Virus record (IMG/VR): IMGVR_UViG_3300044691_000371
Span: 20,827 to 84,826 of that record
Strand: one strand, 5' to 3'
Length of the DNA stretch: 64,000 nucleotides
DNA from: a virus
Shown here: positions 1 through 64,000 of the stretch, in pieces
Layout: each line of letters begins with the position of its first letter
Position numbering within the stretch: the stretch's first letter is position 1
The notes under the pieces: generated by a model
The model's database searches: none
Told to the model about the DNA's origin: nothing
Seen by the model: only the letters and a program-made list of their open reading frames with translations
Program-made: the position numbers and the translations under genes

Positions 1-323
1 AATCCTCCACTTCCAGCAAATTTTGAAGTATCAAAAAAAGTAGTTAATGAATATGAAAATTGATGCATCGTTTCAGAATTAACTGGCTTTAAACTGCTAT
101 CTGATATTGAAATAGTAGGGACATTTAAAAAAAGACTATCAACTTGTGATTTTTGATACCAATAAACAAAACCACGGTTACTACCCATGTCTGTTCTAAA
201 ATTGAATGTATCATTTGATCTTTGCAATGAATTTCCAACATTTTGCCATGATGCAATAACATATGCTCCCCATATAATTCCAGGTAAACATAATAGTATT
301 GGCAATAAATATTTCTTTTTCAT
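1..323 (-). CDS. Secreted or membrane-anchored protein, N-terminal part (cut by window edge)
   Basis: Only the first 107 residues are visible; the gene runs off the left edge. It starts with ATG at 323 and overlaps the stop of the upstream gene as ATGA. Residues 1-25 are a Lys-rich start followed by a hydrophobic stretch (LLPILLCLPGIIWGAYV), so a signal peptide or membrane anchor is likely. The rest is Ser/Thr/Asn-rich like a beta-rich exported or virion protein. I do not recognise the family; a role near the tail genes is inference from position. Confidence 0.7.
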   Translation of the reverse strand, partial: MKKKYLLPILLCLPGIIWGAYVIASWQNVGNSLQRSNDTFNFRTDMGSNRGFVYWYQKSQVDSLFLNVPTISISDSSLKPVNSETMHQFSYSLTTFFDTSKFAGSGG

Positions 324-1258
324 GTTACCTTAATCAAAATATTTTGTGGATCATTTGAAGCAAAACCATAAAGCCTATTTGGACTAAATGTTTGATCGAA
401 TTGATCTGTGATTGAAACTTGATTTGATGAAGCATAAATAACGACTAATCCAATTGGTAATGTTAAAGGTAGATACCAACTGCCATTACTATCTTGTAGA
501 AGATTAGTTTCATTGAAAGTAAATGTAATAGCCCCCCCGCTACCATTATTTGGCTGTGTAAACATAACTCCATTTGATATAATTGTGGTAAATATAATAT
601 CATCTTCGTTAAATTGCGTTACTTGGTCAAATGCGGTGCTATCGAAACCTATTTTAAACCCCATTATTAAACCGTCCTGATCTAAAGCGTCTGCGGCTGT
701 TATTCCGGTTAATGTAAATTGAAACCCGTAGTTATTGAATATCGTAACCATCGCTTGCGTTAACCACGATGTGCCAACTACGTACCCATTATTTGTTGAA
801 GTAAAATTTATTGCTTCGGCTACGCAAACAAAGAATGTTCCGGCTGTTAGTGGATTGCCGTCATAAACTATCGTTCCGTTTATGACTTGATATATTACCC
901 CAATCTTTAGCGTGTCGCCTGGCATAGCTACGCCTTTCCCTAAAGCACCTAATGAAAAGTGTTGTCGTATTCTATCAATAAAATTCAATAAGTCCGTAGA
1001 AAATCCTGATTGATCGTCACCATATGCGTCTGGCTCCCAATTGTATGAACCAAAATCCCATTTCCAATCGCATCTTGTAAGTCCACCTGGGTACTGCGTT
1101 GTATCTGGTGCAGCATCTAATCCTAAAAGTATAAAGTTTCCGTTATTGTCAGGAGTTTTCTTGGGCAAAAAATTAGTCTTTAATATCACTGTCGCGCCTG
1201 TACTACTTAACAAGGCTTGACATTCTTTTAAAACACTGTCTAAGATTTCTCCGATCAT
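320..1258 (-). CDS. Putative virion (tail/connector) protein, unknown family
   Basis: 312 residues, acidic, no signal peptide, no membrane segment. Residues 1-105 (start MIGEILDSVLKECQALL, then a Trp/Asp-rich stretch and a helix DLLNFIDRIRQHFSLG) look like a small globular domain of the kind seen in tail terminator or connector proteins; the remainder is beta-rich. It follows the tail-completion candidate in the same operon and overlaps the next gene by four bases. I do not recognise it with certainty; structural role is inferred from context. Confidence 0.6.
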   Translation of the reverse strand: MIGEILDSVLKECQALLSSTGATVILKTNFLPKKTPDNNGNFILLGLDAAPDTTQYPGGLTRCDWKWDFGSYNWEPDAYGDDQSGFSTDLLNFIDRIRQHFSLGALGKGVAMPGDTLKIGVIYQVINGTIVYDGNPLTAGTFFVCVAEAINFTSTNNGYVVGTSWLTQAMVTIFNNYGFQFTLTGITAADALDQDGLIMGFKIGFDSTAFDQVTQFNEDDIIFTTIISNGVMFTQPNNGSGGAITFTFNETNLLQDSNGSWYLPLTLPIGLVVIYASSNQVSITDQFDQTFSPNRLYGFASNDPQNILIKVT

Positions 1259-1263
1259 TTAAC

Positions 1264-1289
1264 AAATATAGTATTCAAAACTATATTTT
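1264..1289. repeat. AT-only inverted repeat upstream of the 1258 start
   Basis: AAATATAGT and ACTATATTT form nine perfect pairs around a 7-base loop, immediately upstream of the start codon of the gene ending at 320. It contains a TATATTTG -7-like box on the minus strand but no properly spaced TTTG. Could be an operator, a weak hairpin or chance in AT-rich DNA. Confidence 0.3.
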
Positions 1290-1292
1290 TAT

Positions 1293-1511
1293 TTATTTAA
1301 AATCGGCAATCTTTTTTAAGATAGTAATTGCCATATCCTTATCGATTTCTACAATAGGGCTTTTAGGATATAATTCAAATGAAATGCTATTGTTACGGAC
1401 TGTGAAATATAATATTTCTTCTTTTGCGTTTAAAGGCTTTTGCTCTTTGTAAATTGTTTTTACAACAACGCCGAATTTATTTTTATATAATTTTGGTATT
1501 TCAATTTCCAT
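1293..1511 (-). CDS. Small protein, unknown
   Basis: 72 residues, beta-rich by composition (alternating hydrophobic residues) with a C-terminal helix DMAITILKKIADF. No family recognised. Its start overlaps the stop of the upstream gene by one base (TAATG), so it is translated as part of the virion operon. Confidence 0.6.
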   Translation of the reverse strand: MEIEIPKLYKNKFGVVVKTIYKEQKPLNAKEEILYFTVRNNSISFELYPKSPIVEIDKDMAITILKKIADFK

Positions 1512-1723
1512 TATAACAAAGTTTTTTTAGGCGAATTACTATTTTCAATCAATGAACTTAACTTCCTTAATGCGTCCCATATCTTGCCTTGTTCATATAG
1601 GCTATTTATCCTGTCTCTATTGAATAAATTTATGAAGTCTGGATACTTACCTGTCTTAATTATTTCAGTTAATTCTTGGGCAGATAATGACTGTTTTAAA
1701 TTAAATGAGTTGTGCTGATTCAT
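1511..1723 (-). CDS. Small protein, unknown
   Basis: 70 residues, helical, containing LSAQELTEIIKTGKYPDFI followed by NRDRINSLYEQGKIWDALRKL. The pattern resembles short head or tail chaperone-like proteins but no family is recognised. Lies between two virion-region genes and overlaps the next by one base. Confidence 0.6.
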   Translation of the reverse strand: MNQHNSFNLKQSLSAQELTEIIKTGKYPDFINLFNRDRINSLYEQGKIWDALRKLSSLIENSNSPKKTLL

Positions 1724-1733
1724 ATTAGTGTTT

Positions 1734-2078
1734 TTAAGGACATAAACTTATTTCGTAAATTTTAAATTCTTTTATATTGCCGTTTTCATCACGATCAATA
1801 AAACCTCCTGGTTGTGCATTTACTATAAGTCCTTCTTTATGTAAAAGGTTTAAATATTTGCTTTCATCAGTTAGCTTATGAAAAATAGGCTTAAACATTA
1901 GTCCTTTGTGACTTAATTTTACTTCTGTTACTATTCCTATTGATATTTCTTTCCAATTATGATTAAGTAATAAAACTGGATTTAAATTAAACTTTTTAAA
2001 GTTAAAAGCTGATGGAGATATTACATCAGAACTATCCCATTTTATTTTAGGCAATTCTATTTTAATCTTTTTTTTCAT
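1734..2078 (-). CDS. Prohead-protease-like protein, possibly inactive
   Basis: 114 residues. The order of elements recalls HK97/S21-type prohead proteases: a hydrophobic strand with PVLLLNHNWKEISIGIVTEV (His in the position of the conserved HD/HN), a central strand region, then a NAQPGGF segment and the closing strand KIYEISLCP, which resembles the usual xEISLVP ending. The nucleophilic Ser expected before the GGF-type segment is not obvious, and the protein is shorter than a full protease (about 150-200 aa). It may be a degenerate protease or a scaffold-related domain. A -7-like box TAACTTTG lies just upstream of ATG 2078. Confidence 0.45.
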   Translation of the reverse strand: MKKKIKIELPKIKWDSSDVISPSAFNFKKFNLNPVLLLNHNWKEISIGIVTEVKLSHKGLMFKPIFHKLTDESKYLNLLHKEGLIVNAQPGGFIDRDENGNIKEFKIYEISLCP

Positions 2079-2094
2079 AATTCAAAGTTAAATA

Positions 2095-2715
2095 TTATTT
2101 TGAAAATGCCTTCATTGCTTTTTTTGTTTCGAAATCTAATTTACGCTTAATTGCATTTATCATCTTTGGGTTAGCCCCCTGCGATTTAGTTGGTAAATAT
2201 TGACGTTTCGGCATTGACCATGAATGTTCGGCAATTGTATTTTTTTGCGCGTAATTTGCTTTTTTTGCTGTGCTAAACTTCTTATTTTTGTCGAAATGTA
2301 AAACGGCTGTTCGTTCTTTTTGATGGATAGTACCACCTTCATTATGCACTTGGGCGTAAGGCACAATTCCCAAATCAACCCCTATAAAAACATATCCGCT
2401 CGAAACAATAAATTTAATCGAATTAAAAAGGGCTAATGATTGTCTTAAAAGTGGCTTGCTTGCGCTGTAGACTGAACCTTTATAATTACTATTCCCCCCT
2501 TTTCCCCTATTAGCTGTATATGCTTTGTTTGTGGCGTTTTTTCGTTTAGGCCAAGGTGTAACTCCGTTACCTGAATCATATCCCGAGAGTAGGAAATTTT
2601 GCTTTACAATTTTCACACTTTCTACCCCAATAATATCAGGTGTCTTTTTCATTAAAGCATCCATTGCAGCTCTTGATTTCTGGAAGTCACGAATTAGCGC
2701 GTCTAAACTTTGCAT
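2095..2715 (-). CDS. Tail-completion / virion morphogenesis protein (gpS / HK97 gp10-like)
   Basis: 206 residues counted from ATG at 2715 (an upstream TTG at 2721 is less likely). The segment VPYAQVHNEGGTIHQK is the hallmark of phage virion-morphogenesis/tail-completion proteins of the gpS and HK97-gp10 group, and the basic N-terminal two-thirds with KRKNATNKAY and a Lys-rich C-terminus fit. These proteins act at the head-tail junction during assembly. Next to other connector genes. The region just upstream of the start is the inverted pair CAAATATA / TATATTTG. Confidence 0.75.
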   Translation of the reverse strand: MQSLDALIRDFQKSRAAMDALMKKTPDIIGVESVKIVKQNFLLSGYDSGNGVTPWPKRKNATNKAYTANRGKGGNSNYKGSVYSASKPLLRQSLALFNSIKFIVSSGYVFIGVDLGIVPYAQVHNEGGTIHQKERTAVLHFDKNKKFSTAKKANYAQKNTIAEHSWSMPKRQYLPTKSQGANPKMINAIKRKLDFETKKAMKAFSK

Positions 2716-2779
2716 TAACAAATATAATTATTTTACTATATTTGAACTGTGTGATTATTACTTAGGTTTTTTATTTGAG

Positions 2780-2817
2780 CGGCTACTATTAGATAAAACT
2801 AAAGTAGCCGTTTTTTA
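2780..2817 (+). terminator. Intrinsic terminator reading on the plus strand
   Basis: CGGCTACT and AGTAGCCG pair perfectly (8 bp) around a 15-base loop and are followed by six T on the plus strand. On the minus strand the hairpin is not followed by a T-run. There is no plus-strand gene upstream, so it implies a short plus-strand RNA (see findings). Confidence 0.7.
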
Positions 2818-3060
2818 TTTCTTCAAACTTTTATAATAGTTAAATCCCCTATTTAAGTAATAAGGAAAATTAATCATAGGATGTATCATTTCGGCTGTAG
2901 CATTTTCAATATGTTTAGTCGTTAATTTTTTAGGTTCAATTACCGATACATTATGATCTATGCAATGAATTTTAACTCTATTGTAATCTTCAATTGCTGT
3001 CATTTTCATTATTCCAAAATGACCTTTAAGTAATCCATGCATACTCATACTTTCATTCAA
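2815..3060 (-). CDS. Small protein, unknown
   Basis: 81 residues, contains MHGLLKGHFGIMKMTAIEDYNRVKIHCIDHN spread over the N-terminal half. No family recognised; overlaps the upstream gene by eight bases. Position in the virion operon only. Confidence 0.55.
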   Translation of the reverse strand: MNESMSMHGLLKGHFGIMKMTAIEDYNRVKIHCIDHNVSVIEPKKLTTKHIENATAEMIHPMINFPYYLNRGFNYYKSLKK

Positions 3061-3253
3061 TTAAACTTTCTGGTCTATCAATATCAACGTTAAAATTTGA
3101 GTAGTCGTTTCCCTCTGCGTTTGAAATTCTCATTGGCCTTTTTGCTTTCCTCCAAAAGTCGTCACTCCATTCCTGTAAGATAACTTTTTCTTCATCTGTT
3201 ATTAGTTCATCATTGTAGACCTTTAGAAGTATGTGGTTTTGTTGTGGTGTCAT
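3053..3253 (-). CDS. Small protein, unknown
   Basis: 66 residues starting MTPQQNHILLKVYNDELITDEE; acidic, two predicted helices, ending DVDIDRPESLIE. No recognised family. Overlaps the following gene. Confidence 0.55.
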   Translation of the reverse strand: MTPQQNHILLKVYNDELITDEEKVILQEWSDDFWRKAKRPMRISNAEGNDYSNFNVDIDRPESLIE

Positions 3254-3255
3254 TT

Positions 3256-3383
3256 TTAATCGTTGCTATCAAAGATATATTTTTCTGCTATCTCTAAAAC
3301 AGTTCTTACTTTTTTAAGGTCAAATTGAAATCTTGTGGTAAAACGCTATCATCTTCGCCGGTTATTGTAACATAATTTATCAT
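3256..3383 (-). CDS. Small protein reached by a candidate -1 frameshift
   Basis: The zero frame from ATG 3383 codes 25 residues ending FNLTLKK and stops at TAA (3308-3306). Directly before the stop is A AAA AAG, the slippery heptamer of E. coli dnaX. A -1 slip there continues the helix as VRTVLEIAEKYIFDSND and stops at 3258-3256, just before the next gene, giving a 43-residue product. Either programmed frameshifting or an indel in an A-run explains it; I cannot tell which. Product function unknown. Confidence 0.45.
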
Positions 3384-3388
3384 TTGTG

Positions 3389-3715
3389 CTATTTAAAAAG
3401 TGAATTAAATTCTTGAATTGTTTTAACTGTTCCATTCATACGCTTAACAATATCACCAGTTAGGCATATTGTGAGTTTATCGGCATCCTTCTTACTTATT
3501 TCAGCGAACATTGCTTCTTTTATAAAGAGATTTACAATGCTATTATTGCCTAAAACTGTTAAATCTGCGTATGCTTTTTGTAAAATCCAACCTCTGAACT
3601 TTGTTCTTATGTCAGATAGGTAAACTGAAAATTCATGATTTTTACCTATTTTAAATTTGAATGTAGGATTTGGTAAATCTTTTTTAGGGTCAAAATCCAT
3701 TACTGTTACTTTCAT
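3389..3715 (-). CDS. Unknown phage protein
   Basis: 108 residues, starts MKVTVMDFDPKKDLPNP with later KFRGWILQKAYADLTVLGN and a helix-rich C-terminus ending NSLFK. No known motif. Overlaps the upstream small gene as ATGA. Confidence 0.6.
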   Translation of the reverse strand: MKVTVMDFDPKKDLPNPTFKFKIGKNHEFSVYLSDIRTKFRGWILQKAYADLTVLGNNSIVNLFIKEAMFAEISKKDADKLTICLTGDIVKRMNGTVKTIQEFNSLFK

Positions 3716-3828
3716 CTTTTTATTCTTTTTGTATATAAATATCCATTAAACTCTTTCCAATTCTTAAACAAGCTACTTTTGAAAAAGTAGATGTATTTTT
3801 CACTGAAAATTATACGGTATTTATTCAT
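3712..3828 (-). CDS. Very small basic protein
   Basis: 38 residues, strongly aromatic and basic (MNKYRIIFSEKYIYFFKSS at the start). Supported mainly by its tight overlaps: its ATG overlaps the stop of the upstream gene and its TGA overlaps the ATG of the next. No function known. Confidence 0.4.
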   Translation of the reverse strand: MNKYRIIFSEKYIYFFKSSLFKNWKEFNGYLYTKRIKR

Positions 3829-4123
3829 CTCTTAAACAGCTTGCATAACCTCTATTCGAACACATTGCCTCAATAATATCATCCCTCAACCGTGCTTGAT
3901 ATTTTTCGGCTGTTTCGCCCTCACGTTGCTTTAAATCTTCGTTTCTTTCACTTGAAACAACGTGACTATTGAACAATTGCAAGACGTAATTTGCACCAAT
4001 CATGAAGCAATCGTGATCGCTCAATACTTTTCTTTCGTCGTATTGGTGCTTTTCATAAAAATCTCCTATCTGATTTTCAGCATTTAGATAGGCGTTCTTT
4101 AGGAATTTTTGATTAGTTGTCAT
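3821..4123 (-). CDS. Unknown phage protein
   Basis: 100 residues, acidic and helical, with EGETAEKYQARLRDDIIEAM near the end and two Cys in the last ten residues. Joined to the upstream gene by TAATG. No family recognised. Confidence 0.6.
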   Translation of the reverse strand: MTTNQKFLKNAYLNAENQIGDFYEKHQYDERKVLSDHDCFMIGANYVLQLFNSHVVSSERNEDLKQREGETAEKYQARLRDDIIEAMCSNRGYASCLRDE

Positions 4124-4410
4124 TACGCGGCGATTTTAGATTTAATAAAAGTCATTTGATTTTTTGTGAACTTATCGCCGAAAAGAAATTGTGCAAGTCC
4201 GTTTATACCGTGTTCTTTGCAAAACTTAATAGTATCTAAAACCCTACGTGTTACGGTAGCGGCTTCGCCCTCTACATGAAAGGATACGAAGTCAGGGTCA
4301 TTATCAATGATGTCATAAAGTGCTTGTGTATCGAAGTTGTTATCTATGATAACGTTTTCAGTATAGTTTTTGTAAGTGATAACTCCGATTTGTGATACTT
4401 GATTTTTCAT
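4123..4410 (-). CDS. Unknown phage protein with own promoter
   Basis: 95 residues if started at ATG 4410 (MKNQVSQIGVITYK). A longer frame to 4476 exists but would begin upstream of the promoter at 4447-4477, so the short form is preferred. Ends in a helix-rich region (HGINGLAQFLFGDKF). The 5' leader carries the TGTCAATTAAGACA partial palindrome also found before the gene at 47221-47385. Function unknown. Confidence 0.6.
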   Translation of the reverse strand: MKNQVSQIGVITYKNYTENVIIDNNFDTQALYDIIDNDPDFVSFHVEGEAATVTRRVLDTIKFCKEHGINGLAQFLFGDKFTKNQMTFIKSKIAA

Positions 4411-4446
4411 TTTTTGATACGTTTTAGCTTGTCTTAATTGACATAT

Positions 4447-4477
4447 CAAATATACACATTGTTTTTGTATTTGCAAA
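4447..4477 (-). promoter_or_regulatory. Bacteroidetes-type promoter
   Basis: TTTG (4477-4474), 19-base spacer, TATATTTG (4454-4447). The upstream element GTTTGCAAATACAAAAAC is shared with other promoters here. Transcription would start near 4442, giving a leader of about 30 bases before ATG 4410. Confidence 0.8.
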
Positions 4478-4495
4478 CTTTATTTCAAAATAATT

Positions 4496-4861
4496 TCACA
4501 GAACAATAACCCCTACTCTGTACTTTGAAATATTTTCGGTTGCAAAGGCATTAGTTACCTCTCCGTTTAATGTGCTGACTACATAGCCGTCTCTAATATA
4601 GTTCCTGTAAACGTCTGTTTGCTTTTTGGGGTCTTTCCAGTACGACCAACACTCTTGAGGATGCATAATAGTATCCGGTATTTTTTCGAAGTCTTTGAGG
4701 TTGTTTCGTACAGCGTGGAAACTTTTTGAGGTAAATTTTACGTTTGTTAGAAGTTTAGCACATTGAAATATTATCGTGCCTTTTATGTCGCTGTGGTATT
4801 GGTGTTGCCAAATATGGTACTCTTCGATGAAGTGGTGAAGTTTGTTTTTATTTACGCTCAT
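4496..4861 (-). CDS. MuF-associated PBECR-like nuclease/toxin domain protein
   Basis: 121 residues. The pattern from residue 55 on (LKDFEKIPDTIMHPQECWSYW, then YIRDGYVVSTLNGEVTNAF) resembles the PBECR group (phage barnase/EndoU/colicin E5-D/RelE-like nucleases) that are usually fused to the C-terminus of MuF head proteins and probably enter the host with the DNA. Here the domain is a separate gene, cut off from the MuF gene (5484) by an HNH endonuclease gene with which it shares an ATGA overlap. Assignment by pattern only. Confidence 0.5.
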   Translation of the reverse strand: MSVNKNKLHHFIEEYHIWQHQYHSDIKGTIIFQCAKLLTNVKFTSKSFHAVRNNLKDFEKIPDTIMHPQECWSYWKDPKKQTDVYRNYIRDGYVVSTLNGEVTNAFATENISKYRVGVIVL

Positions 4862-5418
4862 GGTTTAATTATGTTTAATTTAGCAAACTCTTTATATAGT
4901 TTTAAAGCTTCTTTATTATATGCCAATGCAGCCTCTTTTTCGGTTTTGAAATATCCTATATGTTTGCCTAAAATTGATGATTCCCATGTAGGATATTCCT
5001 TAGTTATAACAGTTCCATCTTTTAATATCCATTTTGTTTTTTTCTTATTTAAGTGAACTCCTTTATATTCAGATGTTGTGTTTTTATTTGCATTTCTATT
5101 CCGATTATTTTCGCTCTTTGTTGCTGCTCTTAAATTTTCAATTCGGTCATTTAATGGATTTCTATCAATATGATCTACAAACTCTGGCATGTATCCGTGA
5201 TGATAAAGGAAAATCAATCGAGAAGTTAAATATCTTTTCCCATATATACTAACTCTGTATCTTTTAGCATTGTAATAAACACATATACATCCAAGTCTTT
5301 TGCCTATTTTAACATATGGATTTATTTTTTTCTTCCAATATAAATATCCGTCTTTATATTCAGTATATTTAAGTAATACTTGTTGTGTTAATTGAGGTTT
5401 TTCTTTTAAATTTGTCAT
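4858..5418 (-). CDS. HNH homing endonuclease with AP2-like DNA-binding end
   Basis: 186 residues. The first half contains FVDHIDRNPLNDRIENLRAA, the classical HNH fold with DHID and N-N spacing; the C-terminal part (EYKGVHLNKKKTKW ... EKEAALAYNKEALKLYKEF) is the AP2-type domain common in phage homing endonucleases. It makes DNA breaks that promote copying of its own gene. It sits between MuF and its probable nuclease domain and ends in ATGA overlap with the next gene. A decayed relative lies at 49336-49428. Confidence 0.9.
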   Translation of the reverse strand: MTNLKEKPQLTQQVLLKYTEYKDGYLYWKKKINPYVKIGKRLGCICVYYNAKRYRVSIYGKRYLTSRLIFLYHHGYMPEFVDHIDRNPLNDRIENLRAATKSENNRNRNANKNTTSEYKGVHLNKKKTKWILKDGTVITKEYPTWESSILGKHIGYFKTEKEAALAYNKEALKLYKEFAKLNIIKP

Positions 5419-5483
5419 ACTTTTTAAATGTTTTGCGACATAAAAGTATGAAAATCCGGCGATTATATCAAAGGATTTTTGTT

Positions 5484-6344
5484 TTAATCTATATTAAAAA
5501 TATCTCCATTCGCTTCATTTGCACTCGATAAAGCCTGAAAATAGCTATGCCCTTGACGTGGTAAAATTCCCTGATTTGCACTATTAAACCTGAATTGAGG
5601 GTCTACATGCTCTAATGATACTTTTGCTTCTTCGTTTGTTAAAACAGATTTCCCATTGTCTTCAAGGTACTGATCGTCCACTTGTTCGCTTCCGCAATCG
5701 CAATTAAATCCATTTTTTGGGTGACAATCGTCCCCTTCTGGATCTCCTATTCGATAGATATTACCAACCAATTCAAGGTGTTCGATTCTCGGATTTGCTG
5801 AATTTGTTTCTAAATATATCCAATAAGGGTATAACTCTTTATTTTCACGATATGATATAAATTGTTGACCTGTTATTGCTAATCCTATAGCCGTATCGTA
5901 TTCTATACGAAGCCATGTTTCTTGAAATATATTTACTACTTCTTTACAATCTCTTTTATATTGGCTAAACCCCTTACGAACGCCGTCTTCATTGAACAAC
6001 AATTCTTTCATCATTTTATTTTCAGCAACGCTCTTACTCGCTGAAAATTGGGTTGAGTTCAATAAATAACGCTCATATAATGAGGTATCACGAAATAAGT
6101 CGAAATCTGATTTGATTTTAGTTTCGTCTTTCAGAATATCGAAAAAGGTATTTGCATATTCTTTGAAAGTAGGCAGGTATATCCCTGTGCCTCCATCAAA
6201 TACGAATTTGGCTTCGTCATCTGATTTTTCTGAAAGCCTGTCAATTGTATGATCTATTTTGGCCTTTTGTTTCTTGGTCGGTTTCCTCGGTTTAGAATCA
6301 AGGTTGACGTATTCACTACCTAAAAAAATCAGTTTTTTTTTAAA
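5484..6344 (-). CDS. MuF / SPP1 gp7-like minor head protein, reached by -1 frameshift from portal
   Basis: The frame is open from the end of the portal gene to 5484 (about 285 residues) but has no ATG or GTG in its first two-fifths; the first usable start is TTG at 6062, which would discard obviously coding sequence (SEYVNLDSKPRKPTKKQKAK and onward). Its C-terminal half holds FISYRENKELYPYWIYLE and a His/Cys cluster (DDCHPKNGFNCDCGSEQ) typical of MuF-type head morphogenesis proteins, which sit inside the capsid near the portal. A -1 slip in the portal 3' end gives a portal-MuF fusion. Confidence 0.7.
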   Translation of the reverse strand, partial: FKKKLIFLGSEYVNLDSKPRKPTKKQKAKIDHTIDRLSEKSDDEAKFVFDGGTGIYLPTFKEYANTFFDILKDETKIKSDFDLFRDTSLYERYLLNSTQFSASKSVAENKMMKELLFNEDGVRKGFSQYKRDCKEVVNIFQETWLRIEYDTAIGLAITGQQFISYRENKELYPYWIYLETNSANPRIEHLELVGNIYRIGDPEGDDCHPKNGFNCDCGSEQVDDQYLEDNGKSVLTNEEAKVSLEHVDPQFRFNSANQGILPRQGHSYFQALSSANEANGDIFNID

Positions 6345-7762
6345 GCCATCTGAAAAGTAGCATCCGGCTTTACCAATTTATCCTGCGTTGGTTGTGGCAT
6401 TGGCTCAAAGAAATCGGGCATCATTCCGTTCTGCTCAAAAAACCCTGGAGTTAACCTGTAACCGTTAGCGTTAAGGGTCGCCCCCATTACTTGAATGTCA
6501 GCTATGGTTAACTGTTTTGGCCTGTAAGCAAACCACCATTTATCTGGATTAGGAATGTTTTTATAGAACTTTGCTATTTTTATTTTAAAGCCTTTTATGT
6601 TGTTTAAAGTCGCTAATATGTAAGGCATTAATTCGGCAACCCTATCATCCAGTGTACGTTCTTCGACCTCTCCTAAAGCTCTATTACCACCTTTACCGCT
6701 TGATTGAGTTAATGAACGACCGAAAACCATTTCCTGAATTTCGCCCTTTTGTTCTTGATTAAACTCTTGATAAATTTTATGTAAACTTCCTGTCGCGCCT
6801 GTCTTTTCAAATTCTAATTCGATTGACTTTTGCATTTGCCCATCATTATCTAAAGTATATGGGTAAACTAATCCCTCTTTTGGATTAAGGTTTGAAGCTA
6901 ATGCAACTGCATCATTTTTGTAATTATTCTTTGGTTGACCGTTTGCATCTAAACTTCCGTCATCTTGTGGGTAACCGATTGTAAGGAATGGGAACGCTGT
7001 TCTCCGGCCTGCTGCAATCCAGTTGTTATTATTTTCGTTCATTTCCACATAGCTATAGGCTATAGCTTGCATCCACCCTAAAAAGTCTTCGTAATTATCA
7101 GATGGTTGAACGAATAAAAGATTGTCGTTTTCTTCAAACAATGCCCCGTCATAAAAACTGAATGTATTGGCTTTTAACATCCTATTTATCGGGTCAATCT
7201 GCTGCATTGGGTATTTGTAGCATTCTTCATTCACTGGGTCAAAGTTCAAACCGCTGAATCCCCAGAAGTACGAATAAAGAATTTCGCGCCTCATTTTTAT
7301 TTGCCACTGCTTGCTGCAAAGTTCTTCTGAAAGGTCTGGTATTTCTTCTCCGTTTTCATCAACAATGTAGAATGGTACCCTGTCCATGGCTGCACCAAGC
7401 TTTAGAAACAACGATCTTACAAATGGTGACTTCTCATATACCCAACTTGTTAAAGTCGCGTATAATTGAGTATAACCCATTTTAACGGCTTGGTCAGATG
7501 CTTCTCTCACGCGGGTTGTATCCCAAGCCACATAATATTGACTTGGGTAGACCCATGACCCTACATTTTGACCGCTTTGTTTTGGAATAAAGAAAGGGTT
7601 TACTATTGGCGAACCGCTTGCTGTTCGTGTTCCAGGCTGTACAGTACCAAAGCCACCCCCACCGGGTGCTTTACCTGTTACACCAACGCCTGTAGTATTT
7701 CCAAATGGCCCGCTGAATGGCCCCTGATTTGCTAATTTTGATGGTCTTCCCCTCTTTGCCAT
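6329..7762 (-). CDS. Portal protein (Mu gp29 / DUF935-like)
   Basis: 477 residues. Basic Gly-rich N-terminus with an AT-hook-like RGRPSK, then a portal-type body: YATLTSWVYEKSPFVRSLF helix, ERLDD-type linker replaced by GEVEERTLDDRVAELMPYI, and a C-terminal clip/crown region (YRLTPGFFEQNGM). Portals form the dodecameric ring through which DNA enters the head. Lies just downstream of the gp36-like and small genes and directly upstream of, and probably partly fused by frameshift to, the MuF-like protein. Length fits the family. Confidence 0.8.
   Translation of the reverse strand: MAKRGRPSKLANQGPFSGPFGNTTGVGVTGKAPGGGGFGTVQPGTRTASGSPIVNPFFIPKQSGQNVGSWVYPSQYYVAWDTTRVREASDQAVKMGYTQLYATLTSWVYEKSPFVRSLFLKLGAAMDRVPFYIVDENGEEIPDLSEELCSKQWQIKMRREILYSYFWGFSGLNFDPVNEECYKYPMQQIDPINRMLKANTFSFYDGALFEENDNLLFVQPSDNYEDFLGWMQAIAYSYVEMNENNNNWIAAGRRTAFPFLTIGYPQDDGSLDANGQPKNNYKNDAVALASNLNPKEGLVYPYTLDNDGQMQKSIELEFEKTGATGSLHKIYQEFNQEQKGEIQEMVFGRSLTQSSGKGGNRALGEVEERTLDDRVAELMPYILATLNNIKGFKIKIAKFYKNIPNPDKWWFAYRPKQLTIADIQVMGATLNANGYRLTPGFFEQNGMMPDFFEPMPQPTQDKLVKPDATFQMALKKN
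6332..6344 (-). promoter_or_regulatory. Candidate -1 ribosomal frameshift site
   Basis: Reads T TTA AAA AAA AAC followed at once by the portal stop TGA (6331-6329). It contains T TTA AAA and A AAA AAC, both classical X XXY YYZ slippery heptamers. The -1 frame continues without stop into the MuF-like protein. A homopolymer indel in the assembly is the alternative. Confidence 0.6.
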
Positions 7763-7926
7763 TATGAATTATCCGCCTCGCTTTGCTCTTTGTAATCTTT
7801 TATTAATTCAATTAAAGCATCATTATGGAATATTATTTTAACCCCATCTTTTGTTTCAATTTGAAAATTTGAACCAACTTTTGAAGTCGTTATATCTTCT
7901 TTTCTTATGATGATTATTAAGTCCAT
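7762..7926 (-). CDS. Small protein, unknown
   Basis: 54 residues, beta-strand then helix (VKIIFHNDALIELIKDYKEQ). Linked by TAATG to genes on both sides, which supports it being real. No function known. Confidence 0.5.
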   Translation of the reverse strand: MDLIIIIRKEDITTSKVGSNFQIETKDGVKIIFHNDALIELIKDYKEQSEADNS

Positions 7927-8111
7927 TAGTAAATATTATCTCTACGATCTTCCCTTAATTCAATACCACAAAAATAATCACAACAGTCTTCAATCCAATA
8001 AAATGTATTTTTACCTGTAATTATATAAACTGGTATAAATAACGCTACTGATATTAAACATACTGGAATAAAACCTAAAGCTGCTAAAACTCTTAATATT
8101 CGTATTTTCAT
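7926..8111 (-). CDS. Small membrane protein
   Basis: 61 residues with one strongly hydrophobic segment (LAALGFIPVCLISVALFIPV, residues 9-28) and three Cys in the C-terminal part. Placement between adaptor and portal genes is unusual for a membrane protein. No family recognised. Confidence 0.55.
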   Translation of the reverse strand: MKIRILRVLAALGFIPVCLISVALFIPVYIITGKNTFYWIEDCCDYFCGIELREDRRDNIY

Positions 8112-8112
8112 T

Positions 8113-8553
8113 TTATCCTATCGTTCTAAAATTCATTGGTACTGTAAAAGCACTCGATTCAACTTTGCAGTTTGCCTCGTATAATGGCAGATTGAAAGTC
8201 CCGTTTTGGGTTCTCATTATAATATCATCTGCCCAAATGTAGTTGTCTTTCGTAACCTCACCTATCCCGGCCATATTGCCTAAAATGTCCCTTATTGCCA
8301 GTATTGCGGTTAATTTTACAACTAATTGTTGACGTGGGCCAGAAATCATATTGAACTCTCTTTGCACATCATATTTAGTATAAAAATAGCCTATCATTTC
8401 TGAATAGGCATTATCCGCGCCTTGTTGTATCTTTTGGTTTGATACTTCCCACTGCTTAATTAGTGTTTGATAACTGGCATATTGTGCAAGGTCATACCCC
8501 TGCAAGTATCCCAAATTAAGTGCATCGAATTGAGCGTTAGTTAAAGTTGCCAT
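8113..8553 (-). CDS. Mu gp36-like head-tail adaptor candidate (DUF1320-like)
   Basis: 146 residues. RQQLVVKLTAILAIRDILG followed by a polar region and the ending RTQNGTFNLPLYEAN resembles the DUF1320/Mu gp36 family, which have a conserved helix with an Arg near its start and end in a short loop describing column-like ordering in the connector. Adjacent to portal and terminase, which fits. Family assignment by eye. Confidence 0.55.
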   Translation of the reverse strand: MATLTNAQFDALNLGYLQGYDLAQYASYQTLIKQWEVSNQKIQQGADNAYSEMIGYFYTKYDVQREFNMISGPRQQLVVKLTAILAIRDILGNMAGIGEVTKDNYIWADDIIMRTQNGTFNLPLYEANCKVESSAFTVPMNFRTIG

Positions 8554-8684
8554 TAGTTCGCTGAAATTACTTTTGAAAATATCTTAAAAATGCCTTTAAT
8601 GTTTCCATCGTACTCAATCCTATAATTGTTAAGTGCAATTCCTTTTATCCTTATCGGTTGATTTGATGGGGTTAATTCTATCAT
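8553..8684 (-). CDS. Small protein, unknown
   Basis: 43 residues (MIELTPSNQPIRIKGIALNN at the start), beta-rich. Its start overlaps the preceding gene as TGATG and its stop overlaps the next start as TAATG. Confidence 0.45.
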   Translation of the reverse strand: MIELTPSNQPIRIKGIALNNYRIEYDGNIKGIFKIFSKVISAN

Positions 8685-8818
8685 CAATTTGCAATTATAT
8701 TCGATTTATAACAAAAAACTTTTTTATTGAAACAGTAGTTGAAGTCAACAAATGCATGAAACCATGTAAAATTAAATTCATTGATGTTCATACACTTTTC
8801 CGCTCTCAATTCGATCAT
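8684..8818 (-). CDS. Small protein, unknown
   Basis: 44 residues, aromatic-rich (FNFTWFHAFVDFNYCF). First gene after the terminator at 8880-8910, with a TGATG junction to the next gene. No function known. Confidence 0.4.
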   Translation of the reverse strand: MIELRAEKCMNINEFNFTWFHAFVDFNYCFNKKVFCYKSNIIAN

Positions 8819-8879
8819 TTCAATAATACTTTTTTATTGCGCAATAAAAATAGGTAATATTAATTTAATTTTTCATTTA

Positions 8880-8910
8880 AATAAAAAAGCCTCAATTATT
8901 AGAGGCTTTT
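8880..8910 (-). terminator. Intrinsic terminator, probably bidirectional
   Basis: AAAAGCCTC and GAGGCTTTT pair around an 8-base loop with T-runs on both strands. It closes the terminase/GIY-YIG transcription unit before the connector genes. Confidence 0.8.
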
Positions 8911-8934
8911 AATTTATTAAAATTCTGTTCGGTG

Positions 8935-9555
8935 TTATTTTATTTCTTTTGCTTCTTCAACCGCTAATTTAACAATTTCACGGCTTTCAAATTCATTAAT
9001 ACCCATTAACATTTCATATATAGCAATTTTTATTTTGACATTATATCCTTTCGCTATCTCTAAAAATAATAATAAATGAACAAATGTGCTTTTTTGTCCT
9101 AAAGTATTTGAAATAACTTCACCGTATTTTTTCTTTAACTCATCAATAAAACATAAATTTTCACTTGTGTTTAAAGCTATAGGTATCGATGTTTTAAAAT
9201 TTGAATTGACTTCATTCAAAAGTTTATTTATTGCATTTAACTCTATAAAATAATTTGATTTTATAACTTCAAATGTTTTTCCTAATATTTTAAATTTATA
9301 TGTCAAATTGTTTATTCCTATTGAATAATCAGCTATTAATTTCAAATCATTTTCAGTTAATATAAACCATTCGCCTGCAATATGAGATTTAAAAAAGCAA
9401 TTATGAAGTATAGCTTCGCAATCCTTATCAATAATTAATAAAATTTTACAATCACCTTTAATTTGATCTATTTGTAAAAGTCTTTTATATGGATTTTTTG
9501 AACGCCCAATTTTAATTAATCCAGTTCTGTTGTTTTTAATTATGTATGTTTTCAT
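8935..9555 (-). CDS. GIY-YIG-type nuclease (T5orf172/MUG113-like), probable homing endonuclease
   Basis: 206 residues. N-terminus TYIIKNNRTGLIKIGRSKNPYKR is the T5orf172/MUG113 form of the GIY-YIG nuclease (strand, GxxKIGxS, conserved Arg), with FFKSHIAGEWFILTENDLKLI completing it. The C-terminal 90 residues are a helical unknown domain. It sits immediately after the terminase gene, a common landing site for free-standing homing endonucleases. Similar to the gene at 38786. Confidence 0.75.
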   Translation of the reverse strand: MKTYIIKNNRTGLIKIGRSKNPYKRLLQIDQIKGDCKILLIIDKDCEAILHNCFFKSHIAGEWFILTENDLKLIADYSIGINNLTYKFKILGKTFEVIKSNYFIELNAINKLLNEVNSNFKTSIPIALNTSENLCFIDELKKKYGEVISNTLGQKSTFVHLLLFLEIAKGYNVKIKIAIYEMLMGINEFESREIVKLAVEEAKEIK

Positions 9556-9572
9556 TTTACTAAGTTTATTTA

Positions 9573-12014
9573 CTATCCAAGTTTTGGTTTTACTCTTTGG
9601 GTTTTAGTTGTGCCTCCTGCTTGCGGTAATCCACGTCTGCGTTGTAGAAATTGCGTATATTCATCTTTCAATGCTGTTGTGATAAAGTAGCGGCTACAGT
9701 TATGTACTAAAATTCCATTTGCAAAAAATTCGTGTTCATCTTCAATTTCCAAATCGTAAACGTTTTTTACATTCTTTTGAGCATGTTTTTGTTGGGGCGT
9801 ATTTATACACTGTAAATTCATTGTTGCAAATTGCGCATATTCTTTGTGTGTTTTCAAGTCCCAATTTCCGCCTGTATGCTGATTTGCAATTGTTAGAGCA
9901 AAAACGTTGTTCGATTGTTTTTTTTGTAAATTCCTTATTGCATACTTCGCAATTATATTGTCCATATGTAAGATGTCCAAACCCGATATTTTTTGCATGT
10001 TGTTTACACCTTTCCCTCTCTGCTTCACTTCGTTCTCGTTTAGCTGCTGCTGGAATTGCTTTTTCGAGAAGATTTTTAAGCATTTTTGCTTTTTGTTCAT
10101 CAGTCCATTCTTTACTATGGTCTGACATGTGCTGGCTTTTGGTTTTAAGCTCAAAATTGCTTGTTTCGTTATTTTCAGGATTGTGATCAATGTGGTGAAC
10201 AACGTACCCTTTAGGTATTTCCCCGACTTCGCATTCGTATTTATAAACATGTAATCTTGTTTTTCTCCAATTTCCTTTACTGATTTTAACCCATCCTGAA
10301 TAATATGGTTGGTCTCTTTTAGTTCCTGTGTACTTAATAAATCTAAATCCGTTATAGGTGATAATTTCTTTTCGCATACTAAATTATTTTCATCTAAAAT
10401 ACAAAAAGTACCGCAAACAATCAAATATATTTCTATAAAATCTTTTTCCTTAGTGTAAAATTTATGTTCTGGTGTGCATGTTACTTTAACATCACCTATT
10501 TGATATTCTTTAACCTGTCTATATCCATTATTCCAAACATTTAAAACTTTTTTATATCCATTTCTTGTCAAAACATTTTCACCTATTTTAATTTCATCAA
10601 TTCTTTTATTTCCATTATCGGTCATTATAAAAGTTTCCCCGACAAAACAAGATAACATATGTCCGTACTTCTCATAAGTTATACCTGTTTGTTTATCGGT
10701 TACTTTTTTAATAATGATTCCACCGTCTACATCTTCCGGCACCATTAAATAATCTTCAATCGATTTGTAACAAGTTTTATTTATAAAAATCTTCCATCCT
10801 AAATATTGCGTTTCTAAAATTTCGTTTATAAATGCCCCGCTTTGCGTTATACTTGGTGCTGACTTTCCAACTCTATCAACAACTTTAAATCCTGCATTTT
10901 CTAAAACTCCTATGAATTTATCAAAAAATGATCTTCCATTATCATCTGTTGTTGATCTTGCGTTTGCAGATGGATCGCCAAATACATTTATAATATCGTT
11001 ATAATCTTCACGATCTAAATATTTAACTAATTCCATTGCTGCTTTTGCTGCTGTATTGTTTGGTGCAATACATGGTAATTCACCAATTTGTAATAATGCT
11101 TTCCCAACTTTATCAATCATCCAAAGTTGAACTGATACGTATGGGCTAACGTTATTGTCACAACTTACACAATAAGTAAATCCACGCTGTTTTAGCCCCG
11201 GTATTAAGTTAAAATCTATTGTGTGAAGGTTTGTATCAAAACATTTATAAAACGGATTTCCAGGCTTTCTAAACCCCCAATTCCCAAGCGTAAACACATT
11301 GTAGTAATATGCGTTATTTTTTGATGTTCGATAACTCTCATATAATGCAATACGTTCGTCACTACAGTAAGGATTATCTTTATACGTGCCATGGGTTGAT
11401 CTTACCTTAAATTCTATTTTCCCTTTTGGTGTATCAATTTCGCGTACCCATTTAAAGTTTTTTTCTTCTGTATGTGAAAACCAATCCTGCCATAGCCAAA
11501 AATCAGTATAAGTAACGTCACATTCAGGATTAAAACTAAAATATGTTTTTACTTTTCCTTCGTTTGAACGCAAAGAGGTTAATATTACTATAAAATCATC
11601 CGCTGTTATCTGATTTGCTTCTTCTAACCATGCCCATGATGGATTCGCAAATGATTTTATTTTCTGAACGTCATCTAATCCCCTGCCATAAAACGCCCCG
11701 CCATTGATACATTTAATTTCTAATGGTGAAGTTGTGAATTTAAAAAATTGTTGCAATCCCCAATTTTCAACTACAATTTTAATCATCCCAACCATTGATT
11801 CAGAAACTGTATTATAGGTTTTCCTTATTAATAGCCCGCGAAATTTAGGATTAGACATACATTCGATTATGCCCATTTGTGCTATCTGTCTCGTTTTGCC
11901 ATTATCCCTGCCTCCCCAGAGGAAGTCAATATCAAAAACTTCTGGGTCATCGATTAAATGGTGGTAACATGGAAGGAACTTATCGCGACTGACTGTTATG
12001 TTTATTTCTGACAT
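9573..12014 (-). CDS. terL: Terminase large subunit, interrupted by an intein
   Basis: 813 residues as translated; removing the intein (residues 456-772) leaves 496, a normal terminase size. N-terminal ATPase: FLWGGRDNGKTRQIAQ (Walker A variant), AWLEEANQ (Walker B, catalytic Glu). C-terminal RuvC-like nuclease with D residues in VSCDNN and NVFGDPSA; the intein lies in the last nuclease motif (GHMLS / CSRYF, the usual DAxRY position). The enzyme packages DNA into the head through the portal. The intein must splice for nuclease activity. Confidence 0.92.
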   Translation of the reverse strand: MSEINITVSRDKFLPCYHHLIDDPEVFDIDFLWGGRDNGKTRQIAQMGIIECMSNPKFRGLLIRKTYNTVSESMVGMIKIVVENWGLQQFFKFTTSPLEIKCINGGAFYGRGLDDVQKIKSFANPSWAWLEEANQITADDFIVILTSLRSNEGKVKTYFSFNPECDVTYTDFWLWQDWFSHTEEKNFKWVREIDTPKGKIEFKVRSTHGTYKDNPYCSDERIALYESYRTSKNNAYYYNVFTLGNWGFRKPGNPFYKCFDTNLHTIDFNLIPGLKQRGFTYCVSCDNNVSPYVSVQLWMIDKVGKALLQIGELPCIAPNNTAAKAAMELVKYLDREDYNDIINVFGDPSANARSTTDDNGRSFFDKFIGVLENAGFKVVDRVGKSAPSITQSGAFINEILETQYLGWKIFINKTCYKSIEDYLMVPEDVDGGIIIKKVTDKQTGITYEKYGHMLSCFVGETFIMTDNGNKRIDEIKIGENVLTRNGYKKVLNVWNNGYRQVKEYQIGDVKVTCTPEHKFYTKEKDFIEIYLIVCGTFCILDENNLVCEKKLSPITDLDLLSTQELKETNHIIQDGLKSVKEIGEKQDYMFINTNAKSGKYLKGTLFTTLITILKITKQAILSLKPKASTCQTIVKNGLMNKKQKCLKIFSKKQFQQQLNENEVKQRGKGVNNMQKISGLDILHMDNIIAKYAIRNLQKKQSNNVFALTIANQHTGGNWDLKTHKEYAQFATMNLQCINTPQQKHAQKNVKNVYDLEIEDEHEFFANGILVHNCSRYFITTALKDEYTQFLQRRRGLPQAGGTTKTQRVKPKLG
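9699..10649 (-). other. Intein in the terminase nuclease domain
   Basis: 317 residues. Block A starts Cys (CFVGETFIMTDNGNKRI), block B is VTCTPEHKFYT with the TxxH His, block F is VYDLEIEDEHEFFANG and block G is ILVHN followed by Cys+1 of the extein, so all splicing residues are present. The middle (roughly terminase residues 546-758) has no recognisable in-frame endonuclease; instead a complete HNH endonuclease is coded there in another frame of the same strand. Confidence 0.92.
9742..10377 (-). CDS. HNH homing endonuclease nested out of frame inside the intein
   Basis: 211 residues from ATG 10377. HNH core GYVVHHIDHNPENNETSNFE, followed by two zinc-binding pairs (CEVCNKEF ... CSNNC and CAICNNEF ... 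CSKEC). N-terminal RFIKYTGTKRDQPYYSGWVK is of the type found before HNH domains in phage. Its stop falls just inside intein block F. The intein frame stays open through the whole overlap. Expression would need its own start or a frameshift; there is a short ATG-led start but no visible promoter. Confidence 0.85.
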   Translation of the reverse strand: MRKEIITYNGFRFIKYTGTKRDQPYYSGWVKISKGNWRKTRLHVYKYECEVGEIPKGYVVHHIDHNPENNETSNFELKTKSQHMSDHSKEWTDEQKAKMLKNLLEKAIPAAAKRERSEAERERCKQHAKNIGFGHLTYGQYNCEVCNKEFTKKTIEQRFCSNNCKSAYRRKLGLENTQRICAICNNEFTVYKYAPTKTCSKECKKRLRFGN

Positions 12015-12029
12015 AGAAAATCAAAAATA

Positions 12030-12063
12030 CAAAAAAAGGCAATCATTATTATTGACTGCCTTA
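12030..12063 (-). terminator. Intrinsic terminator after the Ro60 gene
   Basis: AAGGCAGTCA and TGATTGCCTT pair around a short A/T loop, followed on the minus strand by seven T. It separates the Ro60 gene from the terminase gene. The stem resembles that of the terminator at 13568-13604 (GGCAGT core). Confidence 0.85.
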
Positions 12064-12086
12064 AAAACTGGTTTTAGTTTGAACGA

Positions 12087-13538
12087 TTAGAACGTTACCG
12101 CCTTTATTTCGTTGATTAACGCTTGTTTGTCGGTCTCTAACATCGCCATGGTTTGGAATATTTTGTCGCTGAAACCGGCTAAACAAAATACTTTACTTTC
12201 AGGAAATTGCATTGTGCCTAATCCAGCAAGATCAAACGAATATATGAATGGATTTGCGCCAAATTTTTTATTGTACTCTGATAATGGCACTTTAGGTGAA
12301 TAGTAACCAATCCATCCTTGCATATCGCTAAAGATTAAAACACGTTCATATTTTTTATTAGCGTTTTTAAATATGGAATGAAAGTTCGTTCCGTGTCCAA
12401 CTTTGTTTTGACGTGTAAAATTAGCTGCGAAATCCATTGAATGTTGCGATAACTGATAATGAATGTAACGTGCAAAGTCTCCAAATTCCATTATATCAGC
12501 ATTAATTGCCTTTGCTAAAACTATCCCAAACAAAGCCCCTAATTCCGATTTTTTCATGTGCTTTGAGTTTGAAACTAAGCTATCCATCGACCCGGAATTG
12601 TCAACTGCAACTAATGTATTGCCGTCAAAGTTCAGCGTTTTAATGTTATTACAGCTTATATCGACCGCCTCACTTAATGCCTGTGTTATTTGACGTGCTT
12701 CTTTAGTGCCCAATGCTGAAAACTGTTTGTAAGCTATCAAATATTGAAACGGAAATATCAGCGACTTTTTAATGAACGATTCGCTTGTCAATGATGCCAA
12801 TGCCTCTGTTAAAACTTCCGGTGCTTGTGTCATGATGTTTGACAGGTTACGAAGCAAAGCCAAATAACCTATTTTCTTTTCACGTACAAGGTTAATCCAA
12901 ACTTCTTTTTTGGCGTTCTCAACATTATCACTTTGCCCCGCTGCTGTTAAACCTGATTCCCACGTATCAACTGATTTCAGCGTACCGTTTACTAATGCCT
13001 TAATTGCTTCGGCGTTTTTTTCAACTGGTGTAGGGTGAACGATATTAACAACGTCAACAAGTTTTATTGCGTTCTTTTCGCCGCGGTATTTTGCCAGCTG
13101 GTATCCATCAAACTTTTCAAACGCCAATGCAAAGCCGCCTTTCATAGCGTTGGTTACTTTCCCGTTGTTGGCTTTGTGGTACGACAAAATTTCTGTCATA
13201 TCATCCGGCCTGTAAATAACTGCATTGTAAAAAGCCTTTGCCCAATCATAGCCGCCGACCTGTATAGCTAATTCAGATGCAGCAACGTGGCTGATCGAAC
13301 GCATACCGTATTTTGTACGTGCGTAAACGGCGGCTTGTGCAACGAATTTAGGATTGCATTGAGTAATTAAAGTTTTCAATCTCGTTAATGTATCGTTTGA
13401 TTTTTCGTAAAATCCATCGCTTACAAATGAAGTAAGCAATATTGATACTAACTCTAATTCGGCAGATTGCTTGTGTGATTGCCCACCTGCTTTGTTTTCT
13501 ACAAGTGCTGTAGATTCTGTTTTTGTGTTAAACTTCAT
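12087..13538 (-). CDS. rsr: Ro60 / TROVE-domain RNA-binding protein
   Basis: 483 residues. Residues 1-280 form the TROVE HEAT-like ring (AELELVSILLTSFVSDGFYEK, ISHVAASELAIQVGG, RPDDMTEILSYH, ALAFEKFDGYQLAKYRG); residues about 305-480 are a von Willebrand A domain with an intact MIDAS (VDNSGSMDS). Family members bind Y RNAs on the outside of the ring and ends of misfolded RNAs in its centre, and work with exoribonucleases. Bacterial members (Rsr, and Bacteroides Ro60) lie next to Y RNA genes, and here four Y-like modules lie immediately upstream. Ends in a terminator at 12030. Confidence 0.93.
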   Translation of the reverse strand: MKFNTKTESTALVENKAGGQSHKQSAELELVSILLTSFVSDGFYEKSNDTLTRLKTLITQCNPKFVAQAAVYARTKYGMRSISHVAASELAIQVGGYDWAKAFYNAVIYRPDDMTEILSYHKANNGKVTNAMKGGFALAFEKFDGYQLAKYRGEKNAIKLVDVVNIVHPTPVEKNAEAIKALVNGTLKSVDTWESGLTAAGQSDNVENAKKEVWINLVREKKIGYLALLRNLSNIMTQAPEVLTEALASLTSESFIKKSLIFPFQYLIAYKQFSALGTKEARQITQALSEAVDISCNNIKTLNFDGNTLVAVDNSGSMDSLVSNSKHMKKSELGALFGIVLAKAINADIMEFGDFARYIHYQLSQHSMDFAANFTRQNKVGHGTNFHSIFKNANKKYERVLIFSDMQGWIGYYSPKVPLSEYNKKFGANPFIYSFDLAGLGTMQFPESKVFCLAGFSDKIFQTMAMLETDKQALINEIKAVTF

Positions 13539-13567
13539 GATTATTTGATTTTAAAATTTGTTTAAAA

Positions 13568-13604
13568 TAAAAAAGGCAGTCACTTTTTAGATGTACTGCC
13601 TTTA
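13568..13604 (-). terminator. Intrinsic terminator after the Y-RNA-like array
   Basis: AAAGGCAGT and ACTGCCTTT flank a 14-base loop and are followed on the minus strand by TTTTTTATTTT. It lies between the RNA array and the Ro60 start (13538), so the RNAs form their own transcript; some readthrough may feed Ro60, for which I see no separate promoter. Confidence 0.85.
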
Positions 13605-13610
13605 AATGTT

Positions 13611-13694
13611 ATTGACAAAGAAAATTCAAGAGGGTTTACTGGGTTTCCCCACGAGTTAGAAAGTCGATGTAGCCCACTTATAACTATTGTCAAT
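13611..13694 (-). ncRNA. Y-RNA-like module D
   Basis: Closed by ATTGACAA/TTGTCAAT (8 bp). Shares the array pattern: a left arm with GTTATAAGTGGGCTACATCG (variant of GTTACTTCG) and a right arm with TTTTCTTTG before the closing stem. An internal TGGGCT/AACCCA stem is possible. Lacks the tRNA-like insert. Role as a Ro60 ligand is inference from similarity and position. Confidence 0.55.
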
Positions 13695-13698
13695 GTCA

Positions 13699-13771
13699 TT
13701 CAGGAGAAAATTGCGGCACGGTATTTTTTTGCATTTTCGAAGCGAAGTAACCGTATTGCTAACTACCTGAA
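13699..13771 (-). ncRNA. Y-RNA-like module C
   Basis: Closed by TTCAGG/CCTGAA. Minus-strand left arm GTTAGCAATACGGTTACTTCG is closely alike to modules A and B; the right arm AAAAAAATACCGTGC pairs CGGT with ACCG and ends in TTTTCTCC as in module B. Loop is short, no tRNA-like domain. Confidence 0.6.
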
Positions 13772-13777
13772 ATATTT

Positions 13778-13918
13778 ATTGTTGGAGAAAGGCTAAAAGA
13801 GTATTTTTTCTGTCCTGGGTACTACCACTATACTATACCCGAATTAATCGGATAAGAAGATTCGAACTCCTGTCACAGGTTTGGTATCGAAGTAACTCTA
13901 ATTATAACTACCAACAAT
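13778..13918 (-). ncRNA. Y RNA with circularly permuted tRNA-like domain (YrlA type)
   Basis: Outer stem ATTGTTGG/CCAACAAT (8 bp), then GTTACTTCG arm, then a tRNA mimic in permuted order: CCTG, TGAC, T-arm AGGAG-TTCGAAT-CTTCT (13871-13855) with perfect T-loop, acceptor half TATCCGA (13854-13848), loop TTAAT, acceptor half TCGGGTA (13842-13836), TA, D-arm GTAT-AGTGGTA-GTAC (13833-13819) with GG, C, CAGG pairing with CCTG. Seven acceptor pairs form. This is the design known for bacterial YrlA RNAs, where the anticodon side joins the Ro-binding stem. Confidence 0.85.
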
Positions 13919-13923
13919 GATTC

Positions 13924-13992
13924 TGTAAGGGAAAGTTTTGATCGCGTGTTTTTTCATTTACATCGAAGTAACGCATTCAATAGCCACTTACA
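13924..13992 (-). ncRNA. Y-RNA-like module A (first transcribed)
   Basis: Closed by TGTAAG/CTTACA. Left arm GCTATTGAATGCGTTACTTCG and right arm ACACGCG... ACTTTCCC match modules B and C in order and spacing, with GCGT/ACGC pairing. No tRNA-like insert. About 69 nt. Confidence 0.6.
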
Positions 13993-14034
13993 AATTTTTA
14001 TATCTTATCAAAGAACTATGCCCTAAATCGTTTT

Positions 14035-14067
14035 CAAATATAAAAACTTTTATCATTACAAAACAAA
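14035..14067 (-). promoter_or_regulatory. Promoter of the Y-RNA-like array
   Basis: TTTG (14067-14064), 21-base spacer, TATATTTG (14042-14035). Transcription would begin near 14030, about 40 bases before module A. Faces a possible plus-strand start of the glycosyltransferase gene (TACTTTTG at 14086-14093). Confidence 0.75.
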
Positions 14068-14097
14068 TTTATTTTAAAATATTTTTACTTTTGTTTA

Positions 14098-14667
14098 ATG
14101 AATGAGCAAAAGCTATTAATCAATATCTTAATCAGAACAAGTAATAGACCTTTATCCTTTGCAAAATGTTTGCAATCAGTGGTAGATCAGGATTATCCTA
14201 ATATTCGAATAATTATTGGAATAGACAATCAAGGGGCTTTACGTTACATTCCAAAAGGATTAGAAGTTTACCCTGTAAGTGCTGATAAATCGGTAAAATA
14301 TTTTTATGATCTGTATATTCCACAACTATTGCAATATGTAGAAGACGGTTACGTGCTAATTTTAGATGATGATGATCGGCTTAATCCAAATGTGTTATCT
14401 AAATTGCAATTAGAAGGCCCAGGATTAATCGTTCAACTTCAAAGACAAAATACTATCGTTCCAAAAGATTTATTCTTTAAACGCGGTGGAATTGGCTTTC
14501 CTTGCCTTATCTTCCATCATTCATTGAAAAACGAATATCCTATTCATGGTGAAGGTGCAGGAGATTACTATTTTATAAAATCCGCCTTATCAGATTTTCC
14601 GTTTCCATTTTTCCCTATCATTGTTGTTTATAGCCCATCTAAAGGCAATGGTAAATGTAATGGTTAA
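14098..14667 (+). CDS. Family 2-type glycosyltransferase (GT-A)
   Basis: 189 residues, the only clear plus-strand gene. N-terminus LINILIRTSNRPLSFAKCLQSV is the typical GT2 start (strand, RTxxRP, helix), followed by DYPNIRIIIGIDN and the metal-binding LILDDDDRLNP. Shorter than a full GT2 enzyme (about 220-300 aa), so the acceptor part is minimal. It likely transfers a sugar to a phage or host glycan. Diverges from the Y-RNA promoter; a TACTTTTG box just before ATG suggests an almost leaderless mRNA. Converges with the gene at 14664 by four bases. Confidence 0.85.
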   Translation: MNEQKLLINILIRTSNRPLSFAKCLQSVVDQDYPNIRIIIGIDNQGALRYIPKGLEVYPVSADKSVKYFYDLYIPQLLQYVEDGYVLILDDDDRLNPNVLSKLQLEGPGLIVQLQRQNTIVPKDLFFKRGGIGFPCLIFHHSLKNEYPIHGEGAGDYYFIKSALSDFPFPFFPIIVVYSPSKGNGKCNG

Positions 14668-14840
14668 AATAATTCTTTAATATTTTCCTTCAACCGTTTT
14701 TTATCTTCTAGTTTCAAAGATGTTTCGTCAATTGAGTTTAATAAATTAACTGCTTTTTGAAACTTCTTATTGAATTGTTCAGCCTTATAACTTTTATAAG
14801 ATGGCTGTATTTTATATGAATATCCTTCGTCTAACATCAT
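14664..14840 (-). CDS. Small helical protein
   Basis: 58 residues, Lys-rich and helical (YKAEQFNKKFQKAVNLLNSI, DKKRLKENIKELF). Follows the NTase-like gene by TAATG overlap and converges with the plus-strand glycosyltransferase. Unknown function. Confidence 0.55.
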   Translation of the reverse strand: MMLDEGYSYKIQPSYKSYKAEQFNKKFQKAVNLLNSIDETSLKLEDKKRLKENIKELF

Positions 14841-15172
14841 TAAATCTTTTTCATTATTGATAAATCAAGGTGCCAATCTGAATATATTGAAAGTGTGTAA
14901 GTAATTCGATTGTGAGGTTTTTCTTCTGGGTTCCTAAAATGATGATCTTTCCAAACTGTTTCTCCTATACAATCAGAAATTGCTCTTACTAATTCTAATT
15001 CGGAACAGGCGTTTTCAACCCACGCAACTGCGATTATATCCATGTCGTTTGCCATACTTCCATGCAAGGCTAATGTCCATCCTAAATCTAAAGCTACATT
15101 TCTGAATTTGGGCCAAAGAACTGTGTAAAATACTGCTTTGCCATTATGCGTGACTTCTGATCTTTCTTTCAT
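14840..15172 (-). CDS. Minimal nucleotidyltransferase-fold protein
   Basis: 110 residues. LALHGSMANDMDIIAVAW matches the GSxxxDxDI signature of the polymerase-beta-type nucleotidyltransferase fold, with a third acidic strand YSDWHLDLSI near the C-terminus. Small proteins of this kind are frequent in phages but their substrate is not known. Overlaps the upstream glycosyltransferase as ATGA. Confidence 0.6.
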   Translation of the reverse strand: MKERSEVTHNGKAVFYTVLWPKFRNVALDLGWTLALHGSMANDMDIIAVAWVENACSELELVRAISDCIGETVWKDHHFRNPEEKPHNRITYTLSIYSDWHLDLSIMKKI

Positions 15173-15795
15173 AAAGTCTTTTCAATTTCTAACCATGCTA
15201 ATTTATCCTGTGCGATTATCTCCTGAAAATTCTTTAGTTTTTGGCAAGTCTGTGAGCCATTATGCCAGTGTTGTGCTATTAAATTAGCTTTAACAATTGT
15301 TCTATAACCGGCTTTTCTTATTTTTGTGTATGCCCATAAATCTCCGAACCACACGAGAATACTTTCTGGAATTGGGTAAACTAACTTTGCCATTTCTTTA
15401 TTTAATTGGATGAAGACGCCAGGAGTTCCATTAAAAACTATTTCGTCCTGTTTATGCGTACCGTCACTTGGGATTGCACTTATGTTATCTTCCAAATGTT
15501 TGCTCCATCCTGCCGTCATAATAAGATCGCTATTCATTATAATTAGTTGATCATAGTGGCTTTTCAAAAAGTAATCTATTATTTGATTCCAAGCCGCATT
15601 TACGTAGATGTTACGCTCATTCTGAATTACCTTGACGTTTGGATATTCAAACCACATTTGCTTTATAGCTTGCTTTACATCTATTTCAGAACCGTTGTCA
15701 ATTATTAACAGGTCAGTCTCTTGTATAACTGATTTGAAGGCTTTTAAACAGGTTTCACCGTTATACAAAACCGGAATTCCGCAAAGTATTTTCAT
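15169..15795 (-). CDS. Glycosyltransferase family 2
   Basis: 208 residues. MKILCGIPVLYNG then DLLIIDNGSE (GT2 nucleotide-binding strand), VIQNERNIYVNAAWNQII, and IIMNSDLIM as the DxD-like motif. A Trp/His-rich end (LIAQHWHNGSQTC) may be the acceptor side. Cytoplasmic enzyme, sugar and acceptor unknown. First of the minus-strand glycan-modification genes. Confidence 0.85.
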   Translation of the reverse strand: MKILCGIPVLYNGETCLKAFKSVIQETDLLIIDNGSEIDVKQAIKQMWFEYPNVKVIQNERNIYVNAAWNQIIDYFLKSHYDQLIIMNSDLIMTAGWSKHLEDNISAIPSDGTHKQDEIVFNGTPGVFIQLNKEMAKLVYPIPESILVWFGDLWAYTKIRKAGYRTIVKANLIAQHWHNGSQTCQKLKNFQEIIAQDKLAWLEIEKTL

Positions 15796-15992
15796 GATTG
15801 TGATTTAATATTGGGAAACATTGTTGATAATACATGTAATTGGTGCTTTTCACATATCCAAACTAATGTATTACCAAATTGAAATATTTTGCCACCCTTT
15901 CTACATCCTTCATAATCACACATATGTCCTATTGCATAAATTGGTTCTCCGTCTTCATTTTTTACGGGTTCTTTCATTTCATTTACTGACAT
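15792..15992 (-). CDS. Small zinc-binding protein
   Basis: 66 residues with CDYEGCRKGG and a second pair WICEKHQLH, probably one zinc site (C-x4-C ... C-x2-H). Common as a small phage protein of unknown role. Overlaps both neighbours. Confidence 0.6.
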   Translation of the reverse strand: MSVNEMKEPVKNEDGEPIYAIGHMCDYEGCRKGGKIFQFGNTLVWICEKHQLHVLSTMFPNIKSQS

Positions 15993-16153
15993 TCTATTTC
16001 ATCCATTAAAACTTTAACCATTTCACAAGCCCTTTTATGAATATATTCGAGTTCGTTCTTTTCGGCAAAAAACATAAGCCGTACAAACCCCATAAACCGT
16101 TGCTTTAATTCGTGTCGGTCTTTGCTGATATAAATTACATCCGGTGGTTCCAT
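15983..16153 (-). CDS. Small helical protein
   Basis: 56 residues, starts MEPPDVIYISKDRHELKQRF, helical with Met/Phe-rich centre. Overlaps the next gene by ten bases. Unknown. Confidence 0.5.
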   Translation of the reverse strand: MEPPDVIYISKDRHELKQRFMGFVRLMFFAEKNELEYIHKRACEMVKVLMDEIECQ

Positions 16154-16155
16154 GT

Positions 16156-16500
16156 TTAATAACTTGGTTTATGTGCGTATTCTCTTTCGGCTATTTGTGG
16201 TTCACTTTTTTTAGCTTCATCCCATGCGTATTTTGGCATGTCTGCAATATCTGGTTTTGATTTAACCGAACTCATTTTTAAGTTTGCCGCGTTGTCGGTA
16301 TCGGGTGTTTTGTTGTAGTATTGATCGTAAATATTTTTCAAATCTATTTCCAATTGAGCGATTTGTTTTTCAGTGCTAATCCTGTTTGAAAAGTTATCGC
16401 TTAATCCTTCGATTAGTTTTTATCTTTCGTGGTTAAGCCGTCTTACAAATTCTTTCTTTTCCTGAATTGCGTTTTCGATTACATTGATTAATTCTTGCAT
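16156..16500 (-). pseudogene. Coiled-coil protein interrupted by an in-frame TAA
   Basis: From ATG 16500 the frame reads 26 residues ending RRLNHER, meets TAA at 16422-16420, and continues in the same frame for 88 residues (KLIEGLSDNFSNRISTEKQ, then IAQLEIDLKNIYDQYYNK) to 16156. The two parts form one continuous helical pattern, so a single nonsense change (or stop readthrough) is the best explanation. A TTG at 16353 could restart the downstream part. Function unknown. Confidence 0.6.
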
Positions 16501-16512
16501 GGTTGTTTTTGA

Positions 16513-16887
16513 TTAATTATTTTGAATTGTATGTGATGAAAATCCGTCTCCTGCGCTTTCTGCATCTAATGCCTTTTCTAACTTTTCTGTAAAGTCAATT
16601 AGTGGCATTAAAACATATCCGGTCGTTTCTGTTATGCACTGCAATAAGTTCAAACTATCAGTTGTTTTCTTTTGCCATGCTTTTTTGTCGCCGTTATAAT
16701 CAGCTAATTTTGATTTAAACCTAATTTCATCTCCTGTTTGAATTATGCACGAATACGATGGATTAAGCTTATTTAAAAACTCACTATATCCCGGCGTATG
16801 AAGCACAACCATTGCACCTATGTCATGCTTTGCAAGGATAGCTTTTATTTCTTCCATTGCGGTTTTTAATTTTGGGCTGTATTGCAT
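16513..16887 (-). CDS. Unknown phage protein
   Basis: 124 residues. Alternating strand/helix pattern (AILAKHDIGAMVVLHTPG, YSCIIQTGDEIRFKSKL) with a C-terminal helical part. Preceded by the recurrent AATCACACA motif directly before ATG. No family recognised, though short proteins of this composition are common in Bacteroidetes phages. Confidence 0.6.
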   Translation of the reverse strand: MQYSPKLKTAMEEIKAILAKHDIGAMVVLHTPGYSEFLNKLNPSYSCIIQTGDEIRFKSKLADYNGDKKAWQKKTTDSLNLLQCITETTGYVLMPLIDFTEKLEKALDAESAGDGFSSHTIQNN

Positions 16888-16896
16888 TTTGTGTGA

Positions 16897-17400
16897 TTAA
16901 ATATGTTCATTAATAAATTTATCAATATCAGGACTTAAAAGCAAGTGAACATTTCGCGTTATTCTTTCGTCATCCCAATCCCACCACGCTATCTCTAAAA
17001 GGCTATTTATCTGCTCTGTGTTGAATCTTTTTCTTTTTACAACATTTGCCCCGACTACAATAGAATAAGGCTCTACATCCTTTGAAATAAAGCTCATTGC
17101 CCCTATTACCGCCCCGTGTCCTATGTTTACCCCGGTTGCTATGTAACTTCTCATTCCGATTGTTACATCTGACCCAATTATTATATCACCTCTCATTTGA
17201 TTATACCCTGCATCAATATGTGAAGCACTTGGCCAAAGGTTTTTAAACGGGTATGTAGTAACTAAATAAGGGTCATGTGATTGACCGCCATCAAAAACGT
17301 TCGCTTCGGCTATGCTTGTAAAATTTCCAATGATAACGTTATTTCCGTTACCGTATTGGTGAACCTCTCCATAGGTGTATTTGCCTTTAGTTACTGCCAT
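16897..17400 (-). CDS. Hexapeptide-repeat acyltransferase (left-handed beta-helix)
   Basis: 167 residues. Clear hexapeptide repeats (VIIGNFTSIA, DIIIGSDVTIGMRSYIATGVNIGHGAVIGAMSFIS over two stretches) and a His in SASHIDAGYN where xenobiotic-type acetyltransferases (Xat/Cat B) hold the catalytic base. Likely transfers acetyl or a similar group to a sugar or small substrate as a trimer in the cytoplasm. Its start overlaps the methyltransferase gene. Confidence 0.85.
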   Translation of the reverse strand: MAVTKGKYTYGEVHQYGNGNNVIIGNFTSIAEANVFDGGQSHDPYLVTTYPFKNLWPSASHIDAGYNQMRGDIIIGSDVTIGMRSYIATGVNIGHGAVIGAMSFISKDVEPYSIVVGANVVKRKRFNTEQINSLLEIAWWDWDDERITRNVHLLLSPDIDKFINEHI

Positions 17401-18082
17401 TGTTTTTCAGAATGGTTAACCCGTTATTTTCTTGCGTTTCGTAAAACAATGTCCAGTTCGGATTATCTCTTAAAAAGTTTTCAATTGCAGGATATAATCC
17501 TTCCGGCCCATTCATAAAATCAGCTACACCTGGATACCACGGCTCCGACTTCCATCGATAGGCGTATTCGGCTGTGTCATGCCATAAAATGTATTTATTT
17601 ACTTTATGAGCGTGTAGTTTTAATTCTGCTGTAGCCTGATTAAATGAATGGTAGCTATCAACGAGTAACATATCTGTTTGTTCAATATCGGCCTCTAAAC
17701 AGTTTTGAGTTATAAATTGAAAATTTTGTCCAGCTTCTAAACACAATTGTTCAACCTCGTCAACATCATCCCAACGACCTATATCGTAGCTAACAACTCG
17801 CTTTGGTTTCGCTGCAAGTAATGCGTATGTGCTTGTTGGTCGCCTTACTCCAAATTCAGTGCAATGATCGCAAAGTTGGGCAATCTCAAATATTTTTGGT
17901 AGTAACAAATTTATATCGCTTTCTTCGTTGCATTTTTCGAGATACTTTTTCATTATCTCGCTAATCTCTGGTTTTTGTGGTTGTTCTTTCGGTTGCTCCG
18001 CTTTTTCAGTAGTTGCATTTTTTGCAACAACTGCCTTTTCAATCTTTGTTTCGGTCTGTACTTTCTTTGGTCTACCTGCCAT
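17387..18082 (-). CDS. SAM-dependent methyltransferase-like protein
   Basis: 231 residues. N-terminal 50 residues are Lys/Glu-rich and begin MAGRPKK (AT-hook-like). Then a class I methyltransferase pattern: TEFGVRRPTSTYALLAAKPK (motif I region), VVSYDIG (acidic after strand 2), ADIEQTDMLLVDSYHS (motif IV) and YILWHDTAEYAYRW, resembling the Methyltransf_24 / cephalosporin-hydroxylase type often found in glycan clusters. Substrate unknown, possibly a sugar. Confidence 0.7.
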   Translation of the reverse strand: MAGRPKKVQTETKIEKAVVAKNATTEKAEQPKEQPQKPEISEIMKKYLEKCNEESDINLLLPKIFEIAQLCDHCTEFGVRRPTSTYALLAAKPKRVVSYDIGRWDDVDEVEQLCLEAGQNFQFITQNCLEADIEQTDMLLVDSYHSFNQATAELKLHAHKVNKYILWHDTAEYAYRWKSEPWYPGVADFMNGPEGLYPAIENFLRDNPNWTLFYETQENNGLTILKNNGSN

Positions 18083-18109
18083 TTTATTTTATTTTTTAGT
18101 GTGTGATTA

Positions 18110-18331
18110 TTATCCTACTTCAAATCCTTTATCCCATGCTTTTGTTAGGGTCAAATCGTTCATTTTATGTGTTTCAATAGGGCTTAAAACTATATCACCA
18201 TCTCCCCGTTCAATGTTAACTGAATTGATTGATAGGTAATCATCTGTTGATTCTGTATAAGCCCACATAAAGACTTCGCTTTCCTTGTTTGGCACTTGAT
18301 TAAGCAACTCTATAAGAGTTTTAACGGTCAT
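18110..18331 (-). CDS. Small protein, unknown
   Basis: 73 residues (start MTVKTLIELLNQVP, acidic). This layout of a short helix followed by SEVFMWAYTE and strands resembles other short proteins of phage (compare the start of the gene at 23698, MTVEQLIDILEDC). Unknown. Confidence 0.55.
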   Translation of the reverse strand: MTVKTLIELLNQVPNKESEVFMWAYTESTDDYLSINSVNIERGDGDIVLSPIETHKMNDLTLTKAWDKGFEVG

Positions 18332-18621
18332 TACTCTAAATATTTAATGTTTGTGTATGTAAATTCATAATATGAATCATTATCGCCTTCGCCTTGATAC
18401 CATTCACCTGAAATATCTACTAATATCCAGCTCCCATTATTGACAGCAATAAATTGATCGTAGTTATTATCGAATAAATCTTTTTGAAGTTCTTCAATTA
18501 AGTTTGTGTTTAAAACGCCTTCATAAATATGATGAAATCCATTTAACAAAGGCTGAATCATATCATCTTCGTCTTTTTCAATCCATATTTCAGCTTGAAA
18601 CTTACAATCGAATTTATTCAT
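18331..18621 (-). CDS. Small protein, unknown
   Basis: 96 residues, acidic, aromatic; overlaps the next gene by one base. Preceded by a promoter at 18642-18674. Unknown. Confidence 0.55.
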   Translation of the reverse strand: MNKFDCKFQAEIWIEKDEDDMIQPLLNGFHHIYEGVLNTNLIEELQKDLFDNNYDQFIAVNNGSWILVDISGEWYQGEGDNDSYYEFTYTNIKYLE

Positions 18622-18641
18622 TTAGCTTCTTATTTGAATTT

Positions 18642-18674
18642 CAAAGGTAAACAAAAAGTTTTTGTATTTGCAAA
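18642..18674 (-). promoter_or_regulatory. Bacteroidetes-type promoter
   Basis: TTTG (18674-18671), 21-base spacer, TACCTTTG (18649-18642); carries the shared CAAATACAAAAAC element. Start near 18636, leader about 16 bases to ATG 18621. Confidence 0.75.
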
Positions 18675-18679
18675 TTAAT

Positions 18680-19234
18680 TTAAAGGTATTGCGTTCTGAT
18701 AGCGTTACATTCAGATGGTGTAAGCCAAACATCTATGGCGTGAAACCCTATCGTTTGAAGCTGAAAAACGGCCTCTACGCTGAACTTACTGCAAACTTCT
18801 CGTGGTGCTAAGTTCATTCCAAATTCGTGCATGACATTGCAAATATGATGATCTTCGTTTAACGTTCCGTTCCAGGTTCCTTTGTCAATTATCTGCATCA
18901 TTGCTTTTGGATTACGTATTGATAGTCCTCCGTTTCCTCCGTGTTCCTGCCATGCCCATGGCGCACCGCAATAGTCCCACTCTAAAAAGTCCTCTATCCC
19001 TGTTCTAAGCAATCCTGAATCGTGTTGGAATATAAGTACTCTCTCCGATAAAATATTTCGCCACAGACGCTTAGAAAGCATTAAGCGGTTATAATCACCT
19101 ATTGAATTGATTGGCTCGTTTTTGATGTGATAGATTTCACAGTCTTTCGGCAAATACTTTTCGTGATTTTCGATTATTTGTGTTAATCCTGGTATCTCGC
19201 GATTTTCAATAATTAATGCCGAAAAACTTTGCAT
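18680..19234 (-). CDS. DUF5672-type putative glycosyltransferase-related protein
   Basis: 184 residues. Pattern LILQ-like FQHDSGLLRTGIEDFLEWDYCGAPW followed by GNGGLSIRNPKAM and EDHHICN matches DUF5672, proteins found in glycan clusters and probably GT-A related (WDYxGAPW, GNGGxSxR, ED as the catalytic core). Function is otherwise unproven. Cytoplasmic. Confidence 0.75.
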   Translation of the reverse strand: MQSFSALIIENREIPGLTQIIENHEKYLPKDCEIYHIKNEPINSIGDYNRLMLSKRLWRNILSERVLIFQHDSGLLRTGIEDFLEWDYCGAPWAWQEHGGNGGLSIRNPKAMMQIIDKGTWNGTLNEDHHICNVMHEFGMNLAPREVCSKFSVEAVFQLQTIGFHAIDVWLTPSECNAIRTQYL

Positions 19235-19236
19235 AG

Positions 19237-19992
19237 TTAAAATATTACATCTTTTGGATAATTGAAATGTTGGCGAAGTATTTCTGGTAGTTGTGTTTTG
19301 TCAAAATCGGTTGCTTGTGGCCATAAATTATGCGAAACGAGGTGAAGACCAAGCGGTATTTCCATGCCAGGTTGCCAGCGTTCATATACGTCTGTTAACC
19401 AATTAGGACGAATTTCTGACTTATGGCCGTGAATTAATAGCTTGTAACGCATTATTTCCATTCTTTGAGCGCATCCAAAATGATAAACAGTTCCATCTAC
19501 AACGTCCCATCCTTCGCAATCCCTATTATGTAAATTATGAAACCTTATAGGAGTAAATGAATCGTAGCAGGCATGATTAAATGATTTCCAAAAATTGATA
19601 TATCTGGAAAACCCTATATTTCTTTTAGTTGATTGCCAACACTGTTCAATCTGTTCGTCAATATCACCGAAAACTTCATCCGCATCGAAAACTAAAATTC
19701 CGTCATATTTACCGTCTTCTGCTATCTTGAATATTTTCCCTCTATGAACACCCTCTTGTCCTGCATCAACATTCACCCACTTTACTTTATTTGATGCGCT
19801 ATAAGCTATATTCATTAAATCGCTTTCGCTTTCTGGGCAACTTATATTCGTTCCATGTCCGTGGCTTGGTTTTGATGTATAAAGCACTATTATTTCTTCG
19901 CAATATCTTGCCGCTGATCTTATCGCACAGTCCAAATATTCCCCACCATAATGTAAAATTAATTCGCCGAGGACACGTTTATTATTTTCCAT
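19237..19992 (-). CDS. Glycosyltransferase (GT-A fold)
   Basis: 251 residues. Starts RVLGELILHYGGEYLDCAIRS, then EEIIVLYTSKPSHGHG, KVKWVNVDAGQ and LVFDADEVFGD (DxD metal site). This set resembles glycosyltransferases that start with a short cognate loop and have DADE. Same operon as the neighbouring DUF5672 gene (2-base gap), which suggests linked modification steps. Confidence 0.8.
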   Translation of the reverse strand: MENNKRVLGELILHYGGEYLDCAIRSAARYCEEIIVLYTSKPSHGHGTNISCPESESDLMNIAYSASNKVKWVNVDAGQEGVHRGKIFKIAEDGKYDGILVFDADEVFGDIDEQIEQCWQSTKRNIGFSRYINFWKSFNHACYDSFTPIRFHNLHNRDCEGWDVVDGTVYHFGCAQRMEIMRYKLLIHGHKSEIRPNWLTDVYERWQPGMEIPLGLHLVSHNLWPQATDFDKTQLPEILRQHFNYPKDVIF

Positions 19993-20318
19993 TACAAATT
20001 ATATTCTAAAAAATCAATTGCTGTTTGTGCTGAAACGCGCCATGCATTAGCTTGTTTTTCGGTTAATTCGTTAGTGAAAAACTGATCTGATTTAGGCAAG
20101 TCTTCACCTTTAAATGATTTACTCCCAACCGCTACACAATAATCATCATACATTTTGCGGGCCAATTGTTCTTTTTTGCTTAATGTGCTTGGCATATTAT
20201 AAAATTTAATATTTGTTTCTTGTGGTTTTATTTCACCGGCGTACAATTCAGTTACATAAGTCCCATTAGTTTCGATGGCTAATTGCTTGAATATGATTGC
20301 TTCTTTTTTAGTTTCCAT
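19992..20318 (-). CDS. Unknown phage protein
   Basis: 108 residues, contains LSKKEQLARKMYDDYCVAVG and KQANAWRVSAQTAIDFLEY; helical. Lies between two glycosyltransferases and overlaps the upstream gene. Unknown. Confidence 0.55.
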   Translation of the reverse strand: METKKEAIIFKQLAIETNGTYVTELYAGEIKPQETNIKFYNMPSTLSKKEQLARKMYDDYCVAVGSKSFKGEDLPKSDQFFTNELTEKQANAWRVSAQTAIDFLEYNL

Positions 20319-21243
20319 TGTATTTGTTATAAAGATTCAAAATTTCTTCGCCCATTTTTTCAAATGAAAATTTTTCTTGTGCTAATTTATGTCCTAAAAA
20401 TGCAATTTGTTTTCGTTCATTTTCATGTTGTAGGTAATAGTTAATTTTGTTTTTTAAATCATTTAAATCATCAAAAACATCTAAATGAGTCCCTATTTCA
20501 AAATCTTTTTCAATTCCTTTATATCTATGGCTTAAAACCATTATTCCTACTCCAATCATGCGAAATAATCTATCGCTACTGTATCTATCACTATCAAAAT
20601 GACTTAAATTGATTCCTATTTTTGCACCTCTGTAAACTGCTGCTTCGCCTCTTTGATCGCTCATGAATTGTCCTCCGTCTGGTTGACCGCTTCCAAATGC
20701 TTTAAACCTTTCGCTATAGGTTCGCTTTAATTCCTTTACCATTTCACGCCTTAAACCTGACAATGGAAATTGACTAAATGTATTACCGAAAAAAACTATC
20801 TCCGCTAAACTATTTACCGGCCCAATATTGCTATAAATATCTGGACTTATGCCAATTTGAAGAAAATCTGCATCATATCCACATTTCCGCATAATGTCAA
20901 CATCTTCGGTATTGCTAAATGTAGATAAATCAAATCCCCATTTAGCGTAATTAAAATAACATTCCGGTAGGATATTTCTCTTATCTCCGCTCCACCCAAT
21001 TACATATCCACCATTATCTTTTAAAGCTTTAATAGCTTCTGGACTAATCCCTTCTGATTGGATTTGCACCCAAATCAAATCCGGATTATACGTATTAGCA
21101 ACATTAATTATTTGAAAATTCAAATCCAGTGATTGAGATGCTATTTCTCTGTATTCCCAACCTTGTGATTCAAATGCTTTCTTTAATCCTAATCCATGAT
21201 GATCTGGAATGCAACTCATTCCTATATGTAATGCTTTTTTCAT
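20308..21243 (-). CDS. Glycosyltransferase (GT-B fold, CgeB/GT1-like)
   Basis: 311 residues. N-terminal Rossmann part (ALHIGMSCIPDHHGLGLKKAF, PDLIWVQIQSEG), IVFFGNTFSQFPLSGLRREM with a linker, and a C-terminal GT-B donor domain: YRGAKIGINLSHFDSDRYSSDR, FRMIGVGIMVLSHR, FDDLNDLKNKINYYL. The type is close to CgeB/DUF3880 glycosyltransferases. Sugar unknown. Its start overlaps the GIY-YIG gene. Confidence 0.8.
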   Translation of the reverse strand: MKKALHIGMSCIPDHHGLGLKKAFESQGWEYREIASQSLDLNFQIINVANTYNPDLIWVQIQSEGISPEAIKALKDNGGYVIGWSGDKRNILPECYFNYAKWGFDLSTFSNTEDVDIMRKCGYDADFLQIGISPDIYSNIGPVNSLAEIVFFGNTFSQFPLSGLRREMVKELKRTYSERFKAFGSGQPDGGQFMSDQRGEAAVYRGAKIGINLSHFDSDRYSSDRLFRMIGVGIMVLSHRYKGIEKDFEIGTHLDVFDDLNDLKNKINYYLQHENERKQIAFLGHKLAQEKFSFEKMGEEILNLYNKYNGN

Positions 21244-22007
21244 GCGTAAATTAAAGATGTATAATTTTTATTTTGACCTCCTAATTGTGCTCTTAAAGCT
21301 GAATAGGTTATATCTTTTTTAAATGTATAACTTTCATAAGCGTCTTTTAAGCTATCGTAATAAATGCCATTTTCAAGATTAATAATCATCTTTTTTAGAT
21401 GATTTCCTATTTTATGTTTGCACTCTTCTGGCATTATTTTACCAATGTTGCCTTTGCTTATTTTGCTTTTTGTTTCTTGCGAATGCTTTCTGCCTAACAT
21501 ATAAGTATTACCATTATTTCTAATCAATAATGCTTTTCTTGCTTCATCTGAAAAAACATGTCCCCTTTTACCATTGCTTATATTTAATCTCGATTCTTCT
21601 GACATTTTATGTCCAGTTTTTGATTGGCTTATTTTTAAACTTGTTTCTTTAGAAACAATTTTTCCTTTATGAGCTTTGCCTATTTTTTCTCTTGTTTCTT
21701 TTGAAGGGCTTCCATTTGCTCCGCCTTCTTGCAAATTTAATCCATGATCTGTATTGAATGTTTTATAAAATGCTATCCAATAAATCTCACGTTCGTTTAG
21801 TTTTTCTTTACTGCATTCTTCAATGATTTCAAAAATGTGATTATCTGGCCCATATTTTAATAAAGAATTATAAATTCTAGATTGACTTTTGCATCTTAAT
21901 TTAAGATAATCTGAAAATCTTCCAATAATATTAAATGCTTGACCAATATAGATATTCCCGTTTGGACTTGTAATCTTGTAAATGCCACAAATTTTCTTTC
22001 TTGCCAT
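21240..22007 (-). CDS. GIY-YIG homing endonuclease with NUMOD repeats
   Basis: 255 residues if begun at ATG 22007 (MARKKICGIYK). CGIYKITSPNGNIYIGQ is the GIY-YIG motif, with conserved Arg, and NEREIYWIAFYKTF the catalytic Glu region; it is followed by several NUMOD3-type repeats (SKETREKIGKAHKGK, MSEESRLNISNGKRG, SQETKSKISKGNIGK) and a C-terminal NUMOD1-like ALRAQLGGQNK. Phage mobile DNA endonuclease. Upstream is a structured leader. Confidence 0.9.
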   Translation of the reverse strand: MARKKICGIYKITSPNGNIYIGQAFNIIGRFSDYLKLRCKSQSRIYNSLLKYGPDNHIFEIIEECSKEKLNEREIYWIAFYKTFNTDHGLNLQEGGANGSPSKETREKIGKAHKGKIVSKETSLKISQSKTGHKMSEESRLNISNGKRGHVFSDEARKALLIRNNGNTYMLGRKHSQETKSKISKGNIGKIMPEECKHKIGNHLKKMIINLENGIYYDSLKDAYESYTFKKDITYSALRAQLGGQNKNYTSLIYA

Positions 22008-22015
22008 AACAAAAT

Positions 22016-22075
22016 ACCCGATCAATACAAAGGCAGTCCAGTCGCACGAAAGTGCTAAGGCAATGTATCAACCGG
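22016..22075 (-). ncRNA. Structured RNA element upstream of the GIY-YIG gene
   Basis: On the minus strand CCCGGTTGATACA (22075-22063) can pair along 13 positions with TGTATTGATCGGG (22029-22017), using three G-U pairs, enclosing a GCAC-TTTC-GTGC hairpin. It is GC-richer than its surroundings. Could be a leader regulating the endonuclease, an intron fragment or chance; no group I core was seen. Confidence 0.35.
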
Positions 22076-22233
22076 GATATTTTTAGTTTTTTCATAACTG
22101 AACTGCGATACTAAATTAAAGTTTTTATATTAAATAGCAAATATTTGTTTTGATACGTTTTTTAATCACTTCAAAACAACTTCTTATTGTTATTGAATTT
22201 ATACCTTCAAAAATTATCGTTCGTTATATCGCT

Positions 22234-22407
22234 TTAAAATGCGTTAAATAGTGAAAGGCATTTAAACGCTATGTAAATACCTAAAATTATAAATGTTAGT
22301 ACTGAGGCTTTTGATTTTCGTTCGTAAACAACTTCAAATATCCCATCTAAATAAGCAAATGCAAAAAACATTAAAATCAATTTTAATATTTCAATTTCTA
22401 TTCTCAT
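22234..22407 (-). CDS. Small membrane protein
   Basis: 57 residues with two hydrophobic segments (LKLILMFFAFAYLDGIF and SVLTFIILGIYIAFKCL) separated by a basic turn. The start overlaps the upstream gene. Unknown function. Confidence 0.5.
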   Translation of the reverse strand: MRIEIEILKLILMFFAFAYLDGIFEVVYERKSKASVLTFIILGIYIAFKCLSLFNAF

Positions 22408-22660
22408 TTTCTTGTCTTTGAGCTATCCCTAATCTGATTAAAAGACCATCAGCGTAATCAACTGCACAATTTATGTCATCTTCCATCGGCCTTTCTGATT
22501 TTCCGTTTGCAATTAACGTATTTAAAAACTGTGTTGACAAATTCAATCTCATTTGCGCGATGTTTGCCTGTAATTGCTGATTGATTTGATCTTGTGTTGG
22601 CTTTGCTTGTGTTGGCCGTCTGTCTGCAAACTGGCTTGCATTAGGTAATTTATTACTCAT
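22391..22660 (-). CDS. Unknown phage protein
   Basis: 89 residues; N-terminal low complexity (Gln/Pro), then ANIAQMRLNLSTQFLNTLIANGK and a conserved-looking DINCAVDYADGLLIRLGIA. Same ending pattern as the C-terminus of 40471-41058 (DLALQWADELLTKL), so possibly a shared phage family of unknown role. Confidence 0.6.
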   Translation of the reverse strand: MSNKLPNASQFADRRPTQAKPTQDQINQQLQANIAQMRLNLSTQFLNTLIANGKSERPMEDDINCAVDYADGLLIRLGIAQRQENENRN

Positions 22661-22669
22661 ATTGTTGTT

Positions 22670-22834
22670 TTATTTGATTTCTTCCCAAATTGTTAAATCA
22701 TCTTCTGATGTTGGCTTTGGATTAGCTATTAACTTAAATTTTGTTTTACACCTCTTACACCAAGCTTTTGTAGGTAATGAAGTTGCATTAAACCTCAAAT
22801 CATGTGTGAATAGTCTACAAATTATATTTTTCAT
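22670..22834 (-). CDS. Small zinc-ribbon-like protein
   Basis: 54 residues; CRLFTHDLRF and WCKRCKTKF give a C-terminal zinc pair. Overlaps the neighbouring glycosyltransferase-like gene as ATGA. Unknown. Confidence 0.45.
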   Translation of the reverse strand: MKNIICRLFTHDLRFNATSLPTKAWCKRCKTKFKLIANPKPTSEDDLTIWEEIK

Positions 22835-23439
22835 AATGCTATCGGTGGTAAAAAATGATATGGCCGTTGTATTCTTACACTCCCATCATAGCTTTTCTCC
22901 CCGGCGTGTAAATGATAACTTTTTATTGTCAATGATGGATTTGATATTTGGTATCCAACATTCATTAATTCCCAATTCTGGCGATTATCACATCCTGGGA
23001 TGCCGAGCCAATGATCTGTGAACTTTGGTATTCTTATTTTTCCTTTGAATAGCCAGCTATCCGTACAATCCTTTCGGCCAACAAATGTAATTGGCCCATT
23101 TTTACTTACATCATATCGCGTTAATGCCCAACATTCATTCTCTTTTGGAAACATTGTCAATTCGTCAAAGTAAATATCTGAATTTGAAACACAATTTATA
23201 TCTGCATCCCCTGTAATGTTATTTATCGCATTAAAGAAAGTTCTGAATGTCGGCCTTACGGTTACAGGCAACAAAACTATATTCGTTAATTCTTTAGGAA
23301 TAAATGTTATGTTTTCCGATTGCTCACCCAAAACAAATATCGTATCAAAAACATTTGAGTTTCTTTTTAAACACTCAACCAGTTCGTTTACTCGCTGAAT
23401 GTTCTTTTCAGGATATAGGGATATGTAAAGATTTATCAT
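22831..23439 (-). CDS. Glycosyltransferase-like protein
   Basis: 202 residues. N-terminal strands (MINLYISLYPEKN, VFDTIFVLGEQS), CVSNSDIYFDELT as the DxD-like site and CWALTRYD plus DSWLFKGKIR resemble glycosyltransferases of the small phage type. Ends YHLHAGEKSYDGSVRIQ. Probably the last member of the glycan cluster. Confidence 0.7.
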   Translation of the reverse strand: MINLYISLYPEKNIQRVNELVECLKRNSNVFDTIFVLGEQSENITFIPKELTNIVLLPVTVRPTFRTFFNAINNITGDADINCVSNSDIYFDELTMFPKENECWALTRYDVSKNGPITFVGRKDCTDSWLFKGKIRIPKFTDHWLGIPGCDNRQNWELMNVGYQISNPSLTIKSYHLHAGEKSYDGSVRIQRPYHFLPPIAL

Positions 23440-23440
23440 T

Positions 23441-23701
23441 TCAATAATATTTCTCTTTAAATTCCTTTAATTCATCAAATGCTTTTCCGAAATCGTAATT
23501 GGGATTCATTATATTATTTAAAGGCTTTTTTAGCTCTTTAAGTATTTTAATGAGTTGGCGTTCATTTTCTGACATACAAGAAATAACTAAATCATAATTT
23601 GGACTCTCAATAACATCGTCTATTTTTGCCCAATTCAATCCAAACCCCTTTTTACTAAACTTTTTATATTGAGATTTAAATATTTGATCTTTTGTTTTCA
23701 T
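23441..23701 (-). CDS. Unknown helical protein
   Basis: 86 residues, Lys/Glu-rich, one long helix near the end (FGKAFDELKEFKEKYY). Unknown; overlaps the preceding small gene as ATGA. Confidence 0.55.
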   Translation of the reverse strand: MKTKDQIFKSQYKKFSKKGFGLNWAKIDDVIESPNYDLVISCMSENERQLIKILKELKKPLNNIMNPNYDFGKAFDELKEFKEKYY

Positions 23702-23823
23702 GAAAGTAGTTCTATTGTATCCCCCAAATCATCTACATTAATAATTTCATCCCCTTCAAAATCGCACACTATTGCGTTTGGGTCGCAATCTTCTAAAATG
23801 TCTATTAACTGTTCAACGGTCAT
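23698..23823 (-). CDS. Very small acidic protein
   Basis: 41 residues starting MTVEQLIDILEDCDPNAI, ending DDLGDTIELLS. Similar opening to the 18110 gene. Tight overlaps with both neighbours support it. Confidence 0.5.
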   Translation of the reverse strand: MTVEQLIDILEDCDPNAIVCDFEGDEIINVDDLGDTIELLS

Positions 23824-23960
23824 TTTATTTCTTTTAAAATAGGTTCAACAAATCCAGCCCAAACTAATTCAAATTCCTTTTTACATTTATCACATTTGAA
23901 ATCTAAATTCTCCAATTCTATTAAAAACAATTGACAATGTGGGCATACTGGTTTTGTCAT
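23820..23960 (-). CDS. Small zinc-ribbon protein
   Basis: 46 residues with CPHC and CDKC knuckles (positions 6-9 and 23-26). Overlaps both neighbours. Typical accessory zinc ribbon, function unknown. Confidence 0.55.
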   Translation of the reverse strand: MTKPVCPHCQLFLIELENLDFKCDKCKKEFELVWAGFVEPILKEIK

Positions 23961-24277
23961 TCTATTCGAATATTAATTGTTTGTTTCCCTTCAATTTCGA
24001 TATCTTGGCGTGGTGCCCCGTATCTTGAATCCATTAAAACTTTATAAGCTTGTGAATCTGATTCCCTCGCTGCTCTTATTTGGGCTAACGTTATCAAATC
24101 TTCTTGAGATAACATTTCTTCAACTCCGCTTAATGGATTCTTTGCCTTTATTTCAACGTCAAGCCACTTTTTAGCTATCGTTGCCCTGTTCTTTACTCCT
24201 GCTGGTCTTCCATTTTTTTCCGGTTGGTTTTCAGGTGTAAATACTTTTCCTACTTTATTACCCTTTTGAAATGGCAT
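23957..24277 (-). CDS. Terminase small subunit-like protein
   Basis: 106 residues. Begins MPFQKGNKVGKVFTPENQPE with KNGRPAGVKN, then two helices (IAKKWLDVEIKA, DLITLAQIRAAR) and ends SRYGAPRQDIEIEG. This is the usual layout of small, basic terminase small subunits (DUF5681-like). It would recognise the packaging site and hand DNA to TerL, which lies 12 kb away. Confidence 0.6.
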   Translation of the reverse strand: MPFQKGNKVGKVFTPENQPEKNGRPAGVKNRATIAKKWLDVEIKAKNPLSGVEEMLSQEDLITLAQIRAARESDSQAYKVLMDSRYGAPRQDIEIEGKQTINIRIE

Positions 24278-24305
24278 GTCGTTACTGTGTCGTTTTGTGT
24301 AGCTT

Positions 24306-24337
24306 CAAAGTTAGTATTTAAATATGCAAACTTGCAA
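24306..24337 (-). promoter_or_regulatory. Bacteroidetes-type promoter (variant)
   Basis: TTG (24337-24335), 21-base spacer, TAACTTTG (24313-24306). Lacks the CAAATACAAAAAC extension seen in others. Drives the small-terminase gene, start near 24300. Confidence 0.6.
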
Positions 24338-24356
24338 TTTTATTTTTGTTTTACTT

Positions 24357-24494
24357 TTATCGTTTCCTTTGTTGAAGGCATTCAATTCTATGAATTTTGT
24401 CTACTTGTTTAATAAATCTGATATAGGTTGATCTAAATAAAATTCTTATTGTACCTATCGGTATATTATGTGAATATGCTGAATGTTTTTGCAT
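24357..24494 (-). CDS. Small basic protein
   Basis: 45 residues, MQKHSAYSHNIPIGTIRILF then basic HRIECLQQRKR. Weak evidence: uninterrupted frame of 45 codons in an otherwise gene-free gap, near a promoter. Unknown. Confidence 0.35.
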   Translation of the reverse strand: MQKHSAYSHNIPIGTIRILFRSTYIRFIKQVDKIHRIECLQQRKR

Positions 24495-24495
24495 T

Positions 24496-24765
24496 TTAAG
24501 TTGCTATCGCTTTTAATATTTGATTGTGATGGGTTCTGTATCTTGCATTTGCTTTTCTTAATTCTTGATGCTGCCATCTATCTTCGCCTGTAAGTATCTT
24601 TAAAGCTATTGTTACGTTGTATTCTTCAACTGAATACCTGCTTCTACAATACCTCCATTCAGGCCCATAAACTATATTTGTTTTGGTGTCTATCATCTCT
24701 GAATAGCCGTGAACGTTTGTGAATTTAAAACGCTTTCTGAATTTTTTAAGCAATTTAGTTTTCAT
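24496..24765 (-). CDS. Unknown basic phage protein
   Basis: 89 residues, strongly basic (MKTKLLKKFRKRFKFTN at the start, ATYRTHH-type end KANARYRTHHNQIL). May bind nucleic acid. Unknown family. Confidence 0.55.
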   Translation of the reverse strand: MKTKLLKKFRKRFKFTNVHGYSEMIDTKTNIVYGPEWRYCRSRYSVEEYNVTIALKILTGEDRWQHQELRKANARYRTHHNQILKAIAT

Positions 24766-24777
24766 TTGTTTAATTAG

Positions 24778-24975
24778 TTAGTCTTCCCACGCATATAATT
24801 CGTCAAACTCTTTTTCATCCATTTTTGTGTACTCAATCCCTGTAACCTCTTTTCGCGGTATTTCAAGTGATTTCAATATCCCTTTTATTTCGCCCTCTTG
24901 TTTATACTGTTCGGGCGTTAATATCAATGTATTATAATTTAAAAAGGTTATTTTGATTACATCTATTTGATTCAT
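24778..24975 (-). CDS. Unknown phage protein
   Basis: 65 residues, MNQIDVIKITFLNYNTLILT, acidic C-terminus (YTKMDEKEFDELYAWED). Unknown. Confidence 0.55.
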   Translation of the reverse strand: MNQIDVIKITFLNYNTLILTPEQYKQEGEIKGILKSLEIPRKEVTGIEYTKMDEKEFDELYAWED

Positions 24976-25010
24976 AAGCTATTAAATATATATTTCGCCT
25001 TTTAGCTTTT

Positions 25011-25601
25011 TTAAAGTTTAACCCTTTTGTTAGTTGGCATCCATGTTCTTGTGCTATGGTTTTTAAGGAACTTATTAAATTCGTTTTCCTTTGCCTGTAA
25101 TTCTTTATCGTAATCCCAATTTTCGCTTAATTTGTCTTGAAAAAGTTCTGAAATATTTATTTCGCCGAAGCTCGTTTCTTCACATAAAACTAATCTTAAT
25201 TGATCGATAGTTATCCAATTATTAGAATTTTCAATATCGCTATTTAAATCTTCTAAATAATCTTCAATTTCGTCTTGGCTAAAAAAGTATTTATCATCGC
25301 TATCGTATAGATGAAGGCAAGCTTTACCGTCCCATTCAACTAATTTAAGCTTTTCGAAATTTTCAGCGTCTTTCTTATTTTGGCAATCGAAACAATATTT
25401 TTGATATGTATAATCTTTCTCAAATTCAATTCCGCAATCAATACAGTCTGCGTGTGTAGCTAATTGATCTTTACTTATCCTATCAGCCCAATATGTTATC
25501 CCATTAGCTGTAAACGTGTTTTGTTCGCGTTTTTCTTTACCTTCAATAATATCTTTTAGATTTACTTTAGGATTTGGTTCTTTCAATTGTGAATTTTTCA
25601 T
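25011..25601 (-). CDS. Zinc-ribbon phage protein
   Basis: 196 residues. One zinc ribbon (CIDCGIEF ... YCFDCQNKK around residues 53-75), acidic C-terminal half with many Glu/Asn/Tyr. Similar proteins occur beside ParB and terminase genes in Bacteroidetes phages. Function unknown. Confidence 0.6.
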   Translation of the reverse strand: MKNSQLKEPNPKVNLKDIIEGKEKREQNTFTANGITYWADRISKDQLATHADCIDCGIEFEKDYTYQKYCFDCQNKKDAENFEKLKLVEWDGKACLHLYDSDDKYFFSQDEIEDYLEDLNSDIENSNNWITIDQLRLVLCEETSFGEINISELFQDKLSENWDYDKELQAKENEFNKFLKNHSTRTWMPTNKRVKL

Positions 25602-25605
25602 CTTC

Positions 25606-26157
25606 TTATTCTTTCGGTTTCTTTTTTCCTAACCAACAATTAAACCCCTCTTTTTTAAGTCTTTCGTATAAAACTTCTTGGCTTGCAAGGCTATCAAATT
25701 CAACTGTTAACAAAATATGTTTCGGATTTGTGGCCTCAAAATTTACGCTTGTTGTTGCCTTTTCTGGTTCAGTTTCCCATAATCCAAATAACGATATATC
25801 GCCCCAATTTTCATTGAGTTGCGTCCAATCCCAATCACCACTATTAACATTATCGCGGATGGAGTACTCTTTTAGCTTCTCTACTGTCGTTTCGGGTGGC
25901 AATACAAAGCATAACACCTCTTTATATTTTAAGTCCTTATACAGCCCCAGACGTTGGTTACCAGCTATCACAACATAGTTATCTTCAAAAGGATAAACTA
26001 ATAAGCATTTCCATTCGGCTATCTCCGGGCTTTCTACAATTGATTTTCGTAATGCATCTTTTGCGCCGCTCGTTATCTTGCGTGGGTTTTTAGGCAATCC
26101 AGATATCTGCCCATTATTACCCTTTAGCTTAGATATTTTTATTAATTGTTGCTGCAT
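25606..26157 (-). CDS. ParB/sulfiredoxin-like protein
   Basis: 183 residues if begun at ATG 26157 (MQQQLIKISKL), just after the preceding stop. NPRKITSGAKDALRKSI then VVIAGNQRLGLYKDLKYKEV is the ParB/Srx nuclease-like core (GNxR-type). In phages this fold is common next to terminase and DNA-modification genes. Catalytic role (nuclease, CTP use or base modification) cannot be told from sequence. Confidence 0.8.
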   Translation of the reverse strand: MQQQLIKISKLKGNNGQISGLPKNPRKITSGAKDALRKSIVESPEIAEWKCLLVYPFEDNYVVIAGNQRLGLYKDLKYKEVLCFVLPPETTVEKLKEYSIRDNVNSGDWDWTQLNENWGDISLFGLWETEPEKATTSVNFEATNPKHILLTVEFDSLASQEVLYERLKKEGFNCWLGKKKPKE

Positions 26158-26158
26158 C

Positions 26159-26389
26159 TTAATTATAATTTTCAATTTTGTTTAAAGGCTTAATTAAAAG
26201 CTTATGACGCTCTTTTTTGCCTTGTTTCATGAACTGATATTCGATTGAACCAACACAATAGGCAACCGAAGCAAATAAGGTTGTAATTACAAATAACTCT
26301 CCTAAATCGGCCTGTTTTCCTATCGCTAAAACTGTAAACATTATCAGCAATGTTTTGCCAATGTACTTTATCGTAAAAATTATTTTCAT
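26159..26389 (-). CDS. Small membrane protein
   Basis: 76 residues with two membrane segments (LLIMFTVLAIG and LFVITTLFASVAYCVGS) and a basic C-terminal tail. Unknown. Confidence 0.55.
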   Translation of the reverse strand: MKIIFTIKYIGKTLLIMFTVLAIGKQADLGELFVITTLFASVAYCVGSIEYQFMKQGKKERHKLLIKPLNKIENYN

Positions 26390-26408
26390 TGCTTCAATAG
26401 TTTAATTG

Positions 26409-26675
26409 TTAGTTTTTACTTGCTGTTTTTGCTTTGGCCGGTTTAGCCTTTAATTTATTTTCAAAAATGATAGCTGATTGTTGGTAAATGCTGTCTAATT
26501 TATCGCGAAGTATTCCGTCAATATGCAGTTGGTGAAGATTTTGTTGGATAATCAATGAGTTTCGGTAAATGGTTTTTACCTCATTGGAATCAAATTTAAT
26601 TGAATCGCGCTTAACCTGGGCTGTTACTGTGAATGTTAAAAGCAGGATAGTAAGTAATAGGATTGTTTTTTTCAT
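26409..26675 (-). CDS. Exported protein
   Basis: 88 residues with a clear signal peptide (KKTILLLTILLLTFTVTAQ, cleavage after TAQ), then a helical mature part ending Lys/Ala-rich. Unknown; probably periplasmic. Confidence 0.6.
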   Translation of the reverse strand: MKKTILLLTILLLTFTVTAQVKRDSIKFDSNEVKTIYRNSLIIQQNLHQLHIDGILRDKLDSIYQQSAIIFENKLKAKPAKAKTASKN

Positions 26676-26676
26676 A

Positions 26677-27114
26677 TTAATAATCGTTTATTTTTATTGT
26701 TTTACCTTCTTTTATTAATATACAGGGTTGCACTTCTTTGCCATTTATGGTATAAAATCCATCGATCAAGCTGAATGAACCCCACGACGACTGCCAATAC
26801 GGCGGCGTCATTTTAATAATATCTTTCTTTACTATTGTGATTTTCTTTCGCCAATCCCAATTTGAAGCCTCAATATAAGTTCTCTTTAAACCCTTGCATA
26901 GGTGTTTTTTATGACTGCCGATTTCAATCCATACAGAACAATTACATGTTTCTGTAACTATTTTATAAGATGTACTGTCTTTGCCATCAAGTGAATAATA
27001 CTTGGTAGTTGTATCTCGCCATTTTTCATACCCGCAGTATCTCCAATGTTGTTTTTGCCCAAAACAGCATATTGCCAATATCAGTAAAATGGTTGTTAAT
27101 ATGATTTTTTTCAT
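26677..27114 (-). CDS. Exported protein, Trp/Cys-rich
   Basis: 145 residues from ATG 27114. Signal peptide MKKIILTTILLILAICCFGQ (possible lipobox with C), mature part with several Trp and Cys (TETCNCSVWIEI, YWQSSWGSF). A longer start at 27150 would put 12 residues before the signal and is rejected. Unknown. Confidence 0.6.
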   Translation of the reverse strand: MKKIILTTILLILAICCFGQKQHWRYCGYEKWRDTTTKYYSLDGKDSTSYKIVTETCNCSVWIEIGSHKKHLCKGLKRTYIEASNWDWRKKITIVKKDIIKMTPPYWQSSWGSFSLIDGFYTINGKEVQPCILIKEGKTIKINDY

Positions 27115-27116
27115 GT

Positions 27117-27209
27117 TTAAAAGATTAAGTAAATCAATAAATAAAGGCAAATAGTTAATAAGCTACCAACTATAATAGTTGAGGCCGCACATGTGTAGGG
27201 ATGTTCCAT
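27117..27209 (-). CDS. Tiny membrane protein
   Basis: 30 residues, mostly hydrophobic (TIIVGSLLTICLYLLIYLIF). Weak but its borders touch the neighbouring genes. Unknown. Confidence 0.35.
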   Translation of the reverse strand: MEHPYTCAASTIIVGSLLTICLYLLIYLIF

Positions 27210-27213
27210 ATCG

Positions 27214-27297
27214 TTAATAATTATGCGTTATCTGCTTATAAATCGCAATTACTACCAGGGTTATAGCCGCCAGTATTAAAAAGTATTTTGGCTTCAT
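27214..27297 (-). CDS. Tiny membrane protein
   Basis: 27 residues with one hydrophobic segment (YFLILAAITLVVIAIY). Overlaps the stop of the upstream gene. Unknown. Confidence 0.35.
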   Translation of the reverse strand: MKPKYFLILAAITLVVIAIYKQITHNY

Positions 27298-27488
27298 TAT
27301 TTTAATAGATCAATTCCAAAAATCATTTTATCTGGTACATGAAACATTTCTTTCCAGCTTAAAACAACGTCCTTTTTGTCAGTTTTCTCCTCAATTATCC
27401 AGGCAGGTATCCAACTTTTAAAATAAAGCTTTGCGCTTATTCCTGTTGATGTTACCTTGATAACGATCTTTTGCTGTGGTGTTTTCAC
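27297..27488 (-). CDS. Small beta-rich protein
   Basis: 63 residues (IVIKVTSTGISAKLYFKSWI). Unknown. Stop overlaps the next start. Confidence 0.5.
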   Translation of the reverse strand: MKTPQQKIVIKVTSTGISAKLYFKSWIPAWIIEEKTDKKDVVLSWKEMFHVPDKMIFGIDLLK

Positions 27489-27490
27489 TT

Positions 27491-27625
27491 TTAATATTTA
27501 TCAAAGTGGATAACTCCGAAATGAGCCATAGTAATTAGTGTAATAATAATTATTATCATGCCAATGATAAATACCCTTATTTGGGTCTTGTTGTCTGCGT
27601 TTTGTAATTTGTTAATTGTTTTCAT
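27491..27625 (-). CDS. Small membrane protein
   Basis: 44 residues with one hydrophobic segment (VFIIGMIIIIITLITMAHF). Lies just after the leader hairpin at 27662. Unknown. Confidence 0.45.
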   Translation of the reverse strand: MKTINKLQNADNKTQIRVFIIGMIIIIITLITMAHFGVIHFDKY

Positions 27626-27661
27626 GATGTAATATTTTAAAATTGTTGTTTGCTTTTAGAA

Positions 27662-27707
27662 ATAGTACGCTGCACTTGCTTTTTATTGCCGGACTTCCGC
27701 GTACTAT
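27662..27707 (-). ncRNA. Leader hairpin with 9-bp closing stem
   Basis: ATAGTACGC (27707-27699 on minus) and GCGTACTAT (27670-27662) pair perfectly, enclosing about 28 bases with GGAAGTCC. It is inside the leader of the transcript starting near 27725 from the promoter at 27731. Could be a regulatory leader for 27491-27625. Same class of 9-bp closed element as at 46818-46911. Confidence 0.45.
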
Positions 27708-27730
27708 CTTTTATTCTTTGTTTTACGAAT

Positions 27731-27761
27731 CAAATGTATAAATAGTTTTCGTAATTGCAAA
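27731..27761 (-). promoter_or_regulatory. Bacteroidetes-type promoter
   Basis: TTTG (27761-27758), 19-base spacer, TACATTTG (27738-27731), with the shared TTTGCAATTACGAAAAC variant of the upstream element. Start near 27726. Confidence 0.75.
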
Positions 27762-27763
27762 CT

Positions 27764-27934
27764 TTATTTTAAAATATTATGATTTTTTATTTCCAGATGG
27801 AATAATGTTTCGTTTTCACTGAAATTTTGAAGTTTTTTATTTTCACCTGAAAATAGAAAATGATAGGTATTACTGAATTTAAAGGGGTCTTCCCAATCAA
27901 GTTTTAACTTGCTATCAATATATTCGTTGCTCAA
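27764..27934 (-). CDS. Small protein, unknown (TTG start)
   Basis: 56 residues from TTG 27934 overlapping the upstream TGA; contains DWEDPFKFSNTYHFLFSGENK. Its stop lies within the promoter region of the next transcript. Unknown. Confidence 0.4.
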   Translation of the reverse strand: MSNEYIDSKLKLDWEDPFKFSNTYHFLFSGENKKLQNFSENETLFHLEIKNHNILK

Positions 27935-28086
27935 AATCCTAACTCCTTTTCATCGATAAATTCAGTGATGATATATCCTTTGTCTGAATCGTTAGCTATA
28001 ATTAAGTTATTAGAATAGCCTTTTTTTTCGATATTTATTAAGTCTTGCTCCTGAATATCTTCAACGTTTAATTTAGGTTCTTCCAT
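27931..28086 (-). CDS. Small acidic protein
   Basis: 51 residues starting MEEPKLNVEDIQEQDLINIE. Overlaps both neighbours. Unknown. Confidence 0.45.
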   Translation of the reverse strand: MEEPKLNVEDIQEQDLINIEKKGYSNNLIIANDSDKGYIITEFIDEKELGF

Positions 28087-28088
28087 AA

Positions 28089-28310
28089 TTAATTAAATAT
28101 AAAAACTTCTTTATTCTGCTGCTTAAACTCTCTTTCGCGTATTCCTGATGCTAATTTTAAATAAACCTGCTTATTATCTATTGTCGATGTAAAATATATT
28201 TCCTAGGCAATATCTTCAATCTCAAAACATTTTTCAATTGGCTTAGTAGGTTTGTGTTTAATCCTTTTGCCGTCTTGATATTGGATTAGTCTATTTCTGT
28301 GATCTTTCAT
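28089..28310 (-). pseudogene. Small protein interrupted by an in-frame TAG
   Basis: From ATG 28310: 35 residues ending KCFEIEDIA, TAG at 28205-28203, then EIYFTSTIDNKQVYLKLASG to the end in the same frame (74 codons in all). The continuing pattern suggests a single nonsense change or amber readthrough; with the TAA case at 16156-16500 this is the second such interruption. Confidence 0.55.
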
Positions 28311-28313
28311 AGC

Positions 28314-28595
28314 TTATTTGTGTGCTTCAATAAATTGGTCAAGTTTAAACTTTTTAGGATTCCAAAGTACGTTTTTATAAATGTACATGCAATCATTTAA
28401 TGCAGTTGTCATGCAATATGATAAGTCTAAAACCGGCTTTTGTCTCTTTACGCTTTCTTCCCAATTTAGACATGCTACAAGTTTTTCACCTTTGTATTCT
28501 ACCCAATTCATTGAAGGGCAATCATCTGGTAACCAATGTGGCGGTTTCCAATTTTCAAAGTTAAGATCAAAATTTTCTATCTCTTTATTTGTCAT
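28314..28595 (-). CDS. Unknown phage protein
   Basis: 93 residues, Trp/Cys-rich (NWKPPHWLPDDCPSMNW near the N-terminus; ALNDCMYIYKNVLW later). Unknown. Overlaps the upstream gene. Confidence 0.55.
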   Translation of the reverse strand: MTNKEIENFDLNFENWKPPHWLPDDCPSMNWVEYKGEKLVACLNWEESVKRQKPVLDLSYCMTTALNDCMYIYKNVLWNPKKFKLDQFIEAHK

Positions 28596-28827
28596 CTTGA
28601 GGGTGTTTATTTAAACCTGCTGCTTCCATTGCTCTATAAAGTTCAATTATTGCTTTTCTAACACGTTCATGTTTATTTGTATTTCCTCCGCTCATAGCAA
28701 ATCTACAGGCAAGTTTTTTAAACTTTGGTTGACTTTCCATAAGGATAATATACGGATCGCTATTACCGCCCCATTCCATCCAAAAATGACAATCAGTTAT
28801 ATCGCAATCATCTGTTAGTAATGCCAT
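28585..28827 (-). CDS. Unknown phage protein
   Basis: 80 residues with Cys/Trp pattern at the start (DCDITDCHFWMEWG) and a helical C-terminus. Unknown. Confidence 0.55.
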   Translation of the reverse strand: MALLTDDCDITDCHFWMEWGGNSDPYIILMESQPKFKKLACRFAMSGGNTNKHERVRKAIIELYRAMEAAGLNKHPQDDK

Positions 28828-28828
28828 T

Positions 28829-29425
28829 TTATTTCCAAGTTAAGTTTAAATATGAATATGCTTTAATTAATTCCTTATCGGTTAAAAACTCTTTTATCTT
28901 CTCAAAGCGATTTAAAGCGATTTGATACACTTTCATTTTTGACCGTGTATTTGCATCTGAATCATATTTATCATGGCACTGGCAGCCTCCTAAGAATCCT
29001 GCACCCATAAATAAGATATTATCTTCATTCATTGCTATCGATTTGAAATTGCATTTTTCAAGAATATGGGCGCAGCAGCTTCTCTTCGCAAACTTATTAA
29101 ATGCTTGTAATGGTTGTCCGCAGTTTTCGCAATTATAAGGCATTCTTAAAGCTATTCGGCTATAAAATTCATCCAGTTTTTGCTTATCAGTCTTTTCTTT
29201 TTCGGTTAAAACTTTAGGCTTACTTGTGATAGTTGAACGTCCCTTATTTACCTGTTTTAAAGCTTCACGTTCAATCCAAACAAATTCGTCACCTTTAGTT
29301 ACATCTCTTGTTTTTTGATAGCATACAAACACACAATCGCCGTTCTGATCGAGTTCTACCCAGACAGGTATTCCATTTGCTGAAAGCTCTGTTCCACGTT
29401 TATATTTGGTTACTTGTGTTATCAC
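28829..29425 (-). CDS. NinG-like zinc HNH nuclease
   Basis: 198 residues, GTG start. C-terminal region NCENCGQPLQAFNKFAKRSCCAHI and later GCQCHDKYDS resembles lambda NinG (Rap)-type recombination endonuclease: zinc-binding Cys pairs with an AHI-x-CHD HNH-like core. The first 80 residues are a separate domain. Likely acts in recombination or replication intermediates. Assignment by motif order. Confidence 0.7.
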   Translation of the reverse strand: MITQVTKYKRGTELSANGIPVWVELDQNGDCVFVCYQKTRDVTKGDEFVWIEREALKQVNKGRSTITSKPKVLTEKEKTDKQKLDEFYSRIALRMPYNCENCGQPLQAFNKFAKRSCCAHILEKCNFKSIAMNEDNILFMGAGFLGGCQCHDKYDSDANTRSKMKVYQIALNRFEKIKEFLTDKELIKAYSYLNLTWK

Positions 29426-29598
29426 CTTGTTAACTTTTTTATAAAATCCTTAATTAAATCGCCGTTAATGAATGATTTGCTACCTCCTGCATAATCTTCA
29501 TCAAAAATCTCATTTGCGTGAAGTTTATCTTTATAATTTTTTATATCTTTTTCAAGCATCAATAAAGCATCTTCATATCTTACTCTTTGGTTTTTCAT
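29422..29598 (-). CDS. Small helical protein
   Basis: 58 residues, RYEDALLMLEKDIKNYKDKL, ending FIKKLTR. Overlaps NinG-like gene as GTGA. Unknown. Confidence 0.5.
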   Translation of the reverse strand: MKNQRVRYEDALLMLEKDIKNYKDKLHANEIFDEDYAGGSKSFINGDLIKDFIKKLTR

Positions 29599-29786
29599 AC
29601 CTTGTAAACTATTCCTTTCTGGTCAAGTATCCAGCTTTCTATTTCCGCTTGCTTTGTGGCTGGATTGTACCCAAAAAATGTAGTTTCAGGCACATAAAAA
29701 GTTCCTTGATCTTTAATGTGTAAAACCCTTGAATTACCGTACTTTACAGGCTTTTCAAGTAATGTTATCTTAGCTTTATTGCTCAT
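29595..29786 (-). CDS. Small beta-rich protein
   Basis: 63 residues from ATG 29786; strands with FGYNPATKQAEIESWILDQ. Unknown; tightly overlapped on both sides. Confidence 0.5.
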   Translation of the reverse strand: MSNKAKITLLEKPVKYGNSRVLHIKDQGTFYVPETTFFGYNPATKQAEIESWILDQKGIVYKV

Positions 29787-29965
29787 CAATATCTCCCTTT
29801 ATAATTAACTGAATCGCCGTATTTAGCTACTAAAATCCCTCTGTTAGCATTCTGGTCGATGCAAACCGGCGTTCCAAACTTTGCCCAGGCTTCCCAATAT
29901 TTTGCTTTCTTTTTTGGGTGAAGTTGCTTAAAGGCTATCTTCTCTGTCTGATTGTATGTTTTCAT
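29786..29965 (-). CDS. Small basic protein
   Basis: 59 residues, KQLHPKKKAKYWEAWAKFG, Trp/Tyr-rich. Unknown. Confidence 0.5.
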   Translation of the reverse strand: MKTYNQTEKIAFKQLHPKKKAKYWEAWAKFGTPVCIDQNANRGILVAKYGDSVNYKGRY

Positions 29966-30071
29966 CGTTCATCCAGTTTGGCTCGCTGTTATCAAAATAT
30001 GATTTATTAAAACCTTTGCGAATCTGATTCACAAAAAGTATAAGTAAAATGAGTAAGGCTAAATTTATCAT
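29928..30071 (-). CDS. Small membrane-anchored protein
   Basis: 47 residues; one hydrophobic N-terminal segment (MINLALLILLILFVNQIRKG), acidic tail. ATGA overlap with the glycosyltransferase-like gene. Its 3' part overlaps the next gene by 38 bases in another frame. Confidence 0.4.
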   Translation of the reverse strand: MINLALLILLILFVNQIRKGFNKSYFDNSEPNWMNDENIQSDREDSL

Positions 30072-30925
30072 GGTTTTTTATGTTTTTCGTTAATTATCAT
30101 TGGGGTTGTGTTTACCCATTTTATTGAATGATGTATTCGAGGATGATTGCTGTTCATCATTGATACCTTTACCCCGGACGGATGCATCATAACAGTTGTA
30201 AACGCTTTACAGTATGTTCCAAATCTTAAATACATATCCGTAATGCCTGATTTGTTTGATTGTGTTGCGGTTTGATTTAAGGCAACAAAGCAGATATTTA
30301 AAAACATATCGCCCCGGCTACCTAATGTTATATAAGTGTTCACATCTTCGTTCATTGCACCGATAAAATTAAACGGCCTTTCAGTTGAGCAAAAAAATGA
30401 GTTCATACACTTTCTTTTCGGAAATCTGTATAGTTGTTTCCCGTTATCAAATCCGCCTATGAAGTCTCCGTTTTGAGCAAATGCAATAGATAAAAAGTTG
30501 TTTTGTTTGTAATAATCTAACAGTAACTTAAACATTTTATCTAAGTTTTTTATGATAAAAAGGCTATTATTTGTTTCGACTAATTTATATCTAAAGTCGG
30601 TATAGTCGTCGTCTAATTGAACAAAATAAGTAATTCCTAATTCTTTAGCTATTTCAAAACATGCATTTCGTGCGTGTGTTATAGTTCGGAGTTCATCGAA
30701 ATTATTTCCTTCGTCAACTTTATCAGCATGATATTTTTTATCGAAAATCTTTACATTTTCAATCCCAAAACTTTTTATGTATTCATCGACTTTTTTATCT
30801 TCATTGTCAACTATGAAAAATATTCTGCCTGTATAACCGCATTTTTTTAAAGTAGGTAAGGTCTTAATATTATGTGGCCTCCCGTGTGTTAAAATGAAAA
30901 CTGCAAAGTCGTTATTCTGCTCCAT
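30068..30925 (-). CDS. TET-associated-type glycosyltransferase (TAGT)
   Basis: 285 residues from ATG 30925. N-terminal FAVFILTHGRPHNIKTLPTL, IVDNEDKKVDEYIK, DEGNNFDELRTITHARNACF and FVQLDDDYTDFRYK (DDD 105-107) match the phage family named TAGT/GREB1-like glycosyltransferase, predicted to glycosylate modified bases in DNA. C-terminal NEDVNTYITLGSRGDMFLN is the second conserved block. An alternative is a glycan role. Next genes include a methyltransferase and a radical-SAM-like protein. The chosen start overlaps the upstream stop by 14 bases. Confidence 0.75.
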   Translation of the reverse strand: MEQNNDFAVFILTHGRPHNIKTLPTLKKCGYTGRIFFIVDNEDKKVDEYIKSFGIENVKIFDKKYHADKVDEGNNFDELRTITHARNACFEIAKELGITYFVQLDDDYTDFRYKLVETNNSLFIIKNLDKMFKLLLDYYKQNNFLSIAFAQNGDFIGGFDNGKQLYRFPKRKCMNSFFCSTERPFNFIGAMNEDVNTYITLGSRGDMFLNICFVALNQTATQSNKSGITDMYLRFGTYCKAFTTVMMHPSGVKVSMMNSNHPRIHHSIKWVNTTPMIINEKHKKP

Positions 30926-31313
30926 ATTCTTCCATGTATTGCGACTTAATATCATCACACAATCTTATATATCCGTATTCGATTGCCTTATTAAAATCAA
31001 TTATTACAAGTGCTGAACGTTCCATTAAGTGTTGCATTTCTTTACTTGAATGAGCGTAATAATCAGCAATCTTTTCGTAGTGAAAAACGTTATGCCTTTT
31101 TGCCGCTTCTATCAAAAATGTTTTTTCATCTTCGCTAACATTTGAAGTCTGAATTTCCCTGATTATACGCTTTGTTTTGCTATCTTCTAAAAGTTCTAAA
31201 AGATGTGGCTTTACGTTTTTAGGTTCGTAAATCGGTGCTTCAATCTTTGATGAATACTTTTTATCTTCTTCTTTTTCAAGATGATCGTTACCGAATAAAT
31301 TAACTTGCTTCAT
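30912..31313 (-). CDS. TAGT-linked phage protein, unknown
   Basis: 133 residues from ATG 31313 (MKQVNLFGNDHLEKEE). Helical core SEDEKTFLIEAAKRHNVFHYEKIADYYAHSSKEMQ and ALVIIDFNKAIEYGYIRL. Proteins of this kind accompany TAGT genes in phages I have seen described, but its role is unknown. Confidence 0.55.
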   Translation of the reverse strand: MKQVNLFGNDHLEKEEDKKYSSKIEAPIYEPKNVKPHLLELLEDSKTKRIIREIQTSNVSEDEKTFLIEAAKRHNVFHYEKIADYYAHSSKEMQHLMERSALVIIDFNKAIEYGYIRLCDDIKSQYMEEYGAE

Positions 31314-31317
31314 ATTT

Positions 31318-31590
31318 TTATTTAACATATATCGTACTGAACGGCCACGATTCTGTTTTGCCATCTCTTTCAACTATCACAGAACTTGCTGAATATTTCC
31401 CTATGCCAGTTATATCCATTTTAACCTCACCTATTGTCCATGATTTTAAAGTTGCTTCGATCAAAGGTGTGCGGTAATTTCTTTCGCAATAAACTTGCAT
31501 CCCATCAAATAGTTCACCGCCATTATGATGAAATATAGCTAATGATTTGAGGTTTTTTCTATCTGGAAAGGTTACTTCTTGGTATTCCAT
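31318..31590 (-). CDS. Unknown phage protein
   Basis: 90 residues, beta-rich. Driven by the promoter at 31612-31643. Unknown. Confidence 0.55.
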   Translation of the reverse strand: MEYQEVTFPDRKNLKSLAIFHHNGGELFDGMQVYCERNYRTPLIEATLKSWTIGEVKMDITGIGKYSASSVIVERDGKTESWPFSTIYVK

Positions 31591-31611
31591 TTTCTTTAAT
31601 TTTTAGTTCTG

Positions 31612-31643
31612 TAAATGTATAGTTTAGTTTTTGTATTTACAAA
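31612..31643 (-). promoter_or_regulatory. Bacteroidetes-type promoter (variant -7)
   Basis: TTTG (31643-31640), 20-base spacer, TACATTTA (31619-31612), with TAAATACAAAAAC extension as in the other family members. Last base of the -7 box deviates. Confidence 0.6.
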
Positions 31644-31660
31644 CTATTTAATATAATTAT

Positions 31661-32014
31661 TTATGCAACTTGTAGGTTTTTTTCTTTTTTAAGTTTGTTG
31701 ATTAGTCCTAAAACTCTTTTTTGATCTGTTTCGTCAAGTTGCAAAACGGCATGTATTATTTCTTCGAGCTTATCAACTTCGTCGTCTGGCGTTTTTAAAT
31801 CAACTCCTATTCGTTTCAAATCTACTGCTATGAAATTAATATATTTTGTGACAATGTTACAAGCTTCTGTAGTTTTTGTCTGTTTGCTTTTTTCTCCTTT
31901 TATTCCTAACTCAAATAATTCACTTAACCCAAATGCGTACTCTGAAAATATCTTTCCTGATATATAGGCTCCAGCACAGTAATGAAACCTTTCCATAAGT
32001 TTTTCGTAGTCCAT
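31661..32014 (-). CDS. Unknown helical phage protein
   Basis: 117 residues, helices from FHYCAGAYISGKIFSEYA to the end (LGLINKLKKEKNLQ), with DKLEEIIHAVLQLDETDQKR. Unknown. Confidence 0.55.
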   Translation of the reverse strand: MDYEKLMERFHYCAGAYISGKIFSEYAFGLSELFELGIKGEKSKQTKTTEACNIVTKYINFIAVDLKRIGVDLKTPDDEVDKLEEIIHAVLQLDETDQKRVLGLINKLKKEKNLQVA

Positions 32015-32848
32015 TTATTTCTTTTTGAATAAGTCTAACTGCTTTATAATTCCAGGTTTATCAGGATATAATTGTTTTTCAGGTTTGATATTTAAGCCAC
32101 ACATTTCTTGGCATGTTGAACATTTTCCAAAATATGTTTTAGGATTAAATTTACTCATTAAAGTGTTTTTACCTAAAAACTTTGACTTTTTTACGTTAAT
32201 TATTCCGTTTGTAACAAGTTCATTATGTGGATTAACTCTTAAAACCGTGTCTAACGTAGCTTCGTTTTTAAACAGTTCTGATTGAACTTTAGCTAACTTA
32301 TGGCCTATTTCATTATCCATATTAAAATCAGCTGATACAACCCTTAAAACTGACTTACAATAGCTTTTAATCCTATTATATTGCTCAATGCTATTTTTCA
32401 ATAATTCCGGCTTATCAAGTGCTGAAACACTTGTGTTGATACAAACGTTTATTGTACTTAAAAACTGTAAATGTTCATCAGTTAAGTTGGTCCAGTGCTT
32501 TGTTATTATTACAATTTCCTTGTTTGCGTGACAAATTATTTTACAAATATTAATCGTATGCTCCCAGTTTTCTGATGGGTCGCCACTACATCCTATCCTA
32601 ACAAAATCAAGTTTTATTTTACTTATTTGCTGTATAACCTGTCTTTCGTGCCTTTTATTGTCGAAATATCTTAATACTGTTTTGCTGAAATCGTACCCGT
32701 ATAATTTAGCTGATTTTGCTGCGTAACAGTCATTATAACAGCCACCTTTTTCATTTGACATTCCACTTTCACAACCAATTGTAGTGTCTAAGCAGTAAAC
32801 GCCACGGTCATTTTTAGATAAGGCTATTCGACTTGAATAAAGTTTCAT
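32015..32848 (-). CDS. Radical-SAM-like Cys-cluster protein
   Basis: 277 residues. N-terminal cluster CYAAKSA preceded by GGCYND (Cys 37 and 41, with C19 and C26) and C-terminal CSTCQEMC (Cys 243/246/250) indicate two iron-sulfur-like sites. DFVRIGCSGDPSENWEHTI and IVIITKHWTNL are consistent with a TIM-barrel. Similar phage proteins (gp37/DUF5131-like, CxxxCYA) are radical-SAM relatives. Overlap by four bases with the methyltransferase suggests a joint role, possibly DNA base modification. Confidence 0.65.
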   Translation of the reverse strand: MKLYSSRIALSKNDRGVYCLDTTIGCESGMSNEKGGCYNDCYAAKSAKLYGYDFSKTVLRYFDNKRHERQVIQQISKIKLDFVRIGCSGDPSENWEHTINICKIICHANKEIVIITKHWTNLTDEHLQFLSTINVCINTSVSALDKPELLKNSIEQYNRIKSYCKSVLRVVSADFNMDNEIGHKLAKVQSELFKNEATLDTVLRVNPHNELVTNGIINVKKSKFLGKNTLMSKFNPKTYFGKCSTCQEMCGLNIKPEKQLYPDKPGIIKQLDLFKKK

Positions 32849-34287
32849 AACCTGCCTATTGATGGGTACGACTCTTTAATTTTAGTCATATCACCTTTAT
32901 AGGCAACGATTATTTTTTGTTCCTGCTTTGGAAATTTGCGATAATGAAGTGTTTTTTTAGCGTGTGATAATCTGGTAAATGCCCCCTCAACGTAAACAAT
33001 TTTATTGTAAACAAATAGCCCGTTGTTTTTAAAAAACAATTCGTGTTCTGATTCGCAACAATAATAAGCCCCATCTTTATCGCGGCTATCTCCTGTCATT
33101 ATAACAAAAAAACAATTATCGTTTAATACCTCAATTGCTTTTTTATAACCGGCAAATAAAGTATCTCTAAACTCTTCGTAAGTAGGGATTGAATTTAATT
33201 CCCCTATGGGCGGTTTGCCGTCATAGTCTAAATATTCCTCAACTTTATAGTAAGGGGGGCATGAAAAAACAAGATCGTATTTTTTGTCTGGTTTAAAGGT
33301 TGAGCTATCCGATTTAAACCATTTTACATTTTCAAAATCCTGGCATAACGCATTGTTAGCATCGCATTGGTTTTGCCTTATTTCTGATGAAAGATATTCA
33401 TATCCGTTTGCTCCGGTAACGAAACCCATTTGAACACCACCGCCAAATGGATTATAAACACTTGTGCCGTTAGTTGGCATAAAGAAGCGTAATATAACCT
33501 CACAGGCAACTGGGTCAAGTACGGAGGCGTTGCCGTTAAACGATTTGCCTTTGTTGTGCTGTACGTTGCCATCTTCATCAATTGTATGATTGGCTAAAAC
33601 AACGTTTGACATACCATTTTTACCCTGCCAACATCCATCCCGTGAAGCAAACTTTGGATTTTCAATATTATATTTTGCCCCGGCTGCTTCTATTTTTTCG
33701 TTCCATTCTTTTTTCATTTTCAACCAATCGCCTTTAGTCGAGTTCCATACATTTGTCATTGTTGCATGGGCTAACCTTTTCATTCTTACTTGTTCTAATT
33801 GGCCGTAAACCATGTAAGAATAACCGCTTAAATTGAGATACTCTTTAAACCCGATGGCAGCAAATACTTTTGGATTTTCGAGGTCATGTTTTTGACTTAC
33901 GGTCATAATCATAGGATAGCCAAAGGTATTTTGCTTTATGATTTCGCCGACCATATCGCTATAAATCGCTTTGTATTTTTTGTTTAAATCCATAGCCGAT
34001 TGAAGCAAGCAAAACTCTTTTGCTTCGTGGTTGATCTGATATGTGAAAAACCCTGAAAAAGCATCATTCAACTTAAAAATAATAGCTGAATGTATCTGCA
34101 TGTTTTTACGAGCAGCCCGGTAAGCAACCCCGTCCTCAACTGCTAATTTAGCAACCTGTTCTTCATACCCTGAACCTATGACAGATTCTACATTTATAAA
34201 TTCAATTTTATCGGCGAACATTATCGTTTGCTTTTTATTTATAGGCTCAATAATTATTTCGTCTTCGAAAATTAGTTGTTGTTTCAT
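32845..34287 (-). CDS. DNA methyltransferase (SPPY-type amino-methyltransferase)
   Basis: 480 residues. NPFGGG (279-284, SAM-binding motif I) and SCPPYY (342-347, motif IV) with the order typical of N4-cytosine/N6-adenine DNA methyltransferases. N-terminal 165 residues are a separate domain that looks like a GNAT fold (AAIGFKEYLNLSGYSYMVYG), so the protein may be a fusion. The target sequence cannot be told. It may protect phage DNA from host restriction or form one step of a larger modification. Confidence 0.85.
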   Translation of the reverse strand: MKQQLIFEDEIIIEPINKKQTIMFADKIEFINVESVIGSGYEEQVAKLAVEDGVAYRAARKNMQIHSAIIFKLNDAFSGFFTYQINHEAKEFCLLQSAMDLNKKYKAIYSDMVGEIIKQNTFGYPMIMTVSQKHDLENPKVFAAIGFKEYLNLSGYSYMVYGQLEQVRMKRLAHATMTNVWNSTKGDWLKMKKEWNEKIEAAGAKYNIENPKFASRDGCWQGKNGMSNVVLANHTIDEDGNVQHNKGKSFNGNASVLDPVACEVILRFFMPTNGTSVYNPFGGGVQMGFVTGANGYEYLSSEIRQNQCDANNALCQDFENVKWFKSDSSTFKPDKKYDLVFSCPPYYKVEEYLDYDGKPPIGELNSIPTYEEFRDTLFAGYKKAIEVLNDNCFFVIMTGDSRDKDGAYYCCESEHELFFKNNGLFVYNKIVYVEGAFTRLSHAKKTLHYRKFPKQEQKIIVAYKGDMTKIKESYPSIGRL

Positions 34288-34330
34288 TTATTATGATTTG
34301 TTTTTTATTTTATGTTTGGTAAAATGTGTC

Positions 34331-34984
34331 TTAACTTTTGAGCAGTTTATTTTGTTCATGAAGTCCCTCTAATCCCAAAACATTTATCTTGTGTTGGATA
34401 GCGTTTTCGATTTCGCTTTTTGCTTCGTTAACTACTATATCCATTGTTTCTTGAAAACATTTAGCGAAAAAAGGAATGTTACTTGCTACTTCCTGGGTTA
34501 ACCATTCAACTGTGAAATTAAGTTCTTGTTGATCGGCTTTTGAAAGTGTTTTTTTAGCTGATAAATCTTTTACACGCGCTTGCTTTACTTTTAAAGTTTT
34601 AGCAAATTCACGCATTCTGTCATCAAATTTACGGTGTATAAATTCCTTTCTGCTTTCTTGCTCTGGCAAATGTTCAACCATTTTTCTATCAAAAGCCTCA
34701 ATAGTGCATGGAATGCCATCGCCCCTATTCATTGAGGTTATCATTTCAGCGAATTGATTCGAACTCATTCTTATTTGAATAATCGGAGTATGATTTGAAG
34801 CAAAATACCTATCACAAGATAAATCTCTCTGTATTTCAGATTGATAAACTTTCATTTGGATATAATTATCCTGTTTCAGTTCACTGCCGTAAAAGTTTGT
34901 TCCTGTAGAATTTATACGGCTAAATCCAATTTGCCCAAAAGATGGGTGTTTATGCCTTTCATCTTCGTTCTGATCTAAACTCAT
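34331..34984 (-). CDS. Unknown phage protein, coiled coil
   Basis: 217 residues. N-terminal beta-rich part (KHPSFGQIGFSRI, FASNHTPIIQIRM) then helical segments with KVKQARVKDLSAKKTLSKAD and long C-terminal helices. Conserved-looking in early gene areas of this phage type, but function unknown. Confidence 0.6.
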   Translation of the reverse strand: MSLDQNEDERHKHPSFGQIGFSRINSTGTNFYGSELKQDNYIQMKVYQSEIQRDLSCDRYFASNHTPIIQIRMSSNQFAEMITSMNRGDGIPCTIEAFDRKMVEHLPEQESRKEFIHRKFDDRMREFAKTLKVKQARVKDLSAKKTLSKADQQELNFTVEWLTQEVASNIPFFAKCFQETMDIVVNEAKSEIENAIQHKINVLGLEGLHEQNKLLKS

Positions 34985-35020
34985 TTTGTGTGTATTTAAA
35001 GGTAATTTACTTTTTTTATT

Positions 35021-35197
35021 TTACAAGTTAACTAACAAAAACTTGATTAGTAGCTTCTTTTGTTTTTCGTCAAGAAATATTTCATCGGTCAAGTCATCGA
35101 CTTTAACCTTGATATGCAATCCATCGTAAATAGAGTTCTTAATGGTTATTGTGCTATTTTCTTCGCACACTATATTAAATTCGTCGTGTATGTTCAT
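35021..35197 (-). CDS. Small protein, unknown
   Basis: 58 residues, MNIHDEFNIVCEENSTITIK, ending LLIKFLLVNL. Lies just downstream of the structured RNA. Unknown. Confidence 0.5.
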   Translation of the reverse strand: MNIHDEFNIVCEENSTITIKNSIYDGLHIKVKVDDLTDEIFLDEKQKKLLIKFLLVNL

Positions 35198-35239
35198 GAT
35201 TTTGCTTTTTGTATTTGATATAACGCTTGCTGAATTTAA

Positions 35240-35505
35240 ATAGCTTATTTTTTTGTGGACGTAACCGGTAACGATCCGGCGATCTCCATCTGGACTGGGA
35301 TCAGCAGCCTCTTTACGCCCTTTAAAATAAGCATCCGTTCTGATCGCCGTCCCGGATGCTCAACCTAAACCTATCACAATGACCGAATAGAACTTCGATC
35401 TACTGCTAAAAGCCAAATCCTTTTGAGAGTTTGGCTTGCGTAGACGGGTTTACGCATTTTTTCCGGTATTAGCAGACCGTGAACTATCTCACGGAACACG
35501 GTGGG
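35240..35505 (-). ncRNA. Candidate large structured RNA (about 265 nt)
   Basis: GC-rich, gene-free region downstream of 35506-35724 on the same transcript. Perfect helices on the minus strand include CCGTGA/TCACGG, CTGCTAA/TTAGCAG enclosing GCGTA/TACGC and GCCAAA/TTTGGC, GATCGAA/TTCGGTC, AGCATCCG/CGGATGCT, GGGCGTAA/TTACGTCC enclosing CCGG/CCGG. The loop GGCGATC can pair with GATCGCC about 60 bases on (pseudoknot). No tRNA, tmRNA, RNase P or group I core was recognised. Confidence 0.65.
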
Positions 35506-35724
35506 TTAATTTACTACCGTAGCATCTTCAAAATGAAGTATGCCAGCAATCCAAATTTTAGCGGGTGTTTTAAGAATGTCGGAATTATCAGCAAAAATAA
35601 CTTTATAGCCTTTTTCGTAGCCTAATTCATCGGTTTTAATTACCTGTATGTTTTGACCTATATAAAGGTTAGACCAGGCATGAACATTTTTGCTTCTTTT
35701 GATTGTTACTGTTAGAGTGTTCAT
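35506..35724 (-). CDS. Small protein, unknown
   Basis: 72 residues, beta-rich (YIGQNIQVIKTDELGYEKGY), first gene after promoter 35765-35795. Unknown. Confidence 0.55.
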   Translation of the reverse strand: MNTLTVTIKRSKNVHAWSNLYIGQNIQVIKTDELGYEKGYKVIFADNSDILKTPAKIWIAGILHFEDATVVN

Positions 35725-35764
35725 TTTGAGATAGTTTAAAATTACTTTGTCGATATTGACAGAA

Positions 35765-35795
35765 CAAATATAACTATTGTTTTTGTATTTGCAAA
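35765..35795 (-). promoter_or_regulatory. Bacteroidetes-type promoter
   Basis: TTTG (35795-35792), 19-base spacer, TATATTTG (35772-35765); contains GTTTGCAAATACAAAAAC. Start near 35758, leader about 34 bases. Confidence 0.8.
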
Positions 35796-35827
35796 CTTTA
35801 TTTTACTTTTTTGAAATTATTTTTTAA

Positions 35828-35861
35828 AATAAAAATGCCTTACATTTCTATAAGGCATTTT
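35828..35861 (-). terminator. Intrinsic terminator
   Basis: AAATGCCTTA and TAAGGCATTT pair around an 8-base loop; T-run follows on the minus strand. Closes the unit of 35923-36270. Confidence 0.8.
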
Positions 35862-35922
35862 CGAGGTGAGTAATCGTTCCGTGCTTCGTCTTTTTTGCGT
35901 CTATCGTAGAGGGTTGTTTTTA

Positions 35923-36270
35923 TCAAGCTGCAATAAGCTTTTTATAGCTATTTTTTAAAGTTTCTAAATGACCTATGCGGGTATCTATCTTTTTACAGGC
36001 GTAGTTAACAAGTTCTTTAAATACATAATCCCTATTTACATGCTTATTACAAAGTGCAAAAAATACTTTTCCATCATCGTAAATAACTAATTTTTTTCTG
36101 TAAGGTGTATTTAAATAGTAGGACTTATTAAGGGTGATAATTTCATTCGAAAGTTCGATTTTGATTTGGTTTTTATCCTCAAAAGGAAATCTGTTCCCAA
36201 TCTCGTACGAAATTTCAGGTAAACCGGTTTTGCCCGTTTTTAAACTGTATGAAATGTTTTTCCCGATCAC
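35923..36270 (-). CDS. Unknown phage protein
   Basis: 115 residues, beta-rich first half (ISYSLKTGKTGLPEISYEI), then helical KELVNYACKKIDTRIGHL. Followed by a terminator; possible promoter at 36291. Unknown. Confidence 0.55.
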   Translation of the reverse strand: MIGKNISYSLKTGKTGLPEISYEIGNRFPFEDKNQIKIELSNEIITLNKSYYLNTPYRKKLVIYDDGKVFFALCNKHVNRDYVFKELVNYACKKIDTRIGHLETLKNSYKKLIAA

Positions 36271-36290
36271 AATTAATTAAATTCATTGTA

Positions 36291-36319
36291 CAAATATACT
36301 AAGTATTTTTAAAATCAAA
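36291..36319 (-). promoter_or_regulatory. Possible promoter
   Basis: TTTG (36319-36316) and TATATTTG (36298-36291) with a 17-base spacer, shorter than consensus. Upstream of the 36270 start. Confidence 0.35.
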
Positions 36320-36335
36320 AACTATACCAATTTTA

Positions 36336-36536
36336 TTAGATTAATTGAGCGTGGATAATAATAGCTGGCAAAATAGGTGTAACGTCAATAATTACTTTCA
36401 TAACCGTAGCCTTTAAACCTTTGTGGTAAATCGTGGTGTTTAATTCAGGTGTGAAGCTCAACTTAGTGTTTATTGGATTAGCCTGGTTGGTTATTTGACC
36501 TTCTTTGTTTTGGATGAATATGATTGTTGGATGCAT
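36336..36536 (-). CDS. Small hydrophobic beta-rich protein
   Basis: 66 residues, alternates hydrophobic and polar, ending TPILPAIIIHAQLI. Unknown. Confidence 0.5.
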   Translation of the reverse strand: MHPTIIFIQNKEGQITNQANPINTKLSFTPELNTTIYHKGLKATVMKVIIDVTPILPAIIIHAQLI

Positions 36537-36538
36537 TA

Positions 36539-36754
36539 TTAAAAAGGATTTATTCTTTTAAAATATTTGTAATCATTGGTTATTTCGAAATCATAATGAT
36601 TCTGATTGATATATTCTTTACAAATGTCTGTAAATAATTGAGGGTCACGTTTTCCAGTTAATTCAATTTCAATCGCGTTACCAGGTTTCATTCGTGCGAA
36701 ACATTCAAACCAATAATCTAATTGTTCCTGAAAGTTTTTAAAAGTTGTTTGCAT
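36539..36754 (-). CDS. Small protein, unknown
   Basis: 71 residues from ATG 36754 (MQTTFKNFQEQLDYWFECF); a longer start at 36796 overlaps the upstream gene more and is less likely. Unknown. Confidence 0.5.
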   Translation of the reverse strand: MQTTFKNFQEQLDYWFECFARMKPGNAIEIELTGKRDPQLFTDICKEYINQNHYDFEITNDYKYFKRINPF

Positions 36755-37133
36755 CTGATATATTTTTAAGTTGTTTTTTAAAATCTGAATTTTCAACTCT
36801 TAATAATTGTATTATAGTGACTAATTCCCTATTGAATAGCTTTAAGGATTGGTTATAATACATTATTTGGTTTAATTGGGTATTTATACCTAAAAGTGTG
36901 ATAAGTCGTTGCTTAGAGGCTGTAACTCTTGCAGATGGCTTGCTTTTTTCAAATTTTATTATCTGTTCTAACATTTCTAACAAATAATGATTTTGTTCAT
37001 TTAAAAGCTTTGTCGGTTTTAATGTATCTTGAATTTCGCTTTCAAGTAATCCTAATTCAAGGTTTTTAATATCAAAACCGTCTTCTAATTTTTCAATTTT
37101 TTCCTGTAATTCTTTAAAATACTCTTTTGCCAT
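36738..37133 (-). CDS. Coiled-coil protein
   Basis: 131 residues, mostly one long helix pattern (LQEKIEKLEDGFDIKNLELG at start; NRELVTIIQLLRVENSDFKK at end). Overlaps its downstream neighbour. Sits just before the helicase gene, so might be a replication accessory protein (inference). Confidence 0.55.
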   Translation of the reverse strand: MAKEYFKELQEKIEKLEDGFDIKNLELGLLESEIQDTLKPTKLLNEQNHYLLEMLEQIIKFEKSKPSARVTASKQRLITLLGINTQLNQIMYYNQSLKLFNRELVTIIQLLRVENSDFKKQLKNISDANNF

Positions 37134-37137
37134 AACT

Positions 37138-38085
37138 TTAAAATAAATCTGTTTCTAAAACTTTAAATCCTTTTTCATGCTCAAATGCATAATAGTCAAA
37201 TGGTGCATCAACTTCGTAATATCTGTTTTTTTTCCAATCAAAAAATAGTGTACACATACCTTTATTTGCAACTCCTTTTGGCTTTGCCTTATCTATAAAA
37301 ATTTGTACTTCATGTGATTGATATTGTGAACCGCTTTCGCCTACTAAATTAGCCGGTGGTCTCCAAAGTGTTATCCATGTCATTGCCTTTCTAAATAAAG
37401 CCTGCCCACCTGCTGCCTGACGTGGTAATGGTTTTGGGTAATAAGTAATATTATCTTTTGTAACAGGTATTGAACTTGCTGGATGTATTGATAAGAAAAA
37501 ATGTTTATTTTCTTTTTTACAGCTACGGCGCAAATAACTCATTAAGTTTTCAATATATAAATCCTGGCGTGAACCGAATTTTGACATATCGTGTTCTAAT
37601 TCATTATATGGCTCACCTACAATAATATTAATTTTCTTTTTATTTTCTTTTTCCCATTTTTTAGAATAGTCAAAAAGATTTTCTATTGAATACGCTCTAT
37701 CATCTGTATCAACAAAAACAAAGTATTCAGTAAGCCATGCAATCACATCGTAAAATTCTTTATCGGCTAAGGCAAAGTTTGAATTTTTTAACATTTGTTT
37801 CCCGCTGTATTTATGCACTAATTCAGAAACTACCTCTTCAGCCGATCCTGTTTCAGGTGAACAAATTAAACTTCTTTGTCCATATTTTTTTGCCTGATTC
37901 AAAACCATTTCAAAAATAAATTCTGATTTTCCATGGGTTGGCTCTGAATAAACAATTGTGAATGTGCCTAACTTGATTGAATATAAGCTATCAAGGTTTT
38001 TAAAGCCTGTATTTTGGCCCCTTATTATCCCTTCATTTCGCAATTTTTCAATTGCTGGCATCATATCAAGTATAGTTTTTATCAT
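37138..38085 (-). CDS. DnaB-like replicative helicase / RecA-fold ATPase
   Basis: 315 residues. Walker A SEPTHGKS (47-54), then SLICSPETGSAEEVVSELV, a Walker-B-like strand INIIVGEPYNE and HPASSIPV region, closing with KPKGVANKGMCTLFFDWKKNRY, typical of the DnaB C-terminal ATPase without the N-terminal domain. Would unwind DNA at the fork. Next to a Lin1244-like replication protein and overlapping it by one base (TAATG). Confidence 0.85.
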   Translation of the reverse strand: MIKTILDMMPAIEKLRNEGIIRGQNTGFKNLDSLYSIKLGTFTIVYSEPTHGKSEFIFEMVLNQAKKYGQRSLICSPETGSAEEVVSELVHKYSGKQMLKNSNFALADKEFYDVIAWLTEYFVFVDTDDRAYSIENLFDYSKKWEKENKKKINIIVGEPYNELEHDMSKFGSRQDLYIENLMSYLRRSCKKENKHFFLSIHPASSIPVTKDNITYYPKPLPRQAAGGQALFRKAMTWITLWRPPANLVGESGSQYQSHEVQIFIDKAKPKGVANKGMCTLFFDWKKNRYYEVDAPFDYYAFEHEKGFKVLETDLF

Positions 38086-38786
38086 TAGTTACTAACGTTT
38101 GAAAAATCCAACTTATAATTATTTTGCTGCTTAAAATCTGTTTTCTTATCCCCTTTATTCCAATTAGATAATCTTAATGATAAATCCCATGTTTTTTCAA
38201 ATTCAAATCTCATTTTAGTTTTTGATTGATTAGGCTCAGTCCAATATTTGAAAAAATCATTGAGTAAATCTTTATTATATTTTGAAAGAAAAGGAGAAAG
38301 GGCATTTTTAAATGCCTCTCTACGATCTTTAATATCTATTTTATTTACTTTATTATTCTTTATAGTATTGCGTTCGCTTTCTTTTGGTAATGCGAACGCA
38401 TTTTTATCGTGTGCGTTCGCATTTTTATTTTGTTCATTCGCATGTTTTTCCCATCTAAATATAGCCGATTCTTTAGCCTTTATTGATTTTGCATTACGTT
38501 TATTTAATCTATCATTTATACTATCAGACCAGAAATATTTCCCATCATTTTTAAATAAATCAAAATCATTTATCAATGATAAAATACAACCTTCTGTTGT
38601 TCGTAATGCAAATGCATAATTATCACATTCTGAAAGTAAAAGCTTGCCACCCTGTTCATAAATTATTTCTATTAAATCCCAAAAAACACTTTTACCTTCA
38701 TGCCCTAATTTCATTAGGACTTTTTGCAATTTAGGATCATTCCTTGCACCAAAATCATGGCTGAAATAAAAAGATTCTTTAGCCAT
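38085..38786 (-). CDS. Replication initiator-like protein (Lin1244/DUF4373 domain)
   Basis: 233 residues. N-terminal SFYFSHDFGARNDPKLQKVLMKLGHEG is the Lin1244/Lin1753 (DUF4373) winged-helix-like domain found in phage replication initiators; the middle is low-complexity and contains iteron-like repeats at the DNA level, and the C-terminal region KYWTEPNQSKTKMRFEFEKTWDL resembles DnaD-like loader tails. Probably binds the origin and loads the helicase at 37138. Confidence 0.75.
   Translation of the reverse strand: MAKESFYFSHDFGARNDPKLQKVLMKLGHEGKSVFWDLIEIIYEQGGKLLLSECDNYAFALRTTEGCILSLINDFDLFKNDGKYFWSDSINDRLNKRNAKSIKAKESAIFRWEKHANEQNKNANAHDKNAFALPKESERNTIKNNKVNKIDIKDRREAFKNALSPFLSKYNKDLLNDFFKYWTEPNQSKTKMRFEFEKTWDLSLRLSNWNKGDKKTDFKQQNNYKLDFSNVSN
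38368..38443. repeat. Iteron-like repeats inside the initiator gene (origin candidate)
   Basis: TGCGTTCGC (38369-38377), TGCGAACGCA (38391-38400), TGCGTTCGC (38412-38420) and TTCATTCGCATG (38433-38444) occur at about 20-base steps, two followed by ATTTTTAT. ATGCGAACGCAT is a palindrome. Origins inside the initiator gene are known in lambdoid phages. Confidence 0.5.
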
Positions 38787-39451
38787 TATGCAGATATGGG
38801 GAATAATGTAAAAGGCTTTTCTAATAATTGATGTTCATTATTAATAAGCAATTCAAATTCTTTTATTATAAGTTCACTTTTTTTAAACCATTCTCCATTA
38901 ATCCTTAATGAATTAAATTTAACATGTAAATCCTTTTCTAAAGTACCGAAAGGGTCTTTTATTTTATAAATGATTTTACATTTATATGGATTGTGAGTTT
39001 GAATACTTTTAAGCCTCGATGATGGATTATTACTAAATCCTATTTTATAAATATCACCGGCTTCTATCAGATAAATATAAGTTTGTTTTAATATTTTATT
39101 TTTTGTTTTTTTATTTGTTTTATCTGTAAATAATTTAAAATCTTCAATATTTTCTAATCTATAAAATGATTTTGTTAATGTTTTATCTTTAAAACATTTA
39201 TTAGTTTTTACTATTATTTTAGGTAATCTGAAAAAATCTGAATCATTATTATTTTCTATTAAAATTTCAGTTATTAAATAAGGATAATGCTTTTTTTCAG
39301 ATAAAATATTATCTCCATCTTTGTATTTAAAGATATAATCTCCTACCTTAAAACCGAGTTTAATTAAATGATTTTGATATAATAATATCAAATCTTCGTA
39401 TAGGCAATTTATTTTATCTATACAAATTGAATCAATTTCTTTGATTGTCAT
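38786..39451 (-). CDS. GIY-YIG nuclease, T5orf172/MUG113-like
   Basis: 221 residues. N-terminal 120 residues are an unknown domain; the C-terminal TYIYLIEAGDIYKIGFSNNP and FNSLRINGEWFKKSELII are the T5orf172-type GIY-YIG nuclease. Related to 8935. Probably a mobile endonuclease, or a host-takeover nuclease. Confidence 0.75.
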   Translation of the reverse strand: MTIKEIDSICIDKINCLYEDLILLYQNHLIKLGFKVGDYIFKYKDGDNILSEKKHYPYLITEILIENNNDSDFFRLPKIIVKTNKCFKDKTLTKSFYRLENIEDFKLFTDKTNKKTKNKILKQTYIYLIEAGDIYKIGFSNNPSSRLKSIQTHNPYKCKIIYKIKDPFGTLEKDLHVKFNSLRINGEWFKKSELIIKEFELLINNEHQLLEKPFTLFPISA

Positions 39452-39502
39452 AGTGTGATTAATTTGGTCAATGTAACAATATATAAAGCCGACAAAACCG
39501 GG

Positions 39503-39673
39503 TTAGTCTAATAAAATTAAAACGCCGCCCATTATTTCAACTGTATTTACTTTTTTTGATTTAACAAGATCGTTTACACGTTGTCGAATTAAATTATTTC
39601 TACGGGCATATTCAGCCTGAGTAATAAGTTTTGTTCTATCGACTTTTAAAGGAGGTAATTGTGAATTTTCCAT
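39503..39673 (-). CDS. Small DNA-binding-like protein
   Basis: 56 residues, ITQAEYARRNNLIRQRVNDL fits a short helix-turn-helix, ending VNTVEIMGGVLILLD. Excisionase- or regulator-like; function unproven. Confidence 0.5.
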   Translation of the reverse strand: MENSQLPPLKVDRTKLITQAEYARRNNLIRQRVNDLVKSKKVNTVEIMGGVLILLD

Positions 39674-39713
39674 TGCTTCAAATATATGTTACATTGTCCG
39701 AATAAACAATATT

Positions 39714-39815
39714 TTATTTCATAAAATTTCGATTATTCTTTTTAATTCTTTTCACAACTGGTTTCGAGCAGTCAATTTTTATTATTTGGAATGTTGTTTG
39801 GTTGCAGTAACTCAT
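39714..39815 (-). CDS. Tiny basic protein
   Basis: 33 residues, MSYCNQTTFQIIKIDCSK then basic KRIKKNNRN. Weakly supported. Confidence 0.3.
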   Translation of the reverse strand: MSYCNQTTFQIIKIDCSKPVVKRIKKNNRNFMK

Positions 39816-39824
39816 TTTTTTTGT

Positions 39825-40469
39825 TTAATCTAAATGAAGTGTTTTAATGAACTGATTTAATATTCTATTTCCGCTTTCATCTAAATGCGGATGCAATGCT
39901 CTACTTAATTCAAATATTCTGTTTTGTAAATTTGTAGTTTTGAAATAGTATTTACTAAGCAATGTTGAGGTTTTATCGTTTTTTAATTTATGTAAAAAAG
40001 GTGCTTTTTTTGTTTCAATTACTTCGTTCCCATCAATATAAAGTAAACCGGCGTAAAATGGCATTTCATCTATTTTTAATAGATCTTTGGGGCAAGCGTA
40101 GTAAAATTTATTGGGTAAACATTTGCAAATATTCTTAAAATAAATAGACGAACTATCCCCTAATCCAAAATTATATGTTTCAGGATTGTAAATCCCACCA
40201 TTGCGAATATAGGGCCTAAATGGATATTTTTCTAAAATGTATTCTTTTTTGTGATTTGTAAATAAATGATGTTTATCTGTTTTTTTAAAATCAGCTAAAA
40301 AATCAGAACGACTTATTTTAACCTCAACTTCTACAGCATAATTACTCGTGGAAACGGCAAAAAAATCACATTCCCAATTATACATGTAAGCATTAAATAA
40401 CTTATAGTCGTAATTATGAAAGTGCCGCCTTACTGCCTTTAATATGTCAATACTTTTAATTTCTGACAT
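39825..40469 (-). CDS. MmcB-like PD-(D/E)XK nuclease
   Basis: 214 residues. WECDFFAVSTSNYAVEVEVKISRSDFLADFKKTDKHH has the D-x(n)-ExK nuclease core of MmcB-like DNA-repair nucleases, and KFYYACPKDLL continues it. C-terminal part helical. Probably cleaves damaged or branched DNA; in phages near the recombination block. Confidence 0.65.
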   Translation of the reverse strand: MSEIKSIDILKAVRRHFHNYDYKLFNAYMYNWECDFFAVSTSNYAVEVEVKISRSDFLADFKKTDKHHLFTNHKKEYILEKYPFRPYIRNGGIYNPETYNFGLGDSSSIYFKNICKCLPNKFYYACPKDLLKIDEMPFYAGLLYIDGNEVIETKKAPFLHKLKNDKTSTLLSKYYFKTTNLQNRIFELSRALHPHLDESGNRILNQFIKTLHLD

Positions 40470-40470
40470 A

Positions 40471-41058
40471 TTATTGAGTTACTTTTTGCTTGCTGTAAAG
40501 TTTAGTTAATAGTTCGTCTGCCCATTGAAGTGCTAAATCAGTTCCTTCGCTGCTGTTGTGTAGATTACCTGTAGGTGCGTTCTGAATTAATCCTTGCATT
40601 GCTAACCCGGCTAAATAAAGCCTGTCTTTGTGCCTTTGATCTTCTTTTTCAAAAAGGTTTGTTTCTTTCAAAGGCATTTTAAACCCATTAGGCGAACGAT
40701 CTTGTTTGACAGCCTTCAGGTATTCAAGTATTTCGTTCTGCTGTTCTAAAGCCTTAGTGAAGCCATCTAAAGGTAAGTTTGGTTGCACTGTCTTTTTGCT
40801 TCGCTCTAAGATGTAATTCAACACTGTCAATATTAAGTTTTTATCGACCTGGAATGAAAGCCAATGCCACTTTTTATCTGTTTCAAGGTCAATTATTTTT
40901 AGATCGATTAATGCTTTTTTGATATACTTATTGATCTGAAATTCTTTTATCAGTTCATCGATTGTTAGTTCGCATCCGTCCGAATTTGTAATAAGTGACT
41001 TTAAAAAGTCCTCGTATTTGTCAAGTACTTTCAGCAAAGGTTTTTTCTCGCGTGTCAT
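40471..41058 (-). CDS. Unknown phage protein
   Basis: 195 residues, helical; LKVLDKYEDFLKSLITNS at start, C-terminal LALQWADELLTKLYSK resembling other phage proteins here. The AATCACACA motif directly precedes ATG. Unknown. Confidence 0.6.
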   Translation of the reverse strand: MTREKKPLLKVLDKYEDFLKSLITNSDGCELTIDELIKEFQINKYIKKALIDLKIIDLETDKKWHWLSFQVDKNLILTVLNYILERSKKTVQPNLPLDGFTKALEQQNEILEYLKAVKQDRSPNGFKMPLKETNLFEKEDQRHKDRLYLAGLAMQGLIQNAPTGNLHNSSEGTDLALQWADELLTKLYSKQKVTQ

Positions 41059-41076
41059 GTGTGTGATTATTTTAAA

Positions 41077-41247
41077 TTATTTTATTCGCTTTAATGGCCT
41101 TATAGTTTCCTTTATTTGACCTGCTTTTTTCAATATCAAATAATCACTGCAAACTATCATTCCATTTATCTTGTAGATATTATTTGATCTGCAAATTAGG
41201 CAAACTTCTTTTAGTTGAGTAAATAAATGATTGGTCATCGATTCCAT
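41077..41247 (-). CDS. Small zinc-binding protein
   Basis: 56 residues with CLIC and CSDY; overlaps the upstream gene as TAATGG-type junction. Unknown. Confidence 0.5.
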   Translation of the reverse strand: MESMTNHLFTQLKEVCLICRSNNIYKINGMIVCSDYLILKKAGQIKETIRPLKRIK

Positions 41248-41390
41248 TATTCAGCCTCTCTTTTACAATAATGACATATTTGATATTCAAAATCTATTTC
41301 ATCGTATTCTCTACCACAATGAGGGCAAAATTGGTATCCTTCTTCGTCAAAGTCATCAAAGGATGGGTCTTCTGGTTGATTATTTTTCAT
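41247..41390 (-). CDS. Small zinc-ribbon protein
   Basis: 47 residues with CPHCGREY and CHYCKRE. Unknown. Confidence 0.55.
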   Translation of the reverse strand: MKNNQPEDPSFDDFDEEGYQFCPHCGREYDEIDFEYQICHYCKREAE

Positions 41391-41394
41391 AATT

Positions 41395-41871
41395 TTAAAA
41401 TGCTAATGCTCGTGGTTTAATAAAAGGCTTTATCTGCCATAGGAACGATTCCTTATCCTTAAATGCAAATGATATACCGCCTGCTGCTTTAATGTCCTTA
41501 ATGCGTTTTATTTGTTCATCTGATAGTTCATCTTTCCCGCTTTTTACCTCAAGTTCGGTATGAATCCCGTCATTTCTAAAACCACTTATATCAAGAATAG
41601 TATTTTTTATATTATTCTTTTTATAATTGATATTAACTTCTTCATATTTTATAACTAATGGCTTTCCGGTCGCGTCAAATGCATTAATTACTATTGGCTT
41701 TCGTGTAATCCTTTGAGATGGAAAATTGTTGCTCCTATGGCATATAAATCCGTTTGCATTTAAATAATCAATGCATTCAGAAGTCAAATCGGCTGTAACT
41801 TTTTTGCTCTTTCTAAGCTTTTCGTTTCGGCTTAATTGCTTTGGTGTTTTAAATAGAGTTGACTGTTCCAT
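41395..41871 (-). CDS. VRR-NUC / PD-(D/E)XK nuclease
   Basis: 158 residues. LDISGFRNDGIHTELEVKSGKDELSDEQIKRI carries the D-x(n)-ExK core (D, ELEVK) of VRR-NUC nucleases, with GGISFAFKDKES as the closing strand. Likely resolves or trims recombination/replication DNA. Confidence 0.75.
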   Translation of the reverse strand: MEQSTLFKTPKQLSRNEKLRKSKKVTADLTSECIDYLNANGFICHRSNNFPSQRITRKPIVINAFDATGKPLVIKYEEVNINYKKNNIKNTILDISGFRNDGIHTELEVKSGKDELSDEQIKRIKDIKAAGGISFAFKDKESFLWQIKPFIKPRALAF

Positions 41872-42102
41872 TCATTTTAATTGCTTTAAAAGTTCTTCTA
41901 TTCCTCTACCTGCTTTAATAGATTTCCCATTGAAATATCCTGTAAACGGATAGATAGTATTTTTTTTGCCTTTGAAATTGAAAACTATCTTTTTATCAGT
42001 CGTTTCTAAAATATCAACGTCCGTCAAGGTTGTTAATCGTTCATGGGCATAAGCCATTCTTTTTGGCTCTAATTCTTTCTGCCTTTCAATATTTAATCGC
42101 AT
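41872..42102 (-). CDS. Unknown phage protein
   Basis: 76 residues, beta-rich second half ending GRGIEELLKQLK. Unknown. Confidence 0.5.
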   Translation of the reverse strand: MRLNIERQKELEPKRMAYAHERLTTLTDVDILETTDKKIVFNFKGKKNTIYPFTGYFNGKSIKAGRGIEELLKQLK

Positions 42103-42103
42103 G

Positions 42104-42367
42104 TTAATTTACTTTTAAAAATCTATTTGTCATGTTATCAATAGTCGCAAAAAGCTTGATTTCTTCTGATTGTAAATATTCGTTATAATCAGCTTCTAAA
42201 TCATTTTGATAATCTCTTTGCATTTGTTCATAATGCTTTTTTTCTTCTTCTCTATGGAAATTATCAATAGCATCGTAAACATTCATTTGATAGGTTATTT
42301 CAGCACATTCAATAGGATTGAAACAATCGCGTCCTATTATTCCTCCGCATGATGGGCATGTTCTCAT
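42104..42367 (-). CDS. Zinc-binding, helical protein
   Basis: 87 residues; N-terminal CPSCGGIIGRDCF zinc motif, then long helix with many Glu/Tyr. Unknown. Confidence 0.5.
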   Translation of the reverse strand: MRTCPSCGGIIGRDCFNPIECAEITYQMNVYDAIDNFHREEEKKHYEQMQRDYQNDLEADYNEYLQSEEIKLFATIDNMTNRFLKVN

Positions 42368-42669
42368 TATCCGTAAATCTCCTTTATACGTTTTATGATT
42401 ACTTCTAAATGATGCTTACTTCCTGGTCCTCGTCCGTTTTTAGCCATATCATTAAAGCATTTGTATTCTAAAAACATTGATTGTAATTCTGCAAGATCAG
42501 GCGGTATAACTTTTTCACGTTCTTTCTGAATAGCCCCTTCAACATACCTGTTTGTTATCATTAAGAAGTTATCGCAAAGCTTTTCATTAAGAACGTCTTT
42601 TAATCCTTCGCAAGCGCCTGAAAACTTTTCGTAATCTGAAAGTTCTTCATAGTCTTTAGTTTTTTTCAT
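42367..42669 (-). CDS. Unknown helical protein
   Basis: 100 residues; FSGACEGLKDVLNEKLCDNF and MAKNGRGPGSKHHLEVI. Unknown. Confidence 0.5.
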   Translation of the reverse strand: MKKTKDYEELSDYEKFSGACEGLKDVLNEKLCDNFLMITNRYVEGAIQKEREKVIPPDLAELQSMFLEYKCFNDMAKNGRGPGSKHHLEVIIKRIKEIYG

Positions 42670-43106
42670 TTGAAAAGGTCATTAAAAATATTAAATCCGT
42701 TACCTCTAAAATATTTACAAACTGAACTTAATAGCCTGTCTTTAGGTTCTCCATTTCCACATTTCCAACGGCTATATTCGTCGTAAGTGTCCATTATGAT
42801 TGTGCCTTTAAACCTTACATCAAAAAGAACTGAATACATATAGTCTTTCCCAAAATAGATAGGAAACGTTTTAAAGGTCATTTTTGCGTACGTTTCGCTA
42901 TCGATCAAAATATTTTCATCGCTTTCCATGTCCCGGTAGATTTCCAGTACAAACAAATTTGCTTCCGTATCTTTTTCGCCGATCATTTGAATAAGCCAAT
43001 TTTTAGCTAATTCATTGTCTTCTAAACTTTCGGAATAGTAAAGTTCTTTTATCTTTTTGAAACTATTAGCTTTCGCTTGGTCGGTTGTCTTTTCGGCTAA
43101 TTCCAT
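42666..43106 (-). CDS. Unknown phage protein
   Basis: 146 residues, mixed; KFRGTIIMDTYDEYSRW and two Cys near the end (CGNG, CKYF). Unknown. Confidence 0.55.
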   Translation of the reverse strand: MELAEKTTDQAKANSFKKIKELYYSESLEDNELAKNWLIQMIGEKDTEANLFVLEIYRDMESDENILIDSETYAKMTFKTFPIYFGKDYMYSVLFDVRFKGTIIMDTYDEYSRWKCGNGEPKDRLLSSVCKYFRGNGFNIFNDLFK

Positions 43107-43111
43107 AAAGT

Positions 43112-43414
43112 TTAACTGTTAAATAAGTGCATAAAATCAGGATGCGGTATTGGCCTGTGTTTCGGGTAAACAATCATTTTATATGCCGCAACTCTTTCAG
43201 ATAAATATAATGGCTTATAACACGGTTCAGCGGGTTTAATAGTTACTACCGCGTCTTCATACGGTGTAGCATTAGGCCAATAAACATGCGGTTCAATATC
43301 TTCCGTTTCAAATCCTAACATACATCTCATATTCCCGTTGCCGTTAAATTGTAGAAATTGACAACGTGAACACGATTTAGGCCTTTTCCATTTTAATTCT
43401 ACTTCCCTATGCAT
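43112..43414 (-). CDS. Cys-rich protein, possible metal site
   Basis: 100 residues; CSRCQFLQFNGNGNMRCML with a later Cys (PCYKPLYL) suggests a metal or iron-sulfur site. Unknown. Confidence 0.55.
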   Translation of the reverse strand: MHREVELKWKRPKSCSRCQFLQFNGNGNMRCMLGFETEDIEPHVYWPNATPYEDAVVTIKPAEPCYKPLYLSERVAAYKMIVYPKHRPIPHPDFMHLFNS

Positions 43415-43419
43415 AAAAA

Positions 43420-43478
43420 TAAAAAAGCCTTGTTAAGCTTTTCGGAGGTTGCGCCAATCCGAATAAGCCACAAGGCTA
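43420..43478 (-). terminator. Structured terminator with nested hairpin
   Basis: AGCCTTGT/ACAAGGCT enclose TTCGGA/TCCGAA with the loop TTGGCGCAACC, followed by TTTTTTATT on the minus strand. An upstream GGTTTGCGCC (43519-43510) can pair with the loop, so a pseudoknot or a small RNA is possible. Confidence 0.65.
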
Positions 43479-43542
43479 AAAATGTTTTTTACAAAAGTAC
43501 TATTACTTGGGCGCAAACCTAATAGCAATTTGTTATGTAAAT

Positions 43543-44094
43543 TTACATAGCTAAACGAAGCTGCGGGTTGTCACTCTTATATTTTAGCCATTCATCAGCT
43601 TCGAGCAAAAGAGTATCTAAATGCTCATCTGCCAGGTTTAACAAAGCATAATTAAAACCGCCATCAATAGTTAAGAAATTTATTACAGGACATTTCCAAC
43701 GCGAAATTTTATCATCTGCATTAGTTAATTCGCCTATTATTTGAAATCCTGTCTGATCATCTTTCGTCGTGATTATAACACCTATTACATTAACGTCCAT
43801 AAATGCCGGATGTGTCTCATACAGATGGTTATCAAACCAATCTTTATCAATCAATTTACCAGTTATATCATCTGGCTTAACAAATGCAAAAGATTGTAAA
43901 ATAAAGTGAGTTTTAAATTTATCACGCGCTCTTTCAAAGTCAGCGTGACGGCCTAAATCTGACTTGAAGATGGGTTGCTCCTTTACTACTTCATTTTGGC
44001 CTTGTGGCTGAAATGTTTGTGAAAAGTGAATTATTGTTCTTTCGCCTTTAAAATAAATGGCTGAAATTGTTTTTTTGATTTTGCTCGAATCCAT
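43543..44094 (-). CDS. Unknown phage protein
   Basis: 183 residues, beta-rich (AIYFKGERTIIHFSQTF, VIGVIITTKDDQTGFQII). Unknown; early gene block. Confidence 0.55.
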   Translation of the reverse strand: MDSSKIKKTISAIYFKGERTIIHFSQTFQPQGQNEVVKEQPIFKSDLGRHADFERARDKFKTHFILQSFAFVKPDDITGKLIDKDWFDNHLYETHPAFMDVNVIGVIITTKDDQTGFQIIGELTNADDKISRWKCPVINFLTIDGGFNYALLNLADEHLDTLLLEADEWLKYKSDNPQLRLAM

Positions 44095-44118
44095 GATGGC
44101 TTTTTATTTTTTGTAAAC

Positions 44119-44562
44119 TTAAATAACTTTTTTTAGAAATTTTAATTGAAGTTCTTTTAGATTATATTTTGGATTGGTAGTATAGACGATTGTGTTTTTA
44201 TTGTCCATTAAATTAACTGCAATCTTTTCTTTTAATCCTAAATCCCTATTTTTAAAAACTCGCTTTTTCGGGTCACTTGCGTTTTTATTATTATCAGCCT
44301 TTCTTTCTTTTTTGGCTGATTTAACTTTTTCAGGCTTTATTTTCACTTCTTTTTTGGGTGTAGTAACTATAACAAATGTTTCTTTGGTTTTTACTTTTGC
44401 TTTAGCCTTTTTAGCCCTTGATAGTTCAACCCTTGTTTTAGCGTTTATTTTATCTTGAGGGTTTAAATGGTATCGCACAGTTAATCGTGAACACCCTAAT
44501 GCGTTGGCTATCTGATTGTAGTTTAAGCCCTGATTATGTAAGGCTAATATTTGTTCGCCCAT
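44119..44562 (-). CDS. Helix-turn-helix DNA-binding protein
   Basis: 147 residues. N-terminal ILALHNQGLNYNQIANALGCSRLTVRYHL is a clear HTH of the resolvase/Hin kind, then a very basic Lys-rich linker and a C-terminal helix. Probably a transcription regulator. Confidence 0.75.
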   Translation of the reverse strand: MGEQILALHNQGLNYNQIANALGCSRLTVRYHLNPQDKINAKTRVELSRAKKAKAKVKTKETFVIVTTPKKEVKIKPEKVKSAKKERKADNNKNASDPKKRVFKNRDLGLKEKIAVNLMDNKNTIVYTTNPKYNLKELQLKFLKKVI

Positions 44563-44564
44563 GC

Positions 44565-45848
44565 TTACTTTGTTTCGTCAATAAGTTCGTAACGTAAATC
44601 TCCACAATCCCAGTCAACGCGTTCTATTAAGAGCTGAATTGGCTCTCCAAAACGTTTAGTTCCTTCATCTATAGCCCACTTTTCTACTTCTGCCAAAGAG
44701 TTACGATCTAACATTGAGCAATCGAAGTACAAAGTCTTAACCTCTCCCAAATTAATTGCTGCCAATTTTAAAGCCGCTATGTAAATGCTCGAAGATGATA
44801 ACTGCTCTTTTGTGATAGGCAGCCCGTTAAATAAAATCTGATCGTCTCCAAACTCAAATCCTTCCGGCAAATTCGATTTTTTAATCATTTCAACTTTTTC
44901 AAGTTCAATCGCCTTTACTTTTTTGTCTGCCTCTTTTGCTTTTATGTCAAGCTGTAAAAGGTCTTCTTTAGCCTTGATTGCCTCGTTGTTTTTCTTGATC
45001 TTTTCGTTTTTGTCTTTCGCGTCCTGTAGCTTTTTATTTAGCAATTCGGCAACCTCTTTATCCTTTGGCTTGTTTGCGGCTGTTGATAGCCATTCTTCGC
45101 CCTGTAGAACGCGTTTCTCTAATGTTTTAAGGCTTTCCTTAGCTGTTTTTAAAAGTGTCTCTAATCGCTTTATTTCGGTCTCCTGGGCGGTGACTTGTTT
45201 TTTAAGTTCGGTTACCCCTTTATCAGATGTTTCGTACTTGTGGTTATGTAATTCGATACCCGAAATTTCCATTTGGATAGGTTCAATGTCAATTTCTTTT
45301 ACTGGCAATGATGGATCAATAGGTTTCGGATTAGCCTTTGCATCTTTTAGTTTGCTATTGGCTAATGTCCGGTCTTCGTAAACTATTTTATAACGGTCGT
45401 TAATTTCCGAAAAGTCAAGGCCGGTAACATCTTCCAGTATCTTTTTTTGCTTTTTTGGTTGAGCGTGTAGGAACTCGTCAATGTCAAAACTTGGAGGGAA
45501 AAATCGTCTTGCTATTTCATCAGTAAGCGACATTTTTAATTCTTTGCCTCCCTGGTCTTTGGTTACAAAGATTAATCGTTCGCCTTTCGCCGTTTTGTTA
45601 TTGAACTCCCAAATTAGCTGTTCGCCAGTTGTTAGAGTTAATTCCTGCATTCCTTCTGCTGTTCCTGTTTTCAGGATAACATCAGGCTTAACATTGTTTA
45701 ATCTGTCTATAAGGCTTCGTAAAAAACTTGATTTGCCGGAGTTGTTCGCACCGGTGATTATGCAAGTTTGGCCTGTGGTTCCAAAGTCTGCTTCGAACTC
45801 CGATAAAGCCTTCAAATTAACAACTCGGTTTTTCTGGATTTTTGACAT
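44565..45848 (-). CDS. SMC/SbcC-like ATPase
   Basis: 427 residues. Walker A CIITGANNSGKSSFL (around 30-44), coiled-coil arms over about 165-330 rich in Lys/Glu, C-terminal Walker B-like TLYFDCSMLDRNSLAEVEKW. Shorter than cellular SbcC/RecN; phage forms act in DNA end processing or genome handling. Confidence 0.8.
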   Translation of the reverse strand: MSKIQKNRVVNLKALSEFEADFGTTGQTCIITGANNSGKSSFLRSLIDRLNNVKPDVILKTGTAEGMQELTLTTGEQLIWEFNNKTAKGERLIFVTKDQGGKELKMSLTDEIARRFFPPSFDIDEFLHAQPKKQKKILEDVTGLDFSEINDRYKIVYEDRTLANSKLKDAKANPKPIDPSLPVKEIDIEPIQMEISGIELHNHKYETSDKGVTELKKQVTAQETEIKRLETLLKTAKESLKTLEKRVLQGEEWLSTAANKPKDKEVAELLNKKLQDAKDKNEKIKKNNEAIKAKEDLLQLDIKAKEADKKVKAIELEKVEMIKKSNLPEGFEFGDDQILFNGLPITKEQLSSSSIYIAALKLAAINLGEVKTLYFDCSMLDRNSLAEVEKWAIDEGTKRFGEPIQLLIERVDWDCGDLRYELIDETK

Positions 45849-45879
45849 TGTGTTTTATTGTTTTAAATAATGTGTGATT

Positions 45880-46551
45880 TTAATTATTTGCATTAGCTTC
45901 AATTTCAGCACAACGTTTTATGTCTTCTAACGCTATTTCATTTGTTTCATAAAACCTTGTTGGGCTAACTCTGATATTCTGATTGGATGCGTGATAAATT
46001 TGCATTGCGGCAAATACAGATGAAGTTTTTCTTTCTAAATCGTATCCAACTTCACCTGCTAAATGAACAACCCATCCAGCCCTACAATGGGTTGTGTCGC
46101 ATGTGTGCCAATCAGTCATATCAAAAGCATTTGGCGTTGATGTAACGGCTTCTAAAATTCGTGAATGAATATTTTCTATAACAGGAACTATAAATCCAGC
46201 TTCGCTGATTGTTTCTAATCTTTCATTATTAATGTCTCTTTTGAAATAACAGCCGGAACAGCCGGAACAGCCGGAACAGCCGGAACAGTCGGAACAGTCG
46301 GAACAGCGGGAACAGCCGGAACAGCGGGAACAGTCGGAACAGCCGGAACAGTCGGAACAGTCGGAACAGTCGGAACAGCGGGAACAGCCGGAACAGTCGG
46401 AACAGCCGGAACAGTTCCAACATGCTTTGTTTTTCAAATTCTGTTCTTCGTAATCCGCATATAACTCGGCAAATTCAGGTGCTACCCCGTTGATTTCTTT
46501 ATCTATTCTTGATAAAAATTCGCTATAGGTTTTAAATATTTCAGTTTCCAT
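45880..46551 (-). CDS. Protein with Cys-Ser-x tripeptide repeats
   Basis: 223 residues. Residues 47-100 are 18 copies of C-S-(G/D/R); the flanks are ordinary (PEFAELYADY before; MTDWHTCDTTHCRAGWVVHL after). The family (WHTCxTTHCRAGW core with CSx stretch) recurs in phages and bacteria but the role is unknown; the repeat could form a beta-solenoid or bind metal. See repeat entry. Confidence 0.7.
   Translation of the reverse strand: METEIFKTYSEFLSRIDKEINGVAPEFAELYADYEEQNLKNKACWNCSGCSDCSGCSRCSDCSDCSDCSGCSDCSRCSGCSRCSDCSDCSGCSGCSGCSGCYFKRDINNERLETISEAGFIVPVIENIHSRILEAVTSTPNAFDMTDWHTCDTTHCRAGWVVHLAGEVGYDLERKTSSVFAAMQIYHASNQNIRVSPTRFYETNEIALEDIKRCAEIEANANN
46252..46413 (-). repeat. 18 x 9-bp tandem repeat (coding)
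   Basis: Unit TGT TCC (GGC/GAC/CGC) repeated 18 times without a break. Cys is always TGT and Ser always TCC, so the array expanded recently; variation is confined to the third codon (all ending C). Confidence 0.95.
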
Positions 46552-46586
46552 TATTTTATTTGGTTTTTAAAGTGTGATTTTATTTT

Positions 46587-46799
46587 TTATAAATCCCGGC
46601 TTACTTCATGTCGCCTTTGCTGTAACTCGTTGATTTGGTCGCGTATGTCCTCTATCCGATCTTCTAACATGAAGATTTGGTTTTCGATTTGCTCAATTTC
46701 CATTTCAGCATTCCGGCGTAAGGTTTCCCTTTCCTGTTCGGCGTAGGTTTGTTCTCTATCCCATTCCGAACGCATGTAATCATCATAGCTTTGTTTCAT
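46587..46799 (-). CDS. Coiled-coil protein
   Basis: 70 residues, almost fully helical, Glu/Arg/Gln-rich (QERETLRRNAEMEIEQIENQ). Unknown. Confidence 0.5.
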   Translation of the reverse strand: MKQSYDDYMRSEWDREQTYAEQERETLRRNAEMEIEQIENQIFMLEDRIEDIRDQINELQQRRHEVSRDL

Positions 46800-46817
46800 G
46801 GCTTTTATTTTTTATAA

Positions 46818-46911
46818 ATAGTGAGCATTCATTCCTATAGTTGTACTTCCTACGTTATGGTCTGGTTACATCCGTGCTCCGGAGTCGCATTCCAATATAT
46901 ACGCTCACTAT
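46818..46911 (-). ncRNA. Structured RNA, 94 nt
   Basis: Closed by ATAGTGAGC and GCTCACTAT (9 bp) between 46913 and 46799 genes; inner part GC-richer (CTCCGGAG, GGATGTAACCAGACC). Similar closing stem type as 27662-27707. No ribozyme or riboswitch motif recognised. Confidence 0.55.
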
Positions 46912-46912
46912 T

Positions 46913-47218
46913 TTAATCTTTGTTGTATTTATCGTGGTCTTGAATTTTACCTACAATTTCATTATAAAGTGCTTCAGTCTGTTGCCTATTTAAAGGATTA
47001 TGAATTGAACCGTCACCGTAGATTAAATGAAATGGCATTATCTGACCTTGTTTTTTAAAAATAGCGTTTATGTATTCGGCTGAATATTCTAAAGCAGCGT
47101 CCATTTCTGTTTTACTTAATGAAATTGGCCGTTGCCTTATTCCTGTCGGATATATCGAAGCATTTAATTCACGCAATACCTTTTTGTCTTGTCTGCTAAA
47201 TAATTTTAGTCGTGCCAT
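46913..47218 (-). CDS. Unknown phage protein
   Basis: 101 residues, MARLKLFSRQDKKVLRELNA, ends IQDHDKYNKD. Unknown. Confidence 0.55.
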   Translation of the reverse strand: MARLKLFSRQDKKVLRELNASIYPTGIRQRPISLSKTEMDAALEYSAEYINAIFKKQGQIMPFHLIYGDGSIHNPLNRQQTEALYNEIVGKIQDHDKYNKD

Positions 47219-47220
47219 TT

Positions 47221-47385
47221 TTAATTCTTTAAATAAGTTTCCATTTCTTCAATCAATTCAGTTGGTAAAGTATAATTTGACGTAGTGTGAAATTGATCGC
47301 AAAATATAAATGCCTCTGTAATTCCGTACTCTTTGATTTGTTTTGAGAACTTATGTATTAACCTAGTGTCTATTTGCTTTTTCAT
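47221..47385 (-). CDS. Small protein, unknown
   Basis: 54 residues, HKFSKQIKEYGITEAFIFC then acidic. Driven by 47404-47452 with a shared leader. Unknown. Confidence 0.5.
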   Translation of the reverse strand: MKKQIDTRLIHKFSKQIKEYGITEAFIFCDQFHTTSNYTLPTELIEEMETYLKN

Positions 47386-47403
47386 CTTGATACGTTTTTA
47401 AGT

Positions 47404-47452
47404 TTGTCTTAATTGACAATTCAAAGATAACTATTGTTTTCGTATTTGCAAA
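47404..47452 (-). promoter_or_regulatory. Promoter with operator-like partial palindrome
   Basis: TTTG (47452-47449), 19-base spacer, TATCTTTG (47429-47422); the shared upstream element is present, followed by TTGTC-AATTAA-GACAA (47419-47404), which also follows the 4447 promoter in near-identical form. Confidence 0.8.
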
Positions 47453-47464
47453 CTTTATTTGAAA

Positions 47465-47782
47465 TTATTCATCAAACCAATCATAATTATGCTTTACATA
47501 CTCTTTTATTTCGCTTTCGCGTTTGCTATCAAAAAAGGTATCAAGAGTGATTAATTCGGCTATATCTGTGTTAGTAAAGAAAAGTTCAGGGTAATTATCC
47601 TTTAAAAAATCAAGTGTGCTTTCGGCTCCAAACTCGCCTATAAATCTTCCTATACCTATTGCTTGAAAGTTTTCACTTGATAATAGGTCTTTTTCTTCAA
47701 CCCCTGAAAGATAAACGTTAATGTAACCGCTGCTTCGTGTTGTTGAAATTTGCGCGTCTTGTGCGTCTATGTTTAAATCCAT
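47465..47782 (-). CDS. Unknown phage protein
   Basis: 105 residues, acidic, beta-rich first half, ends VKHNYDWFDE. Unknown. Confidence 0.55.
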   Translation of the reverse strand: MDLNIDAQDAQISTTRSSGYINVYLSGVEEKDLLSSENFQAIGIGRFIGEFGAESTLDFLKDNYPELFFTNTDIAELITLDTFFDSKRESEIKEYVKHNYDWFDE

Positions 47783-47790
47783 TGTTTGAG

Positions 47791-48039
47791 TTATTTAATT
47801 CGTTCACAATTTTCTGGTATCCCCACATATTCAAGTTCAAAAAGTAAATCTTTGGGGTCTTCAATTAAATCAGGTCTATCGGTTGCCCATAATCCTAAAG
47901 TCCATGATAGGTTGTACTGCATTGTTTTGTAATGCTTTTGAATATCGGTCATCGAGGCTAATTCGGTTTCTTCACCGTCTTTATAGTATAGCTTTCCGTC
48001 TTCGCCTTGGATTAGCATTGTGTTGTGGTCTATCTTCAT
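47791..48039 (-). CDS. Small protein, unknown
   Basis: 82 residues, MKIDHNTMLIQGEDGKLYYK; Trp-rich centre. Overlaps the exonuclease gene as ATGA. Unknown. Confidence 0.5.
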   Translation of the reverse strand: MKIDHNTMLIQGEDGKLYYKDGEETELASMTDIQKHYKTMQYNLSWTLGLWATDRPDLIEDPKDLLFELEYVGIPENCERIK

Positions 48040-48734
48040 GATGCTTTTTTAATTGAGTTGAACAATTCAATATTTTTGTTAATCATATATTCAAATCGCT
48101 CTGTTAAAACTTCGGTTGCAAGTTCAACCCTTTGATCTATTTCTTTTATCATTGCTTCATCCCGGTAAATTCTTATAATTTTCATTTGCAATAATTCAAT
48201 TTTTGGACGTGGATTAAAACTTACAAAATCACACCATTCTTTTTGAGTTACAAAAAGGTTTGATTGAATTTGAGTATAATATTTTTTGTAAAACTTTTTG
48301 AATTGATCGGCACTTTCTAAATCCATTAAAGCCATGTGGTTTGAACCAACATAAGGACATTTTATTTCAATTATGCCATCCGCATTTACTTTCCCATCTG
48401 GACTGCCTCCGAATGATTCACTATAGGTTTCAAAGCCGCAAAGATCAACCTTATATCCTTTTATTATTTGATATAAACCTATTGCCTCTGGTTCATTGGC
48501 TAAACCCCAATCCGTGGCGTCATTACCTTTAAATCCATTTTCTTCAATTATACCTGTTGCCCATTCATCTAACTTTTCATAGATATACGTCCAGGCTCCA
48601 TCTCCGAATGGCTCTCCGGCTGTTTTTGATGTAACTAACAGACAATTAACTTTTGATGATGTGAACTTTCTAAATCGTTCTGCATGCCATTCTGCACTTC
48701 CTTGCGGATGAAATGATCTATCTATATTTTCCAT
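48036..48734 (-). CDS. YqaJ-type recombination exonuclease
   Basis: 232 residues. SAEWHAERFRKFTSSK start, FGGSPDGKVNADGIIEIKCP (PD-(D/E)XK core: D, ExK) and QIQSNLFVTQKEWCDFVSF are hallmarks of YqaJ/lambda-exo-like 5'-3' exonucleases. Works with the annealing protein encoded next door (48734, overlap by one base). Confidence 0.9.
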   Translation of the reverse strand: MENIDRSFHPQGSAEWHAERFRKFTSSKVNCLLVTSKTAGEPFGDGAWTYIYEKLDEWATGIIEENGFKGNDATDWGLANEPEAIGLYQIIKGYKVDLCGFETYSESFGGSPDGKVNADGIIEIKCPYVGSNHMALMDLESADQFKKFYKKYYTQIQSNLFVTQKEWCDFVSFNPRPKIELLQMKIIRIYRDEAMIKEIDQRVELATEVLTERFEYMINKNIELFNSIKKAS

Positions 48735-49339
48735 TATTTTTTTGATAAATAGTCATTCATTATTTCTGTTGTGATTTTCCCAGCTGCAATCAAGGTCAAT
48801 AAGTCACGTTTTGTATATTTTTTTTCTTCATCAAAAATAAATGCCTCTTTTTCATCGTAGGTACTTTTATGTTTTCCATTTGGTGTTTTTTCAAGATCAC
48901 GGTTTAGATTGCTTCCAAAGGCAACCCCGATTCTTTGCGCGCCTTTTAAAATTGCTTTACTATAGCAAATTGCATCTGCCATACTTTCATCTTTTGCTTT
49001 GACTACTGTATGGGTATCGGCATATTTTCCTTGCGTAATTGTTTCAAGGCAAACGGCTGCACTCCCATCATAATGAAACCATTCTTTTTTCACTGGATGC
49101 CAAACTTTTATCCGTATGTCTTTTTGAAGTGAAGACGCTAATAATTGCGTTCTTAAAATTTCAAACTGTACATACCCCTCATAAAAGTTTCTTAAATTAT
49201 CTTCGACAAAGGCAATCGGTAAGCTTTGATAACCGTCTTCATTTGTGTAAATTATTGATGGGTCTGGTTCCTGGTTTAAAAGAATATTAAATTCTTCATT
49301 TGTCATTTCTGACGGCTTTTTAGTTAGATTTTCTATCAT
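48734..49339 (-). CDS. Single-strand annealing protein (Rad52/RecT-like)
   Basis: 201 residues. LPIAFVEDNLRNFYEG, YVQFEILRTQLLASSLQKDI, VKAKDESMADAICYSKAILKGAQRIG fit the Rad52/Sak-type annealing core that pairs with YqaJ. It binds ssDNA for recombination-dependent replication. Tail is acidic. Confidence 0.75.
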   Translation of the reverse strand: MIENLTKKPSEMTNEEFNILLNQEPDPSIIYTNEDGYQSLPIAFVEDNLRNFYEGYVQFEILRTQLLASSLQKDIRIKVWHPVKKEWFHYDGSAAVCLETITQGKYADTHTVVKAKDESMADAICYSKAILKGAQRIGVAFGSNLNRDLEKTPNGKHKSTYDEKEAFIFDEEKKYTKRDLLTLIAAGKITTEIMNDYLSKK

Positions 49340-49428
49340 GATTTATTTTTTATAATATTCAAATTTGCAAATTCTTTAAAATGTTTTTTAGCTACTTTAT
49401 TATAAGCTAATGAGTGCGTTTCATGTGG
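49336..49428 (-). pseudogene. Remnant of an HNH-AP2 homing endonuclease
   Basis: 30 codons read LAYNKVAKKHFKEFANLNI preceded by HETHS, matching the last 25 residues of the HNH-AP2 gene at 4858 (LAYNKEALKLYKEFAKLNII). The rest of the gene is gone. Like the intact one it ends in ATGA overlap with the next gene, here the annealing-protein start. Confidence 0.75.
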
Positions 49429-49437
49429 TTATCCTTT

Positions 49438-49836
49438 TTATTTTCGCGTATATTTTCGCTTAACTTTTACTTCTTTCTCTTTGGCTGGTCTACCTGCTTT
49501 GCCTTTTGACGGTGCAACTTGCAAATTTTCAACCTTATTTTTACTACCTTTTTCTTTGATGACAGTTGAACCATTTACAGAAGTCATTTTTAATTTTATC
49601 TGCTTTGGTTTTTCGTCTATCTCAAAAGGTAGTTTTTCAACTATGGGCTTTTTAATCGGTTCTGCTGAACTTTCTTTGCCTAAAGGTAGTATTTCATCAA
49701 AACTGAATCTCCACGTCCCTGAATCCTTTGAAATAGCTGTGACGCGCTTATGTTCCGTATCGATGCTTAAAATGTCACCTATGAATCCGTTTAGATTTCC
49801 TGGTTTAATACTTTTTATTGAATCTCCAATTTTCAT
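49438..49836 (-). CDS. Basic protein, KOW-like start and AT-hook-like tail
   Basis: 132 residues. Starts MKIGDSIKSIKPGNLNGFIG (KOW/SH3-like), ends KGKAGRPAKEKEVKVKRKYT with a GRP. Possibly binds nucleic acid; unproven. Confidence 0.55.
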   Translation of the reverse strand: MKIGDSIKSIKPGNLNGFIGDILSIDTEHKRVTAISKDSGTWRFSFDEILPLGKESSAEPIKKPIVEKLPFEIDEKPKQIKLKMTSVNGSTVIKEKGSKNKVENLQVAPSKGKAGRPAKEKEVKVKRKYTRK

Positions 49837-49838
49837 GT

Positions 49839-50462
49839 TTAATCAAATTTATAGAATGCAAAAATACCTTCATCGGTCGGGTCTTGTTCAGCTATCTTTT
49901 TAGCTAATGTCATTAATGTACCATTGCAAGCCTTGAAACCTTTGTCAATGTATTTTGTAAGGCGTTTTAAACTATCAACTGGATGTGGCAATTCATTAAT
50001 AACTAATTTCATTTTTAATAAATCCATTGGTGCTGATACGTGATAATAAAACTTTTCAAAGTTGACAGCAAAGCAACAAACGGTAAAATCAAATTTTTCT
50101 ATGCAGTCTATAGGATTTTGAAATGGCTTTTTAACAATGTCAATATCAAATTTTTTATCATTTATTGTAATATAGCCTTTAATTGCATTCTTAGTAATTA
50201 GATAATGTTTGTATGAACGATTATTTCTAAGCCACCTTACTAAGTCTGCCATTGCTTTTCTATCTTCACAAAAAAAATCAATATCTGTGCGTTTAGATGC
50301 GTGAAACCAATCCCTAACTGAACCACCTGCAATCCATATTTTACGGTTTAAATCTTCATTCATGTGATTGAAATAATATGAACGAAAATGAGATATAACG
50401 TTTGTTGCTTGTGGCATTAAGGTTTGTCCCTCTTCTAATGAAATAACTTCAAATTTGTTCAT
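49839..50462 (-). CDS. Pol-beta-type nucleotidyltransferase (polyA polymerase head-like)
   Basis: 207 residues from ATG 50462. WIAGGSVRDWFHASKRTDIDFFC is the GGSVRD-xx-DxD signature of polyA-polymerase/CCA-type enzymes; the C-terminal helices (SAPMDLLKMKLVINE) continue it. May add nucleotides to RNA or act on phage nucleotides. An upstream start at 50519 overlaps the preceding gene more. Confidence 0.75.
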   Translation of the reverse strand: MNKFEVISLEEGQTLMPQATNVISHFRSYYFNHMNEDLNRKIWIAGGSVRDWFHASKRTDIDFFCEDRKAMADLVRWLRNNRSYKHYLITKNAIKGYITINDKKFDIDIVKKPFQNPIDCIEKFDFTVCCFAVNFEKFYYHVSAPMDLLKMKLVINELPHPVDSLKRLTKYIDKGFKACNGTLMTLAKKIAEQDPTDEGIFAFYKFD

Positions 50463-50757
50463 AAACTTTTTTTCTAAGATAACAAACTGGTATGCTTTCA
50501 ATAAAGCCTGATTTTTCATATCGGTGCGCTGGTGTGATTGCTTCTGCCTTTAAAAGCGTTTCGTACATTCCTTCGTTTTCGCTCCAATCTTTAATTGCAA
50601 TTTCTTCTTTTAAAAGTCCTGGCAAATTAACTGATGCTTTGGCAACTAAATTATCATATATCGGCAGGTCGGTTCCTATCAATTTTAATGCTACGTTCCC
50701 ATCTTGATACATTCCAGTTTCAAGCGAACAATTCCATTGTTTAAATTTTACTTCCAT
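50449..50757 (-). CDS. Unknown phage protein
   Basis: 102 residues, beta-rich start KFKQWNCSLETGMYQDG, helical end. Unknown; overlaps the nucleotidyltransferase. Confidence 0.5.
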   Translation of the reverse strand: MEVKFKQWNCSLETGMYQDGNVALKLIGTDLPIYDNLVAKASVNLPGLLKEEIAIKDWSENEGMYETLLKAEAITPAHRYEKSGFIESIPVCYLRKKVYEQI

Positions 50758-50758
50758 T

Positions 50759-51019
50759 TTAAGCTCTATCTAAAATTGATTTTAAATCTGCAAATTCACA
50801 GTTAATAATACAGTTTCTCATTTCCACTAATTCAGCGTGTTTTGTTTCCCATACAGAATTTATCCATTGACGTGAAATATCGCCGTTAGGTAATTCGCGT
50901 TTTGTTTTGCCTTCGATCAAAACTTTGTCAATTGCTTTGTTTAAGGCTATTATTCCGGTATGACCCTCATAGTCTTCGTAACGTTGTTGTAGTTGGTTTA
51001 AGTTTAGTGTGGTTTCCAT
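50759..51019 (-). CDS. Unknown helical protein
   Basis: 86 residues; DISRQWINSVWETKHAEL and ending KSILDRA. The GTGTGATT/AATCACACA motif precedes the start. Unknown. Confidence 0.5.
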   Translation of the reverse strand: METTLNLNQLQQRYEDYEGHTGIIALNKAIDKVLIEGKTKRELPNGDISRQWINSVWETKHAELVEMRNCIINCEFADLKSILDRA

Positions 51020-51040
51020 TTTTTATTTGTGTGTGATTAG

Positions 51041-51316
51041 TTATAAGCCTAAAAGTTGTTTGATGTGATTGTTTACTTCAATTATAAATTCTAAATAAAG
51101 ATCATAATTATCACAATCTTTTTTTAAATAATTCTCAATAGCTAAATTCTTTTCTTTTATTAATCTATCAAGTTGCCTCTGTGTTGAATTTAAATAGGCA
51201 TCATAAATAAGTGCTTCGTCATTGCCAACTTTGATAGAAATATCTTTATATGTTTGTTGATTTCGCATAATCCAATTATGCAAATCATATTTAGTATTAT
51301 CTATTGTAGCTCCCAT
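51041..51316 (-). CDS. Unknown helical protein
   Basis: 91 residues, long helices ending FIIEVNNHIKQLLGL. Unknown. Confidence 0.5.
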   Translation of the reverse strand: MGATIDNTKYDLHNWIMRNQQTYKDISIKVGNDEALIYDAYLNSTQRQLDRLIKEKNLAIENYLKKDCDNYDLYLEFIIEVNNHIKQLLGL

Positions 51317-51360
51317 TTTTATTTATTGATTGGTTCTAATTCAATTGATTTCAAAGCTTT

Positions 51361-51609
51361 TTATTTTCCTGCTTTCCATAAAGCAAGCAATCGTTTTTTA
51401 AAAGGAGATATTTGCGGTTTTCTATCAGTTGCGTCCTCAAAATATGGAGGTGTTAAATGATCTAATTTTTGAACTTTCCCAGTGAGTTGTGTCATTGTTA
51501 AATGATCTATTTCAAACTTTGTTGGCTCGCTCTTTTGCTTTTTAACGTACTTCCTTTTTTGTACTGGTTCTTCTTTAAAGATAGTAAGCTGTGCTTTTGC
51601 TATTTGCAT
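51361..51609 (-). CDS. Basic protein, unknown
   Basis: 82 residues; KRKYVKKQKS in the middle, helical ends. Unknown. Confidence 0.5.
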   Translation of the reverse strand: MQIAKAQLTIFKEEPVQKRKYVKKQKSEPTKFEIDHLTMTQLTGKVQKLDHLTPPYFEDATDRKPQISPFKKRLLALWKAGK

Positions 51610-51610
51610 G

Positions 51611-51802
51611 TTAAAATTTAATTATGTTAACTTTTTTCAATCTTTTCATGGTTTTGCCTATTTCATCCATATATTCTGATGCTTGAAAACCTCTGCAAAG
51701 ATTCATATTTACGCCTGCACGATTGTAACTTTCAACCGATGCTTGTATTTGGCGTTTAAGTAATTCGCGTACTTCTTTACGTGTAAATGTTTCTTGTGGC
51801 AT
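51611..51802 (-). CDS. Small protein, unknown
   Basis: 63 residues, TFTRKEVRELLKRQIQASVE (HTH-like), basic end. Unknown. Confidence 0.5.
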   Translation of the reverse strand: MPQETFTRKEVRELLKRQIQASVESYNRAGVNMNLCRGFQASEYMDEIGKTMKRLKKVNIIKF

Positions 51803-51804
51803 GA

Positions 51805-52116
51805 TTAAAAAATGATAGTTTGTTCCACAAGTCTTTTAACCATATTTAAAGTAACTGCCTGACTGTTGATTCGGTCAAAGAAGTATTCGGAAGTATTTTC
51901 AAATGACATCCAATAGGTAGCTAAGGTATCGCCATCGACTTCTAAAAGGAATTGTTTGTAGTCTTTAAAAGTTAAAGAGTTATGATTCATAACCTGACGT
52001 GTTACAGATTCTATGATCTGCATATCGGTTTCTACTGGCAAGTTTTCCATTAAGTTGAAAACTAATTCAGCGAATTGGTCAACTGTGATTTGCTTTTTTG
52101 AAGTTGAAGTTTCCAT
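51805..52116 (-). CDS. Unknown phage protein
   Basis: 103 residues from ATG 52116 (METSTSKKQITVDQFAELVF). Upstream codons to 52152 lie within the promoter region. Helical. Unknown. Confidence 0.55.
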   Translation of the reverse strand: METSTSKKQITVDQFAELVFNLMENLPVETDMQIIESVTRQVMNHNSLTFKDYKQFLLEVDGDTLATYWMSFENTSEYFFDRINSQAVTLNMVKRLVEQTIIF

Positions 52117-52139
52117 TGTGTGTTTATTATTTGATAATT

Positions 52140-52170
52140 CAAATCTACACAATGTTTTTGTATTTGCAAA
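52140..52170 (-). promoter_or_regulatory. Bacteroidetes-type promoter
   Basis: TTTG (52170-52167), 19-base spacer, TAGATTTG (52147-52140), GTTTGCAAATACAAAAAC present. Confidence 0.8.
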
Positions 52171-52188
52171 CTTTTTATTAAATAATTT

Positions 52189-52419
52189 TTATTCAGTAGT
52201 TTCTTGTTCTGTTAATTGCCAGTTAGCGTCCTTAACTTTTATAGCTCCACAATTAGTTAAAACAGCTTCCATTTTATCTAAAGAGAGTGTATTTTCCCGC
52301 ACGTACATTTTCCAACATGATACTGCACTTTTCCCGTACCCGTACTTCTTAGCGAAGCCTTTTTGATTAATAAGCGTTAAAAATGCCTCTTTCGTTCCCT
52401 CTATTGATTGTAGTTCCAT
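52189..52419 (-). CDS. HTH regulator
   Basis: 76 residues. KEAFLTLINQKGFAKKYGYGKSAVSCWKMYV is a repressor-type HTH (YGYGKSAVSCWK recognition helix), then a dimerisation-like tail. Candidate master regulator of the promoters nearby (inference). Confidence 0.75.
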   Translation of the reverse strand: MELQSIEGTKEAFLTLINQKGFAKKYGYGKSAVSCWKMYVRENTLSLDKMEAVLTNCGAIKVKDANWQLTEQETTE

Positions 52420-52439
52420 AAATGTTTTTAATTTTTATT

Positions 52440-52471
52440 CAAAGTTATAGTTTTGTTTTTATAATTGCAAA
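52440..52471 (-). promoter_or_regulatory. Bacteroidetes-type promoter
   Basis: TTTG (52471-52468), 20-base spacer, TAACTTTG (52447-52440), extension TTTGCAATTATAAAAAC. Confidence 0.75.
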
Positions 52472-52475
52472 CTAA

Positions 52476-52510
52476 ATAAAAAAGCCCTTCATTTCTGTAG
52501 GGCTTTTTAC
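52476..52510 (-). terminator. Intrinsic terminator, bidirectional
   Basis: AAAGCCCT and AGGGCTTT with T-runs on both strands, upstream of the regulator promoter. Confidence 0.8.
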
Positions 52511-52603
52511 GAATCCTATAGGCGATCTGACATATTATAATTGCAAAATATAATACAACCTATTTAAGAACTATTGTTGCGCTGTAAATGTAAAGCTATT
52601 AAA

Positions 52604-52638
52604 TAAAAAAACGAGTAGATAATTAAACCTACTCGCTC
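52604..52638 (-). terminator. Intrinsic terminator of the lysis block
   Basis: CGAGTAG and CTACTCG pair; TTTTTTTATTT follows on the minus strand. Closes the lysis operon just after 52659-53189. The rest of the 52420-52658 gap shows no gene. Confidence 0.8.
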
Positions 52639-52658
52639 AAAAAACTTAAAAAATATTC

Positions 52659-53189
52659 TTAAATCTTTTTAATAATTCCGGTAACCGCCCCGCCAGAAAA
52701 AAAAGCGTATACCTTAACCACCAAAAAAACTACTATAAGAAATATAGCTCCGATTGCAGTCCACATCCATAAATTACGCCCGTGTTCGGTATCGCTTAAT
52801 TTTTGTTGAGCCTTTAAATTATCGCTATTGGCTTGTTGTGCTGAAAGTGTACAAGCTGATAAAGCCCGGTTATCTGGGATTGTATCCCTAATTGTAACCG
52901 TATTTGTGATCGTATGTCCAGGTAATGTAATTGTTTTTGTTATAAAGACAGTATCGTGCCTTAAAACGGTATTTGTAATAGTATTACCGGCTATTATCGA
53001 TGTGTCATGCTTGATTAGCGTGTCAGAGCGAAGTTTTCCGGTAAAGCAAGGGTATATCTCATTTGATAGTCTTGAAGCCTCTGTTGGGTTTTGTATAAAC
53101 AAAGCATCCAACCTTTTAATTGGATTGCAACTAAACAAAATAAGCCCGATTATTATCAGGCTTAAATTTATTTTAAAATTATTTTTCAT
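52659..53189 (-). CDS. Candidate unimolecular spanin (lipoprotein plus membrane anchor)
   Basis: 176 residues. N-terminal lipoprotein signal LSLIIIGLILFSC and a C-terminal membrane segment WTAIGAIFLIVVFLVVKVYAF are both present in one chain, the layout of u-spanins, which join outer and inner membranes at lysis. The middle has ITNTVTIRDT-type strands. It follows the holin and lysozymes. Confidence 0.7.
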   Translation of the reverse strand: MKNNFKINLSLIIIGLILFSCNPIKRLDALFIQNPTEASRLSNEIYPCFTGKLRSDTLIKHDTSIIAGNTITNTVLRHDTVFITKTITLPGHTITNTVTIRDTIPDNRALSACTLSAQQANSDNLKAQQKLSDTEHGRNLWMWTAIGAIFLIVVFLVVKVYAFFSGGAVTGIIKKI

Positions 53190-53425
53190 ACGCCCTTATC
53201 TGTCTTCGCGGATGTTGTAACAACCGAAGCATCATTTTTACTGTTAAGCACTGTGCCCCCTGTGGTGTTATAATCTTTTGCGAAATATCCTAAAGCTGCG
53301 ACTATAACCGCACCAATTAGATTTTTCCAATCAGTTGAAAAATTAAAAGTACCGTTTGAAATGATCGGCTGTATAGCTAACCATAAGGCACCTATAATGC
53401 CGATAATTGTTGTTTTGTTGTTCAT
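53186..53425 (-). CDS. Holin candidate
   Basis: 79 residues with two hydrophobic segments (IIGIIGALWLAIQPIIS and LIGAVIVAALGYFA) and polar ends; small size and position between endolysin and spanin support a holin. Overlaps the spanin gene as ATGA. Confidence 0.65.
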   Translation of the reverse strand: MNNKTTIIGIIGALWLAIQPIISNGTFNFSTDWKNLIGAVIVAALGYFAKDYNTTGGTVLNSKNDASVVTTSAKTDKGV

Positions 53426-53437
53426 CTTTTATGTTTT

Positions 53438-54100
53438 TTAATTAATGTTTGCTAATTTTTGTAAGGCGGTAATATCACCATTAAAGTAATTTATATCAAG
53501 TTCGCCGCCTGTAAGTGATCCGTCTTGTTTTCCCCGCTCTGAACATTGCCAAAACAGCCAATTATTAAATCCTTGTGGCAGTTTAGGTACATGATCCTGA
53601 TAACCAGCAATCCATAGATCATAAATCCCGAAAGGTTTTGAATCGCCTAAATATTCCTGTAAGAAGTTAGGTGAACAATAAACAATTGGCTTGCGGCCTG
53701 TTCTCGTTTGTGTAAGTTCCAAAAGCTTTAAAGCATTATCGCGACATTTTGATTTATTCATCAAAATATATGTATCAAGTTTTCTACTTTCTTGTGGTGT
53801 TTTTCCGACCTGATTCTCAACATCAATGACAGGAGGCAATACACCGCGTGCAGACCAATCAACATTTCTGTTAAGAAAATTATCGGCTTGTTTAATAGGA
53901 TCAGATTGCGCTACCCAAAAATCATAGGTTCCTGTCAATAACCCTTTTTCAGTTGCCGCTTTCCAATTAGTCTGAAAAGCGGGATCGTGGAAAGTTTCAC
54001 CCTGTGCACCCTTTAGGAAACAGTATTTAAAAATAGCTGCTAATAATTTCCAATTAATATTAACTGAATGATTTATGTCGAATCCTAATGGATTATTCAT
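53438..54100 (-). CDS. GH25 lysozyme (endolysin)
   Basis: 220 residues. GFDINHSVNI with Asp 8, FLKGAQGETFHDPAF, GTYDFWV, and PPVIDVEN (D93, E95) are the catalytic set of GH25 muramidases; C-terminal NNWLFWQCSE and GGELDINYFNG complete the barrel. It cleaves peptidoglycan at lysis. Confidence 0.92.
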   Translation of the reverse strand: MNNPLGFDINHSVNINWKLLAAIFKYCFLKGAQGETFHDPAFQTNWKAATEKGLLTGTYDFWVAQSDPIKQADNFLNRNVDWSARGVLPPVIDVENQVGKTPQESRKLDTYILMNKSKCRDNALKLLELTQTRTGRKPIVYCSPNFLQEYLGDSKPFGIYDLWIAGYQDHVPKLPQGFNNWLFWQCSERGKQDGSLTGGELDINYFNGDITALQKLANIN

Positions 54101-54101
54101 T

Positions 54102-54866
54102 TTAATTTGCTTTAATAACCTGTGTAGGATCGAAACCCAAATTTTTAATCAATTGCTGAAGTGTAACCATTCTTTTTGTCAGCATAGATTGATTTTCACT
54201 TTTATTATTTGGCATCCAATAGCATGTCATTGTACCGCCATATTGAAGTATTTTGTAATAAAATGTCGGTTCGGTGTCAGTTATTTTGCCATCTGTAAAA
54301 GTCGCTTCACTTCCAAATGTTCCTACCCATTCGTTAACATCCATTTTTTGTAAAAGTGTACGCGTAATATTTTCAGTTGCAATTTCAGTCCCTACGTTTT
54401 GGCCTTGTGATTCCATTGCGGCATTGAAAGTATAGGTATCCGAAAATATTGCTGCATCTTGACACCATGCGTTTACTATCCAGCAATTGTTATGTCCTTT
54501 TGCTATCTCATCACCTTTTGGTTTTACTATCTTATTTGCCGCTACATATACCTTATCTTCGTTTGGTTGCCCCACAACTGAACTCCATGCTGCAAATACT
54601 CCCGTACGTGGTAATTTTAAGGTTTTAACTTTAGCATAATTAGCTGCTGTTAATTTTTCAAATGTTACTAATGGCATATGTCTTTCTGTATCCGCAATAG
54701 AAGTGTAAAATGGATTAACCCAAATTTTACATGCTTTACAAAAATTGCTTTTTTTAGTTGGATATTTAGCGTATAAAGCTTTTACATAAGCTGCATTATA
54801 TGTTTGAGCGACTGAAATTTGCCACAAACTTGAAATAGCAATCAATAAAATCAAACTTATTTTCAT
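54102..54866 (-). CDS. Secreted DNA/RNA non-specific nuclease-like protein
   Basis: 254 residues. Signal peptide LLIAISSLWQISVAQ; DTERHMPLVTFE (DRGHM-type site, with HM retained), KGHNNCWIVNAWCQ and the QGQNVGTEIATE region match the order of the NUC family (NucA-type). Probably periplasmic; its DRGH motif is altered, so activity is uncertain. Between two endolysins. Confidence 0.6.
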   Translation of the reverse strand: MKISLILLIAISSLWQISVAQTYNAAYVKALYAKYPTKKSNFCKACKIWVNPFYTSIADTERHMPLVTFEKLTAANYAKVKTLKLPRTGVFAAWSSVVGQPNEDKVYVAANKIVKPKGDEIAKGHNNCWIVNAWCQDAAIFSDTYTFNAAMESQGQNVGTEIATENITRTLLQKMDVNEWVGTFGSEATFTDGKITDTEPTFYYKILQYGGTMTCYWMPNNKSENQSMLTKRMVTLQQLIKNLGFDPTQVIKAN

Positions 54867-54933
54867 AACTTTTTTTGTTAAAATTACGCTAAAAGTTTTT
54901 ATAATTAAAAATAAAATTTTTATTGAAAAAAAA

Positions 54934-55482
54934 TTACGATTTATAAGGTTTCAATCTCGATAGCCAACTATTTAAAAATTGTGCCTGATGTGGGTGAGTT
55001 GCAAGCTTTCTATAAAATTCCTCTCGCAATGAATTATATCTATTATACAAATCAGGCTGTTTTGAGGTGTTTATAGCAACGATCGTTTTTTGACCTATTA
55101 TACTATCACTTATTACATTTGATGCTTCCTGAATCATTTTAGCTGCCTTTATAGTACCTGAATTTACACCAAAATCATAACAGCTATCTGCAAGTTGTTG
55201 GTCGTTTAACTGATCGAGTTTATTTACATCCCAAAAATTAGTTTTGTAGAACGAATAAACTAATGATTGCAAAATTAAATCTTGTTTAGCCCATTGGTTT
55301 ATTGTACCATCATCCGTTCCGTGAATATTTTTGATTGAATCTATATGATACCATCCTTGCCAATTAGGCCAGTTATTTCTTGAAATTCCTGCATAAGTCT
55401 CCCCTCCATGATCTGATTGGTTATTTGAATAGCCACCCTCATTAATTCCTGTTAAATGTTCTGCTTCATTAAAATTTGCCAT
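54934..55482 (-). CDS. GH108 N-acetylmuramidase (endolysin)
   Basis: 182 residues. EGGYSNNQSDHGGETYAGIS (Glu 15, then conserved GGETYAGIS) is the GH108 signature, with the peptidoglycan-binding C-terminal half (DFGVNSGTIKAAKMIQ). Second endolysin beside GH25; may be virion-borne or have another timing. Confidence 0.92.
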   Translation of the reverse strand: MANFNEAEHLTGINEGGYSNNQSDHGGETYAGISRNNWPNWQGWYHIDSIKNIHGTDDGTINQWAKQDLILQSLVYSFYKTNFWDVNKLDQLNDQQLADSCYDFGVNSGTIKAAKMIQEASNVISDSIIGQKTIVAINTSKQPDLYNRYNSLREEFYRKLATHPHQAQFLNSWLSRLKPYKS

Positions 55483-55483
55483 A

Positions 55484-55567
55484 TCATATTAAATTACTAA
55501 ATAAGGCTAAAATAAATAATATTGCCCAACCCCAAGTATAAGACTGCGAAAGTATTTTTGTTATCAT
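55484..55567 (-). CDS. Tiny membrane protein
   Basis: 27 residues, one hydrophobic segment (YTWGWAILFILALFSNLI). Ends two bases before the GH108 start; possibly a lysis accessory. Weak evidence. Confidence 0.4.
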   Translation of the reverse strand: MITKILSQSYTWGWAILFILALFSNLI

Positions 55568-55589
55568 AATCAAATATAAACATTTTCAA

Positions 55590-55630
55590 ATAAAAAAGCA
55601 GATTTAGGCACTCGCTGCCTCTGTCTGCTT
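55590..55630 (-). terminator. Intrinsic terminator
   Basis: AAAGCAGA ... TCTGCTTT with an inner GGCA/TGCC pair, T-run on the minus strand. Lies between the receiver-region genes and the lysis block. Confidence 0.75.
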
Positions 55631-55672
55631 TGTCCTACTTATGAAAACTATTGATTTGATTATCAAATATAG

Positions 55673-55954
55673 TTATTTCATTTTTAAAATAGCCTCGTTT
55701 TTTGCTTCTATACTTTTTTTGAGTTCCTTAATTTCATCTTTAAGATCATCCATTTCCTTTTCATACCGTAATTCAATCCTTACCCTTTCCGATTTTATAC
55801 CCTCTATTTCCTTGTCCCGATCTTTAATTATATTAATATTTATACTGCTATTAACAAGGTAATTGAATACGCCTATTAATCCAGCCCCGCCAAAACATAC
55901 GCCTAATGTTGCCACTATAATTGACCACCAATCTAACATCATAATTATAGCCAT
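55673..55954 (-). CDS. Membrane-anchored coiled-coil protein
   Basis: 93 residues; N-terminal segment WWSIIVATLGVCFGGAGLIGV, then a long Glu/Lys coiled coil. Resembles lysis-cassette or signalling accessory proteins. Unknown. Confidence 0.6.
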   Translation of the reverse strand: MAIIMMLDWWSIIVATLGVCFGGAGLIGVFNYLVNSSININIIKDRDKEIEGIKSERVRIELRYEKEMDDLKDEIKELKKSIEAKNEAILKMK

Positions 55955-55966
55955 GTCTTAAAGTTA

Positions 55967-56494
55967 TCATTTTTGTGGAAGGTTAGAAAGTGCATTTGCT
56001 TTAAAAAGTATTTTTTGATTTACACGGTCGAGTGCGCTTTTCATGTCTGCCTGCCAATCTGTATCGTTTTTATCAACGACATCAAAAACGCCAGTTCGTA
56101 AAAAGTCTTTCATGTTTTTAATATCCAAATAGCCCGAAACTATGATTATATAAATACCTGGGAAAAATTTATGTAAATAGGTAATCATTTCAATAATGTT
56201 ATAATCCATAAACCCAGGCAAGCTAATATCGAGCATCACTAATTTTACTTCGTTTGTAATAGCCCTCTTAAATTCATTAGGATTATTAAAACTTTGCACA
56301 TTGTACATATTTTCAATATTAAAAAATTTATTGAAAAATTCTTCAACTGTTGGATCATCGTCCAATATTAAAGTTATTATTTGCTGTTGTTTTAAGACCA
56401 CAAATTTGCCCTCCAATGCTTTGTTTATTTCCGAAAGCCTATCTTGTGCATCAAGCTTAATTATCCATTCTGATGCTAGTTTAATACCTTCCAT
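55967..56494 (-). CDS. CheY-like receiver domain protein
   Basis: 175 residues. ILDDDP (D45-D47), VMLDISLPGF (phospho-acceptor D89), IVSGY (S120) and DVVDKND (K142) are the full receiver set. A 38-residue helical N-terminus precedes it and no output domain follows. Could tap the host signalling network. Next to a membrane coiled-coil gene. Confidence 0.85.
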   Translation of the reverse strand: MEGIKLASEWIIKLDAQDRLSEINKALEGKFVVLKQQQIITLILDDDPTVEEFFNKFFNIENMYNVQSFNNPNEFKRAITNEVKLVMLDISLPGFMDYNIIEMITYLHKFFPGIYIIIVSGYLDIKNMKDFLRTGVFDVVDKNDTDWQADMKSALDRVNQKILFKANALSNLPQK

Positions 56495-56760
56495 TACTTT
56501 AATTTAATATGATATTTTTTCTCTATAAATGGCTTTAAACTGTCTGCCTGTCGCCTACAGGCATCTGTATCGCTTTTTCTTTGAATATATTGCCATTTAT
56601 CGTAATAGTAGGCAGCCTTTTTATCGTTAAACATAAGGCTGTAATAGCTATAAATAGTGCTGTATTTTTGAATACTATCACAATAATTATATTTATTTTG
56701 TGCGTTTAATTGTACCGAAAACGGTATAATTAAAACAATTATAATTAGTATTTTTTTCAT
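56494..56760 (-). CDS. Exported protein
   Basis: 88 residues with signal peptide IIIVLIIPFSVQLNAQ, Tyr-rich mature part (YSYYSLMFNDKKAAYYYDKW). Overlaps the receiver gene by one base. Unknown. Confidence 0.6.
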   Translation of the reverse strand: MKKILIIIVLIIPFSVQLNAQNKYNYCDSIQKYSTIYSYYSLMFNDKKAAYYYDKWQYIQRKSDTDACRRQADSLKPFIEKKYHIKLK

Positions 56761-56762
56761 TT

Positions 56763-59714
56763 TTATTGATAAGCTATTTTAAGTTCGTTAATACCCAATT
56801 GCACACCATATGATGAGCTGCCCCAATCAAAGGACATACGTATATATTTAGGGTAATTTAAATTAGCAGTGCCATCAAAAATAGGCTGTACGCTTGTTAA
56901 TTGTGTTCCATATAAATCTATATTAATATACACACTTGTTGAGTTATACTTTGCAATTACAAATTTATTATATCCGTAACCAGTTGAGCCAACGAAGTTA
57001 GAATGATTGTAAGGCCCGTTGCTTACACCATTAAAGCCTAAAGTAAAGTTTCTGAATGGCTTTAAAGTAGCTATTATTTTATTATTGTTGTCAAGTATGT
57101 CGATATGGTACTGATCGTTAGATGTGCCGACAACCGAATTAAATGCCAGCCTAGATAAATCAATTAAACCGCTTACCTGCCACTGTGAACACGCCGTTAT
57201 TAATGGAGTTGACACCTGTACATAATAATGTGAACCTGCTCCGGCATGCGATCCTAACATAATAACGTCAGGACTTCTGCCAAGTTCGCAGCATACTGCG
57301 CTTCCTACGGTTGATTTAAATTGATCTCCGCTGTTTGTGAAATATTCAGCAGGTGAAACAGTCCATCCCGGTTTACCTTGTGGGGACTGCCCGGCCACCA
57401 ATGCAGATAAAAGATCAATCTGATTAGGTATAATTGGCAAAACCCTGTTCGTAAGCTTAACATTTGTTGTTTGCTCATTTACTGAACTTAAGTTGTCAAG
57501 TGTCCAGCGGTGAAAGCCTCCGTGTGCACTTTCTTCGTTAGTGTAAATTTCTATCTTACTTGCAACTTGAACCGGTCGAAGTGTTTGTGAGTTATTGGCA
57601 TAGCCGTAAGGCGCATCCATATTAGTTACCTGCGGCCCTAGAAATCCAAATTGCGTTAACACCAGTCCTTCATCGTTTGTTACGGTAATGATGCTGGTTT
57701 GGCTATTTTTCCAAAATTCTCCGTGATATCCGAATATGTACCAGTTTTGTATCGAATTAACATCGTTGCCAGGCTGTTGTACACTATTACCAATATCAAA
57801 AAATTGCGGCTTTGGAAATAGGCCTTTATACGCTATAAATGTTTCGTACAGGGTTTTAAACTTAAACCTGCTGTTGGCTATGTCATATCCTGAAATATGA
57901 AATAATTTACTTGGGCCGGTAGCATTTGAACTTCCGTACAGGCCTAAAATTCCCGAATTTGAAATGGCCCAATTCGAATTACCGCTTGCAACATCAGTAC
58001 CTAATACCATACTTGCCGCTGTTGTTGCAGATGCAAAGGTTGGATTATTACTACCGTCAAAACCGGTTAATCTTAGTTTGTTATAGTTAAGAACCCGGGT
58101 AGGATAACTGCCTGTTGCAGTCCTGTAATATACGCTACCCGTACTATCAATCTGTGAGCCTGACGGTAGTACTGAATTTATCAATCTAAAGCCTGTTGAT
58201 GTTAATTCAACATAGTATGGATGGTTGCTATCCTGCTGTACAAGGGCATATCGTTTACCATTTGATGCCAATAAAATTCTTGTTACTGGTTGTGTTCCAC
58301 CCCATCCTGCTGGAAACGCATACCCGTAATTATTTGTTAATGCCCAGCCCGAAGCAAGTGGTTGTGAATAATCAATAGTGTATTCCGCAAGGTTTTGAAA
58401 TACCTGTGTGGGTTGGTTCATTACTGTATTAACATTGTACAGCCTGGGCTGCGTCATAATGTTATTGATATACGACCCGGTCTTATCAAAGTGCTGATAG
58501 CGCCAGTTGCCGACATCACCTATCCATAACGAGCTATCCGATTGGTGCGTTATAAAAACAGGTAAATAACCGCGGGTATCGTTGAAATAAAATTTGGTAT
58601 TGGTAACTGTTGGCGAGGTTGAATAATCAACCCCTACTGTGCCAATAGTGCTTATTGATGCAAGTGTAGTGGTATTGTATTGCTTTACAACTTGTTGATC
58701 TAAGACAGATAGCTTACCCGCGTAAACATCGGCGCCCATAATATGAGTAAAGCCACTAATAATGCTACCTGTGGCAGTGAGAGTGCCATCTGAATTTACA
58801 GTATACTTATTTTCTGTTGTGCCGTTGGAGACCCAAAGCGTGTTATCGTTCTCTAAGTTTAAATTATCCGGAGAGGTTATAGCATCCGTTCTGATTAAAG
58901 CCCCTGTAGCGCCGTTTAAAACATCGATCTTATTTTGTAAAGCGTGAGCAACCAAAAGGTATTTACTTCCTCCTTGCTGTACGGCCATGCCTGTAATACG
59001 TCCTGTTGCACCTAATGTATTAGCATCAATTGCGTGATTAAAAATACGCATCGGGGAAATATTAACTACTGTCCCGGCTGAAAAAGCTACTTCAGCATCA
59101 TTAGAAACTGCGGTAGCCCAAATGAAGTTTGTTCCTTGATTATAATCGCGGCCACCGTAATAAACATTGGTCGAGTTTGCGCAAATAAAATAGCCGCTCA
59201 TTCCTGTATTTATACCCGGTACTACGTTTATTTTTACATTTGGCGCAGATTTTAAAACTTTAAATAACCCCTGATGATCCCTTTCGCTAAAAGTGGCCAG
59301 GCCGTACATGTAATTGCCAACTTCAACCATACCGCTTATAGTGCCGTAGTAATAATGAACAGTAGCACCTGTATCTGAAAGTGAGGTGTTACCTATAATT
59401 CCATCCCATGTATTGGTAATATTATTTTCTAAAATCTTAACTTGGTATGTGGTGCCGATTGTTAACAGATTACCTTTATCGTCCAATCCATCCCATTGTA
59501 ATGTATGTGGGCCAGCTTCAAAATGTTCTTGAGCGAATAATGTTCTAACTAAAATACCGTTACTGTATACTCCTGCTGACACATTACCACTTGCGCTGAA
59601 ATTTAATGTATAAGTATTGGGTAGAGTTTTGTTAACCGGTAAAGTTGATTGCGCATTTGCTATAAAATTTGCATATATGCAAAAAAACAAGCATATGTAG
59701 AGTAATTTTTTCAT
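56763..59714 (-). CDS. Large exported beta-propeller-like protein
   Basis: 983 residues from ATG 59714 (an upstream TTG is less likely). Signal peptide MKKLLYICLFFCIYANF-type, then FlgD-like Ig region (SAGVYSNGILVRTLF, LQWDGLDDKGN), followed by repeated strand blocks (LLVAHALQNKIDVLNGATGA). C-terminal lectin-like RMSFDWGSSSYGVQLGI. Probably an exported or surface/host-recognition protein; a secreted tail-region protein is unusual. Confidence 0.65.
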   Translation of the reverse strand: MKKLLYICLFFCIYANFIANAQSTLPVNKTLPNTYTLNFSASGNVSAGVYSNGILVRTLFAQEHFEAGPHTLQWDGLDDKGNLLTIGTTYQVKILENNITNTWDGIIGNTSLSDTGATVHYYYGTISGMVEVGNYMYGLATFSERDHQGLFKVLKSAPNVKINVVPGINTGMSGYFICANSTNVYYGGRDYNQGTNFIWATAVSNDAEVAFSAGTVVNISPMRIFNHAIDANTLGATGRITGMAVQQGGSKYLLVAHALQNKIDVLNGATGALIRTDAITSPDNLNLENDNTLWVSNGTTENKYTVNSDGTLTATGSIISGFTHIMGADVYAGKLSVLDQQVVKQYNTTTLASISTIGTVGVDYSTSPTVTNTKFYFNDTRGYLPVFITHQSDSSLWIGDVGNWRYQHFDKTGSYINNIMTQPRLYNVNTVMNQPTQVFQNLAEYTIDYSQPLASGWALTNNYGYAFPAGWGGTQPVTRILLASNGKRYALVQQDSNHPYYVELTSTGFRLINSVLPSGSQIDSTGSVYYRTATGSYPTRVLNYNKLRLTGFDGSNNPTFASATTAASMVLGTDVASGNSNWAISNSGILGLYGSSNATGPSKLFHISGYDIANSRFKFKTLYETFIAYKGLFPKPQFFDIGNSVQQPGNDVNSIQNWYIFGYHGEFWKNSQTSIITVTNDEGLVLTQFGFLGPQVTNMDAPYGYANNSQTLRPVQVASKIEIYTNEESAHGGFHRWTLDNLSSVNEQTTNVKLTNRVLPIIPNQIDLLSALVAGQSPQGKPGWTVSPAEYFTNSGDQFKSTVGSAVCCELGRSPDVIMLGSHAGAGSHYYVQVSTPLITACSQWQVSGLIDLSRLAFNSVVGTSNDQYHIDILDNNNKIIATLKPFRNFTLGFNGVSNGPYNHSNFVGSTGYGYNKFVIAKYNSTSVYINIDLYGTQLTSVQPIFDGTANLNYPKYIRMSFDWGSSSYGVQLGINELKIAYQ

Positions 59715-59716
59715 GA

Positions 59717-60100
59717 TTAATTCCAACTATAAACGCCAGCTGAATTACTGATCGTTCGTAAATAAGATCCTGCCGTTGCCGGTATTGCGTTATTAACTTG
59801 CCCGTTTAATTGCACCGTCCAGCTACCTGTTAACACAAAAATAACACTTCCGCCGCTTCCTAAAGGTATGTTATTTTCACTAAAACTTAAATTGGCGGTT
59901 ACTGTTACTGTTTTATTTGGCGTTATAGGCTTATAAGGCTCATTCATTATAGGCTTAAAGGTTAATACCTCTGGTGTTATATCAATAGTTACTCCACTGC
60001 TTGACGTTCCGTTTACTACTATTTTAGCAAATGATTTTACAGCTATACCTTGTGAGTAAGATATTAATGGTATAAATAATATGATTAATAGCCATTTCAT
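59717..60100 (-). CDS. Exported protein
   Basis: 127 residues, signal peptide LLIILFIPLISYSQG, then Ser/Thr/Val-rich strands. Unknown; in the tail-fibre operon. Confidence 0.6.
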   Translation of the reverse strand: MKWLLIILFIPLISYSQGIAVKSFAKIVVNGTSSSGVTIDITPEVLTFKPIMNEPYKPITPNKTVTVTANLSFSENNIPLGSGGSVIFVLTGSWTVQLNGQVNNAIPATAGSYLRTISNSAGVYSWN

Positions 60101-60121
60101 TTTTAATATTTATAAAAGATT

Positions 60122-60478
60122 TTACTGTAGTACAATCCTCTTTTTATTTATAAAGACATCTAATTTAGTTATTAGCTGTGTCCACTTATTAAAATTTCCG
60201 TCCGGGTATATTTGGTAAGTTGAGTTTAAATATCCTCCGTTACGGTCATAAAACATTATTTCCAAAGGCGAATTAGTCGTTGTATCGCGCATAACCGTTA
60301 ATCGATACACAATAGATCGTGCAGTATCATTCCCTCCTGAAACAATCATTGGTACACATTGCCTGGCACCTGGTTGTATCCAAATAAAATCGCCCTGTAC
60401 ACTTTGTATACGCGTTGCTTGTGAAAATGCTGCGATAGCTACTATCAGCAGTGCAATTGTTATGATAAGTTTTTTCAT
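60122..60478 (-). CDS. Exported protein
   Basis: 118 residues, signal peptide MKKLIITIALLIVAIAAFSQ-type; mature part RIQSVQGDFIWIQPGARQ and strands. Its start overlaps the tail-fibre stop as ATGG-type. Unknown. Confidence 0.6.
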   Translation of the reverse strand: MKKLIITIALLIVAIAAFSQATRIQSVQGDFIWIQPGARQCVPMIVSGGNDTARSIVYRLTVMRDTTTNSPLEIMFYDRNGGYLNSTYQIYPDGNFNKWTQLITKLDVFINKKRIVLQ

Positions 60479-63400
60479 GGTGTAATATTATAATCAAAAT
60501 TTATGCTTCCTGTTAATGCAGTTACAAAAGTAACATCGAATGTTGTTGTTGTTTGAGCAGATATATAGTAATTAACCGCGGTTAATAAATCACGTGGCGT
60601 TATGGTAACATTGTAACTATTATTGGCCAGTGTGCTACCTATTGTAACCGTGACAACCGTTGTCGCAGTTCCAGTCGTAGTTGAATTTCCGTGAATTGGA
60701 GGATTTCCTTGCCTTACTATTATACCGGCTGTGGCTGATGTAAATATAATCCTAAATTGTCCAACTAATCCAGCTGTAGTAGATAACGATCCTAATGATG
60801 TAAAACCGCTGCCCAATGCAAGTGTTACCGTATTGGCTCCTGCGCTATTATCTATATAGAAATCAAAAACATATCCCTGCCCTGCTGAATTTAACTGCGT
60901 AGCCATGGCGGTAGCTGTAGGCATTGTAATCGTTGTTGCGGCGGCTGAGGTTGATGTTATATATCTTGTTCCTATTTGAGCAGCTGTAGCTGTGGCCGTA
61001 GAATTAATAGCAGTAAGTGTATTTGAATATGATACTGGAGCGCTTGCAAAGAAATTTGTCGTATTCCACTGCCATAAAACTTTTACGAATGTTTGACTAA
61101 CACCTGCCGCATTATATCCACCTCCCCATAGATCACCGCTTGACAGATTTCCGATACCACCATAATTACTCCCGTTCATGGCGTACGACATCGCCGAATG
61201 AGGTGTACTGTATATACCAAGTCCTAAAATACTACCATTCTGAACGCTGAGGTTTCCATTAGTGATACCAACAGCGGTACCAGCCGCTGAAAAAGTATTA
61301 GTCTGTGTCCATGTATTTGGAGTGGTTAACCCTGCTGTATTTTCACCAGCTATATAAAAGCTCCATGATGTCGCGCTAGTGCCAGACGTTAAAATACATG
61401 TTAAAATACATATCTGCCCTTGTGTTAATGTAGCAATAGCATTAAGCCCTGATGATTGTATAACAATATTTATACCAGTGCCGTTATTGGCAATAATGAA
61501 AGTTTGGTATTGCGCCAATGTGCTTACAACAGGCAGCACGTAAGTTTGTCCGCCTAATGTGGAGCCTATTAATGATTGATATTGCGATGACGCTGCCGTT
61601 AAGGTCGTTGTTCCGCCTGCGGATGTTGTTGTCGTGCCGTTTGATATAAATGAATTTCCACTAATATTTGCATTTGCATCTCTGATTGGTATATAAGATG
61701 CGGTTGGCGCGGTAGATGCCGTTGCTAAATCTGAATTAGTAACCAAAGATGAACTTACTACGCCGGACGCGTTTGCATGCAACAATCCCGCCCCATATTT
61801 TGAAAATGTTACAGTGCCATCGTTGGCGATGGTAAACCATGACGTAGTTGTGCTTGCGTTATTTGCTTTCGTATAAAAATCAAGTTGACCACCTAAATCT
61901 GTAGCTGTTGAGCCAACGGCCGAGACAGACATTCCGGCCATGTAGGTATATGCTGGCGTAGGCCTCGTATACGCCCATCCGCTAAAACCACCTATTAAAT
62001 CACCGGTATTATTTATAGATGGCGATCCAGGAGTTCCCCGCGATGTTGAAACCGTATATCCTGGGGTAACAGTTCCGTTTGTAACACTTCCCATAGCTGA
62101 ATTAAGCTGAAAAGCATCGTATTGCCCGTAAACATTTACCGCATTAGTGGCTGTAATATCTCCGTTATTATTTATATATAAACGATGGTTAGTGCCATCG
62201 AAATAAAAATTACTATTATCCTGGGTAATTGTAGTGCCATTTGAAAAAAGTATGGAATGGTTTGTTAATGATGGCAATGTAAATTTATTATTCCATGTGG
62301 TAGATGAAGATATAGATGCGTCAGGTATTAACCTACTTTCAAGTGCATATGTACCGGCACTATCAGGAACAAGTTGTATCCTGTTTGCAGTTAGCAAAGA
62401 CTTACTTACAGTCCAATCAAATCCATTTGAACCTTTTACTGAAAATCTACCGCTGGCGTCTGCAAAAATATAGTTATGCCCACTTGGCGGAGTTGTTGGG
62501 TCTGTTGATTGTGTTGCTAAGTCGATAAAACCAGTTCCAGCTGTTCCATTAATTGCGATACTATTTGGTATTAATTGTCCTGAAAATGAGTTTCCAGCAG
62601 TTGCCACGGTTTGCAATGTAGGCGTACTTCCATTCGCCGAATAATTCACATCCCAACTCGCGGCTGTTGTTCCAGATGTGCCGTTAAAACGAAATGTTGC
62701 CGACGTACCTGCTGCCATAGCTTGCACAGTATTACCGCCGCTTGATTGAACCGTAACAACCCCAGTCGAATAATTACTTCTTTGAAATGTATACCCTGTT
62801 ATAAGAGTTAAAACAACAGGCAATACTAGTGTTTGTGTAGTTGTTCCTGTAAAAGAACCGTTTTTAGCGGATGATACTAAAAGTGTAGTTGTTGAACCTG
62901 ATGTTACTATCGATTGGTAATTCTCAATTAAATTATTTATAAATGAATTTGCATTGCCGTCCCTAACCATTACATTAAATGCAGTTGCGGTTGTTTCAAA
63001 GCCTGGCCCTGCGGTATTTAATACATATGGATCAGGAATGGTACCAGTACCAGTAAATGTTCCAGTAAGGAAATTAGCCGCATTACTCGTATAAACTAGA
63101 GCTGTTGTCCCGATAGTAATAGTAGATGTAGTGGTTTGTGTAAATGTTACGCCTATATATAAAGTACCCAATTGTACATAAACCTTCGATCCGGCTGCAA
63201 GATTGGCGGCTGTGTTTGAATTTGGGTCACGTGTTAAAATGTATGGGTGTGAAGCATCTCCGACTTGAGTTGCATCATATACACCATCGTTTGCTTGTGT
63301 TGCTTCATTCCAAACTAAAATCTTATCATTAACCGATGGCGTTGCACCATCAACAGATATAGCCCCGTTGCTATTACCTGTTAATGTAGCCCCGATACCT

Positions 63401-64000
63401 GATGAACCGTTATTATAAGTATTTGATAATAGCGCCGCTGTGGTAGCGTATTTAGCCACCGTGTAAGAACCACCATTTGAAAATGGCAAAATACCTGTAA
63501 ATGTTATATTTGGCGTCGTACCACCGCTGGATGCTATATTTCCTGAACCAGTAACTGAAGAAACACCACCTCCCCCTCCCAATCTTCTTGTTACCCATTC
63601 ATTAGTAACATAAGCTTTTGGCGTGGCTGTAATCTGTGCGGTATCAACGGAGACATCCGCCTTTAAACCTATATGAGTATTTTCGTCTGTGATAGTTACC
63701 GGTAAGGCATCATTAAATGTTATTTCCGTATTATGATTTGTATTGACATTTAGAGCTTGAATAGTTATTCCACCATTTGAATTTCCGTTTGCGCTTACTC
63801 CATAAAAATGATTATAACCTGCATCGGTAGCATCCATTATTACATCTGCTAGTCCATTTACACTATTAAAGTAAAAACCATTACTATTAGGATCTTGTAC
63901 TTGAAATGTTGTTGGTGAACTACTTCCTAATAAATTAAAAGTAGTAGTAGTTCCCGCGGTTATGTTTACAATCCTGCTTGTGTTTACAGTTCCATTAATA
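60475..64000 (-). CDS. Long tail-fibre-like protein (5' end cut by window edge)
   Basis: At least 1174 residues, the frame runs off the right edge (the in-frame ATG at 63837 is internal). Ser/Thr/Gly/Asn-rich, low aromatic content, with repeated domains of the LVLPVVLTLITGYTF / YVLPVVSTLAQYQTF type, both followed by VQSSGGN/IQSSGLN, and a third FDFYIDNSAGAN copy. Such decoration domains are typical of tail fibres and baseplate proteins. Contacts the host surface. Confidence 0.75.
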   Translation of the reverse strand, partial: INGTVNTSRIVNITAGTTTTFNLLGSSSPTTFQVQDPNSNGFYFNSVNGLADVIMDATDAGYNHFYGVSANGNSNGGITIQALNVNTNHNTEITFNDALPVTITDENTHIGLKADVSVDTAQITATPKAYVTNEWVTRRLGGGGGVSSVTGSGNIASSGGTTPNITFTGILPFSNGGSYTVAKYATTAALLSNTYNNGSSGIGATLTGNSNGAISVDGATPSVNDKILVWNEATQANDGVYDATQVGDASHPYILTRDPNSNTAANLAAGSKVYVQLGTLYIGVTFTQTTTSTITIGTTALVYTSNAANFLTGTFTGTGTIPDPYVLNTAGPGFETTATAFNVMVRDGNANSFINNLIENYQSIVTSGSTTTLLVSSAKNGSFTGTTTQTLVLPVVLTLITGYTFQRSNYSTGVVTVQSSGGNTVQAMAAGTSATFRFNGTSGTTAASWDVNYSANGSTPTLQTVATAGNSFSGQLIPNSIAINGTAGTGFIDLATQSTDPTTPPSGHNYIFADASGRFSVKGSNGFDWTVSKSLLTANRIQLVPDSAGTYALESRLIPDASISSSTTWNNKFTLPSLTNHSILFSNGTTITQDNSNFYFDGTNHRLYINNNGDITATNAVNVYGQYDAFQLNSAMGSVTNGTVTPGYTVSTSRGTPGSPSINNTGDLIGGFSGWAYTRPTPAYTYMAGMSVSAVGSTATDLGGQLDFYTKANNASTTTSWFTIANDGTVTFSKYGAGLLHANASGVVSSSLVTNSDLATASTAPTASYIPIRDANANISGNSFISNGTTTTSAGGTTTLTAASSQYQSLIGSTLGGQTYVLPVVSTLAQYQTFIIANNGTGINIVIQSSGLNAIATLTQGQICILTCILTSGTSATSWSFYIAGENTAGLTTPNTWTQTNTFSAAGTAVGITNGNLSVQNGSILGLGIYSTPHSAMSYAMNGSNYGGIGNLSSGDLWGGGYNAAGVSQTFVKVLWQWNTTNFFASAPVSYSNTLTAINSTATATAAQIGTRYITSTSAAATTITMPTATAMATQLNSAGQGYVFDFYIDNSAGANTVTLALGSGFTSLGSLSTTAGLVGQFRIIFTSATAGIIVRQGNPPIHGNSTTTGTATTVVTVTIGSTLANNSYNVTITPRDLLTAVNYYISAQTTTTFDVTFVTALTGSINFDYNITP

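What the first reader, a model, noticed from the sequence alone, without database searches (positions are those of the whole stretch)
55967..56494. Phage CheY-like receiver protein
Seen: all key receiver residues (DDD, D89, S120, K142) and no output domain. Phage-coded receivers are rare. It lies between exported proteins and a membrane coiled-coil gene. Inferred: could sequester phosphate from a host sensor kinase or time lysis.
Basis: partly seen in the sequence, partly recalled or inferred. Interest (0 to 1): 0.6.

Follow-up and report, generated by a model that had tools for sequence, protein, structure and literature searches.

The report
Phage lone receiver beside lysis genes
A virus of (probably) a Bacteroidota bacterium carries one half of a bacterial signalling system, a lone phosphate-receiving protein, in the run of genes that ends in cell bursting; other, unrelated phages hold such a protein in the same place, which suggests (but does not prove) that phages wire host signals into the timing of lysis.

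Summary
The minus-strand ORF 55967-56494 (175 aa) is a stand-alone response-regulator receiver: Pfam Response_reg 1.6e-12; D45-D47, D89, S120 and K142 all present; AlphaFold gives a (beta-alpha)5 receiver fold whose best PDB match is Spo0F. The window is part of an 84.8-kb tailed-phage record with no histidine-kinase ATPase domain. No close relative was found. Its nearest relatives are Bacteroidota receivers that share an unusual K-N/D/G in place of K-P, so it probably came from a host. Phage receivers are not new: Alteromonas phages V22, A5 and P24 (published as 'CheY-like AMG') and R8W (published as 'PhoB') have them. New here: in V22, A5, two Foturviruses, siphovirus R9Y2, V19 and several metagenomic phages the lone receiver lies directly beside a small gene for an N-terminally membrane-anchored helical (coiled-coil) protein, usually inside the holin/endolysin/spanin cassette. 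The window has the same layout (fibres, exported P88, receiver, anchored coil P93, GH108 and GH25 endolysins, holin-like, spanin-like), though its receiver and coil protein are not demonstrably from the same family. Coil genes also occur without receivers: the receiver is an optional add-on. Best reading: a host-phosphorylated switch acting on late functions, most likely lysis. Mechanism inferred, not shown.

The parts
55967..56494 (-). Stand-alone receiver protein (175 aa): residues 42-143 Response_reg; D45/D46/D47, D89, S120, K142; long alpha5; helical low-confidence N-terminal extension (1-38)
55673..55954 (-). P93: N-terminal membrane segment (about 12-30) plus one long charged helix; next gene downstream, 12-nt gap; candidate partner (inferred)
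   Evidence: (phrog_9090 'membrane protein', 6e-4); the only such small N-anchored, highly charged protein found in the window
56494..56760 (-). P88: small exported protein, stop/start overlap (TAATG) with the receiver gene
54934..55482 (-). GH108 endolysin with peptidoglycan-binding domain
   Evidence: phrog_315 endolysin 1.8e-32
54102..54866 (-). Exported 254-aa protein, no family, no relative found
53438..54100 (-). GH25 endolysin
53186..53425 (-). Holin-like 79-aa membrane protein (weak similarity to phiLC3-type holin, below cut-off)
   Evidence: TIGR01598, 0.0017; hydrophobic segment
52659..53189 (-). u-spanin-like lipoprotein: N-terminal lipobox-like LILFSC and C-terminal membrane segment
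   Evidence: segments 5-24 and 145-164
56763..59726 (-). Large exported/fibre-like protein upstream in the same gene block
   Evidence: no PHROG
60475..63837 (-). Tail-fibre-like repetitive protein, upstream end of the block
   Evidence: no PHROG; weak match to L029

Best explanation
It is a phosphorylatable single-domain response regulator, taken from a Bacteroidota host, that the phage carries in its late tail-fibre/lysis gene block. No kinase is encoded, so it would be charged by a host histidine kinase or acetyl phosphate. It would act by protein contact, not on DNA: most likely the phosphorylation-dependent alpha4-beta5-alpha5 face (with the long alpha5) binds the helix of the membrane-anchored coiled-coil protein of the lysis cassette (P93), so that the physiological state of the host advances or delays lysis. 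Shown: receiver fold (predicted), intact active site, lack of output domain and of a HATPase domain, close packing with late genes, recurrence of this neighbourhood in other phages. Inferred: phosphorylation, binding to P93, any effect on lysis.
For: Receiver identity and intact site. No HATPase_c in the record while 14 of 14 control genomes ring. Operon-like packing: P88 stop overlaps the receiver start, 12 nt to P93, then endolysin. Same neighbourhood elsewhere: V22 and relatives (coil gene, receiver, overlapping Rz-like spanin, Rz1-like lipoprotein, holin-like); schitovirus A5 and L044; L047/L048/L049/L057 (coil gene overlapping the receiver, then lysozyme, Rz/Rz1-like); L063-L065; L094; Foturviruses R8W and H4/4 (holin, 1-TM gene, receiver); R9Y2 (coil gene, receiver, lysozyme with 4-nt overlaps). 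The window receiver is nearest to Bacteroidota receivers, not to the alteromonad-phage ones, so the shared neighbourhood looks like independent recruitment.
Against: P93 is not demonstrably homologous to the other phages' coil proteins (best pair with any receiver-linked one E = 0.045, with the receiver-less L071 0.005, in a 14-sequence comparison). Coil genes occur in lysis cassettes without a receiver (L092; L071; L004), so adjacency may only reflect a convenient insertion place. In V19 the receiver lost its phosphorylation residues. In L066 the receiver is not directly beside a coil gene. In the window the receiver precedes P93, elsewhere it follows the coil gene. P93 topology is unclear from flanking charges. 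No expression or interaction data.
Confidence: 0.4

Rival explanations
1. Decoy or diverter of host two-component signalling: the lone receiver takes phosphoryl groups from one or more host kinases (or feeds a phosphorelay) and so blunts or redirects a host response late in infection; its place near lysis genes is incidental.
For: Intact phosphorylation site without output domain; best fold match is Spo0F, a relay receiver; nearest bacterial relatives are receivers of Bacteroidota regulators, and two lone receivers that lie beside polysaccharide-export genes.
Against: Lies in the late fibre/lysis block, where a sink would come late; the same place in unrelated phages needs another reason.
Confidence: 0.25
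2. Auxiliary or host-recognition cargo: the receiver travels with tail-fibre modules and tunes host surface physiology (for example polysaccharide or secretion), as proposed for V22/A5/P24.
For: PMC10579305 reports the CheY-like gene as part of a host-recognition module shared by three distant phages; the window gene also follows fibre-like genes; lone Bacteroidota relatives lie beside polysaccharide-export genes.
Against: In R9Y2 and the Foturviruses the receiver is tied to lysozyme or holin and the coil gene; a surface change at the end of infection brings little obvious benefit.
Confidence: 0.2
3. Phosphorylation-independent structural or adaptor use of the receiver fold (pseudo-receiver-like), for example as a soluble subunit of a membrane complex.
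For: V19's receiver has lost Asp, Ser/Thr and Lys yet keeps its N-anchored neighbour.
Against: The window protein and 13 of 14 other phage receivers keep the catalytic set, which points to selection for phosphorylation.
Confidence: 0.1

Closest known systems
Alteromonas phage V22 gp30 / A5 gp11 / P24 CheY-like protein (PMC7289586, PMC10579305)
   Same: Lone receiver, no output domain, downstream of tail fibres; in V22 and A5 beside an N-anchored coil gene and next to lysis genes (last two points seen here; P24 locus not read here)
   Different: About 15-23% identity to the window protein; V22 and A5 keep K-P and have no N-terminal extension; their coil protein has a WFWYDK motif absent from P93; gene order coil-receiver, in the window receiver-coil
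Foturvirus R8W gp48 / H4/4 gp44 ('PhoB', PMC8228385) and R9Y2 gp12
   Same: Lone receiver after a 1-TM coil gene, beside holin (R8W, H4/4) or lysozyme (R9Y2; GH108-like start by eye)
   Different: Alteromonad phages; receiver 47-48% identical between these two phage groups but not close to the window protein; not PhoB, since no DNA-binding domain follows
Spo0F / single-domain response regulators (CheY, DivK)
   Same: Fold, active site, no output domain
   Different: Phage gene without cognate kinase; 21% identity in the fold alignment; K-N in place of K-P
Bacteroidota receivers with K-[N/D/G] (NtrC-like multi-domain, and lone ones beside polysaccharide-export genes)
   Same: Closest by sequence (24-33%), shared K-N/D/G
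   Different: Cellular; most carry an output region; no lysis context
cRec (cyclic-phosphate processing receiver of jumbo phages, PMC7824862)
   Same: Receiver-like fold with Asp residues in phages
   Different: Window protein matches canonical receivers better; no NAD/ADP-ribose genes beside it

Membership tests
Response regulator receiver domain (PF00072) | Profile match above the curated cut-off | tested here: met
   48 bits vs 30.2
Response regulator receiver domain (PF00072) | Acidic pair, phosphoacceptor Asp, Ser/Thr, Lys | tested here: met
   D45/D46, D89, S120, K142 aligned
Response regulator receiver domain (PF00072) | Lys-Pro after beta5 (usual, not strictly defining) | tested here: not met
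   K142-N143; absent also from the 12 Bacteroidota relatives examined
Response regulator receiver domain (PF00072) | (beta-alpha)5 fold | tested here: met
   AlphaFold pLDDT 74 overall, mostly 62-90 over the domain; Foldseek 1.2e-6 to Spo0F
Response regulator receiver domain (PF00072) | Phosphorylation on Asp | not testable with these tools
   needs biochemistry
Single-domain response regulator | No output domain | tested here: met
   only alpha5 and 5 residues follow beta5
V22 gp30-type phage receiver | Closer kinship to phage receivers than to cellular ones | tested here: not met
   groups with Bacteroidota receivers (support 0.94 for the clade with all Bacteroidota sequences, 0.31 at the inner node; short alignment; references chosen by similarity to the query)
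V22 gp30-type phage receiver | Adjacent N-anchored coil gene and lysis genes | tested here: met
   P93, GH108, GH25, holin-like, spanin-like genes
V22 gp30-type phage receiver | Coil protein homologous (WFWYDK motif) | tested here: not met
Complete phage two-component system | Histidine kinase in the same genome | tested here: not met
   no HATPase_c in the 84.8-kb record; the record may be incomplete
cRec | Linked to NAD/ADP-ribose processing genes | tested here: not met
   neighbours are fibres and lysis genes

The most novel reading that the evidence does not exclude
Unrelated tailed phages have repeatedly placed host-derived lone receivers beside membrane-anchored coiled-coil proteins of the lysis cassette, making a two-gene, kinase-less switch through which host two-component signalling gates phage lysis.
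Probability: 0.3. Interest if true: 0.8.

Novelty: new variant of a known kind. Interest (0 to 1): 0.5.

Why it matters
How phages sense host state to time lysis is an open question outside a few models (T4, lambda, N4). A phosphorylatable receiver in the lysis block, found in myo-, sipho- and podovirus-type phages, gives a direct test in already isolated Alteromonas phages. It also corrects annotations: R8W gp48 is not a PhoB transcription factor, V22 gp30 is not a hybrid kinase, and the gene overlapping V22's receiver encodes an Rz-like spanin.

Tried and rejected
Close relatives of the window receiver in viral and genome collections: none; phage records: one partial hit, MT836318, which is a bacterial polysaccharide gene cluster deposited as phage. 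Most Spo0F-like hits in 'phage' records look like bacterial contamination (Listeria, Acinetobacter, Salmonella contigs). cRec: rejected on context and fold. An encoded kinase: not found. P93 as homologue of the WFWYDK coil family: not supported. Positive-inside topology of P93: ambiguous. With the same hydropathy threshold the V22-, A5- and L047-type coil proteins do not reach a membrane call, so their N-terminal anchor rests on reading a short hydrophobic segment before WFWYDKK. The N4 'Receiver domain' (PMC12642591) is a name for a pinholin region, not a response-regulator domain. L050/L051 and L068: receivers without lysis context. Receiver searches in 33 viral records with a related endolysin or terminase: none has one.

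Full report
Observation. The finding is real. On the minus strand, 55967-56494 encodes 175 aa. Pfam finds one domain, Response_reg, residues 42-143, E = 1.6e-12; PDB sequence matches are CheY-like, NtrC and Spo0F receivers. AlphaFold on an alignment with phage receivers gives beta1 40-44, alpha1 48-60, beta2 64-68, alpha2 72-80, beta3 85-90, alpha3 97-110, beta4 115-120, alpha4 125-133, beta5 138-141 and a long alpha5 147-170; Foldseek's best PDB match is Spo0F (E = 1.2e-6, TM 0.81 on the target) and V22 gp30 ranks third among viral models. The active-site set D45/D46, D89, S120, K142 is complete. There is no output domain.

Genome. The window is bases 20827-84826 of an 84826-base virus record. 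It has a terminase large subunit, neck protein, endolysins and other phage genes, and no HATPase_c domain. Exported proteins of the window have signal peptides ending ...AQ and the one GH108 relative found in cellular genomes is in a Chitinophagaceae MAG, so the host is probably Bacteroidota (inference). GC of the receiver gene (0.31) is like its neighbours and the window (0.34), with no sign of recent entry.

Anatomy. Order of transcription: fibre-like 1120 aa, P118, P127, 987 aa, P88 (exported), receiver, P93, GH108 endolysin, 254-aa exported protein, GH25 endolysin, 79-aa holin-like protein, 176-aa u-spanin-like lipoprotein. P88 and the receiver share a TAATG stop/start; P93 begins 12 nt after the receiver. 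P93 has one N-terminal hydrophobic segment and then one long helix with 48% charged residues; among small minus-strand ORFs of the window it is the only protein of this make-up. Adjacency to it by chance would be about 2 in 100 genes over the genome, but about 2 in 11 within the late block (my estimate from the ORF lists), so adjacency in the window alone is weak evidence.

Relatives. No close homologue was found in viral contigs, genome contigs or phage records. In 395 Bacteroidia genomes the best matches are 24-33% identical receivers, mostly of NtrC-like regulators, some lone; two lone ones lie beside a polysaccharide-export lipoprotein gene. The 12 examined have K-N/D/G in place of K-P, as the window protein does, and group with it in a tree; the tree is short, one inner node is weak (0.31), and the references were chosen by similarity to the query, so this supports but does not prove a Bacteroidota origin.

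Recurrent neighbourhood. Literature gave V22 gp30, A5 gp11 and P24 CheY-like proteins, described as auxiliary genes in a host-recognition module. Reading the loci shows more. In V22 the gene before gp30 encodes an N-anchored helical protein, and gp30 overlaps an Rz-like spanin (phrog_4297, 7e-6) followed by an Rz1-like lipoprotein and a holin-like protein. The same order is in L041, L042, L043, L058 and L094 and, with an annotated endolysin, in the schitovirus A5. L047/L048/L049/L057, whose receivers are only about 26-30% identical to V22's, have the coil gene overlapping the receiver, then a Phage_lysozyme (3.7e-10), Rz/Rz1-like and holin-like genes. L063-L065: coil gene, receiver, endolysin-like, Rz/Rz1-like. 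Foturviruses R8W and H4/4: class II holin, one-TM gene, receiver. Siphovirus R9Y2: coil gene, receiver, lysozyme, with 4-nt overlaps. R9Y2 and the Foturviruses share both receiver (47-48%) and coil protein (E about 4e-10) although they belong to different phage groups: the pair is shared together. V19 keeps an N-anchored neighbour while its receiver lost the catalytic residues. One phage-like receiver, L066, lacks the adjacent coil gene.

Limits. The V22, A5, L047 and L094 coil proteins are one family, R9Y2 and Fotur another; so there are perhaps three or four independent coil families, not nine. P93 is not demonstrably related to any. Coil genes also occur in cassettes without a receiver: L092, of the WFWYDK family, directly before Rz/Rz1-like genes, the Chitinophagaceae prophage-like L071 and L004, whose order exported-coil-holin-spanin-GH108 resembles the window without a receiver. 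Hence the coil protein is probably a lysis-cassette part in its own right and the receiver an optional input. That fits a regulator, and it also fits a favoured insertion place.

Mechanism. With an intact phosphorylation site, no DNA-binding or enzymatic output, no own kinase found and a place in the late gene block, the simplest working model is a host-phosphorylated protein switch contacting the coil protein and shifting lysis timing. Every step after 'intact receiver in the late block' is inference. Confidence 0.4; decoy 0.25; host-recognition or physiology cargo 0.2; phosphorylation-independent adaptor 0.1.

Novelty. Phage receivers and their tail-fibre linkage are published. The link to the lysis cassette and the coil gene was not found in the library searched (open-licence papers only), and the window adds a divergent, apparently Bacteroidota-derived case: a new variant of a known kind.

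Noticed in passing
window 9573-12014 (-): The 813-aa terminase large subunit carries an intein-like insert (about residues 457-771; Intein_splicing 3.3e-5, ends ...HN|C); the relative L030 (78% identical) lacks it at the same place.
   Followed up: partly
window 12087-13538 (-): TROVE/Ro60-like RNA-binding protein (1e-16) next to the terminase gene.
   Followed up: no
window 53438-55482 (-): Two different endolysins (GH108 and GH25) in one lysis block.
   Followed up: no
window 49839-50519 (-): Nucleotidyltransferase / polyA-polymerase head-like phage protein (phrog_4400 1.7e-22).
   Followed up: no
window 32845-34287 (-): DNA methyltransferase-like protein (phrog_498) of the phage.
   Followed up: no
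L070 4437-4889 (-) (Alteromonas phage V19): Receiver-like protein that has lost the phosphoacceptor Asp, the Ser/Thr and the Lys but keeps an N-anchored neighbour gene.
   Followed up: partly
L038 (MT836318.1): Record deposited as phage is a bacterial polysaccharide cluster with a receiver-like region fused to a sugar transferase.
   Followed up: yes
L052 4992-5453; L039 10750-11199: Published annotations ('DNA-binding response regulator / PhoB', 'hybrid sensor histidine kinase') do not fit: both are lone receivers.
   Followed up: yes
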